Assembly (NCBI GenBank): GCA_934555825.1
Contig: CAKTFJ010000001.1
Coordinates: forward strand, 62,001 to 126,000
DNA: 64,000 bases
DNA from: an uncultured Hyphomicrobium sp.
Lineage (GTDB): Bacteria; Pseudomonadota; Alphaproteobacteria; Rhizobiales; Hyphomicrobiaceae
Direction of reading: 5' to 3'
The notes below the pieces were generated by a model. The model was not told where the DNA came from and did no database searches. It saw only the letters and a list, made by a program, of their open reading frames with translations. This document shows positions 1-64,000 of this stretch, piece by piece; within the stretch, counting starts at the first letter, position 1; each line of letters starts with the position of its first letter. Made by a program: the position numbers and the translations under genes.

Positions 1-526
1 CAAGCTGGGCTGCGTGCGCGTAGTCGGCGACGATGCCGGGGATCTCGTCGGTTTCGAGCGCGCGGGGCGTGACGTGTGGCTTAAAGCCTTCGTTCGTGAA
101 GGCCTGACCTTCGGGGCGCACGGCACTTGGCGCGACGGGAAGCGCACCGCCGGGCTGGATGTCGGGATGCGAGATGCGGCCCACGTGCCAGAGCTGAAGG
201 AAGATGCGGCCGCCCTTGTCGTGCACGGCTTTTGTCGTGAGCTTCCATCCTTCGGCCTGCTCGGCTGTCCAGATGCCGGGCGTCAGAACGTAGCCTTTGG
301 CGGAGGGTGAGATGTTGGTGGCTTCCGCGATCAAGAGACCGGCGCTTGCGCGCTGAGCATAGTATGTGGCCTGCAGCTCTCCGGGGACGCCGTTTTCATC
401 GGCGCGCGAGCGGGTGAGCGGCGCCATCACGATGCGGTTCGCGAGCGTGTAGGGGCCGAGCGCCACGGGGTTGAAGAGATCGGTGCCGGCAACGGCGGAG
501 GCCGGGGTGACGGTTTCAGAAGCCAT
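1..526 (-). CDS. Old Yellow Enzyme family alkene reductase (partial, N-terminal part)
   Basis: This is the first 175 codons of an FMN-dependent ene-reductase (NemA / N-ethylmaleimide reductase group); the rest lies left of the window. The reading starts MASETVTPAS and carries family landmarks: LFNPVALGPYTLANRIVMAP near residues 18-37, then PLTRSRAD, TYYAQRAS, LLIAEAT and LQLWHVGRISHP. In the family these belong to the flavin-binding start of the TIM barrel, and the WHVGR segment is conserved. OYEs reduce activated C=C bonds or nitro-esters with NAD(P)H. The gene is divergent from the glutathione peroxidase gene, so both may be stress-responsive, but no operator is evident. Substrate cannot be told from this fragment. 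Confidence 0.88.
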   Translation of the reverse strand, partial: MASETVTPASAVAGTDLFNPVALGPYTLANRIVMAPLTRSRADENGVPGELQATYYAQRASAGLLIAEATNISPSAKGYVLTPGIWTAEQAEGWKLTTKAVHDKGGRIFLQLWHVGRISHPDIQPGGALPVAPSAVRPEGQAFTNEGFKPHVTPRALETDEIPGIVADYAHAAQL

Positions 527-693
527 GGGATTTTCCAGTGTGTTGGTGGGATCGGAGAACAACTGATGGGATGAAACGCTCGGTCGCATTTGGTGCCTCG
601 AGGCCCAAGGTGCAAGGCGGGGGTTCCTTGCGTGTGTCCGACAGCCTACATTCAAGGGCGATCTGCGATCCAATCGGAAGGAGCGATAAGCAA

Positions 694-1284
694 ATGAAAA
701 AGCTCGCAACCTTTGCTGCGCTCGTCGCCGCGCCGCTCGGACTCGCTGCTGGGGCCGTCTCAGCCGACGACACCGCACAGAAAACTGCCTGGGATTTTGA
801 ATTCACGTCCATCGATGGCCGGCCGATGCCGCTCGCGGACTATCGCGGCCAGGTGTTGCTCGTCGTAAATACCGCCTCGATGTGCGGGTTCACGAAGCAG
901 TACGCGGGGCTTCAGGCGCTGCATGAAAAGTACGAAGCGCAGGGCTTCAAAATTGTGGGAGTGCCGTCGAACGATTTCGGCTCACAGGAGCCGAAGGCGG
1001 CGGGTGAGATCAAGGATTTCTGTGAGACGACGTTTGGTATCACGTTCCCGATGACCGATAAGTATGAGGTCACGGGGACGGGTGCACATCCGTTCTATGC
1101 GTGGGCGCGTGAAGAGCTGGGCTGGCTTAACGCGCCGAAGTGGAACTTCCACAAGTATCTCGTCGGCCGCGACGGTGCGCTGGTGACAAGTTTCTTTTCG
1201 CAGACGGCACCGGAGTCGGAGAAGGTGATCCGCGCGGTGGAAGCTGAACTTGCGAAAGCGAAGGATCAGGCGGCGTTGCGATAA
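694..1284 (+). CDS. Exported glutathione peroxidase family protein
   Basis: 196-residue thiol peroxidase of the GPx family, predicted to reduce hydroperoxides in the periplasm. The start at 694 is chosen because GGAAGGA lies about 11 bases upstream and the protein then opens with a classical signal peptide (MKK, hydrophobic run, AGAVSA cleavage region to about residue 24). The mature part has VNTASMCGFTKQY, where Cys is the expected peroxidatic residue in place of selenocysteine, then GVPSNDFGSQEP and the late WNFHKYLVGRDG segment containing the conserved Trp and Asn. These cover the catalytic tetrad Cys/Gln/Trp/Asn. An earlier in-frame ATG at 538 would give an unlikely 52-residue hydrophilic extension. 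Most cytoplasmic relatives lack the signal peptide, so export is a notable feature here. Confidence 0.93.
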   Translation: MKKLATFAALVAAPLGLAAGAVSADDTAQKTAWDFEFTSIDGRPMPLADYRGQVLLVVNTASMCGFTKQYAGLQALHEKYEAQGFKIVGVPSNDFGSQEPKAAGEIKDFCETTFGITFPMTDKYEVTGTGAHPFYAWAREELGWLNAPKWNFHKYLVGRDGALVTSFFSQTAPESEKVIRAVEAELAKAKDQAALR

Positions 1285-1285
1285 C

Positions 1286-1756
1286 TTAGTGGCGTACGAC
1301 GTCGATTGTCGGGACGGCGAGATCGATGGCGGCGAGCGCGTGGTCGCTGGATTGCTCCGTGCCAACGAAATCGCCTCGGATCGCTTTCAGCGCATAGCGT
1401 TCCTGCTCGATCTCGTAGCTTGTGCGGTAGCCGAGGCGGCGGAGCACGGGGACCGGCGGGCACCAACCTTGCACGGCATGTTGGAACAGAAAGAGTGTGA
1501 CGAGGGCAGGAAGCACAAGCCAATAGGGATGAGCAAGGAAGCCGAGCGCAACGCCTATGAAGGCGAGGGTCGAGGCGTTGGCCTCGATAGCTCGCTCGAT
1601 GTCCCACTCTTCATCCAGCTCGATGAGACGTTCCTCGATCTGGGCGGGCCTTAGTGCGAACCGCTGCACACGTTCTCTCGTTTCCGACGCAATTCGCGCG
1701 TTGATCGACGGCTCAGTGTGCGCGGGGACGCGATCTTTCGTCGTTGCTACAGCCAT
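1286..1756 (-). CDS. DUF2892 (YgaP-like) inner-membrane protein
   Basis: 156-residue protein with a hydrophilic N-terminal half, then a hydrophobic hairpin (residues about 63-92) that runs into QGWCPPVPVLRRLGYRT. That tail, with a Trp-Cys-Pro-Pro segment, is the hallmark of DUF2892, the membrane domain found in YgaP-type rhodanese proteins and as stand-alone proteins. No rhodanese domain is present. The C-terminal part (EIEQERYALKAIRGDF) is amphipathic. The gene is convergent with the glutathione peroxidase gene, with only one base between the stop codons. The family's biochemical role is not established; a link to sulfur chemistry is only by association with rhodanese fusions. Confidence 0.8.
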   Translation of the reverse strand: MAVATTKDRVPAHTEPSINARIASETRERVQRFALRPAQIEERLIELDEEWDIERAIEANASTLAFIGVALGFLAHPYWLVLPALVTLFLFQHAVQGWCPPVPVLRRLGYRTSYEIEQERYALKAIRGDFVGTEQSSDHALAAIDLAVPTIDVVRH

Positions 1757-2000
1757 CGTGGGCGCTCCTAAAAATCCGATAGCGTCAGATCTTCCTGGAA
1801 ACGCCAGGTTGCGTGCCTCGGTTCCCGAGGGGTGGACGAGGCCGTGGGGATGGCTTCAAGTCTCGGGCGTCAGGTCTGTGGGGCTGCCAGCGGAAGGCCG
1901 TCCCCCTCTTAAGTCTGGCTGCCGAGCAGAACGATGCCGCTTCCGCCGACTATGCACGATCCGTCGTGTCGGCCGGATTTCGTGCGTCGGCGCGCAAAAG

Positions 2001-2429
2001 TTACACTTCACTCCCTGCGGCCTTTCGGGCGGTGTGCATTTCAAGCACGCGACCGATGCCGGCGAGGAGGGAGCCGATCGCGAACAGGACGATGACGACG
2101 ATCTGAAGGTAGCCTTCGATCTCTTGGTGCCCGATGACCAGATCGGCCACGTCGGCATCTGAGTTCCTGTAGGCGCGCAGGATGTCTTCGCGTCTCTGCT
2201 CAGCCTCGGCGATGCGTTCGGCCGGAGCGTTCAACTGCTGGAGCAGCGTCACCTGATTGTCGTAAAGCGCTTTGAGCTGAATTTGCGATTGCTGCTGATT
2301 GTTGAAGGCGACGAGGCGCCATTCGATCTCGCGCTTCAAAGGCTCGACGTAGAAGAGCTGGGTGGCGGTTGACGCGAGCAGGAATGCGATGCCGACGAGC
2401 TCGCCGATCTGATAGCCTTTGAGACGCAT
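2001..2429 (-). CDS. Small membrane protein with two helices and a central coiled coil
   Basis: 142 residues: an N-terminal hydrophobic helix (about residues 8-27, IGELVGIAFLLASTATQLF), a long charged and glutamine-rich helical stretch with heptad character (about 30-95, including EPLKREIEW and RIAEAEQRREDILRAY), and a second hydrophobic helix (about 107-125, YLQIVVIVLFAIGSLLAG). I do not recognise the family. The layout suggests a bitopic or hairpin inner-membrane protein with a coiled coil on one face. The start codon is an ATG with a GGAGGGGA-like sequence just upstream. Neighbouring genes on the same strand are also small membrane proteins, but spacers of tens to hundreds of bases give no firm operon. 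Confidence 0.7.
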   Translation of the reverse strand: MRLKGYQIGELVGIAFLLASTATQLFYVEPLKREIEWRLVAFNNQQQSQIQLKALYDNQVTLLQQLNAPAERIAEAEQRREDILRAYRNSDADVADLVIGHQEIEGYLQIVVIVLFAIGSLLAGIGRVLEMHTARKAAGSEV

Positions 2430-2512
2430 GCCGTATCCCCTCCGTTGACGGAGGAGAGGTTAGCCTACCTGTTGGCTGCGGTCGATTGTGGCCTACGCCG
2501 CCGATCTCACAC

Positions 2513-2968
2513 CTAAAGAGCGTGCGCGACGACGAAGGCCAGCAGCAGCCCGCCTGCCAGGAAATCCGTGATCATCGCCGTTTGCTCGTGGCTGTTGCGG
2601 GATGTTCTGCGGGCGTGGCCGAGCCCTGCAAGCAGGTAATACAGTCCGCCGACCAAGGCCGCCGGAACCACCCACCCAGGAATCGCGAGGCTTAGAAGGC
2701 CGAGCGTGCCCATGCTGAGATTGCCGAAGCCGACTTCGCGGACGACGCCGAACGCGCCTTCGTCTTTCAGGCCGAAGATCGTTTGTGCGGTGAAGCCTGG
2801 CTGGAATACCTGCCGGATGCCGGCCACGAAAAGGCGTACGCCGACGGCCCAGAACACGAGCCATTTTGCGCCGACGAGGACGACGTCGCCAGTGAGAAGC
2901 AGAAGTTCGATTGCCGTGCACGCGAACGGCAGGACGATCAGGAGCAACACGACCGTCGGGAGATACAT
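2513..2968 (-). CDS. Conserved four-helix membrane protein (DUF6790-like)
   Basis: 151 residues, mostly hydrophobic, with about four membrane helices: residues 3-30 (VVLLLIVLPFACTAIELL), 33-50, 85-117 (LSMGTLGLLSLAIPGWVVP then the following helix) and 131-150. A polar loop FGLKDEGAFGVVREVGFGNLSMG is the most family-like segment and resembles small integral membrane proteins annotated as DUF6790. No enzymatic motif is seen. Its closest same-strand neighbours are the exported protein at 3038 and the coiled-coil membrane protein at 2001. Function unknown. Confidence 0.68.
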   Translation of the reverse strand: MYLPTVVLLLIVLPFACTAIELLLLTGDVVLVGAKWLVFWAVGVRLFVAGIRQVFQPGFTAQTIFGLKDEGAFGVVREVGFGNLSMGTLGLLSLAIPGWVVPAALVGGLYYLLAGLGHARRTSRNSHEQTAMITDFLAGGLLLAFVVAHAL

Positions 2969-3037
2969 GGTTGCCAGAACTCGCAGTTTGGCGCGTTCAT
3001 TCGCTCTTCAGGGCGATAGGGCCTGAAACGATATGGT

Positions 3038-3361
3038 CTAGTGCTGGTGCTCGACGTTTTCAGGCTCGGGCGTTTGTGTGTCGTCGACGCGCTCGACCTT
3101 GGCGGCCATCTTCGGGATGAGTTGCACCTTGTAGCGGGCGCCCTCGCAGGTGAGCAGCCAGACCGCCTCGTCGGGCTTGCTGTCACTCTTCTCCCGCTCC
3201 GCGCTTTCAGGGTTCTTGCACTCGAAACCCTGCTTGCGGAGCTGGACGGCGATGACTTCCTTCGAGACGGCCGGGTCGGCCGCGGGCGAGGTGTCCGGGG
3301 AAGACAACAGCAACGCGGAGGCTGCGAGCCCAAGGGCGGCAGTGGATCGGATTGTGGTCAT
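3038..3361 (-). CDS. Small exported protein of unknown function
   Basis: 107 residues beginning MTTIRSTAALGLAASALLLS, a signal peptide with likely cleavage near Ala-Ala-Asp (about 28). The mature part is charged, with two cysteines (FECKNPES and LLTCEGARYKV, about 25 residues apart) that could form a disulfide, and it ends in a Pro/Glu/His tail. The hydrophobic VWLLTCEGARYKVQLIPKMAAKV stretch suggests a small beta fold. An in-frame reading extends much further upstream but is antisense-like across thiC, so the ATG at 3361 is preferred. The spacer to thiC upstream is about 137 bases. I do not recognise a family. Confidence 0.72.
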   Translation of the reverse strand: MTTIRSTAALGLAASALLLSSPDTSPAADPAVSKEVIAVQLRKQGFECKNPESAEREKSDSKPDEAVWLLTCEGARYKVQLIPKMAAKVERVDDTQTPEPENVEHQH

Positions 3362-3498
3362 CGGCTCAGCCCTCGTCCTGATTTGCGAGAGTGTGCTTCG
3401 GCTGAAGATCAGCAATCCTACACCGGATTCGACCGCATTGTTCCGCCCTGGAACGTCCTTTTTCCTGTTTTCGTTACCGGTTTCGTACGCAGAGACGG

Positions 3499-5829
<2,331 letters not shown>

Positions 5830-5852
5830 CTAGACATGGAAAATAGCGTCCA

Positions 5853-5934
5853 TCCCTTCGCCGGTACGAGCCGGATCAGGTTCGGAGGGTGCTCATTGGC
5901 GAAACAATGATCTCAGCCGGTCTTCCGGCGCCCC
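5853..5934 (-). promoter_or_regulatory. TPP riboswitch (THI element)
   Basis: Read on the minus strand, this carries the full THI-box core: GGGGCGCC at the 5' side, GGCTGAGAT (about 5919-5911), ACCC followed by GAACCTGATCC (about 5890-5873), and the closing GGCGAAGGGA (5862-5853). These match the conserved helices that bind thiamine pyrophosphate. It ends about 90 bases upstream of the membrane-protein gene and thiC. No clear terminator hairpin with a U-run follows, so control is probably by translation initiation, as is usual in proteobacteria. Confidence 0.96.
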
Positions 5935-5996
5935 TTGGAACACGCGGAGCTTCGCGCCTATGCGTGCGGTATGCAAGCCCTTGTGCAATGCCTGCG

Positions 5997-6025
5997 AAAA
6001 AAAGGGCCGGTCTTTCGACCGGCCC
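5997..6025 (-). terminator. Intrinsic terminator after the His-rich protein gene
   Basis: A 9-bp perfect stem, GGGCCGGTC / GACCGGCCC, with a TTTC loop at 6004-6025 is followed on the minus strand by a run of seven Us (5997-6003). It sits about 30 bases past the stop codon of the gene at 6055 and just upstream of the thiamine riboswitch, insulating the two. Confidence 0.93.
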
Positions 6026-6054
6026 AGGGCACAGGAGCGGGTGGGGGAGGAGAT

Positions 6055-6324
6055 CTACCAGCCGCGGTAAGGCCGGTGGCCGTAGCGCCACGCATTGTGG
6101 AAGCGGGGCTTCCAATGGCGGCGGTGGTGCGAGTGGTGACGATTGCGGTTGAAATGGCGGCCGTATTTATGTTTGCCGTGATAGCCATGCCCGTGATTGT
6201 AGCTGTGGCCGTGATATCCGTGGCCGTGATGCGAGCGGCTGCCGTGCGCAAGTGCGGGCGTGAGCGTCAGCATCGTCGCGGCCGCAGCGGCGAGGGACAG
6301 CTTGGTGAGAGTCGAGAACTTCAT
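6055..6324 (-). CDS. Exported histidine/glycine-rich small protein
   Basis: 89 residues. The first 26 form a signal peptide (MKFSTLTKLSLAAAAATML, then TPALA-HG). The mature 60-odd residues are a low-complexity mix of His, Gly, Tyr, Arg and Asn with repeating HGHGYHG-like units (YHGHSYNHGHGYHGKHKYGRH), then an Arg/His-rich end. More than a quarter of the mature chain is His, so transition-metal binding in the periplasm is plausible, but no known metallochaperone domain is seen. The coding frame is supported by the signal peptide and by a strong terminator just after it. Related low-complexity His/Gly exported proteins are common in Hyphomicrobiales. Confidence 0.75.
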   Translation of the reverse strand: MKFSTLTKLSLAAAAATMLTLTPALAHGSRSHHGHGYHGHSYNHGHGYHGKHKYGRHFNRNRHHSHHRRHWKPRFHNAWRYGHRPYRGW

Positions 6325-6481
6325 GCGGTGTCTCCCTTGGTCGAGATGGTCCGGACTGCGGGCTCCGCATTCATCCGGCTTCAGATATGAGAATGACAGC
6401 GCGTGCTTGAACCGCCTTTGAACGCCTTCGACAGCTCCCGTTCATGTTCACGGCCGCGTTGCTGTTGTCCGCGCGTCCATG

Positions 6482-6509
6482 AAAAAAGGGCCGATCTTGC
6501 GATCGGCCC
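6482..6509 (-). terminator. Intrinsic terminator after the exported protein at 6567
   Basis: A stem GGGCCGATC / GATCGGCCC with a TTGC loop (6488-6509) is followed on the minus strand by a run of Us (6482-6487). It is nearly the same stem as the terminator at 6004-6025. It lies about 57 bases after the stop of the upstream gene. Confidence 0.92.
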
Positions 6510-6566
6510 GAAGGGGAGGGGAAGGGACAGGAGGTCGTGAAACGACTGGGAGAGATCCCGGCTCGA

Positions 6567-6899
6567 TCAGCGGCCGACGCGGGGGAGGACGCTCAAGCGC
6601 TGCCGGTTGTTGTCGGTGGCGCGGAATATGTTGCGCTCGGCTTCGTTCTGTAAGCGGTGGACGATGCGCCGCTCCTGCGCCGTGAGACGGCCATCGGACA
6701 TGAAGTCGCTATAGACGCGACCGATCTGGCGCTGTTCCTGGCGAAGCTTGACGCCCTCGGTCCAGGTAATCGAGCCGTCCTGGCGGCCGCGCTCGATCAT
6801 GCCGGCTTGCTCGGTCATGCGGGCATCGTTGCTGTGCGCCGAGGCGACGGTGGGAAGCGCCATCAGGGCAGCGAGAGCGAATGCGGTCGTGCGGATCAT
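6567..6899 (-). CDS. Small exported helical protein
   Basis: 110 residues with a signal peptide (MIRTTAFALAALMALPTVASA-HS, cleavage near residue 21). The mature part is charged and predicted helical, with RMTEQAGMIERGRQDG, then TWTEGVKLRQEQRQIGRVYSDFM and SDGRLTAQERRIVHRLQNEA. The alternating DG turns (RQDGSITWTE, MSDGRLTAQE) resemble paired EF-hand-like or spectrin-like helices without clear calcium loops. The same general organisation occurs in small exported proteins of rhizobia annotated only as hypothetical. It has its own terminator downstream. Function unknown. Confidence 0.75.
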   Translation of the reverse strand: MIRTTAFALAALMALPTVASAHSNDARMTEQAGMIERGRQDGSITWTEGVKLRQEQRQIGRVYSDFMSDGRLTAQERRIVHRLQNEAERNIFRATDNNRQRLSVLPRVGR

Positions 6900-7049
6900 T
6901 TTGCCATCTCCGTTTGTCTTGCAAACTGTCCGGCGGGTGCCGGCGTGATGACACGAGAAATAGAGGGAGCGCTTTGAACCCGTCCTGAACGCGGCTTTCA
7001 GGTGGCGTTCATCTTGGGACGACGCCTTGCAAAGTCGGGATGTGCTCCG

Positions 7050-7190
7050 GACAGAGAAACGCCCAACCCCGGGGGGCGGGGCTGGGCGTATTAGCGCTCT
7101 CGCGCATGACGCCGGGAGGGAAGCCGGCGTCCCAGACGATGACCTCGGTTAGACGGGGGGAGCTACCGATGAGTTTGGTCTCGCCTGTAT
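7050..7190 (-). ncRNA. Candidate trans-acting small RNA with two C-rich (anti-Shine-Dalgarno) loops and a terminator
   Basis: No convincing protein lies between 6900 and 7390. On the minus strand a promoter-like pair, TTGAAA (7224-7219) and TATGTC (7202-7197), has a 16-base spacer. It is followed by a weak hairpin whose loop is CTCCCCCC-rich (stem 7145-7149 / 7165-7169), then a perfect 8-bp hairpin GACGCCGG/CCGGCGTC (7108-7131) with loop CTTCCCTC. A GC-rich terminator hairpin follows (7060-7088) and then TTTCTCTGT. Exposed pyrimidine loops complementary to ribosome-binding sites are the signature of several Rhizobiales sRNA families ('cuckoo' type). Start and end are estimates of about 140 nt in total. 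An in-frame minus reading of 104 codons overlaps this but lacks protein character. Confidence 0.5.
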
Positions 7191-7390
7191 GAGGCTGACA
7201 TAAGCGCAACACGCCAGCTTTCAATAGGGGGGAAGGGCGAGCCTCACAAAAAAGTGATTGACTTATGCCCGATATCCCCAACCTGTCGCGATTCGGCCGG
7301 TATGGAGCGCCAAATCTGCCCAAATAATTGGCTTGTCGCGCTGGCTTGAATTGCCAAACGTTCCCGCAAGCGAAGCGGGCATAAGCGCCG

Positions 7391-8176
7391 TTACTGGCCG
7401 GGATGGAATCCCGAAAACGTGACGGTTTCGATCCGGAAAAGCTTCGCGTCTAGCGTTTCGTTGGTGACGAGTTCGGACACCTGGACGTGGGTATCAAGGC
7501 CCTGGGCGTCGGTCGTGATCCATTCCTTGATCGCGAGTTCAGGCTCTCGCGTGAGCGTGAGGCGGATCTGGCCGGGCGCATCGGGGCTCTTGTCGCGCAA
7601 CGCGAGTTCGATTGCGCTGGCGTTTTCGCGGATCTCGACGATGTTCGCGTCGCGGATCAGGTCGACATCCTTGCGCAGAAGCAGGCGGAAGGGCGTTTGG
7701 TCGAGCGAGACGCGATCCTCGTTGTTGAGGTCGAGGTCCTGGATGGCGAGATATTTGCCGTCGGAAATGATGATCTGGCGCGAGGGGCGCGCGTAATCGA
7801 AGCGGAACCGTCCGGGGCGCTTCATCATGAACTTGCCGCGCATGCGCTTGTTGTCGGCCGTCGTTTGTACGAACGAGCCTTTGAGGTCGGCGAGGGTGTT
7901 GAAGTAGGAATCGACCTGCTTGATGGCGGCCGTTTGAGCGTCTGAGAGGCCGCCTGCACTGCTGCCAGGGGTTGCGACTTCGGTATCCCAGCCCGTTCCG
8001 GCGGATTCGGCAGCGGGCGGCGCTTCGGGGGCCGTGGCAGGATCGGTGTTTGGCCGGGCTGCAGGTACAGGTGCAGGCGGCGCGACTGTGTTTTCCGGGG
8101 TGTCCTGGGCCAGGGCAGGAGTGCTGACGAGCACAAGCGCGAGGCTTGCCGCGGCAATCAGGTTGAATTTCTTCAT
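7391..8176 (-). CDS. lolA: Outer-membrane lipoprotein carrier protein LolA
   Basis: 261-residue periplasmic chaperone that ferries lipoproteins from the LolCDE exporter to the outer membrane. The start at 8176 gives MKKFNLIAAASLALVLVSTPALA, a signal peptide; an ATG 15 codons earlier only adds a polar prefix. A Pro/Ala-rich linker (about 25-80) precedes the LolA domain, with AIKQVDSYFNTLADLKGSFVQ, then GKFMMKRPGRFRFDYARPSRQIIISDGKYLAIQD and TPFRLLLRKDVDL as typical strands. The acidic, proline-rich linker makes it longer than the E. coli protein. It lies downstream of ftsK on the same strand, an arrangement known in other alphaproteobacteria; spacing of about 230 bases suggests a separate or weakly coupled promoter. 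Confidence 0.93.
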   Translation of the reverse strand: MKKFNLIAAASLALVLVSTPALAQDTPENTVAPPAPVPAARPNTDPATAPEAPPAAESAGTGWDTEVATPGSSAGGLSDAQTAAIKQVDSYFNTLADLKGSFVQTTADNKRMRGKFMMKRPGRFRFDYARPSRQIIISDGKYLAIQDLDLNNEDRVSLDQTPFRLLLRKDVDLIRDANIVEIRENASAIELALRDKSPDAPGQIRLTLTREPELAIKEWITTDAQGLDTHVQVSELVTNETLDAKLFRIETVTFSGFHPGQ

Positions 8177-8404
8177 GTTCCGTCCCATTGGGCCCCTGCC
8201 TGCTCCCTGCGGAGACGGCATCGGATTGTCTCACCGAACATTGCGACCACAAGTTGGCGCGCCCGCAAGTTGGCGAGGTCCAGGTGTCGGGCCTCCGCGT
8301 CTCCGCGACGCGATCCTCGACGATCCGTGTGTCAGGTCTAGCGGCTCGATGGGGGCAAAGCCAGCCTTACGGGCGCGCGATCCTCGCTTTTCACAGTACG
8401 CTCG

Positions 8405-11161
8405 TCAGGCGACGTCGCGGCCAGACGACTCGCCCACCAGAATCTCGCGGCGGCCGGTGTGGTTCGGCGCGCTGATCAGGCCTTCGCGCTCCATGCGCTC
8501 GATGAGGTCCGCGGCGCGGTTGTAGCCGATGGAGAGGCGGCGCTGGACATAGCTGGTGGACGCCTTGCGGTCGCGGAGCACGAGGGCCACGGCGCGGTCG
8601 TAGAGGCTGTCGCCGCTGTCGCGTCCGCCGATGTCGGCGCCATCGCCGCGATCCGAGGCCGAGGGACGGGCTTCCGCCACGCCTTCCACATAACGCGGCG
8701 CGCCTTGCTGGCGGAGGTGATCGGCGACGGCTTCGACTTCCTCGTCGGAGACAAAGGGGCCGTGAACGCGCAGAAGCTGGCCGGCGCCGGAGGTGAACAG
8801 CATGTCGCCTGCGCCCAGGAGCTGCTCGGCGCCCTGCTCGTTCAGGATCGTGCGGCTGTCGATCTTTGACGCGACGCGGAAGCCGATGCGGGTTGGGAAG
8901 TTGGCTTTGATGGTGCCGGTGATGATGTCCACCGACGGGCGCTGGGTGGCCATGATGAGGTGGATGCCGGAGGCGCGCGCCTTCTGAGCGAGGCGCTGCA
9001 CGGCGGTTTCGATGTCCTTGCCGGCGGTGATCATAAGATCGGCGAACTCGTCCACGACGACAACGATGTACGGCATCGGCTCGAGGTCCATTTCCTCGCG
9101 TTCGTAGATGGGTTGGCCGGTGTCGGCATCGAAGCCTGTCTGTACGGTGCGGCCGAGCGTCTGACCCTCGGCGCGGGCGGCTTTCACGCGCGTATTGAAG
9201 GCTTCGATGTTGCGGACGGAGAGCTGCGCCATGCGTTTGTAGCGCTCTTCCATCTCGCCCACGACCCAGTTGAGTGCGCCGACGGCCTTTTCGGGCTCGG
9301 TGACGACAGGCGTCAGGAGATGGGGGATGCCGTTGTAGACGGAGAGTTCCAGCATCTTCGGGTCGATCATCAGGAAGCGGCATTCGTCGGGCGTATGCCG
9401 GTAGAGGATCGAAAGGATCATCGCGTTGACGCCGACCGACTTGCCCGAGCCGGTGGTGCCGGCGACGAGAAGGTGGGGCATGCGTGCGAGGTCTGCGACG
9501 ACGGGCTCGCCGCCGATCGAGCGGCCGAGCGCGAGCGGAAGCGCGCCTTCCGCAGCCGTGAAGTCGGGGCTTTCGATCAACTCGCGCAGGCCGACAGTTT
9601 CGCGGCGCGCGTTCGGCAGCTCGATGCCGATGACGTTGCGGCCGGGGATGACGGCCACGCGTGCGGACGCGGCGCTCATGGAGCGGGCGATGTCGTCTGC
9701 GAGCGCCATGATGCGCGTCGCCTTGGTGCCGCGCGCCGGTTCCAGTTCGTAGAGGGTGACGACGGGGCCGGGTTTCACGTCGCGCACTTCGCCCTTTACG
9801 CCGAAGTCCGCGAGGACGTCTTCGAGCAGGCGGGCGGTGCCGCGCAGGACCGTCTGTGAGAAGGCGTTGCCGGCCTTCGACGGCGGACTTTTCTTGAGAA
9901 GCGAGGGTGCGGGCGCGCGGAATGTCGGTGCCGCGCGGCGCTGAGCCACCGCGCGCAGGAGGCTCGACGCCATCCCACGTTCTTGGCTGCGCTGGGATGC
10001 TCGCGGGGCATCCGCGCGCTTGCTCGCGGCGAGCGGCGGTTGAGCTGAGGGTGCGTCGGCAGATTGCGCGTCGGAGCGCGGTGTCTGGCCGCGCATGAAG
10101 CGGGGCAAATCCTCGTGATTGCCTGTTGCGGTGGCGGGCTCGCGTTGCGTCGGCGCGCGCGCGACCGTTTCGTTCGGCACGGGGCGTGCTCCTGCAGGCG
10201 CGAAGCGTTCTGCGATGGCGCGGCTCGAATTATCGAACTCGGGATCGAGCGCGTGGATTTCGGGCTCCGGCTCGTCTTCGTCGAAACCATCCGCGAAGTC
10301 GTGATCGTATTCGGCCGGGGCATCGTCGAAGGCGTCGTCAAAGACTGGGCGCGGGGCGTGAGTACGCTTCGCGAATGCGGCGCCGGGAAGGACGGGTTCG
10401 TGCGTATCCGATGCGGCACGGCCGGCGGCCTCGCCGCGGAAGCTCGATGGACGCAGCGCGCCGAGAGCGGTGACAAGGCTCTTCGCGCGCGCTGGCGCGG
10501 TGGACCACACGGGTTCGCGCAGGGCGCGCCACGCGGTGTCGCGCGCGGCGGGGCGAACGTCGCGGCGCTGGGCCGGCCAGCGGAAAATGGAGGTGCCGGC
10601 AAATCCGGCGGCTCGCGAGAGGGCTGCAAAGCCTCCTCCGCCGAGAAGGATGGCGGTGGCGGCCGAGGCGCTGCCGGTGCTGAAGACGCGGAGAACGCTC
10701 GAAAGCGCGTCGAAGATGACATCACCCAGAATGCCGCCGAGGCCGTGCGTGATCGGCCACGATGCGGTGGCCGGCAGCGCGGAGACGGCGCCCGCGAGTG
10801 CGAGCACGGCGAGCGGATAGAAGGTCAGCCTGGTCGAAAGGGCCGGGACGCGCTCGGACAGCGTCATCTCGAAGGCCCAGATCATCGGCGGGAGCAGGGC
10901 GATCGCGGCCGCAAGGCCGAGCGTCTGCAGAAGGAGATCGGCGATGATGGCGCCTGGCGCGCCGAGCGCGTTGCGGATGGGGCCGCCGGTTGCGTGGCTG
11001 AGGCTCGGATCTGTGACCGACCACGAAACGAGGCTCGCCCAGATGGCCGCGAGCACCAAAAGCAGGACCACGCCCAGGCCGCGGCCGAGCGTACCGATGA
11101 GGCGCGCCTCAAGGGAAGCCGGAAGAAGGCGCTGGGAGTTGGAACCAGTAATGGACGGCAT
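8405..11161 (-). CDS. ftsK: DNA translocase FtsK
   Basis: 918-residue septal DNA pump. Residues about 20-190 hold four membrane helices (VVLLLVLAAIWASLVSW and others). A low-complexity acidic/proline linker follows to about 430. The motor contains the Walker A motif GTTGSGKS near residue 567 and the Walker B segment VVVVDEFADLM near 700. The C-terminal winged-helix gamma domain (from SLYDRAVALVLRDRKASTSY to the end) reads DNA polarity sequences. It moves chromosome termini and activates XerCD at dif. The ATG at 11161 lies 14 bases after the stop of the upstream aminotransferase gene, so the pair is probably co-transcribed. Confidence 0.97.
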   Translation of the reverse strand: MPSITGSNSQRLLPASLEARLIGTLGRGLGVVLLLVLAAIWASLVSWSVTDPSLSHATGGPIRNALGAPGAIIADLLLQTLGLAAAIALLPPMIWAFEMTLSERVPALSTRLTFYPLAVLALAGAVSALPATASWPITHGLGGILGDVIFDALSSVLRVFSTGSASAATAILLGGGGFAALSRAAGFAGTSIFRWPAQRRDVRPAARDTAWRALREPVWSTAPARAKSLVTALGALRPSSFRGEAAGRAASDTHEPVLPGAAFAKRTHAPRPVFDDAFDDAPAEYDHDFADGFDEDEPEPEIHALDPEFDNSSRAIAERFAPAGARPVPNETVARAPTQREPATATGNHEDLPRFMRGQTPRSDAQSADAPSAQPPLAASKRADAPRASQRSQERGMASSLLRAVAQRRAAPTFRAPAPSLLKKSPPSKAGNAFSQTVLRGTARLLEDVLADFGVKGEVRDVKPGPVVTLYELEPARGTKATRIMALADDIARSMSAASARVAVIPGRNVIGIELPNARRETVGLRELIESPDFTAAEGALPLALGRSIGGEPVVADLARMPHLLVAGTTGSGKSVGVNAMILSILYRHTPDECRFLMIDPKMLELSVYNGIPHLLTPVVTEPEKAVGALNWVVGEMEERYKRMAQLSVRNIEAFNTRVKAARAEGQTLGRTVQTGFDADTGQPIYEREEMDLEPMPYIVVVVDEFADLMITAGKDIETAVQRLAQKARASGIHLIMATQRPSVDIITGTIKANFPTRIGFRVASKIDSRTILNEQGAEQLLGAGDMLFTSGAGQLLRVHGPFVSDEEVEAVADHLRQQGAPRYVEGVAEARPSASDRGDGADIGGRDSGDSLYDRAVALVLRDRKASTSYVQRRLSIGYNRAADLIERMEREGLISAPNHTGRREILVGESSGRDVA

Positions 11162-11175
11162 GGGCCGAACGTCTC

Positions 11176-12396
11176 TTACGCAGAAACATGGACGAAGCGT
11201 TCGAGCGCTTCCCTGATCGTCTCGGCATCATGAACCAGAGCGACCCGCACATAGGTTTCGCCCGGATTGGTTCCACGAGAGCCGGCCTGAGCCAGGTAGG
11301 CACCAGGGATGACCTTGACTCCGAAACGTTTCCATAAGGTTAGGGCGAAGTGAGCGCCGTTCCCAATTTGACTCGTCTCGAGCCAAAGGAAGAAGCCGCC
11401 AGGCGGGCGCCGGTAGTCGAAGCGGGGGCCAAGCACGGCGTCGGCGACGTCGTATTTCTCCGCGTAGGCGCGGCGGTTGGCGATCACGTGGGCCTCGTCG
11501 CCCCAGACGGCGGCCGAGACGTGCTGGACGGGGCCGGGCATCTGTGGGCCGATGAGATTGCGGACTTCGAAAAGGCTTGCGAGGAAATCGGCGTCGCCCG
11601 CCATGAAGCCCGAGCGCAGGCCGGGCAGGTTCGAGCGCTTGGAGAGCGAGTTGAAAACCACGAGGTTGCGGAAGCGCTCCGGCGTTTTGGCTGCAACTTC
11701 GAGCGCGCCGGGGGGAGGCGCGCCGGAATAGATCTCCGAATAGCACTCGTCGAAGAAAAGCATGATGTCGTGATCGCGTGCGATGGCCAGCGCATGGGCG
11801 ATATAGGCTTCGTCTGCGACTGCGCCTTGCGGGTTGGCCGGCGAGCAGAGATAGATCGCGGCCGTGCGAGCCAGGAGGTCGCTGTCCGCTTCGAGAGCTG
11901 CGAGGTCGGGCAGGTGGCCGGTTTCTTCCGTCGCGTCGAGGAAGATGGGTTCCGCGCCTGTCGCGAGCGCACCGCCCAGGTAGGCCTGATAATAGGGGTT
12001 GCACATCAAGATGGCCGGGCGGCGCCCGCCGAGATCCTTACGGGCGACGGCGGGAAAGGCGGCATAGAAAAGCCCCTCGCGCGATCCGTTGCAGGGGAGG
12101 ATCTCACGGGACGGGTCGACGATGCCTTGGAGGCCGTAGCGGCGGCCGATCCAATCGGCGACGGCGCGGCGGAGGTCGTCCGATCCTTTGATGGGCGGAT
12201 ACTTGGCGAGGAGCGCTTCGGCCTCTGCCAGCTTGGCCCCGACGAAGGCGGGCATCGTCTCGCGCGGTTCGCCGAGCGTCAGGTCGATGGCCCGGTCGTG
12301 GCCTGGCGGGATGCCGTCGAGAAGCGTCCGAAGTCGGGAGAAGGGCGAGACGATGGTGCCGTCGGCGAGAGACGTGAAATTGAGGGATACGGACAT
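11176..12396 (-). CDS. Class I/II PLP-dependent aminotransferase (DapC-like)
   Basis: 406-residue fold-type I aminotransferase. Landmarks are DLTLGEPRETMP near the start, YPPIKGSDDLRRAVADWIGRRYG, ILPCNGSREGLFYA, the SPANPQGAVA segment, FFDECYSEIY (PLP-binding Asp and Tyr), and SLSKRSNLPGLRSGF, where the Lys forms the Schiff base, then the C-terminal Arg of the carboxylate site. The start at 12396 is preferred to an upstream ATG at 12438 because MSVSLNFTSLADG fits the family. Alphaproteobacteria commonly place such a gene before ftsK and annotate it as N-succinyldiaminopimelate aminotransferase-like. Substrate specificity is inferred only; it may act in lysine/meso-DAP synthesis. Confidence 0.88.
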   Translation of the reverse strand: MSVSLNFTSLADGTIVSPFSRLRTLLDGIPPGHDRAIDLTLGEPRETMPAFVGAKLAEAEALLAKYPPIKGSDDLRRAVADWIGRRYGLQGIVDPSREILPCNGSREGLFYAAFPAVARKDLGGRRPAILMCNPYYQAYLGGALATGAEPIFLDATEETGHLPDLAALEADSDLLARTAAIYLCSPANPQGAVADEAYIAHALAIARDHDIMLFFDECYSEIYSGAPPPGALEVAAKTPERFRNLVVFNSLSKRSNLPGLRSGFMAGDADFLASLFEVRNLIGPQMPGPVQHVSAAVWGDEAHVIANRRAYAEKYDVADAVLGPRFDYRRPPGGFFLWLETSQIGNGAHFALTLWKRFGVKVIPGAYLAQAGSRGTNPGETYVRVALVHDAETIREALERFVHVSA

Positions 12397-12478
12397 TGGG
12401 GTCCCGCGGTGAAGACGTCGATGGCCGCTGTTATCCACTCCGGCGGGGAAAGATCAAGGAAGTGCCGCCAGCCGACAC

Positions 12479-12841
12479 CTACTGGTGGGCGTGCCTGAGT
12501 TCGCCGAGGCGCTGCCCCGACAGCCGGACTCGGCATTCTCCAGCCTCGATTGCTGCGATGGTGCCCTCGCCGAGCCGGTAAACGAGACAGGCGGCCTCGC
12601 GGTAGGCGAGCCATGCCGTCTGGGCGGCGTTTACGGCTCCGGCGACATTCGGCTCTGCGCCGGATGCTTCTTCATCCACGAGAGCATCGATGATGCCATC
12701 CAGCGTGGCGGTCTTTTCCGCGAGGCATTCGGTGATGTCGGCCGTGGTTTCTTTTTGGTTGCAGTCGTGATTTGCGTCCGCGTGGGCGATCGGGGGTGCG
12801 AAAGCGAAGGCGCAGATCAGGAACGCGAGACGGCGATGCAT
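12479..12841 (-). CDS. LprI-like (DUF1311) lysozyme-inhibitor family protein
   Basis: 120 residues with a signal peptide (MHRRLAFLICAFAFAPPIAHA). The mature part is the compact LprI fold: CNQKETTADITECLAEKTA in the first half and AAQTAWLAYREAACLVYRL plus ECRVRLSGQRLGELR in the second. The four cysteines (two pairs about 12 and 16 apart) probably form the family's disulfides. In Mycobacterium LprI inhibits lysozyme; in proteobacteria the role is usually unproven. The start at 12841 is preferred over an upstream GTG/ATG region (12901) because it opens directly with the signal peptide. Confidence 0.85.
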   Translation of the reverse strand: MHRRLAFLICAFAFAPPIAHADANHDCNQKETTADITECLAEKTATLDGIIDALVDEEASGAEPNVAGAVNAAQTAWLAYREAACLVYRLGEGTIAAIEAGECRVRLSGQRLGELRHAHQ

Positions 12842-12919
12842 CGGGGAAACTCCGAACAGACAGAATTTTGCGGCACCGTAGCTCCAACATGGAAAGCGCA
12901 AGTTAACCCGCGCTCCACC

Positions 12920-13798
12920 CTAAGGCTTGAGGCGGGCGGTTTCGAAGTTTTGCGTTTCTTTGAGGCCGATCACCGTGTCGAGGCCGCGCGCAGTCCGTAG
13001 ATCCACCTCGTAGAGATTAGCGCCGGTGAGGTCCGCACCGGTGAGATCGGCGCCGGTGAAGTCTGCCTGGAGGAGGTCGGCGCCTTTCAGGTTCGCGCCC
13101 CTTAGATCGGCATTCACGAAGCGGGCATACTTGAGCGAGGTGTTGGCCAGCGTCGCGTCTTTCAGTGTGGCGCGCGTGAAGTTGGCGCTGACGAGGCTGG
13201 CGGGTGCATTGACGGACGGTTCGCGCACGGCGGTGCGGCCGAGAATGGCGCCGGTCAGATCGGCCCCGGTAAAATCTGCGCGGTCGAAATGGCCGTCGGA
13301 GCGGAAGCGGACGAGCTTGGCGCCCGTGAACTTAGGGGCTTCGCTGGACGCGACGTCGAGCGTTGTGAACACCGTTGGCCGGATGATGCGGGCGTCTGTC
13401 AGATCCGCATTGGAGAAATCGGTTGCGGTGATTGTTGCACGGTCGAGTTTCGCGCCGATGAGCGAGGCGCCCGCCAGAGTTGCGCCCGAGAGATCCGAGC
13501 CATAGAGGTCCGAACCCGTCAGAAGCGCGGCCTTGAAATCGAGTTCAGCAAGATCGAGGCGGGTCATGTCCGCCTTCCGGAGATCGGGGCGTGTTTCGGG
13601 GGCCGCTTTGAAGATCCGCTCGAAAACGGTTCGCGCGGTGAGGCGTGCGCTTGCGCTCTGCTCCGCGGGCGCGGCTCCCAAATAGCTCGGCACGTCGTCC
13701 GCCGCGGCTCCGCCGCACACCGTCATGGCTAGTGTCGCGAGTGCACCCAGGAGGGCGACCGCGTGAAGGCGGCCAGCACGACGGTTTCCGTGATGCAT
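12920..13798 (-). CDS. Secreted pentapeptide-repeat protein (copy A)
   Basis: About 292 residues. A signal peptide (LHAVALLGALATLAMTVCGG) precedes a long run of A(D/N)LxG-type repeats: GSDLYGSDLSGATLAGASLIGAKLDRA, then DFSNADLTDARI, a break, and GADLTGADLTGANLYEVDLRTARGLD at the end. These build a right-handed quadrilateral beta-helix. The ATG at 13798 (MHHGNRR) is used; an ATG at 13813 is equally possible. Its neighbour at 13903 has the same length, the same 'F...LFxAxPxTxPDLxKxDLxxLDLAELDFK' entry motif and the same C-terminal RGLDxVIGL, so the two are a tandem duplication. Function is not assigned; such proteins are sometimes inhibitors that mimic DNA, but a periplasmic location argues against gyrase targeting. 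Confidence 0.85.
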   Translation of the reverse strand: MHHGNRRAGRLHAVALLGALATLAMTVCGGAAADDVPSYLGAAPAEQSASARLTARTVFERIFKAAPETRPDLRKADMTRLDLAELDFKAALLTGSDLYGSDLSGATLAGASLIGAKLDRATITATDFSNADLTDARIIRPTVFTTLDVASSEAPKFTGAKLVRFRSDGHFDRADFTGADLTGAILGRTAVREPSVNAPASLVSANFTRATLKDATLANTSLKYARFVNADLRGANLKGADLLQADFTGADLTGADLTGANLYEVDLRTARGLDTVIGLKETQNFETARLKP

Positions 13799-13902
13799 GA
13801 AGACTTGTCCCATGCTTTGCGATGCGCGGGGACGCACCTTCCGGTTCTGTTTTGCCGGTTGTGTCTAGGTATTCAAGGGAAATATCCTGAAGTGTGCCGG
13901 GT

Positions 13903-14757
13903 TCATCGCCCGCCTGCCAGGCGCGCGCTGTCCATGTTGAGGGCGTCGTCGAGACCGATCACCTTGTCGAGGCCGCGGGCGGTGCGAAGGTCGGCGCCGT
14001 CGAGATTGGCGCCGGTCACGTCGGCGCCTGCGAGATTTGCGCGCGTGAAATCTGCGCCGAGGAGATGCGCGCCGCGCAGGTTCGCGCCCGAGAGGTCGGC
14101 GTCGACGAAGCGCGCATATTTCAGATGCGCGCTCGGGAACTTGGCTTCCTTCAGAATTGCGCCCGTAAAATTCGCGCTGATGAGGCTTGTCGGCGAGAAA
14201 AGCGTTTGCTCGTGGGCGTGGCCGCCTCCGAAGACGGCGCCGGTGAGATCGGCACCCGAGAAGTCGGTGCTGTCGAGCCAGCCGTCGGAGCGGATGCGGA
14301 CGAGGCGCGCGCCGGCGAAGCGCGGGGCTTCGGTCTTCGCCGGATCGAGTGTGGTGAAGATCGTGGGCCGCAGGATACGCGCGTCGGTGAGATCCGCGCC
14401 GGTGAAGTCTGCGGATGTGATCTTTGCGCGGTCCAGACGGGCGCCTCTGAGATTTGCGCCTCGGAGGTTTGCTCGCGAGAGGTCGGCACCATAGAGATTG
14501 CTGTCCGACAGGTTCGCTTGCTTGAAGTCGAGCTCGGCGAGATCGAGGTTCGCAAGATCGCGCTTGCTGAGATCGGGTGCGGTGCCAGGCTCAGCCGTGA
14601 ACAGCAGAGAGATTACATCGCGGGTTGTGAGGGTCTCAGGTGTAGACGGGGTCGCGGTGTTCGGCACGGTGTAACTCGGGACGTCGCCGCCCGTCGCAGT
14701 GTGTGCTGTCATTGCCGCGAATGCTGCCAGCAGGGCCGAAGAGATCAGAAGGCGCAC
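13903..14757 (-). CDS. Secreted pentapeptide-repeat protein (copy B)
   Basis: 284 residues, tandem paralog of the protein at 12920, from which it is separated by about 100 bases. The signal peptide is MRLLISSALLAAFAAMTAH. Repeats start with DLSKRDLANLDLAELDF, run through NLYGADLSRANLRGANLRGARLDRAKI and DFSGADLTGAVFGG, and end with LAGADVTGANLDGADLRTARGLD and VIGLDDALN. The middle unique segment (RFAGARLVRIRSDGWLDSTD, then an FSPTSLISANFTGA part) is also in copy A (RFRSDGHFDRAD and APASLVSANFTRA), showing duplication of the whole gene. Leu/Phe at the central positions and Ala/Asn at the flanks fit the beta-helix rule. Confidence 0.87.
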   Translation of the reverse strand: MRLLISSALLAAFAAMTAHTATGGDVPSYTVPNTATPSTPETLTTRDVISLLFTAEPGTAPDLSKRDLANLDLAELDFKQANLSDSNLYGADLSRANLRGANLRGARLDRAKITSADFTGADLTDARILRPTIFTTLDPAKTEAPRFAGARLVRIRSDGWLDSTDFSGADLTGAVFGGGHAHEQTLFSPTSLISANFTGAILKEAKFPSAHLKYARFVDADLSGANLRGAHLLGADFTRANLAGADVTGANLDGADLRTARGLDKVIGLDDALNMDSARLAGGR

Positions 14758-14782
14758 GCCGCTCTCCCATGCTTGTCGCCGC

Positions 14783-16393
14783 TTAGGCTGCGGCGGCTCC
14801 CGATTTCAGGAGCTTATAATTGATGGAGTCCAGGAGGGCTTCGAAGCTCGCGTCGATGATGTTCGGGGAGACGCCGACCGTCAGCCAGCGCTCGCCGGTG
14901 GCGTGGTCCATGGTCTCGACGAGAACGCGCGTGACCGCCTCCGTGCCGCCTGTGAGGATACGCACCTTGTAGTCGACCAGCTCGATGCTATCGATGTGCT
15001 TCTGGTAGCGGCCGAGGTCTTTTCGAAGCGCGCCGTCGAGAGCGTTGACTGGGCCGTTTCCTTCGGCGGCCGACCAGAGCGGATCGGTCTCGCCGTTGAC
15101 GAACACTTTCACAGTGGCTTCCGAGACCGTGACGAGTTCGCCCAACGCGTTGTGGCGGCGCTCCACCATGACGCGGAAGCTGTCGACCGAGAAATAGAGC
15201 GGGACACCGAAAAGGTGGCGGCGGGCGAGCAGCTCGAACGAGGCTTCGGCTGCTTCGTAGGCATAGCCCGCGCTCTCGCGTGCTTTCACCTCGTCGAGAA
15301 GCGTCTGGATGCGCGGGTCGTCCTTGTCGGCAGCGAGACCGAGGCGTTCCAGCGAGGCCATCACATTCGAACGGCCGGCCTGCTTCGAGACCAGCAGGCG
15401 GCGCTGATTGCCGACGGCTTCGGGCGGCACGTGCTCGTAGGTGTCGGGCTCCTTCAGGATCGCGGACGCGTGAATGCCGGCCTTGGTCGCGAAGGCCGCT
15501 TCGCCCACGTAAGGCGCCTGGCGGCGCGGGGCTTCGTTCAGGAGATCGTCGAGCACGCGGCTTGCGTGGGTGAGCGTGCGCAGCGCTTCGGGTGTTACGC
15601 CCGTTTCGAAGCGCGTGGCGAAGTCGCTCTTGAGCAGCAGCGTCGGGATCAGCGTCGTCATGTTGGCGTTGCCGCAGCGCTCGCCAAGGCCGTTCAGCGT
15701 GCCCTGGATCTGGCGCACGCCCTGGCGCACGGCGGCAAGCGTGTTGGCGACGGCGTTGCCGGTGTCGTCGTGGGTGTGGATGCCCAGACGGTCGCCCGGG
15801 AGCTGGGCCGTCACTTCGCCCACAATGCGATCGACCTCGTGAGGGAGCGTGCCGCCGTTGGTGTCGCATAGGACGACCCATCGGGCGCCTGCGTCGAGGG
15901 CTGTGCGCGCGACCGCGAGGGCGTAGGCAGGATTGGCTTTGTAACCGTCGAAGAAATGCTCGCAGTCGAGCATCGCTTCGCGCCCCGTGGCGACCACGGC
16001 GGCGATGCTATCCGCGATGGAGGCGAGGTTCTCTTCGTTGGTGATGCCGAGCGCGACGCGGACGTGATAGTCCCACGCTTTCGCGACGAGGCAGATGCTG
16101 TCGGCGGCGGAGGACAGGAGCGCTTGAAGGCCGGGATCGTTCGAGACGGAGCGGCCGGCGCGCTTCACCATGCCGAACGCCGTGAAGCGTGCGCGCTTGA
16201 ACGCGGGTTTCGACGCAAAGAACGCGGTATCTGTGTCGTTGGCGCCGGGATAGCCGCCTTCGATGTAGTCGAGGCCGAGGCCGTCGAGCAGGGCTCCGAT
16301 GCGCCGCTTGTCTTCGATCGAGAAATCGACGCCTGTCGTCTGCGCGCCGTCTCTTAGCGTGGTGTCGAACAGATAAAGCCGTTCCTTGGTCAT
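14783..16393 (-). CDS. cimA: (R)-citramalate synthase CimA
   Basis: 536-residue member of the DRE-TIM metallolyase family, condensing acetyl-CoA with pyruvate to citramalate, a first step towards isoleucine via 2-oxobutyrate. The catalytic barrel starts MTKERLYLFDTTLRDGAQTTGVDFS, with DTTLRDG near residues 10-16, then YIEGGYPGAN, RLGIHTHDDTGNAVAN (metal-binding HxH) and TLNGLGERCGNAN. The C-terminal regulatory LeuA dimerisation domain (from about 400) includes LVETMDHATGERWLTVGVSPNIIDASFEALLDSI. Length and the GGYPGAND motif match the CimA/isopropylmalate-like group rather than LeuA. It is 28 bases downstream of the GNAT gene in a run with cysS, possibly one operon for sulfur and branched-chain amino-acid functions. 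Confidence 0.9.
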   Translation of the reverse strand: MTKERLYLFDTTLRDGAQTTGVDFSIEDKRRIGALLDGLGLDYIEGGYPGANDTDTAFFASKPAFKRARFTAFGMVKRAGRSVSNDPGLQALLSSAADSICLVAKAWDYHVRVALGITNEENLASIADSIAAVVATGREAMLDCEHFFDGYKANPAYALAVARTALDAGARWVVLCDTNGGTLPHEVDRIVGEVTAQLPGDRLGIHTHDDTGNAVANTLAAVRQGVRQIQGTLNGLGERCGNANMTTLIPTLLLKSDFATRFETGVTPEALRTLTHASRVLDDLLNEAPRRQAPYVGEAAFATKAGIHASAILKEPDTYEHVPPEAVGNQRRLLVSKQAGRSNVMASLERLGLAADKDDPRIQTLLDEVKARESAGYAYEAAEASFELLARRHLFGVPLYFSVDSFRVMVERRHNALGELVTVSEATVKVFVNGETDPLWSAAEGNGPVNALDGALRKDLGRYQKHIDSIELVDYKVRILTGGTEAVTRVLVETMDHATGERWLTVGVSPNIIDASFEALLDSINYKLLKSGAAAA

Positions 16394-16421
16394 CGTCCGT
16401 CTCGTTCCGGTCGAAGTCGCG

Positions 16422-16925
16422 TCAGGCGTCGCCCTGCTTTTTGCCGAGCGGCTTTTTCATCGTGGTGTTGGGAAGCCATTGGTCGTCGAGGGGCATCATG
16501 TTGCGCTGGGTGCCCTCGTAGCCGCGCGCCTCAAAGAAGGGCACGGCGGTATCGCTCGCTTCCACCGTGATCTCGGTTGCGCCGCGGCCTGCCGCGATGC
16601 GTTCGACCGCGTCCGTGAGCGCCGTGCCGATGCCCTGGCCCGCGTAATAGGGATGCACGTAGAGCATCTCCAGCGTCTTGTTGTCTTTGAGGGACGCGAA
16701 GCCGGCGTATTCGCCGTCGACCTGAACGAGGAGCGTGACCATGCCTGCGAGGCGCTCGGCCAAGGCTTCGGCGTCGGCCGCGGTCGAGACCCAGGCGAGG
16801 CGCTGGTCTTCGTTATAGTCCTCGGCCGTGAGTTCCTCGATCGACTGGGCGAACAGGTCTTGCAATCCTGCCGTATCGGGGATCAGGAACGGGCGCAGCG
16901 GATAGTCAGGCTTCATGCGTGCCAC
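16422..16925 (-). CDS. GNAT-family N-acetyltransferase
   Basis: About 164-167 residues. The core beta-alpha-beta acetyl-CoA site is visible as LYVHPYYAGQGIGTALTDAVERIA, with Q-x-x-G-x-G/A type loop, followed by EITVEASDTAVPFFEARGYEGTQRNMMPL. Start is either GTG at 16925 (MARMKPDY) or ATG at 16916 (MKPDY). It lies four bases after the 43-residue membrane protein, suggesting one transcript with cysS. The acceptor substrate is unknown; in this position in other alphaproteobacteria it is often annotated as a generic acetyltransferase. The extra C-terminal KKPLGKKQGDA tail is basic. Confidence 0.88.
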   Translation of the reverse strand: MARMKPDYPLRPFLIPDTAGLQDLFAQSIEELTAEDYNEDQRLAWVSTAADAEALAERLAGMVTLLVQVDGEYAGFASLKDNKTLEMLYVHPYYAGQGIGTALTDAVERIAAGRGATEITVEASDTAVPFFEARGYEGTQRNMMPLDDQWLPNTTMKKPLGKKQGDA

Positions 16926-16929
16926 GGGT

Positions 16930-17061
16930 CTAGATCCAGCCTTGGCTGTGGGCGAGGTAGTAGGACAAGATCACCGCCATGACGACGATGCCGACCTTGA
17001 CCACGACGTAGAACAGCCAGTGTTTGGGGAAGGGCGTGTCTTTCTTCCAGTCGTCGCTCAT
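16930..17061 (-). CDS. 43-residue single-pass membrane protein coupled to cysS
   Basis: Short gene starting at ATG 17061: [18 protein letters not shown], then a hydrophobic helix ([19 protein letters not shown]) and the end HSQGWI followed by TAG. The ATG overlaps the cysS stop codon in the ATGA arrangement, so its translation is coupled to cysteinyl-tRNA synthetase. The layout (short charged N-terminus, one 20-residue helix, Trp/Tyr at the interface) is typical of real small inner-membrane proteins. It is four bases before the acetyltransferase start. No family recognised. Confidence 0.72.
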
Positions 17062-18479
17062 CGTGCGATCTCCCAGGTGGTGACGATGTCGCCTGTCGCG
17101 GGGTCCTTCGCGTCCTTGACGGCTACGCCCATGGCGGCAAGCTCGTCGCGGATGCGGTCGCTCTCCTTGAAGTCCTTCGCCTTGCGGGCGGCGAGGCGGG
17201 CGGTGACGAGTTCGTCGACCTTGGCTTCGTCGACGGCCACGGCTTCCACGCCGACGTTCAACTCGTCGCGCGTTTCGCCGCCGTAGACGCCGAGGAATTC
17301 CAGGGTGGCCTTGAGCTCGGCGGCCGTTTCAGGATTGCGGCGGGCGGATTTGGCGAGGCCGTGGATGATGGACAGTGCGCTCGGTGTGTTGAGATCGTCC
17401 GAGAGGGCTGTGATCACGTCGGCGCTCGGAGCATCGGCAGCCTCGACGCCGGCGAGGAGATCGGCGAAGTCGAGCAGCGTCGCGCGGGCCTGCAGCAGGC
17501 GGTCGGCCGTCCAGTCTATGGGCTGGCGGTAATGCGTGCCGAGCATGGCGAGGCGGACGACGCGGCCGTGCCATTGGCTGGCGCCGAACTTTTTCGTGGC
17601 CAACAGCTCGTTGATGGTGATGAAGTTGCCGAGCGATTTCGACATCTTCTCGCCTTCCACCTGCAGGAAGCCGTTGTGCATCCACACCTTCGCCATGGCC
17701 GGCGTGCCATGGGCGCAGCGCGACTGAGCGATCTCGTTCTCGTGATGCGGGAACACGAGGTCGATGCCGCCGCCGTGGATGTCGAAGACGGGGCCGAGGT
17801 GGCGCTCCGACATGGCGGAGCATTCGATATGCCAGCCGGGGCGGCCGGGCGTCGCGATGCCCGACGGAGAAGGCCAGGCAGGCTCGCCGGTTTTCGACGG
17901 CTTCCACAGGACGAAATCCATCGCGCCTTTCTTGTAGGGCGCGACTTCGACGCGCGCGCCCGCCTCCATCTCCTCCAGGGAGCGGTTGGAGAGGCGGCCG
18001 TAATCCGGCATCGAAGCGACGTCGAAGAGCACATGATCCTCGGCGACATAGGCGTGGCCGTTGGCGACGAGCGCGTCGATGAGACGGCGCATCTCCTCGA
18101 TGTGCTCGGTGGCGCGAGGCTCGACGGTGGGCGGCAGAACGCCGAGGGCGGCGATGTCGTCGTGGAATTGCTTTTCGGTCGCTTCGGTGACGCGGCGGAT
18201 GGCTTCGTTGAGTGGAAGGTCCGGGAATTCCGTTGCTGCGCGGGCGTTGATCTTGTCGTCTACGTCCGTGATGTTGCGGACATAGGTGACGTGGCCGGCG
18301 CCGTAGGCGTGGCGCAGAAGCCGGAACAGCACGTCGAACACGATGACGGGGCGCGCGTTGCCGATGTGGGCGTAGTCGTAAACGGTCGGGCCGCAGACGT
18401 ACATGCGCACGTTTCCGGCATCCAACGGCTCGAATGTCTCCTTGCGGCGCGTCAGCGTATTATAGAGCGTCAGAGACAC
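17058..18479 (-). CDS. cysS: Cysteine--tRNA ligase
   Basis: 473-residue class I synthetase that charges tRNA-Cys. The HIGH-type signature is [17 protein letters not shown] near residue 30, and the KMSKS loop is [11 protein letters not shown] near 270. Between them are the zinc-binding positions: [10 protein letters not shown] with an early Cys at VRMYVCGPT and [10 protein letters not shown]. The start is a GTG at 18479 with GAGGAGG four to five bases upstream. It heads a compact series: small membrane protein, GNAT, then cimA. Length and motifs are standard. Confidence 0.98.
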
Positions 18480-18875
18480 CCGGTCCTCCTCATGCTTCCC
18501 ACGTGCCGCGCGGCACGCTGGCCGATCCTCCGGCCGGCGGGGCGTTTCTCTGTCTTGTGATGAGGCAAAGAACGAGGCCGCGCGCCAGCGGGAAAAGCTA
18601 GCCCGAAATAATCATGCAGCCGCAAATGATAACGGCAGGTTTGCGCAGCGTGGCGATCATGGGGCGAGTTATGCGGGCCGCCTTGCGGGGCGTCAAGCGC
18701 TGTCGGGGGCTGGACTCAGAAGCGTGTTGCGGGTTGGCGGCAATTGCGGGGGAAAAGGCGGGGCGTGTGGAGACGCCGCATTTCTCCCGCATTGACCCCT
18801 TATCCGGCTCGCATGATATGGTGAAAGCGATTGCTTTCTCAGGGGATGCTTTGGCCCCCGACGTTCGATGGATCG
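18480..18875. other. Divergent intergenic region between cysS and the DUF2865 gene
   Basis: About 396 bases with no convincing gene. A perfect 16-bp palindrome, CGTGCCGC/GCGGCACG, lies at 18502-18517, about 23 bases upstream of the cysS GTG and therefore in its leader or core promoter. A second inverted pair GGCC/GGCC-type sequence follows close by. The rest, read in both directions, shows only shadows of neighbouring frames. Promoters for both divergent genes are presumably here; none is clear enough to name. Confidence 0.4.
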
Positions 18876-20033
18876 ATGACAACGTCTCGCAACAGCGGCT
18901 TTCCGCGTCTGGTCTCGCGCCTCGTCGTGAAGGCCGTGGCCAGAATCGGCAAACAGGCCGCGCTCGGATTTGTGGTTGCGGCCGCGCTGGCGGCGGGTTT
19001 CGCGGTACCTGCGCTCGCTCAGGGCTGGTGGCCGTGGAGCGGCGGGGGCGAGCAGCAGGAGCGGCCGCCGCCGACGCCGCGCGAGCCTGTCTACAACGAT
19101 CCCTATACCGACCCTTACAACGAGCCGGCCGCGCCGCCGCCCTCTTATGGTGCGCAATCGGGCCGGAGCCCGATCTGCCTCGATCTCGAACGGCGGCTCG
19201 TGCAGGAAGGCCAGCGCGGCAATTCGAACGTCGTGCCTCAGCTCGAGGCTGAGCTGCGTGACGTTGAGCGGGCGTATCGCACTCAGCGCCAGCAACTCGA
19301 CCGCAGCGACTGCTACGAATATTTCCTGTTCTCGAAGACGCTCCGGCGGACGCGCAAGTGCATCGACCTGTCCAATCAGGTGGAGCAGGGACGGCGCCGC
19401 ATGGACGAGATCGAATCACGCCTGCAGCAGCTTCAGGCCTCCTCCGGGCGGTCGTATCAGGACGAGATCGTGCGGGAGCTTGCGCGCAACAATTGCGGCG
19501 CGACCTACCAGCAGCAGGCGCGTCGGCAAGACCGCGGATCGTTCGGTTTCTGGGAAGACCAGGAAAGCAGCGGGACAGCAGGCCGGTCGGGATTCGGCTC
19601 GTTGCCGTATGCCACCTACCGGACGGTCTGTGTGCGGCTCTGCGACGGCTACTATTTTCCTGTGAGCTTCTCGACGCTGCCGAACCACTTCCAGCGCGAC
19701 GAGGACGTGTGTCAGTCGCGGTGCGCGTCGCCAGCCGCGCTCTACTATCACCAGAACCCCGGCGCGGGCATGGAGCAGGCCGTGGCGGCGAGCACCAACG
19801 AAGCCTACTCGCAGCTCAAGACAGCGTTTCGCTATCGCAAGGAATACGTGAAGGGCTGCTCATGCAAGGTGGCGGAGTATGAGCCGCCGCCGGGTACGCT
19901 TCCAGCGCACGGTGCGGCGGCGGGCGAGGCGGGTGGCTGGGCCACGGAGGGTGCGCCGGCAGGCGCCGCACCTGGCGAGCCCGCCTTCGGCGGCGGCCAG
20001 GAAGAGCTGCCCTGGGCGACCACGACTCAATAG
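18876..20033 (+). CDS. Exported DUF2865 domain protein
   Basis: About 385 residues. An N-terminal hydrophobic signal (IGKQAALGFVVAAALAAGFAVPALAQG) is followed by a Pro/Glu-rich linker, a helical coiled-coil section (LEAELRDVERAYRTQRQQLDRSDC and SNQVEQGRRRMDEIESRLQQL), then a Cys-rich part with YRTVCVRLCDGYYFPVSFSTLPNHFQRDEDVCQSRC and KGCSCKVAEYEP. That C-terminal segment is the DUF2865 signature, a Hyphomicrobiales family of unknown role. At least eight cysteines in the C-terminal half suggest disulfides in the periplasm. An in-frame ATG at 18846 is an alternative start. The tail is Pro/Gly/Ala-rich and low complexity. It is convergent with gltX. Confidence 0.85.
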   Translation: MTTSRNSGFPRLVSRLVVKAVARIGKQAALGFVVAAALAAGFAVPALAQGWWPWSGGGEQQERPPPTPREPVYNDPYTDPYNEPAAPPPSYGAQSGRSPICLDLERRLVQEGQRGNSNVVPQLEAELRDVERAYRTQRQQLDRSDCYEYFLFSKTLRRTRKCIDLSNQVEQGRRRMDEIESRLQQLQASSGRSYQDEIVRELARNNCGATYQQQARRQDRGSFGFWEDQESSGTAGRSGFGSLPYATYRTVCVRLCDGYYFPVSFSTLPNHFQRDEDVCQSRCASPAALYYHQNPGAGMEQAVAASTNEAYSQLKTAFRYRKEYVKGCSCKVAEYEPPPGTLPAHGAAAGEAGGWATEGAPAGAAPGEPAFGGGQEELPWATTTQ

Positions 20034-20103
20034 GCCATTTCTGAAATTATTGGGCTGGCGCGTGTGCCCGGGCTGCGCGGAGCGGGACGCCGTTTCGCGG
20101 TGC

Positions 20104-21474
20104 CTATCCTCTTTGGCCTTTGAGGCGGGCTTCGGCACGGGTGCGGCCGATGAAAGGGAGCAGCGCTTTCAGCTCAGGGCCTGCGTCGCGGCCGGTGAGC
20201 GCAAGGCGGAGCGGGTGAAAGAGCGCGCGGCCTTTGAGGCCGGTTGCCGCCGAAACGGCGGTCGTCAGAGTTTTCCAGGTGTCGGCACCCCACGGCTCGG
20301 ACGGGAGCAGGGTGGCGGCTTTGGACGTCAGGTCGGCGTTCTCGATCACTGGTTCGATGTCGGAGGTTGCGATCTCCCACCACCCGCGCGCTTCTTCGAG
20401 CACGGCGACGTTGCCGCGTACGGCGTCCCAAAATTCAGCGCCGCCGCCGACACCGAAGGCGGTGAGGCGGTCGGCCACGGTTTCGAAGCCGCTTTTGTGG
20501 AGGAGCTTGGCGTTGAGGTTCCGGAGCTCGGCCGCGTCGAAGCGGGCTGGCGTTGTCGAGACCTTGGCGAGATCGAAGAGGGCGGCGAGTTCGTCGATCG
20601 CGCCGTGGGGCTCGATGGCGTCCGACGTGCCGATCAGGGCCGCGTAGCTCAACACCGCCATCGGTTCGAGCCCGGCTTCTCGGAATGAGCTGATGGAGAG
20701 AGAGCCCGTCCGCTTCGAAAGGGCCGTGCCATCGGCACTGATCAGAAGGCCGTGGTGGCCAAAGGCGGGCGGCTCGGTGCCGAGCGCTTCGAAGATGGCG
20801 ATCTGTACGCCGGAATTTGTGACGTGATCCTCGCCGCGCACGATGTGCGTGATGCCGAAATCGACATCGTCGACGACGCTTGTGAACGTATAGAGCGGCG
20901 TGCCGTCCTCGCGGATCAGGACGGGATCGGAAAGCGAGCCTATGTCCACCGTCTGGTCGCCGCGGATCATATCGTTCCACGAGACGATGGTGGGAAGCGG
21001 GCTGAGGCCGCTTTCGGCGCCCGAATTGGGCAGGCGGAAGCGCCAGTGCGGGCGGCGGCCATCGGCCTCGAACCTTGCCCGGTCCTCGGCGGAGAGGCGC
21101 AGGCCTGTGCGGTCGTAGATCGGCGGAAGGCTGCGTGCGCGCTGGCGCTTCCGCTTGAGGTCGAGTTCGGCCTCGGTTTCGTAGCAAGGGTATAGGTGTC
21201 CGCTGGCTTTGAGCGTCTCTGCAACCTCGGCGTAGCGGCCGAGGCGGTCGGACTGGCGCTCTTCGCGGGTCCAGTCGAGTCCGAGCCACCGGAGGTCCGT
21301 TCGGATGGCGTCCGCGAATTCCTCCGTGGACCGCTCGCGGTCCGTATCGTCGAGGCGGAGCATGAACGTGCCTCCCGCCTTACGGGCGAGCAGCGCGTTC
21401 AACACCGCGGTGCGGATGTTGCCGATATGGAGCGTGCCGGTGGGGCTCGGCGCGAAGCGGACGGTGGGGTTCAT
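20104..21474 (-). CDS. gltX: Glutamate--tRNA ligase
   Basis: 456-residue class I synthetase. The signature FAPSPTGTLHIGNIRTAVLNALLAR starts at residue 7 (HIGH form), then LRLDDTDRERSTEEF, YDRTGLRLSAEDRARFEADGR and the KMSKS-type loop DGTALSKRTGSLS. The KMSKS site reads LSKRTG rather than the more common LSKRHG of GltX1 enzymes, so this may be the second of two GluRS paralogs typical of alphaproteobacteria (some of which charge tRNA-Gln for the amidotransferase route). The ATG at 21474 is chosen because it starts exactly at the canonical MNPTVRFAPSPTG; earlier in-frame starts add non-conserved residues. It is convergent with the DUF2865 gene. Confidence 0.95.
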   Translation of the reverse strand: MNPTVRFAPSPTGTLHIGNIRTAVLNALLARKAGGTFMLRLDDTDRERSTEEFADAIRTDLRWLGLDWTREERQSDRLGRYAEVAETLKASGHLYPCYETEAELDLKRKRQRARSLPPIYDRTGLRLSAEDRARFEADGRRPHWRFRLPNSGAESGLSPLPTIVSWNDMIRGDQTVDIGSLSDPVLIREDGTPLYTFTSVVDDVDFGITHIVRGEDHVTNSGVQIAIFEALGTEPPAFGHHGLLISADGTALSKRTGSLSISSFREAGLEPMAVLSYAALIGTSDAIEPHGAIDELAALFDLAKVSTTPARFDAAELRNLNAKLLHKSGFETVADRLTAFGVGGGAEFWDAVRGNVAVLEEARGWWEIATSDIEPVIENADLTSKAATLLPSEPWGADTWKTLTTAVSAATGLKGRALFHPLRLALTGRDAGPELKALLPFIGRTRAEARLKGQRG

Positions 21475-21701
21475 GATGCGCGCCACCCTATAGGGCGGTC
21501 GGGAGAACTCAAGGGGGCGCGAAGGGTGCGCGACACTGGATTTCCGGCTTGACCTCTGGGGCGATCTCCGTGCGGCCCGGCAGCCACACCTGCCGTATGC
21601 TGAGGTTTGACCCTGTTTCTTTGCAGGGCGGACATTAGGCGATTGGTAAGGATGCTCGCCTAGCTTTGACATCCACGGGAGCGTCGGGGTGGGGAAGTGT
21701 C

Positions 21702-22679
21702 ATGTGCGTGGTTAAGTCTGTATCCGTTGAGGAATTCGAGTCCCGCGGCAGCATCAAGGATGGCGATGTCGCGCGCCTCAAGGCGGCCTTCCAAGACGAT
21801 CCCGATATCCACGAGGACGAAGCCGAGACGCTGCTTCGGCTCAATCGGACTTGCCCGGTGCAGGCGCCTTCCTGGGGCGGGTTCCTGGTGGACCTGATCG
21901 GCGATTACATTCTCAATCAGAGTGGCCCCGAGGGCTACATCACGGCGGAGAAGAGCGATTGGCTCATCTCGCGGCTCTCGACGGACGGGTGGATTGCCAA
22001 CCGTGCGGAACTGGATCTGCTGGTCGCGATTCTGGGGAAGGCGCGCTGGTTCCCGCTCAGTCTGGCGACGTTTGCGCTCGCGCAGGTGGCGGGGGCTGCC
22101 ATCCACGGGTTCGGTCCGTTGCGGTCGGGGCAAGGCCAGCCGCCGGTGCCCGGCACGATCAGCGAGCAGGACATTACGCTGATCCGGACGATCCTCAACG
22201 CTTTTGCGGGCGACAGCGCGCTCGCGCTCACGCGGGCAGAGACCGAGATCCTGATCGCCATCGACGAGGCCGTGTCGGCCCGGCCGGTGCCGTCCGCGTG
22301 GGTGGATCTGTTCGCGAAGGCCATGTCGAACGTGCTGTTGGCTGAGCAAGGCTACGCCGTGCCGCCACGTTCCGTCGCGCTCAGGCCGCGCGTTTCGGCA
22401 GGCCAGCCCTTGCCGCTCGACCGGCAGGTGGCGGCGGCGCTCGGGTTTCTGACCCACGATTATCATTTGCCGTCCAACGAGGAGCGGGCGCTGGCCCGTC
22501 TCGAACGGCAGAGGATCGAGATCGTGACCGGCGAACGACTGGTCACAGACGAGCCGGGTTGGCTTTCGGCGCGGCTGGAGACGGATGCGCCGCGCTCACC
22601 GGTGGCGGCGGCGGTGGCCGCGCATCTGCGCCGGGAACGCCTGATCGGCGCGGCTGTCCGGGACGGCAGAGCAGCCTGA
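21702..22679 (+). CDS. Conserved hypothetical protein
   Basis: 325 residues, cytoplasmic, no signal peptide or membrane helix. It starts MCVVKSVSVEEFESRG after a GGGGAAG ribosome-binding site about 4 bases upstream. The most conserved-looking segments are DVARLKAAFQDDPDIHEDEAETLLRLN, PSWGGFLVDLIGDYILNQSGPEGYITAEKSDWLISRL and SDGWIANRAELDLLV-like repeats, giving paired helices resembling TerB-like bundles. Within the chain, residues about 40-110 and 150-230 look related, so an internal duplication is possible. I do not recognise a named family. It precedes pccA on the same strand, but a 210-base gap with palindromes separates them. Confidence 0.7.
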   Translation: MCVVKSVSVEEFESRGSIKDGDVARLKAAFQDDPDIHEDEAETLLRLNRTCPVQAPSWGGFLVDLIGDYILNQSGPEGYITAEKSDWLISRLSTDGWIANRAELDLLVAILGKARWFPLSLATFALAQVAGAAIHGFGPLRSGQGQPPVPGTISEQDITLIRTILNAFAGDSALALTRAETEILIAIDEAVSARPVPSAWVDLFAKAMSNVLLAEQGYAVPPRSVALRPRVSAGQPLPLDRQVAAALGFLTHDYHLPSNEERALARLERQRIEIVTGERLVTDEPGWLSARLETDAPRSPVAAAVAAHLRRERLIGAAVRDGRAA

Positions 22680-22688
22680 AATACTCTA

Positions 22689-22717
22689 AACTCTAGAGAG
22701 TTAGCGGCCGGGGCCGC
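22689..22717. other. Palindrome and GC hairpin upstream of pccA
   Basis: AACTCT-AG-AGAGTT (22689-22702) is a perfect 14-base inverted repeat, and GCGGCC-GG-GGCCGC (22704-22717) is another immediately after it. The second could be a terminator stem for the preceding gene (no T-run), the first an operator. Function is a guess. Confidence 0.3.
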
Positions 22718-22890
22718 TTGAGAGCAGCCCGTACCGGCACGGCGCGTGGCTCGGCGCAACTGGACCTGTTCATAATTCCGTCATGCCAGGCTGGCCCGGC
22801 GCGATTTATCGCGGTTTACGCGGTTCATAGAATTCGTCTAGAAAGCCTCCCACCGACTTCCCCGACATCGAGACAGGGCGCCCAGGGATA

Positions 22891-24906
22891 ATGTTCAAGA
22901 AAATCCTCATTGCCAATCGCGGCGAAATCGCCTGCCGCGTGATCAAGACCGCGCGCAAGATGGGCATCAAGACGGTGGCCGTCTTTTCCGACGCCGATCG
23001 CGACGCGCTGCACGTCGAGATGGCGGATGAGGCCGTCCATCTCGGTCCTCCGCCGGCTGCCGAATCCTATCTGCTGATCGATAAGATCGTCGACGCCTGC
23101 AAGAAAACGGGTGCGGAGGCGGTTCACCCCGGGTACGGCTTCCTGTCCGAACGCGAGGCCTTCCCGGTTGCGCTTGCGAAAGCCGGTGTCGTCTTCATCG
23201 GGCCGAACCCCAAGGCCATCGCGGCCATGGGCGACAAGATCGAAAGCAAGAAGGCTGCTGCCGCAGCTAAAGTTTCGACGGTGCCGGGCTACGTGGGCGA
23301 GATCGCCGACGAGAAGCACGCGATAAAGATCGCCGAGGAGATCGGCTATCCCGTCATGATGAAGGCTTCGGCCGGCGGCGGCGGCAAGGGCATGCGCATT
23401 GCCTACAACCGCAAGGAAGTCGAAGAAGGCTTCCCGCTGGCGCGCTCGGAAGCCAAGGCGTCGTTCGGCGACGACCGCATGTTCATCGAAAAGTTCATCG
23501 TCGATCCGCGCCATATCGAGATCCAGCTCATCGGCGACAAGCACGGCAACGTCGTCTACTTGGGCGAGCGCGAGTGCTCGATCCAGCGCCGTAACCAGAA
23601 GGTCATCGAAGAAGCCCCGTCGCCCCTGCTCGACGAAAAGACGCGCCGCGCCATGGGCGAGCAGGCGGTCGCGCTGGCCAAGGCGGTGGGCTACGATTCG
23701 GCTGGAACGGTCGAGTTCGTGGCCGGCCAGGACAAGAGCTTCTTCTTCCTTGAAATGAATACGCGCCTGCAGGTGGAGCATCCGGTGACGGAGCTCGTGA
23801 CGGGCGTCGACCTCGTGGAGCTGATGATCCGCTCCGCGGCAGGCGAAAAGCTTCCGATCAAGCAGTCGGACGTTAAGCTCAACGGCTGGGCCGTCGAGAG
23901 CCGCGTTTACGCCGAGGATCCGTTCCGCAACTTCCTGCCCTCCATCGGGCGTCTCGTGAAGTATCGCCCGCCCGAGGAAGAGGTGCGCGACGGCATCACG
24001 GTGCGCAACGATACCGGCGTCGAGGAAGGCGGCGAGATCTCGATGTTCTACGATCCCATGATCGCGAAGCTCGTGACCCACGGGCCGACGCGCATCGCGG
24101 CCATCGACGCGCAGGCCGATGCGCTCGATGCGTTCTATATCGACGGCATTCAGCACAACGTGCCGTTCGTCTCCGCGCTCATGCATCATCCGCGCTGGCG
24201 CGAGGGACGCCTCTCGACGGGCTTCATCGCTGAGGAATATCCCGAGGGCTTCAGCCCGCGTGTTGCCGAGGGTGAGGAGCGCAAGGCGCTGGTTGCGGTG
24301 GCAGCGGCGATCGATCACCTCCACAATGCGCGCCGCCGGCTGATCGACGGCCAGATGACCAACGGATCGGTGACCTTCGCGAAACGCCGCGTGGTCGATA
24401 TCGGCGGCGAGCGCCAGACCATCGAGGTTACGGCGACCGAGGATCAGTTGACCGTCGGTTTCCTCGACGCGAACGGCGCGGCCGAGCAGTCGCTCGCCGT
24501 GCAATCCGACTGGAAGGCGGGCGACCCGGTATGGCGCGGCGATGTCGGCGGCAAGGCCGTGTCGGTGCAGGTGCGCCCGATCCTGAACGGCGTGACGCTC
24601 TCCTATCGCGGTATCCAGAGCCCGGTCTACGTCTATACCGAGCGCGAGGCGGAGCTGGTGTCGTTGATGCCGGTGAAGGCCGCGGCCGACATGAGCAAGT
24701 TCCTGCTCTGCCCGATGCCGGGTCTCGTCAAGGCGATCCATACGAGCGAGGGCGCGGAAGTGAAGGCGGGCGACGCTCTGGCTGTCGTCGAGGCCATGAA
24801 GATGGAGAACATCCTCCGGGCCGAGCGCGATGGCGTGGTCAAGAAGGTCAACGCGAAGGCTGGCGACAGCCTGGCTGTCGATGCCGTGATCCTGGAGTTT
24901 GCGTGA
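22891..24906 (+). CDS. pccA: Propionyl-CoA carboxylase alpha (biotin-carrying) subunit
   Basis: 671-residue acyl-CoA carboxylase subunit joining biotin carboxylase and the biotin carrier domain. The start MFKKILIANRGEIACRVIKTA is canonical. The ATP-grasp part shows PGYGFLSERE, KASAGGGGKGMR, VEFVAGQDKSFFFLEMNTRLQVEHPVTE. The carrier domain near the C-terminus has the biotin lysine in VEAMKMEN (about residue 636). Fold and length match PccA rather than plain AccC (about 450). It would pair with a PccB carboxyltransferase not in this window. The reaction is propionyl-CoA to methylmalonyl-CoA, feeding the ethylmalonyl-CoA or propionate pathway. The stop codon lies one base before the ridA start, so the two are co-transcribed. 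Confidence 0.93.
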   Translation: MFKKILIANRGEIACRVIKTARKMGIKTVAVFSDADRDALHVEMADEAVHLGPPPAAESYLLIDKIVDACKKTGAEAVHPGYGFLSEREAFPVALAKAGVVFIGPNPKAIAAMGDKIESKKAAAAAKVSTVPGYVGEIADEKHAIKIAEEIGYPVMMKASAGGGGKGMRIAYNRKEVEEGFPLARSEAKASFGDDRMFIEKFIVDPRHIEIQLIGDKHGNVVYLGERECSIQRRNQKVIEEAPSPLLDEKTRRAMGEQAVALAKAVGYDSAGTVEFVAGQDKSFFFLEMNTRLQVEHPVTELVTGVDLVELMIRSAAGEKLPIKQSDVKLNGWAVESRVYAEDPFRNFLPSIGRLVKYRPPEEEVRDGITVRNDTGVEEGGEISMFYDPMIAKLVTHGPTRIAAIDAQADALDAFYIDGIQHNVPFVSALMHHPRWREGRLSTGFIAEEYPEGFSPRVAEGEERKALVAVAAAIDHLHNARRRLIDGQMTNGSVTFAKRRVVDIGGERQTIEVTATEDQLTVGFLDANGAAEQSLAVQSDWKAGDPVWRGDVGGKAVSVQVRPILNGVTLSYRGIQSPVYVYTEREAELVSLMPVKAAADMSKFLLCPMPGLVKAIHTSEGAEVKAGDALAVVEAMKMENILRAERDGVVKKVNAKAGDSLAVDAVILEFA

Positions 24907-24907
24907 G

Positions 24908-25300
24908 ATGACCAACGCGTCGCGTAAACTCATCTCGTCTGGTTCCCCGTTCGAGCTTGAGATGGGCTATTCGCGCGCCGTCGTAGACGGGCGGTGGGTG
25001 TTCGTCTCCGGCACGACGGGTTTCAACTACGAGACCATGTCGATTTCGGACGACGTGACCGCACAGGCCGACCAGTGCTTCCGCAACATCGCCAAGGCGC
25101 TGGAGCAGGCGGGAGCGAGCCTCGCCGATGTCGTGCGGGTGAAGTACATCTTCACCAGCGCGGACGACTTCAAGCCGTGTCTTCCCGTTATGAAGACCTA
25201 CTTTGGCGAGGTGCGGCCGGCTGCGACGCTGATCATTGCAGGTCTGGTCGATCCCGCTATGAAGATCGAGATCGAGGTCACGGCGCTGAAGCCGGACTGA
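24908..25300 (+). CDS. RidA/YjgF family protein
   Basis: 130-residue member of the RidA superfamily (YjgF/YER057c), which releases ammonia from reactive enamine/imine intermediates of PLP enzymes. Reads MTNASRKLISSGSPFELEMG, later VSGTTGFN, VVRVKYIFTSADDF and VRPAATLIIAGLVDPAMKIEIEVTA. The Arg in RPAATL aligns with the catalytic/ligand Arg of active RidA proteins. The ATG at 24908 directly follows the pccA stop. Being next to a carboxylase rather than threonine deaminase, it may be one of the Rid1-3 subfamilies with a different metabolite. Confidence 0.92.
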   Translation: MTNASRKLISSGSPFELEMGYSRAVVDGRWVFVSGTTGFNYETMSISDDVTAQADQCFRNIAKALEQAGASLADVVRVKYIFTSADDFKPCLPVMKTYFGEVRPAATLIIAGLVDPAMKIEIEVTALKPD

Positions 25301-25322
25301 GATTGCTCCAACAGGTCACGCC

Positions 25323-25643
25323 ATGATCGGCACCCGCACCGCGCACGTCAGAATTGAAGGTCTCGTGCAGGGGGTGGGGTATCGTGCCTGGACGCAGAGG
25401 GTGGCGACCGAGCTCAAGCTCACGGGCTGGGTGCGCAACCTGATCGACGGCGCAGTCGAGGCCGTATTCCAGGGCGAGAACGAAAGCGTTGCGGAGATGA
25501 TCGCCCGTTGTGGGCGGGGCCCCCAAGGAGCCGCCGTGAAGCAGGTCGAGATCCTTGGCGAGGAGGTCGTCGGCACCTTCGAGGGTTTCGAGGTTAGGGC
25601 GACAGCGGCAGCGGATGCCGGCTCGGACAAAAACCTCTGCTAG
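25323..25643 (+). CDS. acyP: Acylphosphatase
   Basis: 106 residues, alpha/beta sandwich enzyme that hydrolyses acyl phosphates. Catalytic Arg is in GLVQGVGYRAWTQ (residues about 13-25) and the Asn in GWVRNLIDGAVEAVFQGE. The last 20 residues are an extra, non-conserved tail. It follows pccA and ridA at 22 bases, so may be part of the same transcript. Convergent with the LysR gene, with which its last codons overlap by four bases. Confidence 0.93.
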   Translation: MIGTRTAHVRIEGLVQGVGYRAWTQRVATELKLTGWVRNLIDGAVEAVFQGENESVAEMIARCGRGPQGAAVKQVEILGEEVVGTFEGFEVRATAAADAGSDKNLC

Positions 25644-26491
25644 CCAAGGCGGGCAGCGGCGCGGCGCAGGCCCTGGATGATCAGCTCGTACGTCTCCTCG
25701 TCGCGGGCCTCCGGATAGACCATGTAGACGGGATAGACGAAGCGGCGTGCGCGCTTGGGCTGATGGAGGCGGCCGCGCGCCACGTAGGGCTTCACGATGC
25801 GGGCCGGGAAGTATGCCGATGCCTCGGTGGTGAGCAGGTAATCGAGACCGACGGAGCCGAGATCGAGGCGCAAGCCCGGGTTCGTGAGCTCGGGGTAGGC
25901 GGCTGCATGATCCTGCTGGAAGTCCGGCCCCCAATCCACCAGCACGTACTCGCCGGGCTCGCGCCTGCCAGGGGGAGCCTTGCCGCTCGTCACCAGCACG
26001 AACTCCTCATCGAACAGGTGCTCGACCACGTGGCCCGGTGGCTGGATAGGGCGGTACATGACCGCGAGATCGAGCGTGCCTTCGATGAGACGCTGGGTCA
26101 GGACCGGGGACGCGGCCGAGAAGGCCGAGACTGCGATGTCGGGGTTGGTGGCGCGGAGGCGCGCCACCCATTTCAACAGAAAGCCTTGCCATAAGCCTTG
26201 AGAGGCGCCGACCGCGAGATGGTCGCTGTGCTGATCCACGAGGCTGACTTCGAGCTGCGCGCGTTGCCAGACGCGGACGAGCGCGAGCGCGTGCTTGCGG
26301 AACTGCTCGCCTGCGGCCGTGAGGTCTGCGCCGGATTTCGAGCGGTGGAACAGCGAACAGCCGAGGAGATCCTCGAGGCCTTTGATGCGGGCGGATACTG
26401 TGGACTGCGTGATGTTGAGCTTTACCGCAGCCTCGATAAAGCTGCCGGTCTCCGCGACCATCAAGAACGTTCGCGCGAGATTGATGTCCAT
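25640..26491 (-). CDS. LysR-type transcriptional regulator
   Basis: 283 residues. The N-terminal winged helix-turn-helix reads MDINLARTFLMVAETGSFIEAAVKLN, then the recognition helix ITQSTVSARIKGLEDLLGC and the wing LFHRSKSGADLT. The effector domain follows from about 90 (HLAVGASQGLWQG and related segments). A perfect inverted repeat lies 40-58 bases upstream (26531-26549), a likely autoregulatory site. Divergent from the Lys-rich peptide gene, which could be a target. Effector unknown. Confidence 0.93.
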   Translation of the reverse strand: MDINLARTFLMVAETGSFIEAAVKLNITQSTVSARIKGLEDLLGCSLFHRSKSGADLTAAGEQFRKHALALVRVWQRAQLEVSLVDQHSDHLAVGASQGLWQGFLLKWVARLRATNPDIAVSAFSAASPVLTQRLIEGTLDLAVMYRPIQPPGHVVEHLFDEEFVLVTSGKAPPGRREPGEYVLVDWGPDFQQDHAAAYPELTNPGLRLDLGSVGLDYLLTTEASAYFPARIVKPYVARGRLHQPKRARRFVYPVYMVYPEARDEETYELIIQGLRRAAARLG

Positions 26492-26530
26492 TTATTGCTC
26501 ATAACGCGCACTTAAAAAGCACAAAACTAT

Positions 26531-26549
26531 CTATCGAAAACTTCGATAG
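26531..26549. promoter_or_regulatory. Probable LysR operator
   Basis: CTATCGAA-AAC-TTCGATAG is an 8-bp perfect inverted repeat with a 3-base spacer and contains ATC-N9-GAT, which fits the T-N11-A pattern of LysR-type sites. It is about 40 bases upstream of the LysR start codon and between the divergent genes. Confidence 0.55.
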
Positions 26550-26674
26550 GCGTCACCGGAAATTTCCGTTTGAAGGAGGAAATGATTCTCCTCACATTGC
26601 GAAAAGACCCGCCAACGAGTCGGGTCGGATCGAGCCCGGTGTGTGCCGGGTGTTCAATGGAAGGACTAACGACT

Positions 26675-26755
26675 ATGGCTAAAGCTGCTAAGAAACCTGC
26701 CGCTAAGAAGCCCGCCGCGAAGAAGCCCGCGGCGAAGAAGGCGAAGAAGAAGTAA
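26675..26755 (+). CDS. 26-residue lysine/alanine/proline-rich basic peptide (H1-like)
   Basis: Reading MAKAAKKPAAKKPAAKKPAA, then KKAKKK and stop. It consists of AAKKP units repeated three times and an all-lysine end. Resembles the C-terminal tails of bacterial histone H1-like (HC1/Hc2) and HU extended proteins, which bind DNA non-specifically, here without any globular domain. A ribosome-binding site GGAAGGA (about 26658) is 10 bases upstream. A longer in-frame reading begins at 26582 or 26570 but runs through hairpin DNA. The 5' region holds two hairpins (GACCCG.../CGGGTC at 26606-26626 and CCCGG.../CCGGG at 26635-26650). Role unknown; could be nucleoid-associated or a leader peptide. Confidence 0.55.
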   Translation: MAKAAKKPAAKKPAAKKPAAKKAKKK

Positions 26756-26775
26756 CCAGTTTCAATTCGGAGCGC

Positions 26776-27138
26776 TTGTTGCCGGCTGTGGTTCTTGATC
26801 GCGTCATATCGTGGCTTCTGATCGCAGTCCTCCTTTCGCCCTCGGCCGCTCTGTCGGCTTCGATCACAAATCGGGACGATCGGGACCGCAAGGTCACCAT
26901 CATCGAGGGCAGCACCCCAAAGACCCTGGTTCTCAAGCCGAACGAGGTGATCGATGGGATTTGCAAGGTGGGATGCTTGATCAGGATCGACGACAGTCGA
27001 GAAGACCCGTTCGAGCTCGAAAGCTCGGATGTCACGTCGATCGAGGATGGCCAGCTCTACGATGACGGTGCGGTGGCGCCGACAGTGTCCGGTTCAGGAC
27101 CTGACGCCCAGCCTTCTCAGCCCGCCCCGCGTCCGTAG
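26776..27138 (+). CDS. Exported hypothetical protein
   Basis: About 116-120 residues with a signal peptide-like N-terminus (DRVISWLLIAVLLSPSAALSA) and a hydrophilic, acidic mature part (ITNRDDRDRKVTIIEGSTPKT, then VLKPNEVIDGICKVGCLIRIDD) with two Cys and a Pro/Gly-rich tail (VSGSGPDAQPSQPAPRP). The start is uncertain: TTG at 26776 or GTG at 26788 are in-frame candidates; no ATG precedes the hydrophobic segment. It looks like a small beta-sandwich with one disulfide. No family recognised. Confidence 0.6.
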   Translation: MLPAVVLDRVISWLLIAVLLSPSAALSASITNRDDRDRKVTIIEGSTPKTLVLKPNEVIDGICKVGCLIRIDDSREDPFELESSDVTSIEDGQLYDDGAVAPTVSGSGPDAQPSQPAPRP

Positions 27139-27201
27139 CAAAAGGCTTCGGTGTGCGAATTTGGCCCGGCTCCGCCTGTCGCGGGGTCGGGTTTTCATTT
27201 T

Positions 27202-27942
27202 TTACGACGGGCTTGTTTCACGCTTTGTGGGCGTGTGAGCGTCCGTTTCGTTTGGCGGCACATCGTCGGTTGTGGGGCCGAACAGCTCCTCAAATCTCCG
27301 CCGCAGCGCGATGTCCACATCTTTCATCGATGTCTCGTGTCCGAGGGCGGCAAGGCTCGTCACGCCGTGCTCGGCAATGCCGCACGGGATAATCCCCGCG
27401 TAGTGGGAGAGATCGGGCGTGACGTTGAGGCTTGCCCCGTGGAAGCTCACGCCTCGGCGGATCCGGATGCCGAGGGCGGCTATCTTGCTTTCGGAGGGCG
27501 GAGGGCCCGGGTCGGCGATCCAGATTCCGACACGGCCTTCGCGCGTCTCACCCCGGATGCCGAGGTCGGCGAGAGCGGCGATGAGCCACTGCTCCAGGGC
27601 GCCGACGAACGCCCTCACGTCGGCGCCGAAGCGGCGCTGGACGTCGAGCATGACGTACGCGATGAGCTGGCCTGGCCCATGGTAGGTGAATTGTCCGCCG
27701 CGGCCTGTCGAGAAGACGGGGAGGCGGTCGGGGTCTCTCAGGTCGGCGGGACGAGCGCTGGTCCCGGCGGTGTAGAGCGGCGGATGTTCCAGAAGCCAGA
27801 CCAACTCGGGGGCTGCGCCATCGCGAATGTTCGCGGCGCGGCGCTCCATCGCTTGAACCGCAAACGGATAAGGCGTGAGATTCGGGCTCACGCGCCAGGA
27901 GACGTCGTGGGTGCCCTGGGGGCAAACATCGAAATCCTTCAT
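27202..27942 (-). CDS. lipB: Octanoyltransferase LipB
   Basis: 246 residues. Transfers octanoyl from acyl carrier protein to lipoyl domains. Motifs: [20 protein letters not shown] (substrate-binding), the lysine in [19 protein letters not shown], then HGASLNV and the catalytic Cys in [14 protein letters not shown]. Has the typical short N-terminal helix and a charged tail at the end. Upstream intergenic leads to tRNA-Leu on the other strand. Confidence 0.96.
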
Positions 27943-28117
27943 GGCTCGATCTCTATCATTTTTCGGTGCTTCAGCAGCATAACCGCGGCTAAAAACGCTA
28001 GCTGCGCTTTTTGAGCGCTTGCCTTCACGGATTGGCTCTGTTAGTTCCGCGGACGCTCGGTGTCCCTCTTGTTCCGGCTGCGTGAGTTGGCTATATGGGG
28101 GCGCTTCTGGTCATGAT

Positions 28118-28202
28118 GCGGTCGTGGCGGAATTGGTAGACGCACTACCTTGAGGTGGTAGCGGGGCGACCCGTGGAAGTTCGAGTCTTCTCGACCGCAC
28201 CA
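28118..28202 (+). tRNA. tRNA-Leu (anticodon GAG)
   Basis: 85 nt folding as a class II tRNA. Acceptor stem GCGGTCG/CGACCGC is perfect, the anticodon stem is CTACC/GGTAG with loop TTGAGGT (anticodon GAG), and the variable arm is long (about GCGGGGCGACCCGT). The T arm carries GTTCGAG. CCA is encoded at the 3' end. Confidence 0.97.
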
Positions 28203-28448
28203 TTTGCCTTTCGTTCGATTTTCCTAATCGACGACATCGTCCGGCGCCGCGCTTGGCCGCGCCCGGACGCGGCTCGCCGGGTGGGTGGCCGCTTTGGGCG
28301 CTTGTTCCTCGGCTTACCCTTCTTGGAGACGGGAGAGCCATAAGGATCTCTTTACCTTCCCTGCCGGGTCCTACAGTCCATCAACCATTCGTAGAGCAGT
28401 GCCCCTTTAACCTGGGGACTTCTCTCGGGGTTTCGCGCGTGCGGATCA

Positions 28449-29048
28449 ATGCGGCCAGGTGAATTGCCTCCTTTCAACACTCTGAATTGGGCTCAGCGTG
28501 TCGTGCGGCGTTTCCGTGGCGATACGCACGGGACGACGGCTGTCGAGTTTGCGCTCGTCGCGACGCCGTTCTTCCTCCTGATGATGGGGATCATGACGGT
28601 CGGGATGCAGTATCTGGCGCTGCACTCTTTGGAGCACGCCGTGGGGGAGGCATCCCGCCAGATCCGTACGGGTCAGGCGCAGAAAGCTGCGATGACCGTC
28701 GCCGATTTCCGAAAAATGGTTTGTGATGCGGCTGGGTCGTACATCGCTTGCGACAGCCGGCTTGTCATTCATTTCAGGAGCGCGGAGCGCTTTCGGGACT
28801 TGGTGCCGATGCCGAGCTGTATTGCGGATGACGGGCTCGCGCCCCCTTCGGGATCTGGCGATGCCAGCCTCGTGACGGCCGTTGGCGAGGAAGATCGAAA
28901 GGTCGTCGTCAACGTTTGCTACGATTGGGTCATGGGCGTGCAGCTCTGGCAGTCGATCTGGGGCTTGATTTCGCCAACGCCAACGACAGGCAGCGGCAAG
29001 ATCATCCTCTCGGCGGCGACCGTCTTTCAAACGGAGCCCTATAAGTGA
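28449..29048 (+). CDS. TadE-like pseudopilin / Flp pilus assembly protein
   Basis: 199 residues. The N-terminal segment GDTHGTTAVEFALVATPFFLLMMGIMTVGM is the prepilin-like signal of TadE proteins (Glu at the +5-like position in VEFAL, then a hydrophobic helix), processed by a TadV-like peptidase. The rest is a soluble domain with three or more cysteines (KMVCDAAGSYIACDSR, MPSCIADD, NVCYDWV). The stop overlaps the next start by one base (TGATG), so both are expressed together. No TadA/B/C genes are nearby, so this would be an outlying pilin-like pair. Confidence 0.88.
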   Translation: MRPGELPPFNTLNWAQRVVRRFRGDTHGTTAVEFALVATPFFLLMMGIMTVGMQYLALHSLEHAVGEASRQIRTGQAQKAAMTVADFRKMVCDAAGSYIACDSRLVIHFRSAERFRDLVPMPSCIADDGLAPPSGSGDASLVTAVGEEDRKVVVNVCYDWVMGVQLWQSIWGLISPTPTTGSGKIILSAATVFQTEPYK

Positions 29049-29713
29049 TGCGGGAGCCGTTTGCCGGCGTCGGGCCGGGTGAAAGGGATCGTACGGGCCG
29101 GCCGGGTCTTTTGCGCTCGCTGAAGCGCAGGGCCGTGCTGACGGCCTATCGGTTCGTGCGGTGCGCACGCGGGGTTGCTGCCGTGGAGTTCGCGTTCATT
29201 GCGCCAGTCATGCTCGTCATGCTGCTCGGCGCGGTGGAAGCCACACGTGCGATTTCCATTGATCGACGGCTCAGCGTCGTTACGGCGACGGTCGCGGATC
29301 TCGTGAGCCGCGAGGAACAGCTGACGGCGCAGGACGTTAATGCGATCTACGACATTGTCGCGCAGATCATGAGCCCCTTCGATGCGGGGCCGCTCAGCGT
29401 CTCCATCGTTCCTGTGAAAGGGAGAAAGGGAGATACGGTGTCTTATGTGGCACCGCAAAACGTGCCGTCGTTCAACGGCGGTGCACAACCCGGCAAGTGT
29501 CAGCCGGTACCCATCGCCGCCGGATTGATCGATCCTGCTGCCGATGCGGCTGACAGCGTTATCGTCGTGAAGGCGTCATATGCCTACAGACCGATGTTCG
29601 TGGGCATGATCATGAATAGCGCCAATTGGGAGGAGCAGTCTTTTGCGAAGCCCAGGAAGCAGAGCTGCGTGAACTTCGAAGGTCCGGATACGTGCCGGAG
29701 CGCCTGCCCTTAA
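29048..29713 (+). CDS. TadE/TadG-like pseudopilin
   Basis: 221 residues. A 41-residue basic leader precedes GVAAVEFAFIAPVMLVMLLGAVEATRAISI, the TadE-type signal segment with AVEF. The soluble part ends with PRKQSCVNFEGPDTCRSACP, a Cys-rich tip. Start ATG 29048 overlaps the TGA of the gene before. Shares the transcript with the TadE-like protein, and the two probably form a heteromeric minor pilin. Confidence 0.88.
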   Translation: MREPFAGVGPGERDRTGRPGLLRSLKRRAVLTAYRFVRCARGVAAVEFAFIAPVMLVMLLGAVEATRAISIDRRLSVVTATVADLVSREEQLTAQDVNAIYDIVAQIMSPFDAGPLSVSIVPVKGRKGDTVSYVAPQNVPSFNGGAQPGKCQPVPIAAGLIDPAADAADSVIVVKASYAYRPMFVGMIMNSANWEEQSFAKPRKQSCVNFEGPDTCRSACP

Positions 29714-29920
29714 CGCATCGTTCTATCGATAGTTTTTCGTGATCGGGTGCGGCTTTGAAGATTGCGGTTTACGATAATCTTCAGTACACTGCCGCGCAGA
29801 GATGCGATGCCGCAGCGTTCGAGTGGCCGGTCGATTTGACAGAGGTGCAACCTCTCCCGCATCCTACTTTCGTGCCGATTGACTTTTCGGACTCGTTTGA
29901 ACTTTGCGGGATGGAGCTTC

Positions 29921-30538
29921 ATGGGCCGCCGGTCCCTTCATACGGCAGATGAACTGCGCGAGCTGATCGTTCAGGCCTCGACGGACTTGATCCACGAGAG
30001 CGGCCTGGTCGGCTTGTCGGCTCGGGAGATTGCGCGGCGCATCGATTATTCGCCGGGCACGCTGTACAACTCGTTCGACAACCTCGACGACCTCATTCTC
30101 ACCATCGAGGGGCGTCTTCTCGATCGTCTTCTGGAGGAGCTCGATACCGTTTCGGGGGACGGCGAGGCACATGAGCGCGTCTATCGCACGGCGGAACGCT
30201 ACCTGAATTTTGCCGGCGGCAATCCGCGGTTGTGGAACCTGTTGTTCGAGCACCACATTCCGGTCTCGCAGACCCTTCCCGATTGGTATCGTCAAAAACT
30301 CGATGCGCTGGCGAGCAAGTTCGAGAACGTGCTTCGGCCGCTATCGAAGGGTCTCGACGAGGACGAGGCGCGGCGATCGGCACGCGTTCTCTGGTCCAGC
30401 GTGCATGGGATTTCGTCGCTCGCGGTGGCTGACAAACTTTCGATCGTCTCAGCCGAAGAGGCGCCGGTTTTGATGCGAAACCTGATCGGGACCTATCTTG
30501 CCGGTCTCGAAGCGCGCTGTGCCGAGGCTGCCGGCTGA
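29921..30538 (+). CDS. TetR/AcrR-family transcriptional regulator
   Basis: 205 residues. The DNA-binding domain reads LRELIVQASTDLIHESGLVGLSAREIARRIDYSPGTLYNSFDNLDDLI (residues about 11-60), with the characteristic recognition helix ending YNSF. The ligand domain (about 75-200) contains ERYLNFAGGNPRLWNLLFEHH, suggesting the TetR C-terminal group that has W-H-G-like helices (SVHGISSLAVADKL). The ATG at 29921 is supported by GGAG six bases upstream. Nearest genes are TadE-like upstream and YdjM-like downstream; its target is unknown. Confidence 0.9.
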   Translation: MGRRSLHTADELRELIVQASTDLIHESGLVGLSAREIARRIDYSPGTLYNSFDNLDDLILTIEGRLLDRLLEELDTVSGDGEAHERVYRTAERYLNFAGGNPRLWNLLFEHHIPVSQTLPDWYRQKLDALASKFENVLRPLSKGLDEDEARRSARVLWSSVHGISSLAVADKLSIVSAEEAPVLMRNLIGTYLAGLEARCAEAAG

Positions 30539-30601
30539 AGGCGCTCCCGTCTTTGCCGCTTGTTTCGCGGCCCGAAGGGGCTTGCAGCGACTTCTTCCGA
30601 T

Positions 30602-31426
30602 TTAGGGTGTCTTCGACGGTTCAGTGTCAGTAGCCGGCTGGGCTTCCGGCAATGCGCCGGTGGTTATGCCGTTTTGCGCGGGTGGCGTGTCTGCGTACCG
30701 GCTCGGCACATTCACGATCCCGAACCAGCTTTCCTTCGGCAGGAGGCGTTCGTTGAGGCCGGCCCACATGTCGCGTGAGGAGATGCCGCTCAGGAAGGTG
30801 TGCGGCGAGGGGGCAAGCCAGACCGCGAACACAAGCGCTGCCGCCATGCCTACCGTTCCAAGCGGATAGCGCCGGTCGTAGACCTTTAGGGCCGTGCCGA
30901 AGGACGCTTTTACCCGTCTGTCGATCATGTCCACGGACGAGATTTCGTCCAGCGTGAGGTGGACGAGGTAGCCGACCAGCATGAAACCGCCCGCGAGCCA
31001 AGCCACGCCCGCGTGCCGATCCAGCAGATGGCCGAATATGACGGCCGTGGCTGCCGCAGAGAACAGGGCCGCGAGGAGCGAGTGCCACGTGCCGCGATGG
31101 ATCGTGGAGTTGTGAAAGATCGTGTGCAGTCCGTAGCGTACGAACAGGAGCGTGCCGAGCCAGAGAAGCCAGAGCTCTGCAATCGAGAAGTGATCGGCAG
31201 CGGCGAACAGGACCGCGAACGAGAAGAAGATCGCGAAGCCTGAGAAAAGAGCGCGGCTGGGGCGGCTGACGCGGAGATCGATGTCCGGCAGGATAGAGCC
31301 GACGACGCCGGCCAATGTCACGGGTATGAGGTTTTCCGGCGCGATCACGTCGGCGGCAAGCGTTAGGGTCGCCAGCGCGCCGGCAACCACCGTTCCGGTT
31401 GCGATGTGGGTCGTGAAATTCGCCAT
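30602..31426 (-). CDS. YdjM-family membrane-bound metal-dependent hydrolase-like protein
   Basis: 274 residues with six or so membrane helices. The family signature is visible: MANFTTHIATGTVVAGALA near the N-terminus, GSILPDIDLRVSRPSR, then HSTIHRG...WHSLLAAL (HNSTIHRGTWHSLL) and VGYLVHLTLDEISSVDMI. His/Asp residues in these loops are the putative metal ligands (LexA-regulated YdjM of E. coli). The C-terminal 50 residues are a polar, proline-rich tail. Divergent from the CDF gene. No function proved for the family. Confidence 0.88.
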   Translation of the reverse strand: MANFTTHIATGTVVAGALATLTLAADVIAPENLIPVTLAGVVGSILPDIDLRVSRPSRALFSGFAIFFSFAVLFAAADHFSIAELWLLWLGTLLFVRYGLHTIFHNSTIHRGTWHSLLAALFSAAATAVIFGHLLDRHAGVAWLAGGFMLVGYLVHLTLDEISSVDMIDRRVKASFGTALKVYDRRYPLGTVGMAAALVFAVWLAPSPHTFLSGISSRDMWAGLNERLLPKESWFGIVNVPSRYADTPPAQNGITTGALPEAQPATDTEPSKTP

Positions 31427-31654
31427 GACGATGCGCTCCCCGAGCCGGATGCTCGCGCCGTTTCCCGCCCTGCGGCGCTCGTTGATGTCCTTGGGACCAG
31501 ATTCTTGGGCGCGCGGGGAGCGCCGGGACGGTACCGGCTGTGGATAACGATGTGGCTACGGCCGCGTGAGGAATGGTCGCGGGAGGCTGGCGCGTCGCGG
31601 GGTTCTCTGGCAGGAGGGGCTCGTCGGCCGTCAAGGGGCGGCGAAGGAGCAGGC

Positions 31655-32578
31655 ATGGATCCTCGGGCCAGCAAGCCGCGCAAATTTTCAACCGTCCAGA
31701 TGATCGGCGCGGCGAGCATTGTCGTGGCGCTTGCCGTCATGTCGCTCAAGTATGCGGCCTATCTCGTGACGGGGTCGGTGGCGCTTTATTCGGATGCGCT
31801 CGAAAGCATCGTCAATCTCGTGGCGGCGCTTGCGGCCTTGCTTGCCATCAGCTTCGGCGCGCGTCCGGCCGACAAGGAGCACCCGTTCGGGCATCACAAG
31901 GCGGAGTATTTCTCGGCCGTGCTAGAAGGCGCTTTGATTATCGTGGCGGCGCTTCTGATCTTCCGGGAGGCTTACGATGCGCTGCTCTCGCCGCGAGACC
32001 TTGAGGCCTTCGGTTTCGGCATGGGGCTCAGCGCGTTGGCGACGGTGCTCAATGGCGCGTGGGCCGCATTCCTGGTTCGGCGCGGGCGGGCACATCGGTC
32101 TCCGGCCCTGGTTGCCGACGGCTGGCATCTTTTCACGGACGTGCTGACGTCGGTGGGCGTGATTGCAGGGCTTCTGCTCGCCAAAGCCACGGGGATTGCG
32201 CTGCTGGATCCGCTGCTTGCCGTCGCGGTGGCCGCCTACATTCTCTGGAGTGGGTCCAAGATCGCCATGGCCTCGCTGAGCGGGCTGCTCGATGAGGCGG
32301 CGGACGCCGACATCCAGGCCCGTATTCGTGCGGCGATCAAGGAAAGCGGGCACGGTGCGCTTGAAGCGCACGGTGTGCGCACGCGCATCTCGGGGCCGGT
32401 GGTGTTCATCGAGTTTCATCTTGTCGTGCCGGGGGCCATGAGCGTGCATGAGGCGCACGAGATCTGCGACCGGCTGGAGGCCGCGCTGGAAGCCGAGATC
32501 GAGGGCTCCGACGTCGTGATCCATGTCGAGCCTGAGCATAAGGCCGAGTCCCGTACCACGGGCGCGATCCAGCTCTGA
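31655..32578 (+). CDS. Cation diffusion facilitator (CDF) metal exporter
   Basis: 307 residues. Six membrane helices then a cytoplasmic domain. Metal sites: YSDALESIVN in helix 2 and ADGWHLFTDVLTS in helix 5 (D/H pattern), plus the loop EHPFGHHKAEYFS. The C-terminal dimerisation domain begins about residue 215 (ADIQARIRAAIKESGH), with VVFIEFHLVVPGAMSVHEAHEICDRLE and a final His. These are hallmarks of Zn/Fe/Cd:H+ antiporters. Start ATG at 31655 is preferred, with GGAGC six to seven bases upstream; a longer in-frame start reads through YdjM antisense. Confidence 0.92.
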   Translation: MDPRASKPRKFSTVQMIGAASIVVALAVMSLKYAAYLVTGSVALYSDALESIVNLVAALAALLAISFGARPADKEHPFGHHKAEYFSAVLEGALIIVAALLIFREAYDALLSPRDLEAFGFGMGLSALATVLNGAWAAFLVRRGRAHRSPALVADGWHLFTDVLTSVGVIAGLLLAKATGIALLDPLLAVAVAAYILWSGSKIAMASLSGLLDEAADADIQARIRAAIKESGHGALEAHGVRTRISGPVVFIEFHLVVPGAMSVHEAHEICDRLEAALEAEIEGSDVVIHVEPEHKAESRTTGAIQL

Positions 32579-32601
32579 CGTTTCTTTGAAATGGCCGTTC
32601 G

Positions 32602-32621
32602 GCTGTTCCCTACGGGACAGC
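32602..32621 (+). terminator. Weak intrinsic terminator after the CDF gene
   Basis: GCTGTTCCC-TAC-GGGACAGC is a hairpin with one bulge about 25 bases past the CDF stop codon, followed by TTTCGGG. Moderate stem, short T-run. Confidence 0.4.
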
Positions 32622-32724
32622 TTTCGGGCGTGGCTTCGTTTCTGCTATTCTGCGGGGACTAGGGTCATGCCGGGGCGTCGCGTGCGTGCGCTTCAGCGCG
32701 CGCCCCATAAGAAGGATGGCCACG

Positions 32725-33723
32725 ATGAAAAGTCCTTCGTTTCTTACGAGCCTTACCCTTTCTTTCGCGCTTCTCGCGATGACGGCGTCTGCGGCTTCTT
32801 CCCAGCAGCCGGTCGGCGAAACGCTCGTCGTCGTCAATCTGGTCACGGCGGCGTTCAACCGGGATACCCGCAGTCTTTCCGCCGGCGACGACGTTCGGCA
32901 GAACGAAATTATCGAGGTGGGGCTCGATGCGTTGAGCGAGATCGAACTCGAGGACAACACGAAGCTCGCGCTTGGACCCGGCTCGCGGCTCACGCTCGAC
33001 AAGTTCGTCTACGATCCCGAGAAGTCCAAGGGGTCGATCGTGCTGGATCTCGTCAAGGGCGCGTTCCGGTTCGTGACCGGCGTGGCTGAGAAGCCCACGT
33101 ATGTGATCAAGACGCCCGCTGCCGCGATTACCGTGCGGGGCACAATCTTCGACGTCTATGTCGAGGAGGCCGGCCTCGCGTGGCTTTTGCTGCACGAGGG
33201 CGCGGTGCAGGTCTGCAACATGCGCGGTCAGTGCCGCGATCTGGATGAGCCCGGGAAGCTGATCCGGATCGACGACGACGGCGATGTCGGACCGCCGGTC
33301 AGATGGGCGTCTCTCGACGGTAACGATCGCGTTCCGTTCGACGATGCATTCCCGTTTGTGACGCGTGCGCCAGGATTCGATACAGGGCCTGTGTTGACAC
33401 GCGAGGCGATCACGCTGGCCGCGTTGCCCCAGCCCGACAAACCGAAGACCAGAACCGAAACGCGGAAAAAGGCCGAGATGAAATCGCCCTCGAAAAAATC
33501 GAAAAAGCGCGCGGCCGTGCCGTCGAAGGCGAAGAAGCAACGGAAGCAGCGTCAAGCCAAGCGGGGCGGTGGCTCCGACGGCTCCGAATTTCTCGGTACG
33601 GCAATCGGGATCGGCGTCGGTATCGGGCTTGGCCGTATTGGCGGCGGAGGTAACAGGGGCGGCAACTATGGCGGCGGTAGCCCAGGTGGCGGTTCGTACG
33701 GACGCGGCGGTGGCCGGCACTGA
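32725..33723 (+). CDS. Exported FecR-domain protein
   Basis: 332 residues. Signal peptide MKSPSFLTSLTLSFALLAMTASAASSQ. The FecR beta domain (about 32-160) has VGETLVVVNLVTAAF, VRQNEIIEVG, ALGPGSRLTLDKFVYDPEKS and KTPAAAITVRGTIFDVYVEEAG, including the VRGT-FDV signature. A linker, then a Lys-rich stretch (KSPSKKSKKRAAVPSKAKKQRKQR) and a Gly-rich end (GGGGNRGGNYGGGSPGGGSYGRGGGRH) follow. It has no transmembrane helix beyond the signal, so it differs from FecR anti-sigma factors; this stand-alone periplasmic type is common near CHASE2 cyclases, and here it is convergent with one. The start at 32725 has GAAGGA nine bases upstream. Confidence 0.88.
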   Translation: MKSPSFLTSLTLSFALLAMTASAASSQQPVGETLVVVNLVTAAFNRDTRSLSAGDDVRQNEIIEVGLDALSEIELEDNTKLALGPGSRLTLDKFVYDPEKSKGSIVLDLVKGAFRFVTGVAEKPTYVIKTPAAAITVRGTIFDVYVEEAGLAWLLLHEGAVQVCNMRGQCRDLDEPGKLIRIDDDGDVGPPVRWASLDGNDRVPFDDAFPFVTRAPGFDTGPVLTREAITLAALPQPDKPKTRTETRKKAEMKSPSKKSKKRAAVPSKAKKQRKQRQAKRGGGSDGSEFLGTAIGIGVGIGLGRIGGGGNRGGNYGGGSPGGGSYGRGGGRH

Positions 33724-33754
33724 CGGCCGGTGGCACTCGCGGTGAAGGGGCTTC

Positions 33755-35956
33755 TCACGTGCCGGGCGAGGCGGCATCGCTGATGAGCAAGCCGCCGAGT
33801 GCCATAACCGAAGGGTGCTTTGCTTCGAGTGCGTCCAGTGCTGCTCGACAGGTCGCGTACTCGCGCGTTGCTCTGGCGGTGTCGGCGTGGGTGCGCGCGG
33901 CCGAGAAGGCGGCAAAGCGCGCCGCGAAATCTTGAAACTCGGCCGATTTCGCGATCCGTTCGTCTCCTGCGAGCGCAAACAGGCGCTCGGGGCGATCCTT
34001 GCCGGAGAGGCGTGCGATGGCGTCGATTTCGAGGAAAGCAAAGTCGGGCGCCCCCCGGGCCGTGCTTTCGCCTGCGAGGATCGGGACACCATACCGCTTC
34101 GTCGCGCTCTCGATGCGGGACGCGACGTTCACCGCATCGCCGAGCACCGAATAGTCGAACCGCTCGGGCGAGCCGACATTTCCCACACAGCATTTTCCTG
34201 TGTTGAGGCCGATGCCGATGTTGAGCGCCTTGTGGGGGGTACCCTCGGCAGCCTGGCGGGCGGCATCCTCGCGGTTGAGGCGGCGTATCTCGTGCTGCAT
34301 GGCGAGGGCCGCGCGACACGCGGCGGCTGCGTGGCCAGGATCTGCAATCGGTGCGTTCCAGAAGGCCATCACCGCGTCGCCCATGAATTTGTCGATGGTG
34401 CCGCGTTGCGCGAGGATGATTTCGGACAGCGGCGTGAAGAGACGATTGACGAAGCGGATCAAGGTTTCTGCGTCCATGCCTTCGGAGAGGCGCGAAAATC
34501 CGCGAACGTCCGCAAACAGCAGCGTGACGTCACGCATTTCGCCGCCGAGCTTGAGGCGTGACGGATCTTGCGCGAGTTGCTCGACGAGGGGTGCGGCGAC
34601 GTAGTGGCCGAACGCGCGTTTGACGCGGGCACGGTCCGTTTCCGTGCGGATGTAGGAGAGCAGCGAGCCGCTGAGATAGACCGCGAGCAAGGCGAGTGCG
34701 GGATAAACCGGATCGAGCAGATAGGCGCCTTTCGAGAACGCAATCCAAGAGCCTGCAGCGACGGCTGCAACGGCGCCTGCGCCGATGATTGCGGCTGTCA
34801 GTGGGCCTGCGCGATGGATCGCGGCAGAGACGAGCAGCCCGGCGAGCAGGAGAAAGACGATCTCGGCGCCGGTGGCGAATGCGGGGCGCGTGAGATGTGC
34901 GCCCGACAGCATTTGCTCGATGGCCTGCGCGTGGATCTCGACGCCCGGCACGGAAGACGCGAGCGGGGTTGCGCGCAGGTCGAGCAGGCCCGTTGCGCTC
35001 GCGCCGATGAGGACATGGCGTCCGCGGACATCCTCGGATGCGAAGGTTCTGTCGAGGACGGTCTGCGCGGAGATGTACCGGCGAGGATCGGCGCGCGCGA
35101 AGTTGAGCCAGAGCTGGCCGTCGCTCGTCGTGGGGAGCACCGTCGTGCCGACGCGCACCGTTTCGACGCCCGTCTCTTGCCCAAACGCTAGCACGCCACT
35201 TCCGCCCGAAGCGCGCACGAACGCCGTCGTTTCTCCCATGCCGGTGCGAAGTGCTTCGAGCGCGAGCGTGGGCGCGAGAACGTCTCCTGCGGAGACGAGC
35301 AGCGGAACAGACCGCACGATCTGATCGCGAGCGGGGAGCCAGTTGACGGCGCCTTCGCCGGTTGCTGCTGCGGCAAGCTCTGGCAGCGGCTCGATGGCGC
35401 CCTGAAAGCGCGGGACGAAGAGCCGGGGATCGTCGCCTGCCGTAGCGAAGGCTGCTTTGGGCGTGCGGGGTGTGTTTTTTCGCGTGGTGTCGCCCGCGAA
35501 GCCCAGCACGACGGGAAGCTTCGTCATGGCGCGGGCGAGAAGTGTGTCGTTGGAAGGAAGCGTTGAGAGTTCGGCGACGATGGGCGCGAGTTCGCGGCGG
35601 GTCTCTGCCTGGCGTGCGAGTGCGTCAGGCGACAGACGATCGGGTTCGGCGAGGATGAGGTCGATGGCGATGGTTTCGGCGCCGGCTTCGGCGAGGCGTT
35701 CGACGATGCGCGCGAGTTCCGAGCGCGGCCAGGGCCATTGGCCGATCTTGGCGAGGGAGGCTTCGTCGATGTCGACGATGCGGACCGGGAAGGTTGGGTC
35801 GGCCTCGCGCGGCTTCAGGTTGAGGTAGGTATCGAAGACGGAGAGACGAAGGCGCGCGACGGGATCGGGATCTGCGATACGGAGCACGACGGCCAGCGCG
35901 AGCACGGTGGCGGTGAGGATGACGTGGAGCGAAGGACGGGAGAGCCTATGTCTCAT
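33755..35956 (-). CDS. CHASE2-domain adenylate/guanylate cyclase
   Basis: 733 residues. N-terminal helix (about 10-27), then the periplasmic CHASE2 sensor (about 35-340; VRIVDIDEASLAKIGQWPWPRSELA, DLILAEPDRLSP, VLIGASATGLLDLRATPL). Three membrane helices follow (about 345-430), and the class III cyclase domain starts near 480 with VTLLFADVRGFSRLSE (metal Asp), KFMGDAVMAFWNAP, NIGIGLNTGKCCVGNVGS and FDYSVLGDAVNVASRIE (substrate-binding). The start ATG at 35956 has GAGGGAGAG upstream. An in-frame reading extends to 36811 but overlaps the next gene antisense-like and carries no domain. The FecR protein lies convergent at 30 bases; a signal partner is possible. Confidence 0.94.
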   Translation of the reverse strand: MRHRLSRPSLHVILTATVLALAVVLRIADPDPVARLRLSVFDTYLNLKPREADPTFPVRIVDIDEASLAKIGQWPWPRSELARIVERLAEAGAETIAIDLILAEPDRLSPDALARQAETRRELAPIVAELSTLPSNDTLLARAMTKLPVVLGFAGDTTRKNTPRTPKAAFATAGDDPRLFVPRFQGAIEPLPELAAAATGEGAVNWLPARDQIVRSVPLLVSAGDVLAPTLALEALRTGMGETTAFVRASGGSGVLAFGQETGVETVRVGTTVLPTTSDGQLWLNFARADPRRYISAQTVLDRTFASEDVRGRHVLIGASATGLLDLRATPLASSVPGVEIHAQAIEQMLSGAHLTRPAFATGAEIVFLLLAGLLVSAAIHRAGPLTAAIIGAGAVAAVAAGSWIAFSKGAYLLDPVYPALALLAVYLSGSLLSYIRTETDRARVKRAFGHYVAAPLVEQLAQDPSRLKLGGEMRDVTLLFADVRGFSRLSEGMDAETLIRFVNRLFTPLSEIILAQRGTIDKFMGDAVMAFWNAPIADPGHAAAACRAALAMQHEIRRLNREDAARQAAEGTPHKALNIGIGLNTGKCCVGNVGSPERFDYSVLGDAVNVASRIESATKRYGVPILAGESTARGAPDFAFLEIDAIARLSGKDRPERLFALAGDERIAKSAEFQDFAARFAAFSAARTHADTARATREYATCRAALDALEAKHPSVMALGGLLISDAASPGT

Positions 35957-35997
35957 GGTCTCTCCCTCTCCGCCGCGACTGTCTCCTGCCGGTTCCG

Positions 35998-36756
35998 TCA
36001 GACGACGACGGTAGCCTTTTGGCCCATCGCCTGCTGGATCGCCCGCAGTGGCGCGGATGCGCGCCATACGTTCTCGATGCGGAACTGCTCGTGTCCGCCG
36101 CCGAAGATCGTGAGCTTGGCGTCGATGTCGCTGGTGCCGAGGCCGAGGAAGCCGAGGCCCAGGATTTTGTGGGCGATCAGGTCGTCGCTGTTGCGGGTGA
36201 GGCGAATGTGCATGACCGACCAGCTCTCGGGCGCGCGACCGAGAATGCTCGAAAAGCGTTGTACGCGCTCGACCTGCGTGCCGCGGAAGCGCCAGTAGGA
36301 AAGGCGGTCCACGATGAAGACGATCACGAACCAGACGGCGAATAGGACCGACGACACGAGCATGTAGAACGCGAGGTTCATGTGCACGAGGAGCGCGGGC
36401 GGTTCCGCCCAGAATTCCCGCGTGTCCATGACGAAGTAGGTGCCCGCCGCCGCAGCACCCATGAGCAGCAGCAGAAGCAGCGCGTTGACGCCGCGTGCGC
36501 GGACGGTGGTGGCGACGATCACGACGAGGAGGACAAGCGTGAAGGAGAGGCCGACCCACGCGCTGGGATGAATAAAGAGCGGCTTGACGCCCGCGCTGAA
36601 GTTGACCCGCTCGCCCTGGAAATAGGTGAAGGCCGCGCAGAAATATCCGTAAGCCCAGACAACCCACCAGTAGACGATTGGGGAGTGCGAATAGATGCGA
36701 ATTTCCGGGCTGCCCTGCGGTGCGGGCGCGGCGGATTGATCGGACGGTGTGACCAT
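35998..36756 (-). CDS. Conserved membrane protein with C-terminal soluble domain
   Basis: 252 residues with four membrane helices: about 27-47 (IVYWWVVWAYGYFCAAFTYF), 66-85, 88-108 and 124-150. After that comes a soluble part of about 100 residues (RGTQVERVQRFSSILGRAP, HIRLTRNSDDLIAHKILGLGFLGLGTSDIDAKLT) with a PH-like or beta-rich look. Start ATG 36756 has GGAAGG about 8 bases upstream. It is upstream of, and on the same strand as, the cyclase gene (41-base gap), so the two may be co-transcribed. I do not recognise the family. Confidence 0.75.
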   Translation of the reverse strand: MVTPSDQSAAPAPQGSPEIRIYSHSPIVYWWVVWAYGYFCAAFTYFQGERVNFSAGVKPLFIHPSAWVGLSFTLVLLVVIVATTVRARGVNALLLLLLMGAAAAGTYFVMDTREFWAEPPALLVHMNLAFYMLVSSVLFAVWFVIVFIVDRLSYWRFRGTQVERVQRFSSILGRAPESWSVMHIRLTRNSDDLIAHKILGLGFLGLGTSDIDAKLTIFGGGHEQFRIENVWRASAPLRAIQQAMGQKATVVV

Positions 36757-36856
36757 GCGGGCCTTCCCCCCTTATCCCTAGGGGTCGGACTGTCGCACCG
36801 GCGTGTGACAACTGTCAACGCGGGTGGGAGGATGGCACGGTTAACGGGCGCGCCCC

Positions 36857-36986
36857 TGTCATCCCGGCCAGAGGAGCGCAGCGAAACGTAGAGCCGGGAC
36901 CCAGGAAAAACTTCTATCGCGAAATTTGCGTCTTCAACGAGCCGTGCGCTGGGTCCCGGATAAGGCTTCGCCTTTCCGGGATGACA
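36857..36986. repeat. Inverted intergenic repeat with TGTCATCCCGG ends
   Basis: The element begins TGTCATCCCGG and ends CCGGGATGACA, an 11-bp terminal inverted repeat. Internally CTGGGTCCCGG and CCGGGACCCAG are also mirrored, giving long nested arms around an AT-richer centre (ACTTCTATCGCGAAATTTGCG). Such 100-150 bp palindromes are a dispersed type in alphaproteobacteria. It sits between the rimO 3' end and the membrane protein start. Confidence 0.75.
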
Positions 36987-37006
36987 AACGAGGGCGTGGA
37001 TCGTCG

Positions 37007-38374
37007 TCAGTCGACCGTTGCGAAGAGGTCGTAGTCGTCGGCGCCGGTGACGCGCGCCTTTACGATGTCTCCGGCCTTGAGGGGCGCGCTGCTTTCGAGG
37101 AATACGTTGCCGTCGATTTCCGGCGCGTCCCACTTGGAACGGCCGACAGCGCCGTCGGGGCCGATTTCGTCGACGATGACGTCGATCTCGCTGCCGACGC
37201 GGGCGGCCTGGATCTCTGCGGAGATCTCAAGCTGGGCCTCCATGAACCGGTGCCAGCGCTCCTCCTTCACCTCCTCGGGCACGGCGCCGGGCAAGTCGTT
37301 GGCGGGTGCGCCTGCGACGGCTTCGTACTTGAAGCAGCCGATGCGGTTGAGGCGGGTTTCGCGCAGCCAGTCGAGCAGCATGGAGAAGTCCTGCTCGGTC
37401 TCGCCGGGGAAGCCCACGATGAAGGTGGAGCGGATGGCGAGGTCGGGGCAGATCTCTCGCCAGCGGGCGATGCGTTCGGCCGTCTTTTCCTGGTGGGCGG
37501 GCCGGCGCATGGCTTTGAGCACGGTGGGCGAGGCGTGCTGGAAGGGGATGTCGAGGTAGGGGAGGATGCGCCCTTCCGCCATCAACGGAATGACGTCGTC
37601 CACGTGCGGATAGGGATAGACGTAGTGGAGCCGCACCCAGGCACCGAGATCTCCGAGCGCGCGCGTAAGATCGAGGAAACGGGCCTTGAGCGGCGCGCCC
37701 TTCCATGGGCTTTCGGCATACTTGATGTCGAGACCGTAGGCGCTCGTATCCTGGCTGATGACGAGGAGCTCTTTCACGCCCGCTTTCACCAAGCGTTCGG
37801 CTTCCGTCATCACGTGGTGCACGGGACGGCTTGCGAGATCGCCGCGCAGGCTCGGAATGATGCAGAAGCTGCAGCGGTGGTTGCAGCCTTCGGAGATCTT
37901 CAAATACGCGTAGTGGCGTGGTGTGAGGCGCAGTCCTTCGGGCGGCACGAGATCGATGTAGGGATCGTGTAGCGGGGGGGCGGCGTCGTGCACGGCGGTG
38001 ACGACCTGCTCGTACTGGTGCGGGCCGGTGACGGCGAGCACGCCCGGGTGCACCTCACGGATGCGCCCTTCCTCGACGCCCATGCAGCCGGTGACGATGA
38101 CGCGCCCGTTCTCGGCCATGGCCTCGCCGATTGCATCGAGGCTTTCCTGCTTGGCGCTGTCGAGGAAGCCGCAGGTGTTGACGACGACCACGTCGGCGCC
38201 TGCGTAGTCGGGGGCGACCTGATAGCCCTCGGAGCGGAGCTTGGTAATGATGCGCTCGCTATCGACCAAAGCCTTGGGGCAGCCGAGCGAGACGAAGCCG
38301 ACCTTGGGGGCGGGCTTGACGGAGCGCGGTGCTGTGGCGGTCAGGTCGCCGGGTGTCTGGGATCGAGCGGTCAT
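37007..38374 (-). CDS. rimO: Ribosomal protein S12 methylthiotransferase RimO
   Basis: 455-residue radical SAM enzyme that beta-methylthiolates Asp89 of ribosomal protein S12. The N-terminal MTTase domain has [24 protein letters not shown] and [10 protein letters not shown] (three Cys for the auxiliary cluster). The radical SAM motif is [15 protein letters not shown] (C-x3-C-x2-C). The C-terminal TRAM domain runs from about 390 ([28 protein letters not shown]). Diverges from the ICMT-like gene with a nested inverted repeat between. Confidence 0.97.
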
Positions 38375-38477
38375 CTGGGGCCTTGTTTGCCGAAAGACGG
38401 CCTTCTAGCACAGGAGTGGGGGGCGGGGAGCCCTCTTGCTGCCGCAGGCGGCCGCTGCGGTGATTTTAGGGCCCGCG

Positions 38478-38510
38478 AATTTCATACGGCTGTTACGGAA
38501 CAGTGAAATT
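38478..38510. promoter_or_regulatory. Nested inverted-repeat operator candidate
   Basis: AATTTCA (38478-38484) pairs with TGAAATT (38504-38510), and within it CTGTT pairs with AACAG around ACGG. The site lies between rimO and the ICMT-like gene, about 65-100 bases from each start, and reads as a TetR- or MarR-type operator. No matching regulator gene is adjacent. Confidence 0.4.
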
Positions 38511-38575
38511 TCTGCCGGATATGCGCGTCCGGCAGGTCATTCGGGCGTGCGCTCGCTCCGGCAAGGGAGGCGCCC

Positions 38576-39262
38576 ATGGACATCATTTTCTCGATCGGGC
38601 TCGTTGCGGGTGTCGTTTTGAACGCGCTGCTCGTGGTGACGCGCTTTGGCCCGCTCGCGATCTGGCCGTGCCCCGAGCGATGGAGTGTGGAGCAGGTGAG
38701 CTTCTGGACCTTGTTCCGCGTCACAAACGTCGCCGCGCTCGTCACCATTCTTTTCGGGATCGCGCCGGGATTGCTCGAAGACCCATTGCGGATCGGACCC
38801 GCGCTGTTCGGCATCGTGTGCTCCGGTTTTTATCTTTTTGCCTGTCTCGAATTGGGGCGTGAAAATCTCTACTGCGGCTCGGCCGGCCTCAAGGTGCGCG
38901 GCATCTATCGCTGGAGCCGCAATCCGCAGTACGCGACGGCAATCCCCGGCTATCTCGCCGGAGCGGTGGCAGCCGGGACGACAGAAGCCGTTGCATTGGC
39001 TGCCGTTGTGTCGCTCGTGTTCTTCCAAATGGCGATGCTTGAAGATCGCTGGCTCAAGGAGACCTATGGCGCGTCGTTCGATGCGTACCGGGCGCGCGTG
39101 TCCCGTTTCTACAATGTGCGTCGTGTTCGATCGTTCAGGCGCTCTGCCCGGCGCAAAGTGCGATCGTTGCGCCGCCGCGCCGCGCTTGACATGACGATGC
39201 GTGCGGGAAGATCGGGTGCGCCTGCTGGGCAGGCCGCAGACCGGCAGCGTTTTGGCCGGTGA
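38576..39262 (+). CDS. Isoprenylcysteine methyltransferase-like (PEMT/ICMT) membrane protein
   Basis: 228 residues with five or so membrane helices. The signature near the C-terminal half is YRWSRNPQYATAIPGYLAG and LEDRWLKETYGASFDAYRARVSRF, the S-adenosylmethionine-binding pocket of ICMT/PEMT-like methyltransferases (RxP and E/D-x-x-L...Y motifs). A 50-residue Arg-rich tail (RRVRSFRRSARRKVRSLRRR) is unusual. Start ATG with GGGAGG 6-8 bases upstream. Substrate unknown; a membrane lipid or small isoprenoid-like acceptor is the general expectation. Confidence 0.85.
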   Translation: MDIIFSIGLVAGVVLNALLVVTRFGPLAIWPCPERWSVEQVSFWTLFRVTNVAALVTILFGIAPGLLEDPLRIGPALFGIVCSGFYLFACLELGRENLYCGSAGLKVRGIYRWSRNPQYATAIPGYLAGAVAAGTTEAVALAAVVSLVFFQMAMLEDRWLKETYGASFDAYRARVSRFYNVRRVRSFRRSARRKVRSLRRRAALDMTMRAGRSGAPAGQAADRQRFGR

Positions 39263-39479
39263 TAAGCCTTTCGTGAGGCTGCAGAATGGGGGTTCCGACG
39301 GTTTACCCCTGTGAGCGAATCGCGCTTCACTCTCCCTGCAACGCGTGCTGAAGATAGGTGTGACCCCTATCCTCAGTTTACTTACGTAGGTTTGCGCCGG
39401 CGGCTGTCTTGGCCGCAGTTCGCATCGGCGTGCTCGACATTTCGACGGCGAGCAGGCGCGCTATCCATCAGGCGGGGTT

Positions 39480-42400
39480 ATGGCACTTCAGACGCGGCAC
39501 GCGGTTCTGTTTTTGTTTGTGGGAAGTTTGATGCTGTCAGCCAGTGCCACTGGCGTCCGCGCAAACGATCCGTGTGTGGCGAACGGCACGACGCTCATAT
39601 GCCAAGGCGACCAGGTGGACGGCGTCGTGGAGTCGAGCGGTGCCTACGACACCTTGCTGGTGAATTCTCTGACTGCCGGGATCGCGACCGTCGACATGAC
39701 GGGCATTTTCTTTTCCACGAATGGCCTGGCCATGACGCTGCGCAGCGCGACCGGACCATTCGGCATATCCACGACGGGTGATTTCGCGCCGGGTATCAAC
39801 GTTGTGTCCCAGGCATCGCTCATCAACGCTCAGCACACGTTTTCGTCTGCGGATATCCTGCTTTTCAGCGACGACACGATCGTGACGTCGGGTGAGGAGA
39901 GTTACGGTATCGCTTTGGATATGACGACGAGCGTGATCGAATCTCTTGCAACGGCCGATGTCTTCGCGACGGGGGGTAACGGCAACGCTACCGTCACCGG
40001 CACAATCACGACCCACGGCGTATATTCGCACGGTATTGACGCCTTCAACGCGGTATCCGCGGTGGCGACGGTTGCTGGGAGCCAAGCGACTGCGACAGGT
40101 GGCGACGTTACCGTTCAATCCACTCACGTGGAGACACATGGCGAGGATTCTGTCGGCGTGCTGCTTCGGCAGAACCTTTCCGCCAACGGGCATATGCTTT
40201 CGTCCGCAACGGGCGGACATATCGCGGTCAGCTCCGGTATCGTAACGACGCGAGGCGACTACGCCGCCGGTGTGGGCGCTCATTCTCTGCTGCTGATGCA
40301 GGGGCGCAATGCTTCTGGCACCGCTTCCGCCATCACGATCGAAAGCGATACGGTGCGGACATTCGGTGTTTCTTCAACTGGCATAAACGCGTCAGTTATG
40401 GCGATTGCGGAAACCGAAGACGCCGCAACCATTCTTGGGCGCGAAATCTCCGTCACCAATTTGGGGCTCATTGAAACGCACGGCGAGTTGTCCGACGGGA
40501 TCGCGCTCGGTCAGCAGTTCCGGGCTTTGAGCGATAACGCAACCGCGTATGCAAGATCAGGCAGCGTCGAAATCGACAACGAAGGCCTGGTCGATGTTCG
40601 CGGTCTTGGCGCTGCGGGAATTGTCGTCGGTCAAGAGGTCGTGGCTGTCGCGCGCGACGCGTCCTCATCGGCGATTGCAATCGCTGCAGACACCGTAGTG
40701 AACAGCAAAGACGTGCGTGTGGCCGACGGGTTTGCAGGCATAGCCGTTTTTAACACGGCCGTTGCGGATGCTGCCGGTGAAGGGCAAGCATACGGCTCGA
40801 ACACTACGATCAACGCGCACGACATTCGTGTGACAGGCGATGGGAACTTAATGCCGCTGGTCGTTGGCATCATGGTTGTCAACGGTGCAGAGAACCGAGG
40901 TGCTTCTGGCTTGGCGCGAGCCGGCGATGTTTTCGTAAAAACGACCGGTACGATCTCGGTCGAGGGCGGTGACCCGACCGGTCTTGCGTCCATCGGTATT
41001 ATGGCAGGAAGCGGCGCCGACGGTGCAGGCGCAGAGCACGGCGACGTCTCCATTCATGTCGCCTCGGGATCGGTTTCGGCGCAAGTTGCAGTCGCTTTCA
41101 TGTCTGAAGGCGATAATGGGCTTGCGAACTTCGGCACTGTTGCGGGGCAACTTGCCGTTGTGGGCGGAGACGGACACGAGACGATCGAGAACTGGGGAAC
41201 GATTGCCGGAAGCATCGATCTGGGCAACGGCGACAACGCATTCAACAACTATGCCCCTGGCGTGTTCGTCTCGCGCGATTTCGTAAATCTCGGCTTGGGC
41301 ACACTGACGAACGCAGGCCTGCTGACGCCAGGCGGTGCGGGAGCTTTGCAGGTTACGGCATTCGGCGGCAATCTCGTGCAGACGGAAAGCGGGCGCTTCG
41401 CGGTCGACCTGGATTACGCGACGCGCGATTCGGACCGCCTTGAAATCGACGGCACTGCCTCGCTGGCCGGAACGGTGGTCGGGCGAGCACTCGCGACTGG
41501 TGCCGCCGGTTTGGAGCAACGGTTTCACATTTTGAATGCGACCGGCGGCGTGACCGACGATGGGCTGACCGCGCAAGATACCGCGGCCGTCGATTACAGC
41601 GTGTACTTCGATCCGAACGGAGAAGATGTCCATCTGGGCGCCGTGATCGATTTCTCGGGGCGAGGCGGCCTCAATCCCAATCAGGCCCGTATCGGGCGGG
41701 CGATGAACACGATCCAAGCGAACGGGGCGCCTGCGTGGATGGCGTCCGGTCTGGTGGGCTTGATGAACGTGCCGACAACCGCGGATCTCGGGCGCGCGTA
41801 CGATCAGCTTTCTCCGGTGTCATTCGGGCAGCAGCAGGCCGAGGGGCAGGGCGCCTCGGCGGACTTTGCGAATACGCTTATGAGCTGCCGAGAGGCGGGC
41901 GGGCCGAACGCGGCGATCCGCGAGGGCGAGTGTCTTTGGGCACGCGCGCGTGCGACCGATATCGATGTTGACGGCTCGGCGACGAACGTCGGCTCGAACA
42001 GTCGGGTGGGGTCGTTCGCGGCCGGTCTTCAGGTCGCGATGGCGGCCGATTGGCGGATCGGTGTCGCGTTGGGCTACGATCTCATCTCGCGTTCGACGCA
42101 GAGCGGTGCATCGACGGACGGGGAACGCACCAACATCGGCGCGGTCGTGAAATACAACCCTGGGCCGTTTCTTTTCGCGGCGGGTGGTGCCGCCGGCTGG
42201 GGATCATTCGAGACGGATCGCCGGATGGCGTTCGGGGGCTTTGCCGCGACCGCCACATCGAAGAGCGACACGGATTATGTGAGCGGCTGGCTCCATGCTG
42301 CGTATCTCGCTGATCAGGGACGCTGGTATCTGAAGCCGCTCGTCGAAGCGCGCGTCACCGAACTCGACTTTTCCGGTGCGCGGGAAACGGGTGGCGGCGG

Positions 42401-42752
42401 GTTTGGGCTCGTGATTGCGGGCTCCCGCGATACGATGCTCAGCGTTTCTCCCGCGATTGAGGTGGGAACCGAGTTTCGCTTCGACGCGCTCGCCGTGTGG
42501 CGGCCCTTCGTGCGTGCGGGCGTGACGTGGCAAGACGAAGACAGTTTCGTCACTCACGCGGCCTTTGCGGCTGCCCCCGGCGCTCCGGGCTTCCAGATCG
42601 TGACCGACGTTGACGACGTCCTATTCGATATTAGTGCGGGTGTCGACGTCATCGGAGTGGACGGCGCGGTGCTTCGCGCGCAGTACGACGGGCGCTTCGG
42701 CAGCACGTTGAGCCAGAACAGTGTCAGCCTGAAAGGCAGCGTGCCGTTCTAG
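39480..42752 (+). CDS. Autotransporter (type Va) with beta-helix passenger
   Basis: 1090 residues. Signal peptide at the start (MALQTRHAVLFLFVGSLMLSASATG). The passenger (about 30-800) has repeated units of roughly 55-70 residues with a recurring (I/V)xTxGxxSxGI core: THGVYSHGI, THGEDSVGV, TRGDYAAGV, TFGVSSTGI, THGELSDGI, VRGLGAAGI. This is a parallel beta-helix adhesin-like passenger, linked to an autotransporter beta-barrel (about 820-1090), with VGSFAAGLQVAMAADWRIGVALGYD and ending in LKGSVPF, whose terminal Phe fits BamA recognition. No protease or lipase motif is seen. Two cysteines near the N-terminus of the mature chain (DPCVANGTTLICQ) could be disulfide linked. Probably a surface adhesin or biofilm factor. 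Confidence 0.92.
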   Translation: MALQTRHAVLFLFVGSLMLSASATGVRANDPCVANGTTLICQGDQVDGVVESSGAYDTLLVNSLTAGIATVDMTGIFFSTNGLAMTLRSATGPFGISTTGDFAPGINVVSQASLINAQHTFSSADILLFSDDTIVTSGEESYGIALDMTTSVIESLATADVFATGGNGNATVTGTITTHGVYSHGIDAFNAVSAVATVAGSQATATGGDVTVQSTHVETHGEDSVGVLLRQNLSANGHMLSSATGGHIAVSSGIVTTRGDYAAGVGAHSLLLMQGRNASGTASAITIESDTVRTFGVSSTGINASVMAIAETEDAATILGREISVTNLGLIETHGELSDGIALGQQFRALSDNATAYARSGSVEIDNEGLVDVRGLGAAGIVVGQEVVAVARDASSSAIAIAADTVVNSKDVRVADGFAGIAVFNTAVADAAGEGQAYGSNTTINAHDIRVTGDGNLMPLVVGIMVVNGAENRGASGLARAGDVFVKTTGTISVEGGDPTGLASIGIMAGSGADGAGAEHGDVSIHVASGSVSAQVAVAFMSEGDNGLANFGTVAGQLAVVGGDGHETIENWGTIAGSIDLGNGDNAFNNYAPGVFVSRDFVNLGLGTLTNAGLLTPGGAGALQVTAFGGNLVQTESGRFAVDLDYATRDSDRLEIDGTASLAGTVVGRALATGAAGLEQRFHILNATGGVTDDGLTAQDTAAVDYSVYFDPNGEDVHLGAVIDFSGRGGLNPNQARIGRAMNTIQANGAPAWMASGLVGLMNVPTTADLGRAYDQLSPVSFGQQQAEGQGASADFANTLMSCREAGGPNAAIREGECLWARARATDIDVDGSATNVGSNSRVGSFAAGLQVAMAADWRIGVALGYDLISRSTQSGASTDGERTNIGAVVKYNPGPFLFAAGGAAGWGSFETDRRMAFGGFAATATSKSDTDYVSGWLHAAYLADQGRWYLKPLVEARVTELDFSGARETGGGGFGLVIAGSRDTMLSVSPAIEVGTEFRFDALAVWRPFVRAGVTWQDEDSFVTHAAFAAAPGAPGFQIVTDVDDVLFDISAGVDVIGVDGAVLRAQYDGRFGSTLSQNSVSLKGSVPF

Positions 42753-42776
42753 CAGAAGCAAAAAGGGAACCTGTCC

Positions 42777-43229
42777 GTGCCGAGGCGGCTGCGTCACCTG
42801 CTCCTGATCATGTCTTGCCTGATTGCCGGTTCAGCGGCCCACGCAGGAGGTGTGGCGCACCCACGTGATGCCGCGGATGTGATAATGCGCGGGATGCTGT
42901 CGGGCGATGCGGATGCCATTGCGGCCCTCTATACGCCCAACGCGGTCTATCTCGCGCCAGACTCGCCGATGATCAGCGGGCGCGATGCGATCCGCGGCGT
43001 TTACCAGCGCCATCTGGATGCGGGGCGCAGCAGGATCCGCTTCTTCGATGTCAAGATTGACCAAGCGGACAGCCGTGCATTGATCGTCTGGAGCTGGACT
43101 TCGGAGATCGTGCGTGAGGGGGCTGAGGCTGTCCGCATGGAGGGGCGATCCATGGTCTACATGGTTCGGGGCGACGACGGCTGGCAGATCAGTGTGGATA
43201 TGCTGCAGACGTTGCCGCACGGGCGCTGA
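42777..43229 (+). CDS. Exported NTF2/SnoaL-like (DUF4440) protein
   Basis: 150 residues. The signal MPRRLRHLLLIMSCLIAGSAAHA is classical; a GTG start at 42777 with AGGGAA upstream is used. The mature part is a single NTF2-like cone: DAADVIMRGMLSGDADAIAALYTPNAVYLAPDSP, ISGRDAIRGVYQRHLDA, and YMVRGDDGWQISVDM. The family is often a ketosteroid-isomerase-like ligand pocket. It directly follows the autotransporter (24 bases), so the two are likely co-transcribed; function within the pair is open. Confidence 0.85.
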   Translation: MPRRLRHLLLIMSCLIAGSAAHAGGVAHPRDAADVIMRGMLSGDADAIAALYTPNAVYLAPDSPMISGRDAIRGVYQRHLDAGRSRIRFFDVKIDQADSRALIVWSWTSEIVREGAEAVRMEGRSMVYMVRGDDGWQISVDMLQTLPHGR

Positions 43230-43262
43230 GAGATCGCGCCGAGATGTGTGCGCTAAGGCAGC

Positions 43263-45068
43263 TCAGGGTTTCGCCTTGACGTAGCTTCCCGGCGCATCCT
43301 CGATCACGCCGAGCTGCTCGCCAGGTTCACGCGGCGCGACCCAGTCGCCAGCGTATTTCGTGAGCCACTCCACCCAGTGGGGCCACCAGGAACCGGGGTG
43401 CTCCTTGGCCATGCCGATCCATTCGTCGAGTGTATCGGCGGCTGCCTTCGGTGCGGTCCAGTACTGATACTTCATCTTGTCAGGCGGATTGACGACGCCT
43501 GCGATGTGGCCGGAGCCTGCAAGCACGAACTCGACGGGCCCGCCGAGCAGCTTGGAGCCGATAAAGACGGAGCGGGCGGGCGCGATGTGGTCTTCCTTGG
43601 TGGCGACCTCGAACACCGGTAACTTCACCTTCTTGAGGTCGAGCTTGACGCCGGCAAGCGACATTTCACCCTTGGCCAGCTTGTTCTCGTTGTAAAACTC
43701 GCGCAGGTAGAAGTTGTGATTGGCTGCCGCCATGCGCGTGGAATCCTGGTTCCAATACAGCAGGTCGAACGGGAACGGCTTCTTGCCGAGCAGGTAGTTG
43801 TTGACGATGTAGGGCCAGATCAGGTCGCGCGGGCGCATAAGGTTGAACACGTTGGCCATGCGCGAGCCGTCGAGGAAGCCCCGCTCGCCCATCATCTTTT
43901 CGAGTGCGGCGAGCTGGCTGTCGTTGGTGAAGAGGAGCAGGTCGCCCGCCTTCGTGAAGTCGAGCTGGGTGGTGAGGAACGTCACGGCGCGGAACGGCTC
44001 CTCGCCGCGGGCAGCGCAGTAAGCGAGGGTTGCGCCGAGCAATGTGCCGCCCACGCAGTAGCCGGTCACGTTGCACTTTTCGACGCCGGTCTCGCGCTTT
44101 ACGGCATCCGCCGCCGTCAGAATGCCTTCGAGCATGTAGTCCTCGAAGGTCTTGTGGGCGAGGCGATGATCCGGGTTCACCCACGAGACGACGAAGACCG
44201 TGAAGCCCTGGTCGACGGCGAACTTCAGGAAGCTCTTCGCGGGCGTGAGATCGAGGATGTAATATTTGTTGATCCACGGCGGCACGACGAGCAGCGGCAC
44301 TTCGCGCACTTCGTCGGTGGTGGGCGAGTATTGGATGAGCTGGAAGATTTCGTTCTGGAAGACGACCTTGCCCGGCGTCGTCGCCAGGTTCTTGCCGACC
44401 TCGAAGGCTTCCGTGTCCGTCTGGCTGATCTTCAGCAGATCGCCTGAGCGTTCCATGTCGCGCGCCAAGTGCTCCATGCCCTGGACGAGGTTCTGCGCGT
44501 TGGTGGCGAACGTTTCGCGGACGACCTCGGGGTTCGTCAGCGGGAAATTGGAGGGCGAGAGCGCGCTCGACAACATGCGGAGGTAGAACTCCGCTTTCTG
44601 GCGCGATGCCTCGTCGAGCCCTTCGGTTTGCTCGAGCACGTCCTCAGCCCATTGAGTCGTGAGGAGATATGCCTGCTTCCAGAAGTCGAAATAGGGGTTC
44701 GTGGACCACTCGGGATCCTTGAACCGGTTGTCCGACGGCGGGGGCTCGACGATGGGCTCTACGGTTTCGCCGAGCACGCGCCGGATCGATGCGTTCCACA
44801 GGTCGATGTAGGAGCGTACGAGCGCGCCCTGGGCCTCGACCAATTTTGCCGGGTCGGCCATCCAGAGGCGCGCGATCTCGGAGAGCGTCTTTGTCGCCTC
44901 GTTCGCTTCGCTGGCCGCAGAAAATGGGGTGATTTTTGCGTCGGGCCGTTCCAGGAGCTCGCCCATCGCGCGGCCGCCTTCTTCGAAGACGCGCAGGATG
45001 TTCTTTGCGAACTCCTCCGGGTTCTCGATCCTGTAGGGGGTGGCGGACGTGGAGAACGGCTTGGTCAT
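43263..45068 (-). CDS. phaC: Class I poly(3-hydroxyalkanoate) synthase PhaC
   Basis: 601 residues. Polymerises (R)-3-hydroxyacyl-CoA. The lipase-like box is GYCVGGTLLG with the catalytic Cys, the Asp is in TKEDHIAPARS, the His in GSGHIAGVVNPP, and the conserved Trp/Asp segment NWNLDTRP-like YWNQDST. The N-terminal class I domain (from PFSTSATPYRIENPEEFAKNILRVFEEGGRAM) includes WSTNPYFDFWKQAYLLTTQW. The ATG at 45068 is used; a TTG 10 codons earlier lacks a ribosome-binding site. No phaA/phaB or phasin gene is in the window. A hairpin/operator-like repeat lies about 145 bases upstream. Confidence 0.96.
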   Translation of the reverse strand: MTKPFSTSATPYRIENPEEFAKNILRVFEEGGRAMGELLERPDAKITPFSAASEANEATKTLSEIARLWMADPAKLVEAQGALVRSYIDLWNASIRRVLGETVEPIVEPPPSDNRFKDPEWSTNPYFDFWKQAYLLTTQWAEDVLEQTEGLDEASRQKAEFYLRMLSSALSPSNFPLTNPEVVRETFATNAQNLVQGMEHLARDMERSGDLLKISQTDTEAFEVGKNLATTPGKVVFQNEIFQLIQYSPTTDEVREVPLLVVPPWINKYYILDLTPAKSFLKFAVDQGFTVFVVSWVNPDHRLAHKTFEDYMLEGILTAADAVKRETGVEKCNVTGYCVGGTLLGATLAYCAARGEEPFRAVTFLTTQLDFTKAGDLLLFTNDSQLAALEKMMGERGFLDGSRMANVFNLMRPRDLIWPYIVNNYLLGKKPFPFDLLYWNQDSTRMAAANHNFYLREFYNENKLAKGEMSLAGVKLDLKKVKLPVFEVATKEDHIAPARSVFIGSKLLGGPVEFVLAGSGHIAGVVNPPDKMKYQYWTAPKAAADTLDEWIGMAKEHPGSWWPHWVEWLTKYAGDWVAPREPGEQLGVIEDAPGSYVKAKP

Positions 45069-45210
45069 GGCTTGGAGGATAGGCTCTTCGTGTGACAACG
45101 CCTAGTAGGAGAAAAGCATAGGCGCAGGGACTTAAGGCACCGATGTGGACAAGGGGCTGCGTCGCCTGCGGGTGATGCGCATCTCTGCCTCCCTCTGGAC
45201 GTTGGCGGCC

Positions 45211-45231
45211 CCCTTAGCGTAAACGTAAGGG
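45211..45231. promoter_or_regulatory. Inverted repeat between phaC and the aminotransferase gene
   Basis: CCCTTA-GCGTAAACG-TAAGGG with an inner CGT-AA-ACG pairing gives a near-perfect 21-base symmetric site. It is in the divergent promoter region (287 bases) and reads as a MerR- or LiuR-like operator of the TTACG-AA-CGTAA kind. The identity of the regulator is inferred weakly. Confidence 0.35.
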
Positions 45232-45355
45232 CTCATTTGGTGCCGGATCGTTACTTGATCCCGTGCTCCCGCCGTAGATGACGGGGTGTCACCGGACAAT
45301 ATGTCCATGCCGGACCGCACAACCGCCCAGAGTCGTCCGTGATCGAGAGCCGCCT

Positions 45356-46582
45356 GTGATCGAGGAATTCCACCGCATCAAGCGTCTGCCGCCTTATGTG
45401 TTCGCCGAGGTGAACCGCCTCAAGGCCGCAGCGCGAGCGCGCGGCGCGGATATTATCGATCTCGGGATGGGCAATCCGGATCTGCCGACGCCCCAGCACA
45501 TCGTCGACAAGCTGGTGGAGACGGTTTCGAAGCCGCGCACGCATCGCTATTCCGCGTCGAAGGGCATTCCGGGATTGCGGCGCGCGCAGGCGGCTTATTA
45601 CGAGCGCCGGTTCGGTGTGAAGCTCGATCCCGAGACGCAGGTGGTGGCAACGCTCGGCTCGAAAGAGGGCTTCGCCAACATGGCGCAGGCGATTACGGCG
45701 CCGGGCGATGTGATCATTGTGCCGAACCCGACCTATCCGATCCACGAGTTCGGGTTCCTGATCTCGGGCGCTTCGATGCGCCATGTGCAGGCCGGTAACG
45801 GCGACGACTTCCTGCGTGCTGTCGAGCACGCGTGCCGCCATTCGATTCCGAAGCCGCTCGCAGTGGTGTTGTCGTATCCGTCCAACCCGACGGCGATGAC
45901 GGCATCCCTCGACTTCTACAAGGAAGCGGTTGCGCTCGCGAAGAAGCTCGATCTCATCATCCTGTCGGACCTCGCTTATTCAGAGATCTATTTCGACGAC
46001 AACCCGCCGCACTCTGTTCTGGAAGTTCCAGGCGCCGTGGACATCACGGTCGAGTTCAGCTCGCTCTCCAAGACTTACAACATGCCCGGCTGGCGCATGG
46101 GGTTCGCGGTCGGCAACGAGCGGCTGATCGGGGCGCTTGCGCGCGTGAAATCCTATCTCGACTATGGCGCTTTCACGCCGATCCAGGTGGCGTCGGCTGC
46201 CGCCCTCAACGGGTCGCAGGACTGCGTCGCCGAGATCCGCCGTGTTTACCAGAGCCGGCGCGATTGCCTGGTCGAAAGCTTTGGGCGGGCGGGCTTCCCG
46301 ATCCCGCCGCCGCCGGCTACGATGTTTGCCTGGTGTCCGATCCCCGAGCCGTTCCGCGCGCTCGGCTCGGTCGAATTCGCCAAGCTTTTGATCGAGAAAG
46401 CCGATGTGGCCGTGTCGCCAGGGCTCGGTTTCGGCGAATATGGCGAGGGGTACGTGCGGATCGCGCTGGTCGAGAACGAGCACCGCATCCGGCAGGCGGC
46501 CCGGTCGATCAAAAAGTTCCTCGCCCAGTCCCCGGAAACCATGCATAACGTCATCCCCATCCCGCAGAAAGCCAGCCGTTAA
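45356..46582 (+). CDS. Class I aminotransferase (AlaC / LL-diaminopimelate aminotransferase-like)
   Basis: 408 residues. Starts MIEEFHRIKRLPPYVFAEVNRLK from a GTG at 45356. Motifs: IIDLGMGNPDLPTPQHIVDKL, TYPIHEFGF, LSYPSNPTAMTA, ILSDLAYSEIYFDD (PLP Asp/Tyr) and SSLSKTYNMPGWRMGF, where Lys forms the Schiff base. The entry motif is that of the AlaC/DapL family of alphaproteobacteria, usually named LL-diaminopimelate aminotransferase or glutamate-pyruvate aminotransferase. It lies 28 bases before hom, so likely one operon with hom, glpX and recJ. Confidence 0.9.
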   Translation: MIEEFHRIKRLPPYVFAEVNRLKAAARARGADIIDLGMGNPDLPTPQHIVDKLVETVSKPRTHRYSASKGIPGLRRAQAAYYERRFGVKLDPETQVVATLGSKEGFANMAQAITAPGDVIIVPNPTYPIHEFGFLISGASMRHVQAGNGDDFLRAVEHACRHSIPKPLAVVLSYPSNPTAMTASLDFYKEAVALAKKLDLIILSDLAYSEIYFDDNPPHSVLEVPGAVDITVEFSSLSKTYNMPGWRMGFAVGNERLIGALARVKSYLDYGAFTPIQVASAAALNGSQDCVAEIRRVYQSRRDCLVESFGRAGFPIPPPPATMFAWCPIPEPFRALGSVEFAKLLIEKADVAVSPGLGFGEYGEGYVRIALVENEHRIRQAARSIKKFLAQSPETMHNVIPIPQKASR

Positions 46583-46609
46583 TAAGCTAGCCAAGCCATA
46601 CAATTCGCC

Positions 46610-47944
46610 ATGTCAGAGCCTCTGACCCTCGGCGTTGCCGGTCTCGGCACCGTCGGCATGGGTCTCATTCAACTGCTTGAAGCCCACGCCGAGCGCCTGG
46701 AAAAGACGCTCGGGCGGTCGATCCGCGTGACCGGCGTGTCCGCCCGCTCGCGCGGGAAGGCCCGCGATGCGCTGCTTGGCGACGCCACTTGGTTCGACGA
46801 TCCCGTGGCGTTGGCCAAAGACCCCTCCAACATTGTGTTCGTCGAGTTGATCGGCGGCGAGGATGGTCCGGCGAAGGCGGCGGTCGAGGCCGCGCTCAAG
46901 GCCGGCAAGCACGTCGTGACAGCCAACAAGGCGCTGCTCGCGCGTCATGGGGCGGCGCTCGCGCGGCTTGCCGAGGAGCACGGCGTTGCGCTCAACTTCG
47001 AGGCGGCTGTCGCGGGCGCGATCCCGGTCATCAAGACGTTGCGTGAAACGCTGGTCGCAAATGGCGTGCGGCGCGTCTATGGAATTTTGAACGGCACCTG
47101 CAACTTTATCCTGTCCGAAATGACGGACGAGAAGCGGGATTTTGCCGAGGCGCTGCGCGAGGCGCAGGAGAAGGGCTACGCGGAGGCTGACCCGTCGTTC
47201 GACATCGGCGGCTTCGATGCCGCGCACAAGCTCGCCTTGCTGACCTGCCTCGCTTTCGGGACATCGGTTGCTTGCGACGAAATCCACGTCGAAGGGATCG
47301 AGACGATTACGCGGGCCGACATCGAGGCGGCGGCGGAGCTTGGCTATTGCATCAAGCTGCTGGGCGTTGCGGTGCAGAGCGCGGAGGGGATCGAAGCGCG
47401 GGTAACGCCGGTGCTGGTGAACGAAGAATCGCCGCTGGCCGAAGTTTCGGGCGTAACGAACTGCGTCGGTATCGACGCCGATTTCGTGGGCAATCTTCTG
47501 CTGGTGGGGCCGGGTGCGGGTGGCAAGCCGACAGCATCTGCCGTTGCGAGCGACATTGTCGATATCGCGCGCGGGATCGTGATGCCGCCCTTCATTCGCC
47601 CGACGGACCGGCTGGCGCCGGTCGCGCCGATGAACCTTACGTCGCATCAGGGCAACTATTATATCCGCTTGTCGGTTTACGATCGGCCGGGCGCGATGGC
47701 GGCCATTACGCGGCGCATGAGCGATGAGAACGTCTCGCTCGAGAGCATCGTTCAGCGCCGTCCTGGCGCGGTGCACCCGGGCCAGCCGGACGAGCCGCCG
47801 CCCGGTGCGGCCGAGGCGGCCGTCACCGTCATCATTCTGACCCACGATACGACGGAGGCGGCCATCCGCGCTGCACTCCAGGCCATCGAAAAGGATGGTA
47901 AGGTGGCCGAGCCGCCGCAGATGATCCGTATCGAAGAGCTTTAA
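46610..47944 (+). CDS. hom: Homoserine dehydrogenase (with ACT domain)
   Basis: 444 residues. N-terminal NAD(P) fold GVAGLGTVGMGLIQLLEAH, VTANKALLARHGAALARLAEEHGV, then the substrate-binding GILNGTCNFILSEM, ADPSFDIGGFDAAHKLALL and GVQSAEGI-like segments. The C-terminal ACT domain (about 350-444) has YYIRLSVYDRPGAMAAITRRMSDENVSLESIVQR, the usual site for threonine feedback. It supplies homoserine for threonine and methionine. The cluster order aminotransferase-hom-glpX-recJ is conserved in rhizobia. Confidence 0.97.
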   Translation: MSEPLTLGVAGLGTVGMGLIQLLEAHAERLEKTLGRSIRVTGVSARSRGKARDALLGDATWFDDPVALAKDPSNIVFVELIGGEDGPAKAAVEAALKAGKHVVTANKALLARHGAALARLAEEHGVALNFEAAVAGAIPVIKTLRETLVANGVRRVYGILNGTCNFILSEMTDEKRDFAEALREAQEKGYAEADPSFDIGGFDAAHKLALLTCLAFGTSVACDEIHVEGIETITRADIEAAAELGYCIKLLGVAVQSAEGIEARVTPVLVNEESPLAEVSGVTNCVGIDADFVGNLLLVGPGAGGKPTASAVASDIVDIARGIVMPPFIRPTDRLAPVAPMNLTSHQGNYYIRLSVYDRPGAMAAITRRMSDENVSLESIVQRRPGAVHPGQPDEPPPGAAEAAVTVIILTHDTTEAAIRAALQAIEKDGKVAEPPQMIRIEEL

Positions 47945-47963
47945 AGAGGCAGGCAAGGACGCC

Positions 47964-48953
47964 ATGGCAAAGGATAACGGCAACGGCGGGCTCGATCGTG
48001 TGCTCGTGCTTGAGGTTGCGCGTGTCACCGAAGTTGCGGCCATCGCCGCCGCGCGCCTCAGGGGCCGGGGCAATGAAAAGGCTGCGGACAAGGCCGCGGT
48101 GGATGCCATGCGCCATGAGCTCGGCAAGGTGTCGTTTCGCGGCACGGTCGTGATCGGCGAGGGCGAGATGGACGAAGCGCCGATGCTTTACATCGGCGAG
48201 ACGGTCGGCAACGGCACGGGGCCGGAAGTCGACATCGCCGTCGATCCGCTCGAAGGCACCACGATCTGCGCCAAGGCGATGCCGAACGCGCTTGCGGTGC
48301 TTGCGATCTCCGAGCGCGGCGGGCTCTTGCATGCGCCGGATATGTACATGAACAAGATCGCCATCGGGCCGGGCTATCCCGACGGTATCGTCGATCTCGA
48401 TGCGCCGGTCGAAGAGAACCTCGCCGCGCTTGCCAAGGCAAAGGGTGTGGCGGTCTCCGACATCACCGCTTGTATCCTCGACCGTTCCCGGCATGCGGAT
48501 CTGATCAGGGCGGTGCGGGATGCGGGCGCAGGTGTGCAGCTCATTCCGGACGGTGACATTGCCGGCGTGATCTGGACCACCGATTCCGCCGAGACCGGTG
48601 TCGATATCTATCTGGGATCGGGCGGTGCGCCGGAAGGCGTGTTGGCTGCTGCTGCGCTCCGCTGCATCGGCGGGCAGATCCAGGGACGGCTCGTGCCCTC
48701 GAACGATGAGGAGCGTCTCAGGGCCGAGAAGATGGGCATCACCGACATCAACCGGAAGTTCACGCTGGAGGACATGGCGTCTCCGGACGTGATTTTCGCA
48801 GCGACGGGCGTCACGGGCGGCTCGCTGCTCGATGGCGTGCGTTTTAGCAACGGCACGGCCGAGACGGAAACGATCGTCATGCGCTCGAAGAGCGGCACGG
48901 TGCGGCGCATCAAGAGCCGGTTCCGCAACGCGCACCACGCCATTGAGGGCTGA
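47964..48953 (+). CDS. glpX: Class II fructose-1,6-bisphosphatase
   Basis: 329 residues. Metal site in VVIGEGEMDEAPMLYIGE and VDPLEGTTICAKAMPNALAV, both diagnostic of GlpX. The Asp/Glu/Gly cluster, EGVLAAAALRCIGGQIQGRL, ends with the substrate loop. Gluconeogenic; 19 bases after hom. A GlpX-recJ adjacency is known in rhizobia. Confidence 0.95.
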   Translation: MAKDNGNGGLDRVLVLEVARVTEVAAIAAARLRGRGNEKAADKAAVDAMRHELGKVSFRGTVVIGEGEMDEAPMLYIGETVGNGTGPEVDIAVDPLEGTTICAKAMPNALAVLAISERGGLLHAPDMYMNKIAIGPGYPDGIVDLDAPVEENLAALAKAKGVAVSDITACILDRSRHADLIRAVRDAGAGVQLIPDGDIAGVIWTTDSAETGVDIYLGSGGAPEGVLAAAALRCIGGQIQGRLVPSNDEERLRAEKMGITDINRKFTLEDMASPDVIFAATGVTGGSLLDGVRFSNGTAETETIVMRSKSGTVRRIKSRFRNAHHAIEG

Positions 48954-49001
48954 GGCCTTAGGGCCGTCCGTTGTTCCGCGATAGTCTGCCGGTCGAAGCG
49001 T

Positions 49002-49133
49002 TTAGCGCGCTTCGAGCTTGAAGCCGGGTGCGTCGATGACGACGGCCGACTGCTGGCTCTCGTAGTAGAGGTAGCCCAGGATGGCTACGGCGGCGACCAG
49101 CACCAGAATCAGCACGTTCTTCGAGTTGTTCAT
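49002..49133 (-). CDS. 43-residue single-pass membrane protein between glpX and recJ
   Basis: Reads MNNSKNVLILVLVAAVAILG, then YLYYESQQSAVVIDAPGFKLEAR and stop. A helix of about 20 residues starts at residue 7; the last 20 are extracytoplasmic or periplasmic by charge. ATG at 49133 has AAGGGTG about 7 bases upstream. It is on the minus strand between two plus-strand genes. Small, likely real by composition; the family is unknown to me. Confidence 0.6.
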   Translation of the reverse strand: MNNSKNVLILVLVAAVAILGYLYYESQQSAVVIDAPGFKLEAR

Positions 49134-49300
49134 AGGGCACCCTTATTGAGCGTTGCTTCCGCACGTCTGCCATAAGGCCCGAGTCCCGACAAGCGGGCCC
49201 ACGGTTGTTGATAAAGGGGCCGGAGGGCTGAGGCGGGCTCGTCCGCGGCGCAAACTCCTGAGACCCTTGCCGTTGGAGCGAATCAGGCGGGGCACCTCTC

Positions 49301-51163
49301 ATGACGGCACTTCGAAAGGCGCGGGCGACACCTGTTGCCGAGAGCGACGAAGCTGCGTTTCTCGGCGTGACTCAATCCGCGCGTGGCAACAGGTGGCGGG
49401 AGACGCTCGAGCCTCAGCGGGCCAACGAGGCGCTGGCCATCAGCCAGCAGCACGGGCTGCCGGAGCTGCTCGGCCGGGTTCTGGCGGCGCGGGGCGTGCG
49501 GCTGGACGAAGTGCCTGTGTTTCTCGATCCGACGATCCGCGCACTGATGCCGGATCCGTCCTCGCTTACCGATATGGACAAGGCAGCGCGCCGCCTCGCC
49601 GATGCCGTCGAGCGGCGAGAGCCGGTTGCGATCTTCGGTGACTACGACGTGGATGGGGCCGCGTCTTCCGCGCTCGTTGCGCGCTTCCTCGCCCATCATG
49701 ACGTGCCGGCACGGATCTACATTCCCGACCGGCTGACGGAGGGCTATGGGCCGAACGCGGCCGCTATAGACCAGCTCATTGGCGAGGGTGCCAAGCTCAT
49801 CGTAACGGTGGACTGCGGGACGACGAGCGTGGATGTGCTCGACGGTGCGACGGCGCGCGGCGTCGACGTGCTCGTGGTCGATCACCATCAGGCGGACGAG
49901 CGGCTGCCTGCGGTGCACGCTCTCGTTAATCCCAATCGGTTGGACGACATTTCGGGGCAGGGGCATCTCTGCGCGGCAGGCGTCGTGTTTCTGGTGCTCG
50001 TTGCGACGGCGCGGGAGCTCAGGCAGCGCGGGTTTTATGGCGCGAAGATGGGCGAGCCGCCGCTGATGAGCGAGCTCGATCTCGTGGCGCTCGCAACCGT
50101 GGCGGACGTGGTGCCGCTCAAGGGGCTCAATCGCGCCTATGTCACGAAGGGGCTGCAGGTGATGCGTGCGCGCGACAACGTCGGCTTGCGCGCGCTGCAG
50201 GATGCGGCTGGTCTCGGAGAAGCGCCTTCGGCCTATCATCTCGGCTTCATTCTCGGGCCTCGCATCAACGCGGGCGGGCGGATCGGAGATGCGGGTCTCG
50301 GTGCGCGTCTCTTGTCCACGGAAGATGCGGGCGAGGCTGCGCGCATTGCGGCGCTTCTCGACCGTCTCAACAAGGAGCGCAAGGAGATCGAGCAGTCCGC
50401 GCTCGAAGAGGCGACGTCGATGGCGGATCGGATGCTCGACGAGACGCCGGATCTCGGCATTCTGATCGTCGGTTCGCCCGAGTGGCATCGCGGTGTCGTG
50501 GGGCTCATCGCAAGCCGTTTGACGGAGCGTTTCAAGCGGCCGTCGTGTGTGATCTCGTGGGACGAGGCGGCACGTGGTGGGGGAATGAACGGGACAGGCT
50601 CGCTCAGGTCGGTTGCCGGGATCGACATCGGTGGCGCGGTGCGCCGCGCGGTGGCGGCCGGGCTGCTTCTGAAGGGTGGCGGGCACGCGATGGCGGCGGG
50701 GCTGACGGTCGAGAAGGAGAAGCTCGCGGCGCTTCAGGGCTTTTTCGCAAGCGAGCTTTCCGGAGCCGCGGTGCAGCTCGCTGCGCGTGCATCACTGTCG
50801 GTGGACGGGGCGCTCGTGCCGTCCGCCGTGAACGAGGCGCTCATCGATCTCCTGGAGCGGGCGGGACCTTATGGGCAGGGCAATCCGCAGCCGCGCTTCG
50901 TGTTTCCGGCGCATCGGGTGAAATTCGCGAAGCCCGTCGGGACGGCTCACATTCGCTGCGTGCTTGAGGCAGGTGATGGCTCGCGGCTCGATGCCGTGGC
51001 CTTTCGGGCGGCGGGACAGCCTCTCGGGGAGCTTCTGATGGCCTCTGCTGGAGGGCTTCCGGTGCATGTGGCCGGGCAGCTTCGGCGCGACACGTGGGGT
51101 GGCCGCAACCGGATCGAGCTTCAGATCGAAGACGCGGCCGATCCCCGGGCGCAGGAAGGATAA
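49301..51163 (+). CDS. recJ: Single-stranded-DNA-specific exonuclease RecJ
   Basis: 620 residues. DHH superfamily motifs: FGDYDVDGAASSALVARFLAHHDV, VTVDCGTTSVDVL, and LVVDHHQADERLPAVHALVNPN, followed by the DHHA1 part (NGTGSLRSVAGIDIG, then LLKGGGHAMAAGLTVEKEKL) near 440. Degrades 5' single strands in recombination and mismatch repair. The start ATG has no strong ribosome-binding site visible; upstream in-frame codons end quickly. tRNA-Glu lies about 108 bases downstream. Confidence 0.96.
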   Translation: MTALRKARATPVAESDEAAFLGVTQSARGNRWRETLEPQRANEALAISQQHGLPELLGRVLAARGVRLDEVPVFLDPTIRALMPDPSSLTDMDKAARRLADAVERREPVAIFGDYDVDGAASSALVARFLAHHDVPARIYIPDRLTEGYGPNAAAIDQLIGEGAKLIVTVDCGTTSVDVLDGATARGVDVLVVDHHQADERLPAVHALVNPNRLDDISGQGHLCAAGVVFLVLVATARELRQRGFYGAKMGEPPLMSELDLVALATVADVVPLKGLNRAYVTKGLQVMRARDNVGLRALQDAAGLGEAPSAYHLGFILGPRINAGGRIGDAGLGARLLSTEDAGEAARIAALLDRLNKERKEIEQSALEEATSMADRMLDETPDLGILIVGSPEWHRGVVGLIASRLTERFKRPSCVISWDEAARGGGMNGTGSLRSVAGIDIGGAVRRAVAAGLLLKGGGHAMAAGLTVEKEKLAALQGFFASELSGAAVQLAARASLSVDGALVPSAVNEALIDLLERAGPYGQGNPQPRFVFPAHRVKFAKPVGTAHIRCVLEAGDGSRLDAVAFRAAGQPLGELLMASAGGLPVHVAGQLRRDTWGGRNRIELQIEDAADPRAQEG

Positions 51164-51271
51164 ATTCGGCCGGGGAAGAGGGCCCCCGCGCGCTCTTGGC
51201 GCGCTTGCGTCTTCCGTCAAACCTCCCTATACCACGCCCTGCTGCGGCGTGGCGGAGACGCCCCGCGGCCC

Positions 51272-51346
51272 GGTCCCTTCGTCTATCGGTTAGGACGTCA
51301 GATTTTCAATCTGAAAAGACGGGTTCGACTCCCGTAGGGACCGCCA
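51272..51346 (+). tRNA. tRNA-Glu (anticodon TTC)
   Basis: 75 nt. Acceptor GGTCCCT/AGGGACC, D arm with TATCGGTTAGGA, anticodon loop centred on TTC in CAGATTTTCAATCTG, and T arm GGGTTCGACTCCC. CCA is encoded at the 3' end. It stands alone after recJ. Confidence 0.97.
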
Positions 51347-51579
51347 TTTGTTTGGCGGACAAAACATCATCTAAAATCAGTGCATTAGGCGTGAGCAGGG
51401 CGCGCGTGCTTGCCGACTGCCGGTTGGTGTCGGTCCATCTGCCTTCCGCTCGACACACGCCAGCTTTCGAATTTTCTCAGACAGCGTGTGCAGCGTTGTC
51501 GAAAGAGCGACGGCTCGGATGATCGAGCGGAGGTGCCAGTAATTTCATTTATGGGCTTTCTGTTCGCTCGTCCTGGGTC

Positions 51580-52854
51580 CTACTTTCGCACGTGAAGCTC
51601 GGACAGCGGAACGCGGCCATTCAGGATGAAGGCAATCGACTCGAGGATGGTGGCATTCGTGTTCAAGTCGATATTGGTCGGCGGTTTTCCGGTTTTTTCG
51701 AAGACGCCCGGGTGGAAACCGAAATCCTTGGCGCGTGCGTCCTTCCTCACGAGCTTCCACAATTTTTCCGAATAGTCGGACGGGCGCGTCGCGAACCAGA
51801 GGAACGCAGCCTTCGTGTTGATCACGCGGTTATCGGGGGCAAACGACGGCGTGTTCCACCGCTTATCGGTCTGGTACGAGTAAACCGTCCACGCGGCTTC
51901 CCCTTTGCGCGTGAGGTCCAGTCCCTGGTAGGTGAACCACGGCTCACGATCTATCGGGGTTTCGGAAACGCTTGTGAGCTTGCCAGTGGCTTTGTGGCGT
52001 TCTTTCTGACGCTTTTCGAGAACGTCCGCGATGACGGTCGCGTAGGGGCTTGGACCGACCTCGACGATTTCGATCAGGCTTGGTTCTGTTGCGATGGGAC
52101 CGATCGAGCTCAACTCTTTGAGGAACGCCTTGCGTGTGGCCTCATTTTTGTCAGGTGCGGCGCCCGTATAGGCGGCGGCGTGCTCGATCGACCAGAAATC
52201 GTAGCCGCGCGAGACGTAGTAACGATAGATGTTCGATCGTGCCGGGTAGAATTTTCCACCCTTGAGATCGTTCATCACACCATCGATGACAGTTTTGTCG
52301 AGAGTCCAGCCCTTGAACAGAGAGGCTGCATCGAAGCGCTTGTTCGTGGCATCGTCGAGAATGCGGAGCGCGATAAAAAGGCGTCCAGTGTCTGTCGTAT
52401 CGTAACCATCCTCGACGGATTTGGCGGTGGCGATGTCACTGCGGAAATTTGGAACCTTGAGGCCCTTGCGGGTGTACGTGGCGCGCTTGATGAAGTCGAG
52501 GATGCCTGAGATCCGCTTTTCGAATGTCGCGTCGTCGATCAGCTCGATGGAGCGGGCCGATAGCGTCGCGAGGATCGTGGAGCCGACATCCCACATGGTG
52601 ACGATGTCGTAGGAGCCGAACCCGCCCTCGCCGTCCGGCCAGATGTTGGGCGCGGAGAGGCCCGTCTGGCCGTTGCCTTTGCGCTCGAAGAACTTCCAAG
52701 CCTGAGCCGCGTCTTCCCGCAAGTCTGCAGCGATCTGTGGCGTGAGCTTCGCTCCACCATCCCCATCGCGTGGCTTCGCTTGAAGCATCATCGGGGATGC
52801 CAAAGCGCACAGTGTAAAAAACGCCCCCGCGATACCGAGTGAAAGTGCTTTCAC
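51580..52854 (-). CDS. Exported DUF3131 family protein
   Basis: About 424 residues from a GTG at 52854 (AGGAG eight bases upstream), giving a signal peptide VKALSLGIAGAFFTLCALASPMML. The mature part is mostly alpha-helical. DUF3131 landmarks: AQAWKFFERKGNGQTGLSAPNIW, GEGGFGSYDIVTMWDVGSTILATLSAR, NFRSDIATAKSVEDGYDTTDTGRLFIALRIL, YRYYVSRGYDFWSIEHAAAY and INTKAAFLWFATRP. Glycosidase-like alpha/alpha-barrel folds are suspected for this family, which is often near polysaccharide genes. It is divergent from the GH18-NodB-GT2 gene with a 724-base leader region between, and likely belongs to the same exopolysaccharide system. Confidence 0.88.
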   Translation of the reverse strand: MKALSLGIAGAFFTLCALASPMMLQAKPRDGDGGAKLTPQIAADLREDAAQAWKFFERKGNGQTGLSAPNIWPDGEGGFGSYDIVTMWDVGSTILATLSARSIELIDDATFEKRISGILDFIKRATYTRKGLKVPNFRSDIATAKSVEDGYDTTDTGRLFIALRILDDATNKRFDAASLFKGWTLDKTVIDGVMNDLKGGKFYPARSNIYRYYVSRGYDFWSIEHAAAYTGAAPDKNEATRKAFLKELSSIGPIATEPSLIEIVEVGPSPYATVIADVLEKRQKERHKATGKLTSVSETPIDREPWFTYQGLDLTRKGEAAWTVYSYQTDKRWNTPSFAPDNRVINTKAAFLWFATRPSDYSEKLWKLVRKDARAKDFGFHPGVFEKTGKPPTNIDLNTNATILESIAFILNGRVPLSELHVRK

Positions 52855-53368
52855 CGCCGTTCGCTCCTGACAAAATAAATCAGAAAAATTGGCGCGCAAT
52901 TTTCTCTTTTTATACGTATTTATAAACGCCCTCTTCGAAAGGTGTGAAAAGGGTTAACTTCCGCCCCAAAAAATCTCGCGCGGCTATCTATGGCGATAAT
53001 TGCGGAGATGGCAGTTGGGATGCGGGACGTGAGTTTTAGATTGAAGCTTCGGCGCTTTCCGGTGGGCTCGCCGTCATGTTGGCTATCCTGTGTCTGGCGG
53101 CTGGAAGCGCGGCACTCAGAACGCTTGGATCGGTTGATGCCGCCGGATGGCCGCCGGCTCGTTTGGTGACGTTTCTCCGGCCTATCTTTATGGCTACGCG
53201 TCGGCTGCCGTCACGGTGTGCCTTTTGAAAGAGGGGACGGCGTAGGGGGCTCGAGCGCACGCTTGGGGATGGGCGAGCTGCAAATTCCTTCCTTTCGGAA
53301 ATCTCCAAGGGGTTTTTTGGGCGTCTGACCGCGACGCCAATGCGCATGGCCGCCAGCCCCTTTTCGAT

Positions 53369-53567
53369 CAGGTTTTGAGTTTATGCGGCAACGGAATTTC
53401 CGACAGCGGAAACCTGCTTTCGACCTCGACCCTTGAAGTCGAGGCGCTGCCCCATTGCGGGGCGGTCATTAACGTTTTGTAGATGAGTCGCTTGCGGGCA
53501 GCTTCATTCCTCTATTTCTTATTTAACATCTTTTAACCATCGGAAGTTTTGCGTCTTCCGTTTTTTT
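53369..53567 (+). promoter_or_regulatory. Structured 5' leader of the exopolysaccharide synthase gene
   Basis: Within 200 bases upstream of the GTG start are four strong hairpins: an outer stem CAGGTTT/AAACCTG (53369-53375 / 53410-53416) enclosing TTTCCG-ACAG-CGGAAA (53397-53412); CCTCGAC/GTCGAGG (53424-53444); GCCCC/GGGGC (53449-53463); and an intrinsic terminator CGGAAG/CTTCCG plus T7 (53541-53567). The last ends 11 bases before the start codon. The arrangement looks like an aptamer plus terminator platform, or an sRNA. It matches no riboswitch class that I recognise. Confidence 0.5.
53541..53567 (+). terminator. Intrinsic terminator immediately before the exopolysaccharide synthase gene
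   Basis: CGGAAG TTTTGCGT CTTCCG (53541-53560) followed by seven Ts (53561-53567). It points in the direction of the downstream gene and precedes its GTG by 11 bases, so it would stop transcripts before the coding region unless antitermination occurs. The stem is short, but the T-run is good. Confidence 0.6.
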
Positions 53568-53578
53568 GAGTCATTTGC

Positions 53579-56500
53579 GTGGCCGAGCGCCGTCACACGC
53601 CTGTGTTCTACGACCGCAATGGGCGTAGGGGGTACGTTGTGACATTCGCAGCTCTCCTGGCCGCGGTCGTCACGGTCTCCGTTCTGCTTTGTCTCGCCAT
53701 CAGCCTTGCCACACCGGCTGTGCTGCCGAAGCTCACGATGGCTATCGGGCGGACGTTGAGCCACAGTCTGCCGTCGCTGTCGTTTACGAGCGTGTCGCCC
53801 GCGCTCGATCTCGAACATTTGCGGAGTTCCGATGCGGATGGGCGGCAGGTTCCGCGCCTCGCGTTCTACAATAGCTGGAACGAGAACGGATTTTTCTCGC
53901 TCAGGGCGAATTCAAACTTGCTCGACGTCCTCCTTCCCGAGTGGCTGCACACCAGCGGTGCGGAGGGTGCGATCTCACGCGACGATTCCCGTAAGGAGTC
54001 GGAAACGCGTCTGTGGATTCAAAAGAATGCGCGCCATCTGGCGATCATGCCCGTGATCAACAACTACGATCCAGTGGCAGGAGAGTGGGACGGCGGTGCG
54101 ATAGACGCGATGCTGGCGAGCGATAGTGCGCGTCAGGCGCTTACGAAGAATATTGCGGACTATCTCAAGGAAAAGCGCGACCAAGGCATCGTCGTCGATT
54201 TCAAAAAATTGAGCGATTGGAGCATCCCGCTCTTCATCGACTTTCTTGCTGAGCTCAAGGCGGCGCTTCATTTGGAGGGGCGCAAAGTGCTCGTCGCCGC
54301 GCCTTCTTATGAAAAGCGGTGGAATTTGTGGAAGCTTTCGAGCGCGGCCGATCAAGTCATTATTCTTGCCTATGACCAGCACTGGGAGGGTGGAAGTTCG
54401 GGACCGCTCAGCGCGCAGGGTTGGTTCGAAGATCAGCTCGACAGGGCCTTTGCGACCAATTCCGGAAACAAGTTCGTTGTCGGGATCGGCTCATATGCCG
54501 TCGATTGGGACAATGAAGGATCTGCCCGGCGCGTCTCCGTTCCAGAGGCGTGGGATGTTCTGGAAGAATCCAAGTCGGTGCTGCATTTCGAGGGGCAGAG
54601 CCTCAATCCGACGTTCGGCTACAAGTCCGGGAGCGAGGAGCGGCAGGTCTGGTTCCTCGATGGCGTCACAGGCTACAATCAGGTGGCAGCGGCTCTGGCG
54701 ATGAAGCCAGGCGGTCTCGCGCTTTGGCGTCTCGGCACGGAAGACCCCACCATCTGGTCCAGTTTCGCGCGTGGGAAGATTGCCGAGGAACGTGTCCTCG
54801 AAGATCTCAAGTCATTGCAGCCGAGCGGCGCAATTCTGCACAAGGGTGAGGGCGAGGTTCTCTCCGTCTCCGATCGGCATTCCGCCGGACAAAGGACGAT
54901 CGATTTTCAGAAGGAGTTCAACCTCATTGTCTCGCAGACAGTGACGGAGCTGCCGAAGTCTCTCAGCCTGCACCGTTGGGGCCGCAATTCCGGAAAGCTT
55001 CTTGCACTCACTTTTGACGACGGGCCCGCAAGGCCTTTTACGCCGCGCATTCTCGATATTCTCAAAGAAAAGGATGTGAAGGCGACGTTCTTCGTCGTCG
55101 GTGCCAATGCGGCGCTTGAGCCGAGTTTGTTAAAGCGGATCTACGCCGAAGGCCACGACATCGGCAATCATACGTTTACCCATCCCAACCTGAGCTCGGT
55201 CGGCCCCACGCTTCTCGATCTCGAGCTCAACGCAACGCAACGTATTCTGGAAGCCAAGATCGGCGTTGGAACGCGACTGTTCCGGCCTCCATTCAACAAG
55301 GATTCCGAGCCGGAGGGGCGAAACGAGGCGCGAACGCTGATCAACTCTGCAGCGCTTGGCTACATCACGATCGGATTGAAGATCGATCCGCTCGATTGGG
55401 CGAGGCCAGGCGTTGAAGAAATTATCGAGCGTACGGTGTCCTATGCCGAGGCGCGCCGCGGTAACGTCATCCTCTTGCACGACGGCGGTGGCGACAGGAC
55501 GCAAACCGTCGATGCGTTGCCACAGATCATCGACCGGCTTCATGCGCGTGGTTTCCGCTTCGTAACGGTGCATGAGCTTCTTGGCCTCAAGCGCGAGGAG
55601 GTGATGCCGCCGATCCATACATCGACGACGTATGCGGTGTCGCTGAACAACGCGGGCTTCACCATTCTAAGCACCAGCACGAATGCCGTCGGCGTTCTGT
55701 TTTTTGTGTCCATTCTTCTGGGTATCGGGCGCCTTCTCCTGGTGAGTGCCGGAGCAATCGTCCAGCAACGCCGCGTGCGCTCGCGCGAGGCGCTGACGTG
55801 GGCGCCGCGGTCGCTGGCGGTGATCGTGCCTGCGTACAACGAAGAGAAGTGCATCGTCGATTCCGTACATGCGCTTCTTGCCATGGATGGTTTTGCGCCG
55901 GATATCATCGTCGTTGACGACGGCTCGACGGACGCCACATACGACGTGGCACGGGCGGCGTTCATCGACGAACCTCGCGTCAAGGTCGTCACCAAGGAGA
56001 ACGGCGGAAAAGCCTCGGCGCTCAATCACGGTCTGCAACTGACGGACGCGGAGATCATCGTCGCTATCGACGCCGATACACGGCTGGATCGCGACGCCAT
56101 CACGTGGCTGGTGCGCCACTTCGGAGATCCGAAGGTTGGCGCGGTCGCAGGTTGTGTCGAGGTGGCCAATCAGGCGCGTCTCATTACCCGCTTCCAAGCG
56201 CTCGAGTATGTCATCAGCCAGAACCTCGATCGGCGGGCGTTCGAGATGGTCAACGGCATTATCGTCGTGCCGGGGGCGATCGGGGCCTGGCGCCGCCAAG
56301 CGGTGCTCGATGTCGGTGCGTACGACGACGACACGCTAGCGGAAGACGCCGACCTCACGCTCAAGCTCGAACGGGCAGGATGGCGCATTCTCACCGAGCC
56401 GAAGGCGTTCGCTCGGACGGAAGCGCCTCAGACCACCCGGCTTTTTCTGCGGCAGCGGTTTCGCTGGATGTTCGGGATGCTACAGGTTGCGTGGAAGCAT

Positions 56501-56941
56501 CTCGAGGTCGTTCGCCAGCGCGGTGCGGGCGGCGTCAAATACCTGACTTTGCCAAATATTGTTTTTTTCCAATTCTTTTTTGCGCTCGTCGCTCCAGTGG
56601 TGGATGTTTTGCTCGTTGCGAGCCTTTTTCTCGACGTCATGCACTATTTGCAGTTCGAGGCCTCTGGGCTTTCGCCCCGTACCAAGTCCTTGGCGTTTTA
56701 TTGGGCAATTTGGCAGTTGCTCGAATTCAGCGTGGCTGTGCTGGCATTTTGGCTGGACGGGCGACGTATCTCTTGGAGCTTGTTACCTCTCTTGATTTTG
56801 CAGCGTTTCTGTTATCGGCAACTTATTTATTACGTGGCGATCAAAAGTTTCGCTGCTGCGATTAGGGGATCTCTTATCGGGTGGGACAAGCTGCCCCGAC
56901 AAGGTCTCGGGATTCTGCCAAATAAATCTGGAGATACCTAG
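53579..56941 (+). CDS. Fused degenerate GH18 - NodB polysaccharide deacetylase - GT2 synthase
   Basis: 1120 residues. TM1 about 19-44. A GH18-like domain (about 90-400) follows, where the usual catalytic DxxDxDxE reads QGIVVDFKK, with the catalytic Glu replaced by Lys, so hydrolysis is doubtful. A NodB deacetylase (about 470-650) is intact: LALTFDDGPARP, HDIGNHTFTHPNLS, RLFRPPFNKD and ILLHDGGG. After a membrane helix (about 700-725), the GT2 domain starts VIVPAYNEE, IIVVDDGSTDATYD, VAIDADTRLD, EDADLTLKLERAGW and LRQRFRWMFG (Q-x-x-RW), the signature of processive synthases (PgaC/NodC/chitin synthase), and the C-terminus has several membrane helices. It would polymerise and partly deacetylate an N-acetylglucosamine-type chain. 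GTG start at 53579. Confidence 0.9.
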   Translation: MAERRHTPVFYDRNGRRGYVVTFAALLAAVVTVSVLLCLAISLATPAVLPKLTMAIGRTLSHSLPSLSFTSVSPALDLEHLRSSDADGRQVPRLAFYNSWNENGFFSLRANSNLLDVLLPEWLHTSGAEGAISRDDSRKESETRLWIQKNARHLAIMPVINNYDPVAGEWDGGAIDAMLASDSARQALTKNIADYLKEKRDQGIVVDFKKLSDWSIPLFIDFLAELKAALHLEGRKVLVAAPSYEKRWNLWKLSSAADQVIILAYDQHWEGGSSGPLSAQGWFEDQLDRAFATNSGNKFVVGIGSYAVDWDNEGSARRVSVPEAWDVLEESKSVLHFEGQSLNPTFGYKSGSEERQVWFLDGVTGYNQVAAALAMKPGGLALWRLGTEDPTIWSSFARGKIAEERVLEDLKSLQPSGAILHKGEGEVLSVSDRHSAGQRTIDFQKEFNLIVSQTVTELPKSLSLHRWGRNSGKLLALTFDDGPARPFTPRILDILKEKDVKATFFVVGANAALEPSLLKRIYAEGHDIGNHTFTHPNLSSVGPTLLDLELNATQRILEAKIGVGTRLFRPPFNKDSEPEGRNEARTLINSAALGYITIGLKIDPLDWARPGVEEIIERTVSYAEARRGNVILLHDGGGDRTQTVDALPQIIDRLHARGFRFVTVHELLGLKREEVMPPIHTSTTYAVSLNNAGFTILSTSTNAVGVLFFVSILLGIGRLLLVSAGAIVQQRRVRSREALTWAPRSLAVIVPAYNEEKCIVDSVHALLAMDGFAPDIIVVDDGSTDATYDVARAAFIDEPRVKVVTKENGGKASALNHGLQLTDAEIIVAIDADTRLDRDAITWLVRHFGDPKVGAVAGCVEVANQARLITRFQALEYVISQNLDRRAFEMVNGIIVVPGAIGAWRRQAVLDVGAYDDDTLAEDADLTLKLERAGWRILTEPKAFARTEAPQTTRLFLRQRFRWMFGMLQVAWKHLEVVRQRGAGGVKYLTLPNIVFFQFFFALVAPVVDVLLVASLFLDVMHYLQFEASGLSPRTKSLAFYWAIWQLLEFSVAVLAFWLDGRRISWSLLPLLILQRFCYRQLIYYVAIKSFAAAIRGSLIGWDKLPRQGLGILPNKSGDT

Positions 56942-56983
56942 GATTGTTGCAGGTGCGCCACTTTCGTCGGCGCCGATTCATGA

Positions 56984-56995
56984 TACCTAGGGGTA
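56984..56995 (+). promoter_or_regulatory. Shared upstream motif TACCTAGGGGTA (copy 1)
   Basis: TACCTAGGGGTA lies about 70 bases upstream of the BcsS gene start. The same 12-mer, in the same orientation relative to its gene, is 50 bases upstream of the GH5 gene. It has TACC/GGTA mirrored arms and resembles the heptamer type (TACCCCT) of NarL/LuxR-like response regulators. A partial copy, TACCTAGG, overlaps the stop of the synthase gene (56937-56944). Confidence 0.45.
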
Positions 56996-57064
56996 TTGCC
57001 GTAGTATGCCTTTCTTTGTTTTGCGTTGGCAGAGCCTAGAAATCCGACGCAAAGGATAAGGCCC

Positions 57065-57844
57065 ATGGCCATGAAGTCACCGCGCCCATTCTGGTCGACG
57101 TGTGTGGCGCTCAGCATCTCGACTTTCACGACGGTTTCAGCGTACGCGCAATTCCTCGATACGCCGCCCTCTCCAGGGGCAACGTCGACGGTCGTATTCT
57201 CGGGGATTGATTTTTCCAAAGATTCCTATGCGGGCTGGACGGGCGTGATCGTTTCGCTCGAACGGGATCTCGGAAAAAGCGGGTTCATGTTTCGCGCGGT
57301 CGGTGTCCATGCGGGATATGAATACGATACGACATTCGGTAATACGCCCGTCGTTATCGATGGCGATGCGTGGATCGGAGATGCGATGATCGGCTATCAA
57401 GCCGTTCTTCCCGCTTTTCGCGCTGCCGCGTATATCGGCATCGAATATCAGGATCACGACCTGACGCCCGACGATCCCAGCAATGTCGTCAATGGCGATG
57501 AGGCCGGGTTCAAAGTGGTTGGTGAACTCGAGTCGCCGTGGTCGTCGCCGTTCTATTTCGGAGCCATCGGTGCCTACTCGACAGCCTTCGACGCGTACTG
57601 GACACGCGGCCGCCTCGGCCTCAGGCACGAGGGTCTTCTGTTCGGCGTGGAAGGCGGGGCGAGTGGTAACGACGGCTACGACAATCAACGGCTCGGCGGG
57701 TTCTTCGAGTTCCCGGTGCCGATGGGGCCACTTACGGGCTATGTTTCGCTCAACGGCGGCTACCAGTTCGCGGATGAGGGTGAAGCCGGTCTCGGCGGTG
57801 GTCGCGGCGCCTACGGTGGTGTGGGCTACAGCTTCTCATTCTAA
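57065..57844 (+). CDS. bcsS: BcsS-family outer-membrane beta-barrel protein (cellulose biosynthesis BcsS)
   Basis: 259 residues. Signal peptide to about residue 30 (STCVALSISTFTTVSAYAQ). The mature part alternates hydrophobic/hydrophilic strands: STVVFSGIDFSKDSYAGWTGVIVSLERDLG, FMFRAVGVHAGYEYD, GDAWIGDAMIGYQAVLPAFRAAAYIGIEYQDHDL, GRLGLRHEGLLFGVEGGASGN and GYVSLNGGYQFADEG, ending in YGGVGYSFSF (terminal Phe). That is the BcsS barrel described for cellulose export in alphaproteobacteria. No bcsA is present in the window, so it probably serves the amino-sugar polymer made upstream. ATG at 57065 has AAAGGA eight bases before. Confidence 0.85.
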   Translation: MAMKSPRPFWSTCVALSISTFTTVSAYAQFLDTPPSPGATSTVVFSGIDFSKDSYAGWTGVIVSLERDLGKSGFMFRAVGVHAGYEYDTTFGNTPVVIDGDAWIGDAMIGYQAVLPAFRAAAYIGIEYQDHDLTPDDPSNVVNGDEAGFKVVGELESPWSSPFYFGAIGAYSTAFDAYWTRGRLGLRHEGLLFGVEGGASGNDGYDNQRLGGFFEFPVPMGPLTGYVSLNGGYQFADEGEAGLGGGRGAYGGVGYSFSF

Positions 57845-57981
57845 GACGCCAACGGGGGCGTGGAGTTGGGTCGGGGCCTCGGCCCGTGGGCCGATCTATT
57901 TGCGCGAACCGTGTATGTGTGGGTCAGGCTCGCCGTTTTTGGCTGGCCGTGATCTCAGCCAGTCCGAATTAGAGATTGCAG

Positions 57982-58004
57982 CCGCGGTGTGAAGAGCACC
58001 GCGG
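57982..58004. terminator. Bidirectional terminator between bcsS and the chitosanase gene
   Basis: CCGCGGTG-TGAAGAG-CACCGCGG is a perfect 8-bp GC stem (57982-58004). It separates two convergent genes and has CCTCTTTGATT on the plus side and GCAATCTC on the minus side. No long U-run, but position and stem suit a shared terminator. Confidence 0.6.
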
Positions 58005-58030
58005 CGCCTCTTTGATTGCTTCTGGGCGGA

Positions 58031-58909
58031 TCAGGACACCTCGGCGTTGAAGTGCGCGCTCGTCACGAGCACCGGTGGTTCTAGGCCCGGATTGTGCGCG
58101 AGAAGATCTGATAGGACATCGACGCGCCCCACGGACTGACGCCACACATCGGCGGTCTCGCGATTGGCGGGCTCTGCGAGCACATGCCGGCGCATCTTCA
58201 GAAATGCATGCAGAAATTCGACTTCGCGGCCTTCTTTCGGTGAGCCGACAGCTTTCTGTGCTCTCTCCGATATGGCGCCGAAAGAATCGGGATCCTCGCC
58301 GCCGCCGTGTTGGAGGATCGTATCGTAGAATATGAGCCGCCCGACGGGGAGGGTGACACCAAGTGTGTCGGCTGCTTCCATCGCGGGGTTGAAGTACAAG
58401 CGATCGGCGACCTCGTCACATGCCTGCTGAAGAAATGGTCCGCGGGCAAGTTCGCGGCCCCAGGCTTTCGCGAAGCCTGTCAATTTTGCCGAGTCTGTTC
58501 CGGAGGCTTTCGGCGGGAGTTGTGCGAGAAATGGTGTCAGGCTGTTGACTGCAGCGAGTTCCGTATAGCGTTCGATGATCCAGCCGGCTTCGAGCTCGTT
58601 CGTTACAAATCCATATTGTGTGATTGTGTAGCCGCGGCCGTCTCCGAGGTCCTCGATGTAGCCGAAGTCGGGCCGCGGTGCGCCGACCTCAAAAATGTTC
58701 GAGATCGATTTGATCCTTTGGACCATGGCCCTGTCGATGTTCGGCTGGGGGCCGGTGCGTTCGGAGTGCGGCGCCATCTCTGCCACTCGCCCGATGTTTC
58801 GATGCGCAATATGCGTGGCGCCAACTGCGAGGGACAAGACAATTACGTGGCGACGATTAATGCGCACGCCGCTCTGCGTGCTCGCTTGCGTTGAGGCTTC
58901 GGCCGTCAT
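58031..58909 (-). CDS. GH46-like chitosanase
   Basis: 292 residues. A hydrophobic N-terminal stretch with INRRHVIVLSLAVG is a Tat-like or uncleaved signal. The domain begins about 56 (RAMVQRIKSISNIFEVG) and carries the GH46 signature DFGYIEDLGDGRGYTITQYGF, where the Glu (residue 86) is the general acid. In the reference Streptomyces enzyme the second catalytic residue (Asp40) aligns with Glu107 here (FVTNELEAGWI), a conservative change. Later segments: GRLIFYDTILQHGGGEDPDSFG and VGRVDVLSDLLAHNPG. It hydrolyses glucosamine-rich (chitosan) chains, and fits beside the deacetylase-synthase as a trimming or release enzyme. ATG at 58909. Confidence 0.82.
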   Translation of the reverse strand: MTAEASTQASTQSGVRINRRHVIVLSLAVGATHIAHRNIGRVAEMAPHSERTGPQPNIDRAMVQRIKSISNIFEVGAPRPDFGYIEDLGDGRGYTITQYGFVTNELEAGWIIERYTELAAVNSLTPFLAQLPPKASGTDSAKLTGFAKAWGRELARGPFLQQACDEVADRLYFNPAMEAADTLGVTLPVGRLIFYDTILQHGGGEDPDSFGAISERAQKAVGSPKEGREVEFLHAFLKMRRHVLAEPANRETADVWRQSVGRVDVLSDLLAHNPGLEPPVLVTSAHFNAEVS

Positions 58910-59340
58910 CCCCGCTCCGATCCGGTCCCCGCTGCGCGTATGCGCCGACCGAGTAGACCTGGCCGGACGCGTGGGATACGCACACTGGGTTGCGAAGTCG
59001 GGTAACCTCGATGCTGCTGTCGCTCGAGTTCGTGCGGTGTGGAATGAATATCGCGACCGCTCGTCGACAATGCTCAGCTATTTTGGGAAGCCAAGTTGCC
59101 GGACGGTCTGGTCCACAGCTATCGGGGAATTCGTGGGAGTGGCCGCGAGAGGCGTGTCCGGAGCGTCACAGGCGTGCCGGTGCGGCCCGCGCTGGGTTGG
59201 GGCGAGTTGGCACTTGCGCCCGCTGCGCGCAGCGATGCGGGAGGTTGTCGAGCATCTTTCGGCCCGAGGGGATCGGATCGGCAACGCCAGGTGTTCGTTG
59301 ACGCCGATGCTTCACTTCGGACTGAGGGGAACCGAAGCGA
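58910..59340. other. Intergenic region between the chitosanase and GH5 genes
   Basis: 431 bases with no convincing gene; plus-strand readings here are shadows. The right end contains one arm of the hairpin repeat described at 59315-59409. The region includes the chitosanase promoter (minus strand), which I could not define. Confidence 0.4.
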
Positions 59341-59409
59341 TCATGGCCTCTTTAGTAAGACCGATGGATCCCGCTTGGGACTGATAGGGTCCGAAGCGAT
59401 CATGGTCTT
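59315..59409. repeat. Imperfect direct repeat with hairpin core at the 3' end of the GH5 gene
   Basis: Two copies about 59 bases apart (59315-59349 and 59374-59409) share CTT-GGACTGA-GGG--CCGAAGCGATCATGG-CT. The identical core is CCGAAGCGATCATGG. Copy 1 has CTTCGG...CCGAAG arms that fold on each other; copy 2 has lost one base of symmetry (CTTGGG). The GH5 stop codon TGA (59343-59341) lies inside copy 1, so the last 20 codons of GH5 are encoded by this duplication. Confidence 0.6.
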
Positions 59410-61131
59410 GTGCGGAGGCTTGAGGGCGTCCTCGAGCGCATGGACTAATTTCGGGTTGGGTCTGATCGGCGGGTGCGCGAACTCGAACTCGCCCGAGTTG
59501 CGGACGAACACGCCCATCGTATCGCCATGGTATTCCCAGTACGCGTACGCGACGGTGTGTTTCTCGAGAAGCTCCAGGATATCCCTCAGCCAAGCTGCGC
59601 CGCCGCGCTTGCCTTTAAAGGCAGTTCCGATGAGGCCGAATTCCATCACCGACATGGGCACATTGTGCTTTGCGCCGAATTCGAGCGACTCCTGCATCTT
59701 GTGTTCGAGAAGCCGTTTTGTGCGGCCGATGAATGCCCCCCGGCTGCTCCCGGCGGGGTTTTTGTAGAAGTCGATTTCAAGATAGACCCCGCCGCGCTCG
59801 CTTCCGCCGGACGGGCGTATGTCTTGCCCCCTCAATCGGCCGACGATCCGATAACTGTGGCCGGGAACAATGGCGAAGAAGTTGTCGTCGCTGCTCCAGC
59901 CGGAGATCCGGTTGCGCTCCAAGCCTGAGATCACGAGGCTGTAATCGTCGTTGAAGCCTATATCCCATGAGATGCGGAATTTGCTGGTGTCGCTGTTCTG
60001 CTGGCCCCAGGGATACCAGTGAAGAACGCGCTCCTCGTCTAGCGGGTCACGGGCCACCTCTCCGATCAGATTGCCGGCTCGATCGTATTCGAGCACCTTC
60101 ACGTCGTCGACGTGGACAGTTCCGTGGACGGGCCCGCGTGCGACCACCATGGGTAGTCCGGCGACTGCGGCTTTGTCGGTCACGGTGACGCGCCCACTAT
60201 CGTAGAGCTGCCAATCGCTATCGCCATCAACGACCGAAGGCGTCGATATGCGCGCATTGGGAATGAGAATCTGGCCACCTGTTGGGAGTAGGACTTTCGG
60301 ATCGGGGTATCGCCCGCCGTCGTCGGTCGGTCGTTCAAGCCACTTTGCGGACTGGTGCGTGTATCGAATGGGTTCGTAGAAATGAAAATCGTAGAGGGCA
60401 TTGTTGTCGTCGACGAGAAAATGTCGCTCGAGACCTTGAGTGCCGTACTGGCCCTCCGTCCCGTATAGGGCGCCTACGATGATGACGTGGTTTTTGTTGA
60501 CCTCTCGGATGGCGCTCACGAGCTTTCGGGCAAGGTCGCGCCACTGTTGCCCTGTTTCGTCCAGCGTCACGGGTTCGTTGAGGATGTCGAGGGCGGCGAT
60601 GTTTTCCCGATCGCGATACCTTGCGGCGATGTCCTTCCACATCTCGATATTTTTTTGCTGGATCTTTGGATCGCGCCATATGTCGAAATTGACGCGCTTC
60701 GTCGGGTCGAGCCAAAAACTTCCGATTGGCGTGTGAAGGTCGAGGATGAGGTTTATTCCGTGATCGTTCGACATTTGGACGTTGCGGTCGAGCCACCGGA
60801 AAAACGTATTGCGATCCCGGTCGTACCAATCGCCGTTGAACGCGAATCTAACGGCATTGAAGCCAAGTTCACGTACGCGACCGAAATCTGCGGCGAAATG
60901 ATGGGGCGACTCGAGGAGCTCAGCCGGGGACAGGTCCATAAAATAAAAATTCGAGAAATTGACGGCCCGCAGCATCAAGCGCCTTCCGTTGCGCACCAGA
61001 TGCCGCCCTTCGACTTTGATAAAGCTCGTCTTTTGGTCGGGCGGCGGCTCGGCGTGCGCTTCGGTAGGGGCGGTGGCGGCCGTGAACAAAATGGCCAAGG
61101 CAGCAGGTAGAAGAACAGGACGCCTATTCAA
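59341..61131 (-). CDS. GH5-family glycoside hydrolase with an inserted domain
   Basis: 596 residues from a TTG start at 61131 with GGAGG just upstream. Signal MNRRPVLLPAALAILFTAATAPTEAHA. The GH5 barrel shows the acid residue in ALDILNEPVTL (Glu186) and the nucleophile in SVMEFGLIGT (Glu497). The 310-residue gap is far larger than the usual 100-150 between these sites; residues about 290-460 form an insertion with beta-sandwich character (WQLYDSGRVTVTDKA, FRISWDIGFNDDYSLVISGL, SYRIVGRLRGQDIRP), probably a carbohydrate-binding module. The C-terminal tail (KTMIASDPISPK) is encoded by the hairpin repeat. Substrate is likely a beta-1,4 glycan and might be the exopolysaccharide itself. Confidence 0.85.
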   Translation of the reverse strand: MNRRPVLLPAALAILFTAATAPTEAHAEPPPDQKTSFIKVEGRHLVRNGRRLMLRAVNFSNFYFMDLSPAELLESPHHFAADFGRVRELGFNAVRFAFNGDWYDRDRNTFFRWLDRNVQMSNDHGINLILDLHTPIGSFWLDPTKRVNFDIWRDPKIQQKNIEMWKDIAARYRDRENIAALDILNEPVTLDETGQQWRDLARKLVSAIREVNKNHVIIVGALYGTEGQYGTQGLERHFLVDDNNALYDFHFYEPIRYTHQSAKWLERPTDDGGRYPDPKVLLPTGGQILIPNARISTPSVVDGDSDWQLYDSGRVTVTDKAAVAGLPMVVARGPVHGTVHVDDVKVLEYDRAGNLIGEVARDPLDEERVLHWYPWGQQNSDTSKFRISWDIGFNDDYSLVISGLERNRISGWSSDDNFFAIVPGHSYRIVGRLRGQDIRPSGGSERGGVYLEIDFYKNPAGSSRGAFIGRTKRLLEHKMQESLEFGAKHNVPMSVMEFGLIGTAFKGKRGGAAWLRDILELLEKHTVAYAYWEYHGDTMGVFVRNSGEFEFAHPPIRPNPKLVHALEDALKPPHKTMIASDPISPKRDPSVLLKRP

Positions 61132-61180
61132 GACACTCCTCCCGACGCTTCAAAGTGCGTTCAGGTACGATCTCCGCTTT

Positions 61181-61192
61181 TACCCCTAGGTA
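61181..61192 (-). promoter_or_regulatory. Shared upstream motif TACCTAGGGGTA (copy 2)
   Basis: On the minus strand this reads TACCTAGGGGTA, the same 12-mer as at 56984-56995. It lies about 50 bases upstream of the GH5 start codon. Close by is a direct repeat ACTACC...ACTACC (61190-61210). Confidence 0.45.
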
Positions 61193-61669
61193 GTTCCCGG
61201 TAGTATTCTTTGTTTTTAAGATGTTGCGGACCGTGTTTTATTATTTACTTTAATATTTGAGGTTTTTCCAGTTTTTGCTCCGCTCAATTTTTTGGGCAAA
61301 TGAAAAGCGCGGGTTGGATCGGGTTTGAAGCACTGCATGACAGCGCACAGAGCGCGTCGTGAAGTCCCAGTGCGCAGGTGTGGGATGCGATCGCCCCGCT
61401 GCTTTCGAGCATGCTGTGCATGAGGCCGAATAGCCTCGCACATCTGGCCACTGCAGGTGGCTGGCCCTCCCGAACGATTTCGTATGACGTCGGTCAAGTG
61501 ACCTTGCTGAGGCGTGTGTAACCTGAGGTCGTTGATCGCCGATCTGTCGGCGCGTGCTTTCAGGAGGGATAGGCCGTTGCCGCACTGACAGCGTACGGCT
61601 TATGCGCGATTTCGAAGGCTTGCCGGATTGTGACCAAACCGCAACACGATCTCCCGCTTTGCCAGGTGG
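61193..61669. other. AT-rich non-coding region upstream of GH5
   Basis: About 477 bases without a gene. Positions 61205-61290 are unusually AT-rich for this genome (GTTTTATTATTTACTTTAATATTTGAGG), followed by ordinary GC. A minus-strand reading (61216-61497) has no protein character. The AT-rich tract may be a target for a MucR or H-NS-like silencer, or just a promoter. Confidence 0.4.
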
Positions 61670-62095
61670 ATGATGATTAGCGCTTTGTCGAGGTCCGCTC
61701 TCTTCCCTATTTGTGCCGAAGGCAACAAGGCAGCTTTCGTGCGCATCGTCGGTTTCATCGTCGTCTTTGTGCTTCTGATCCGCGCCGCCGTTCCGGCCGG
61801 TTTCATGCTCGCGCCGGCGCACGCAGACGCCGGCGGTATGACTGTGGTCATTTGTACGGCGCATGGCGTGCAGCACGTTCCTCTTGAGGAGGAGCGCGAG
61901 CAGCTTCCGTCCTCCACTGAGGACTTCGACTGCCCATTTGCTGCGTCGGCTCTATCGGCGCTCGCGAACGATCCGCCAGAGCTTGCGGCAGAGGTTCGCT
62001 ATGCGGCTGTCGTGCACAAGCTGGCGCGTATTCAGTACAGCTTGACGCCGCTGCCGGGCGCTTCCTCTCCGCGAGGACCTCCCGTTTCGGTCTGA
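61670..62095 (+). CDS. DUF2946 domain protein
   Basis: 141 residues. N-terminal membrane helix (RIVGFIVVFVLLIRAAVPAGFML, about 25-47); the signature RAAVPAGFMLAP, then a soluble Cys part (TVVICTAHGVQHVPLEEE, DFDCPFAASALSAL). DUF2946 genes are typically next to copper TonB receptors, as here (the next gene starts 61 bases on), and the CTAHG...CPFA pattern could bind metal. ATG at 61670 with GCCAGGTGG just upstream. Function not established. Confidence 0.87.
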   Translation: MMISALSRSALFPICAEGNKAAFVRIVGFIVVFVLLIRAAVPAGFMLAPAHADAGGMTVVICTAHGVQHVPLEEEREQLPSSTEDFDCPFAASALSALANDPPELAAEVRYAAVVHKLARIQYSLTPLPGASSPRGPPVSV

Positions 62096-62155
62096 CGTTC
62101 GCTTGTCGCGAGAGCCAACGGCTGCTCGCTCTCAGACCATCCAGGGAGTTTCATC

Positions 62156-64000
62156 ATGCTTTGCTCGCTTAGCGGCGCGCGGTCGAAGGTGTATCTGCTT
62201 TCGTCGGTTGCCATTCTTTTCGTTTCCACGCTTCCGGCTGCGGTCGCACAAGAAACCTTGCCGGAAATCGTCGTCGAACAGCCCAGTGTGGCGCAGGGTG
62301 CAGCGCCCGCCAGCAGCGACATGGACGGCGGAGGCGATAGCGGAGGGGCCGTCCTTCCGCCGATTCCGGGCGTGGGCGCGACGGGTCTTGCCGTGCCGCT
62401 CTCGACCACACAGATCGACAGCACCGAGATCCAGTCTCGTCTTCCGCAGACGAGCGACACAGCGGAAATGCTTCGAGGTGCGCCGGGCGTCAGCATCTTC
62501 CAGGCCGGCGGCGTTTCCGGGCTGCCCGCGATCAACGGTCTCAACGGCGATCGCGTCAAAGTGCTCCTCAACGGAATGGTGGTTTCATCGGCGTGCGCCA
62601 ATCAAATGAACCCGCCACTTTCGTATGCCGATCCCTCGCAGATCGCTTATGTCGAGGTGTTGTCGGGTGTGACGCCGGTGTCGAAGGGTGGCGACAGCCT
62701 TGGCGGGACGGTGATCGTGGAAGCGCATCCGCCGCATTTCGCGGAAGCGGAAGAGGGCGTGCACACGTCCGGCAGCATCTCCGCCTTCTACCGCAGCAAC
62801 GGCAACGCGCTTGGAACCGCAGCGACGGCTCATGCCGCCAGTGGCAACGTCAGCGTGAACTACTCCGGTGCGTGGACGCAGTCCGACAATTACGAGGACG
62901 GGCGTGGACGTGACGTTCTCTCGTCGGAGTACGAGTCGCAGAACCACTCCGTGCAGGTGGCGGTGCGGAACGGAGGCGATCTCTTCATCGTGCAGGGGGG
63001 CGTGCAGTACATCCCCTATCAGGGGTACGTGAACCAATCCATGGACATGGTGGAGAACAAGGGCTGGTTCCTGAACTCGCGGTATGTGGCTGACTTGGGT
63101 TGGGGCAAGGTCGATGCGCGGGCGTATTATCAAAACACCCGCCACGAGATGAACTTCCTGAAGGATAAGCTGCCGGGCGACATGCCGATGCTGACCGAAG
63201 GGCAGGATGCGGGCTATTCGCTCAAGGCCGAGATCCCGCTGTCGGAGCGGGACATGCTGCGGATCGGAAACGAATTCCATCATCAGGGGCTCGACGATTG
63301 GTGGCCGCCTGTCGCGGGCAGCATGATGATGGGGCCCGATACCTACTGGAACATCAACGACGGGACGCGCAATCGCCTCGGCACGTTTATCGAATGGGAG
63401 CGTCAGTGGGACGTGGCGTGGTCGACGCTGCTCGGCGTGCGCAACGACATGGTGTGGACGGATGCGGGGGATGTTGCGCCTTACAGCACCGCGCCCTGCA
63501 TGATGATGATGGGTATGATGTGCATGATGCCCAATCCCGATGCCGCGGCCGCGGCTGCATTCAATGCGAGAGACAGATCGCGGACGGACACCAATTTCGA
63601 TATGACGGCGCTGGCGCGTTACGCGCCGTCTCTTTCCGAGAGCTACGAGGTCGGCTATGCGCGAAAGACCCGCTCGCCCAATCTCTATGAGCGCTATACG
63701 TGGGGGCAAGGTTCCATGGCGATGCGTATGATCGGCTGGTTCGGCGATCTTAACGGCTATGTCGGAGATCCGGATCTCGATCCGGAGGTGGCGCATACCG
63801 TCAGCGTAACGGCGGGGTGGAGCGGCGGCGTGCGGAAGGATTGGGAGCTGAAGGTCACTCCGTACTACACGTACGTGGAAGACTATATCGGCGTGAGGCT
63901 GCTGCGCTCGGCAGGCGATACCCGCTTTCTCCAGTTCGCCAATCACGATGCAGAGCTTTATGGCGTGAACGTTTCCGGCAGTCTCCTGCTTGCCGAGACG
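62156..64000 (+). CDS. TonB-dependent receptor, probable copper type (partial)
   Basis: 615 codons visible, cut by the right edge. Signal peptide (SSVAILFVSTLPAAVA), then a low-complexity linker and the plug domain (about 95-220; TSDTAEMLRGAPGVSIFQAGG, LPAINGLNGDRVKVLLNGMVVSSACANQMNPPLSYADPSQIAYVEV). The SACxNxMxPPLSY motif is that of copper (OprC/NosA-like) receptors. The barrel follows, with a Met/Cys cluster APCMMMMGMMCMMPNP (about 440-456) in an outer loop, and GYARKTRSPNLYERYTWG. ATG at 62156 has CCAGGGAGT upstream. Sequence to 64000 stays in frame. Confidence 0.92.
   Translation, partial: MLCSLSGARSKVYLLSSVAILFVSTLPAAVAQETLPEIVVEQPSVAQGAAPASSDMDGGGDSGGAVLPPIPGVGATGLAVPLSTTQIDSTEIQSRLPQTSDTAEMLRGAPGVSIFQAGGVSGLPAINGLNGDRVKVLLNGMVVSSACANQMNPPLSYADPSQIAYVEVLSGVTPVSKGGDSLGGTVIVEAHPPHFAEAEEGVHTSGSISAFYRSNGNALGTAATAHAASGNVSVNYSGAWTQSDNYEDGRGRDVLSSEYESQNHSVQVAVRNGGDLFIVQGGVQYIPYQGYVNQSMDMVENKGWFLNSRYVADLGWGKVDARAYYQNTRHEMNFLKDKLPGDMPMLTEGQDAGYSLKAEIPLSERDMLRIGNEFHHQGLDDWWPPVAGSMMMGPDTYWNINDGTRNRLGTFIEWERQWDVAWSTLLGVRNDMVWTDAGDVAPYSTAPCMMMMGMMCMMPNPDAAAAAAFNARDRSRTDTNFDMTALARYAPSLSESYEVGYARKTRSPNLYERYTWGQGSMAMRMIGWFGDLNGYVGDPDLDPEVAHTVSVTAGWSGGVRKDWELKVTPYYTYVEDYIGVRLLRSAGDTRFLQFANHDAELYGVNVSGSLLLAET

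Follow-up and report, generated by a model that had tools for sequence, protein, structure and literature searches.

In the E. coli PgaABCD system, as annotated, polymerization, deacetylation and passage through an outer-membrane porin (PgaA) are assigned to separate proteins, PgaD among them, and a glycoside hydrolase is carried on the deacetylase protein. In Streptomyces MatB, an intracellular GT2 domain and an extracellular CE4 domain share one chain, with a transmembrane (TM) helix between them (PMC5972031). Gram-negative fusions of a glycosyltransferase (GT) to a PgaB/IcaB-like deacetylase, found without pgaA or pgaD and with an unknown route of export, were noted in 2020 (PMC7112194). 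Here, we examined a locus at positions 51580-61131 of a 64,000-nucleotide stretch of DNA (the window) from an uncultured Hyphomicrobium sp. It resembles the Pga system in its set of functions, MatB in joining GT2 and CE4 across a TM helix, and the GT-PgaB fusions in having no PgaA pore. However, unlike in PgaABCD, synthase and deacetylase are fused here, and a BcsS barrel and a separate DUF3131 protein are present. MatB, from a Gram-positive envelope, is described with two functional domains and no GH18, and the accessible part of that report names neither DUF3131 nor BcsS (PMC5972031); likewise, the accessible part of the report on GT-PgaB fusions names no DUF3131, BcsS, GH46 or lost GH18 residue (PMC7112194).

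The initial annotation had presented synthesis and deacetylation in a single chain as special to this locus. This does not hold, given MatB and the GT-PgaB fusions as far as the available text of PMC5972031 and PMC7112194 describes them, together with 6530 relatives of the fusion at E ≤ 1e-80 (the best 120 were inspected); these relatives and MatB rule out the fusion itself as the novelty. Among the 80 loci kept, carriers include Sphingomonas, Bacillus, Acidobacteria and cyanobacteria, and a search of the open-licence PMC literature returned no match for a GH18-NodB-GT2 polysaccharide fusion. What is new here is that the catalytic Glu of the GH18 domain has been replaced by Lys, and that loss of this residue tracks linkage to DUF3131.

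The locus holds five open reading frames, not the six proteins first counted, and all of the families originally assigned were confirmed by Pfam, each of the seven matches exceeding its curated cut-off. Directly 3′ of a tRNA-Glu (ttc) gene (51272-51346, forward strand) lies the gene for a DUF3131 protein (PF11329, 231 bits; 51580-52899, reverse strand) with a signal-like N-terminal segment (judged by eye). Its true start is probably some 15 codons downstream, at 52854 (GTG), since P0121, the protein most similar to it (98% identity), has 424 aa. The fusion (1120 aa; 53579-56941, forward strand) matches Glyco_hydro_18 (41.6 bits), Polysacc_deac_1 (112.8 bits) and Glyco_tranf_2_3 (121.5 bits), and consists of a TM-like segment (residues 17-56), GH18 (about 93-395), NodB (about 470-670), a second TM-like segment (694-730), a processive-type GT2 domain (about 740-970) and further TM-like sequence (989-1025 and beyond). 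It is followed by a CBP_BcsS outer-membrane beta-barrel (PF17036, 174.7 bits; 57026-57844, forward strand; likely start, ATG at 57065) with 12 predicted strands. Then come a GH46 chitosanase (144.6 bits against a cut-off of 27; 58031-58909, reverse strand) and a GH5 hydrolase (Cellulase/GH5, 88.9 bits; 59341-61131, reverse strand), whose N termini appear by eye twin-arginine-like and signal-like, respectively. The GC content of the locus genes is 0.577-0.598, versus 0.652 for glpX, 0.674 for recJ and 0.618 for the TonB receptor gene.

At the homologous site of genome G066 (taken to be H. nitrativorans), recJ, tRNA-Glu, GH46 and the TonB receptor gene are present without DUF3131, fusion, BcsS or GH5. 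Shared DNA at the site is 85-90% identical (85% across the GH46 stretch, 57961-59229), and synteny breaks off at 51353, just past tRNA-Glu. The 6.6-kb stretch that follows in the window (51354-57960), with DUF3131, the fusion and BcsS, corresponds to 510 bp in G066, and the 2.2-kb stretch with GH5 (59230-61473) is missing there. We conclude that GH46 was resident at the site and that the core and GH5 arrived separately. The genes also differ in history, since GH46 is 89% identical between the two genomes, whereas their fusions (P0017 in G066) are only 58-59% identical. The DNA pieces of the two modules share 65-68% identity, and in this two-genome comparison the low identity, together with the low GC content, suggests that the window gained the module rather than that G066 lost it. 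The ends of the module share no direct repeats of 10 bases, nor do those of the GH5 stretch, and none of the five locus genes encodes an integrase.

Our best explanation, which taken as a whole we hold with slightly more belief than doubt, is that three core genes (DUF3131, GH18-NodB-GT2 fusion and BcsS) constitute a synthase-dependent module for an amino-sugar exopolysaccharide, inserted behind tRNA-Glu beside a resident chitosanase gene. The module is likely to synthesize an amino-sugar polymer, deacetylate it and export it to the cell surface. Of the amino-sugar locus as first proposed, this core stands, and GH46 and GH5 fall outside it. We consider it very unlikely that the five genes were selected together as a single unit for making and trimming the polymer. 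The genes do adjoin in the window, and GH46 lies beside DUF3131 in G084 and immediately next to the fusion in four genomes of a distant fusion lineage (L019, L094-L096); however, the G066 site with GH46 alone rules out a single undivided locus, and the identities of GH46 and the fusions diverge as described. The notion of a polymer made and trimmed by one locus fails at the same site, where GH46 is resident but both the module and GH5 are missing. Co-occurrence with the fusion was borne out for DUF3131, GH46 and (by adjacency) BcsS, but not for GH5, no relative of which was found within 6 kb of the fusion in 101 loci. In that survey, 6 of 107 loci were dropped (the fusion was not re-found by the motif filter), absence is weak evidence for the 26 of 101 with a flank of <2.5 kb, and the window GH5 served as query, so that distant GH5 proteins would be missed. 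GH5 as a module member was ruled out by this result and its absence from G066, and further sets of loci searched with the same query gave no hit either; judged from sequence, it probably does not belong to the module.

The synthetic part of the fusion appears intact. The GT2 motifs are present, and all 224 fusion sequences (rows that contain duplicates of the same locus) have the Q, R, R and W of QRxRW, a motif of processive GT2 enzymes. TIGR03937, the PgaC_IcaA equivalog, is the best-scoring GT2 family among those listed, although its 181.2 bits fall below the cut-off of 422.3. In a tree, the GT2 domain groups beside PgaC/IcaA and away from BcsA, OpgH and NodC, as the initial annotation would have it; the tree contained no hyaluronan synthase and is weakened by several long branches (OpgH, 10; a Mesorhizobium GT2, 4.6). 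The NodB domain retains every motif residue (D480, D481, H531, H535, R569, D603 and H634; presumably the Asp, His, His, Arg, Asp and His have their usual roles in the CE4/NodB motif), in agreement with the intact deacetylase first described. Thus, the cytoplasmic GT2 domain would polymerize UDP-GlcNAc and pass the chain through the protein's own membrane helices to the periplasmic side, where the NodB domain would deacetylate it as it emerges. Alternatively, the fusion might make a short or lipid-linked oligosaccharide or modify peptidoglycan, with no exported polymer, and CE4 profiles of peptidoglycan and chitooligosaccharide deacetylases do score high. We consider this highly improbable given the invariant QRxRW residues, the distance to NodC and the outer-membrane barrel or Wza-like export gene that adjoins the fusion in some clades.

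The GH46 protein has both the profile and the catalytic pair of a chitosanase: Glu74 and Asp90 align with those of chitosanase 7c6c and are kept in 8 of 8 proteins compared. We take these two residues to be catalytic, the call for Glu being based on the Glu-to-Ala variant chain 7c6d. Its position in G066 indicates that the gene belongs to the chromosomal site and not to the inserted module, although the enzyme may trim a glucosamine-rich product. A chitosan-like polymer is possible; the linkage could be beta-1,4 (chitosan-like) or beta-1,6 (PNAG-like). The latter is the basis of a competing explanation, in which the product is PNAG (partly deacetylated beta-1,6-GlcNAc) made in the fashion of MatB or PgaC and the module merely happened to insert next to a chitosanase gene. 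We regard this as a possibility of some weight, short of an even chance. The nearest GT2 relatives are PgaC/IcaA, GH46 resides in G066 without the module, and MatB, a GT2-CE4 protein whose CE4 is also chitin-deacetylase-like, is reported as a PNAG maker in the portion of PMC5972031 available. Against this, GH46 in the 103 genomes of the Hyphomicrobium family occurs only among fusion carriers (7/7) and adjoins the distant fusion lineage, and the NodB domain scores with PdaB, NodB and PgdA-type deacetylases, the PgaB hydrolase domain being absent from the nine Pfam families matched by the locus.

The GH18-like domain, as first named, is a member of the family by its match (41.6 bits), but it fails the D-x-E motif of an active GH18 glycosidase: Lys209 stands where 5jh8, 4q6t, 4s3k and 3cz8 (YaaH and YdhD included) carry the catalytic Glu. 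Lys occupies this position in 68 of the 224 fusion rows. For a count by locus, we started from 112 fusion ORFs of 2700 nt or more and merged 5 that were identical over the last 400 residues, which left 107; shorter pieces (L098, L076) were uncounted, and two loci (L092, L174) were set as DUF3131-linked by hand rather than by script. Glu was lost in all 20 DUF3131-linked loci, which trace to two origins on the tree. Of the 94 loci without such linkage, 90 retain it; absence of DUF3131 here refers to the locus DNA (with a flank of <2.5 kb in several cases) and, for G-numbered loci, to whole-genome searches. The four exceptions belong to a single clade, in which a Wza-like export gene is found; two have a separate intact GH18 gene, and no replacement hydrolase was seen at the loci of the others (L058, G020). 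An independent-pair sign test of linkage against loss yielded just two pairs, which puts 0.05 out of reach (tree of 91 rows including the window, after removal of 17 rows >86% identical; six later loci were left off). Residue 267 was considered as a second active-site loss and rejected, as both Glu and Gln are found among Glu209 types.

The domain in the Lys clade is no decaying relic, since it is well conserved: its GH18/GT2 identity ratio is 0.81, versus 0.65 for Glu-type pairs (pairs with a GT2 identity of 0.55-0.85), and ratios of 0.54 in a Rhodobacterales-like clade and 0.55 in a third clade indicate a drifting GH18. With its catalytic acid lost, the domain would at most hold the chain, and periplasmic DUF3131 may cut or transglycosylate it instead, having presumably taken over chain processing from GH18. 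More broadly, we tentatively propose a hand-over, to which we give rather less than even weight: where the built-in glycosidase dies, an adjacent separate one takes its place. The substitute would be DUF3131 in two lineages and, in part of a third, an intact GH18 encoded on its own. DUF3131 would thus be a family of envelope enzymes that process amino-sugar polymers, possibly transglycosylating or even cyclizing them like its nearest fold relative. In most of the losses seen, another candidate hydrolase lies beside the synthase with the dead domain, a situation that resembles a natural experiment on the purpose of the glycosidase in exopolysaccharide synthases.

Of the 103 family genomes, 8 have full-length DUF3131, and each of these is one of the 15 fusion carriers. 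It must also serve elsewhere, given 10 further genomes in the order of G540 that have it without the fusion. Open-licence PMC mentions, to the extent available, give no function for DUF3131, and the module offers this family a testable activity. The protein is predicted to be a periplasmic (alpha/alpha)6-barrel whose fold matches the SGL clan (GH144, GH162 and kin) or GH189, although folds outside the aligner's listing could also match. It differs from these in being secreted as a protein of its own, with a synthase of amino-sugar type as its neighbor. The accessible text of the SGL-clan paper, in which the word "DUF" is absent, gives E239, F286 and Y367 as the signature of XcSGL (PMC12102758). 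In DUF3131, E272, F322 and column 400 have spacings of 50 and 128, versus 47 and 128 in XcSGL (a comparison by spacing); column 400 is conserved among relatives, and the window's own residue is Phe. Characterized enzymes of this fold act on beta-1,2-glucan, not amino sugars, and DUF3131 is also found with cellulose-synthase-like GT2 genes, in Klebsiella among others. Both observations would suit a product with beta-1,2-linked or mixed glucose residues rather than an amino-sugar homopolymer. We find this very improbable, however: the module GT2 lies at a distance from both OpgH and BcsA and shares its chain with a deacetylase, and D63, D167 and D411, kept in at least 53 of 54 relatives of the window protein (A2) and in 5 distant deacetylase-linked DUF3131 proteins, are not kept in 4 cellulose-synthase-linked ones.

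For the amino-sugar polymer that we favor, the predicted 12-stranded BcsS barrel may aid passage across the outer membrane. Barrels of 12 strands have narrow pores. Like BcsS of cellulose systems, the window protein exceeds the PF17036 cut-off; its partner, however, is the fusion, no cellulose synthase being present among the genes at 51.5-61.1 kb. Neither a PgaA-type porin nor PgaD was found among the five locus proteins in Pfam or in the NCBIfam matches listed, and a search of the open-licence PMC literature for BcsS with chitosanase returned no relevant report. BcsS occurs in 94 of the 103 family genomes, mostly without the fusion, which makes its tie to the polymer weaker. Together with the Wza-like Poly_export proteins, it is a candidate outer-membrane partner for amino-sugar synthases that lack PgaA.

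We found all five genes in the window where the initial annotation had put them, with Pfam matches above the cut-offs: DUF3131 (51580-52899, minus strand), the GH18-NodB-GT2 fusion (53579-56941, plus), BcsS (57026-57844, plus), the GH46 chitosanase (58031-58909, minus) and GH5 (59341-61131, minus). By eye, four of the five proteins have signal-like or twin-arginine-like N termini. The hydrophobic segments of the fusion (residues 17-56, 694-730 and 989-1025) would leave the GH18 and NodB domains on one stretch between two membrane segments, with GT2 following the second, a layout resembling that reported, in the portion of the source available, for MatB, described in 2018 (GT2 inside, CE4 outside; PMC5972031). 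The BcsS model (pLDDT 85) has 12 strands, its nearest barrels being autotransporter domains and the oligosaccharide porins KdgM and NanC; a role in export is inferred. Elsewhere in the window, a CHASE2-adenylate cyclase and an autotransporter are encoded at 33755-36811 and 39480-42752.

The single compact locus proposed earlier did not survive comparison with G066, a relative taken to be H. nitrativorans, whose corresponding site has GH46 but neither the module (DUF3131, fusion and BcsS) nor GH5. Window positions 46.0 to 51.35 kb, which carry homoserine dehydrogenase, glpX, recJ and tRNA-Glu, are collinear with G066 at 85 to 90% DNA identity, as are GH46 and a TonB receptor; in place of the 6.6-kb module G066 has 510 bp, and it lacks the 2.2-kb GH5 stretch at this site. 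A separate DUF3131-fusion-BcsS set lies at 0.95 Mb in G066, only 65 to 68% identical to that of the window in DNA pieces. Since GH46 is 89% identical between the two genomes whereas the fusions (P0017 in G066) are only 58 to 59% identical, the window locus is a composite, in which core, chitosanase and GH5 have separate histories. A functional link between the polymer and an enzyme that cleaves glucosamine chains is nevertheless kept alive, because GH46 adjoins fusions of a distant lineage that has Glu209 in four other family genomes (L019, L094, L095 and L096), an interrupted second fusion copy in G102 (L098, contig C59) and DUF3131 in G084.

The co-occurrence anticipated by the initial annotation was borne out for DUF3131 and GH46 and, through adjacency, for BcsS. 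The family to which Hyphomicrobium sp. CS1BSMeth3 (G001) belongs was represented by 103 genomes; 15 carry the fusion (E ≤ 1e-200), and these include all 8 genomes with full-length DUF3131 and all 7 with GH46; the chance of such overlap is 2.7e-8 and 3.2e-7, respectively, if genomes are assumed to be independent, which they are not. Two further, weak DUF3131 matches lie within open frames of >2200 aa. BcsS occurs in 94 of the 103 genomes and, in 9 of the 15 carriers, is next to the fusion. In the order sample (n = 297), the fusion was found in nine genomes and GH46 in one, which also has the fusion and had been counted with the family. Full-length DUF3131 occurs there in four, three of which (G206, G260 and G324) lack the fusion and have the domain in longer open frames; in G260, the one examined, it is joined to a deacetylase-like domain. 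On a Mesorhizobium plasmid, the gene for a DUF3131-deacetylase-like protein overlaps a separate GT2 gene. In the class sample (n = 220), five genomes have the fusion, four have full-length DUF3131 and two (G001 and G540) have both. The first ~90 positions of DUF3131 also weakly match very long open frames (about 2800 to 2970 aa), which are probably cyclic beta-glucan synthases.

Linkage to DUF3131 goes with loss of the GH18 catalytic glutamate. Residue 209 of the fusion aligns onto the Glu of four solved GH18-family chains; among 224 fusion rows (duplicates included) E is commonest at this position (144), followed by K (68), Q (5), S (2) and single cases of G and P, with a gap in 3; the window fusion has K. 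The NodB and GT2 motif residues examined are kept in 218 to 224 of these rows. At 107 nonredundant loci, Glu209 is present in 0 of the 13 linked to DUF3131 (2 assigned by hand) and in 90 of the other 94. We tested this rule on 126 genomes from the order that includes G540, assumed to be Rhodobacterales. The fusion is present in seven (G540 was known beforehand), each with DUF3131 next to it, and position 209 holds K, Q, N, R, S, R and T, so that Glu209 is absent from 20 of 20 DUF3131-linked loci, the window included. Another 10 genomes of that order have two or more copies of full-length DUF3131 but no fusion. In a tree built only on the NodB and GT2 columns, leaving out the six newest loci, linkage needs two origins and Glu209 loss three. 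Gene runs on plasmids of Pseudooceanicola and Paracoccus (L166 and L167) combine two genes for DUF3131 with an acyltransferase gene and a GT2 gene, the latter annotated in L166 as cellulose synthase; their DUF3131 proteins lack D167 and D411.

The third loss comprises four loci, in Methylobacterium segetis (L012), Methyloligella (L058), G020 and G402, at none of which was DUF3131 found. In this sister clade (L012:8114-10563, L182:4801-7495, L181:6595-7983 and L058:13140-14795), a Wza-like Poly_export gene adjoins the fusion at all four loci, the only ones among 101 fusion loci with such a gene within 6 kb. Likewise, only L012 and G402 have a stand-alone GH18 gene within that distance, with the DGxDxDxE motif intact; within 6 kb of the L058 and G020 fusions, no replacement was found. 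Upstream of the Methyloligella GL2 fusion, and separated from it by one gene, are glmS-like and glmM-like genes for hexosamine supply (L058:5821-9089).

The 29 GT2 domains from fusions in a 41-row tree group with PgaC and IcaA and away from NodC, BcsA and OpgH, which agrees with the earlier amino-sugar reading, although the tree has several long branches, leaves out hyaluronan synthase and resolves the fusion/PNAG join weakly. A fused GT-deacetylase without PgaA was already noted in 2020, in the part of that report available (PMC7112194); in the open-licence PMC literature searched, we found no link of DUF3131, BcsS or GH46 to such a protein. DUF3131 is named there in three papers, one of which, in an excerpt, places a Klebsiella DUF3131 beside a cellulose synthase and OpgC (PMC12974863). 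Two further neighborhoods were seen: downstream of the Sphingobium fusion (L170:5758-12459) lie a VirJ-like gene and a lysyl-phosphatidylglycerol-synthase-like gene, and on a Deinococcus plasmid (L157:2694-7861) a diguanylate cyclase gene comes after the fusion, a hint of c-di-GMP control.
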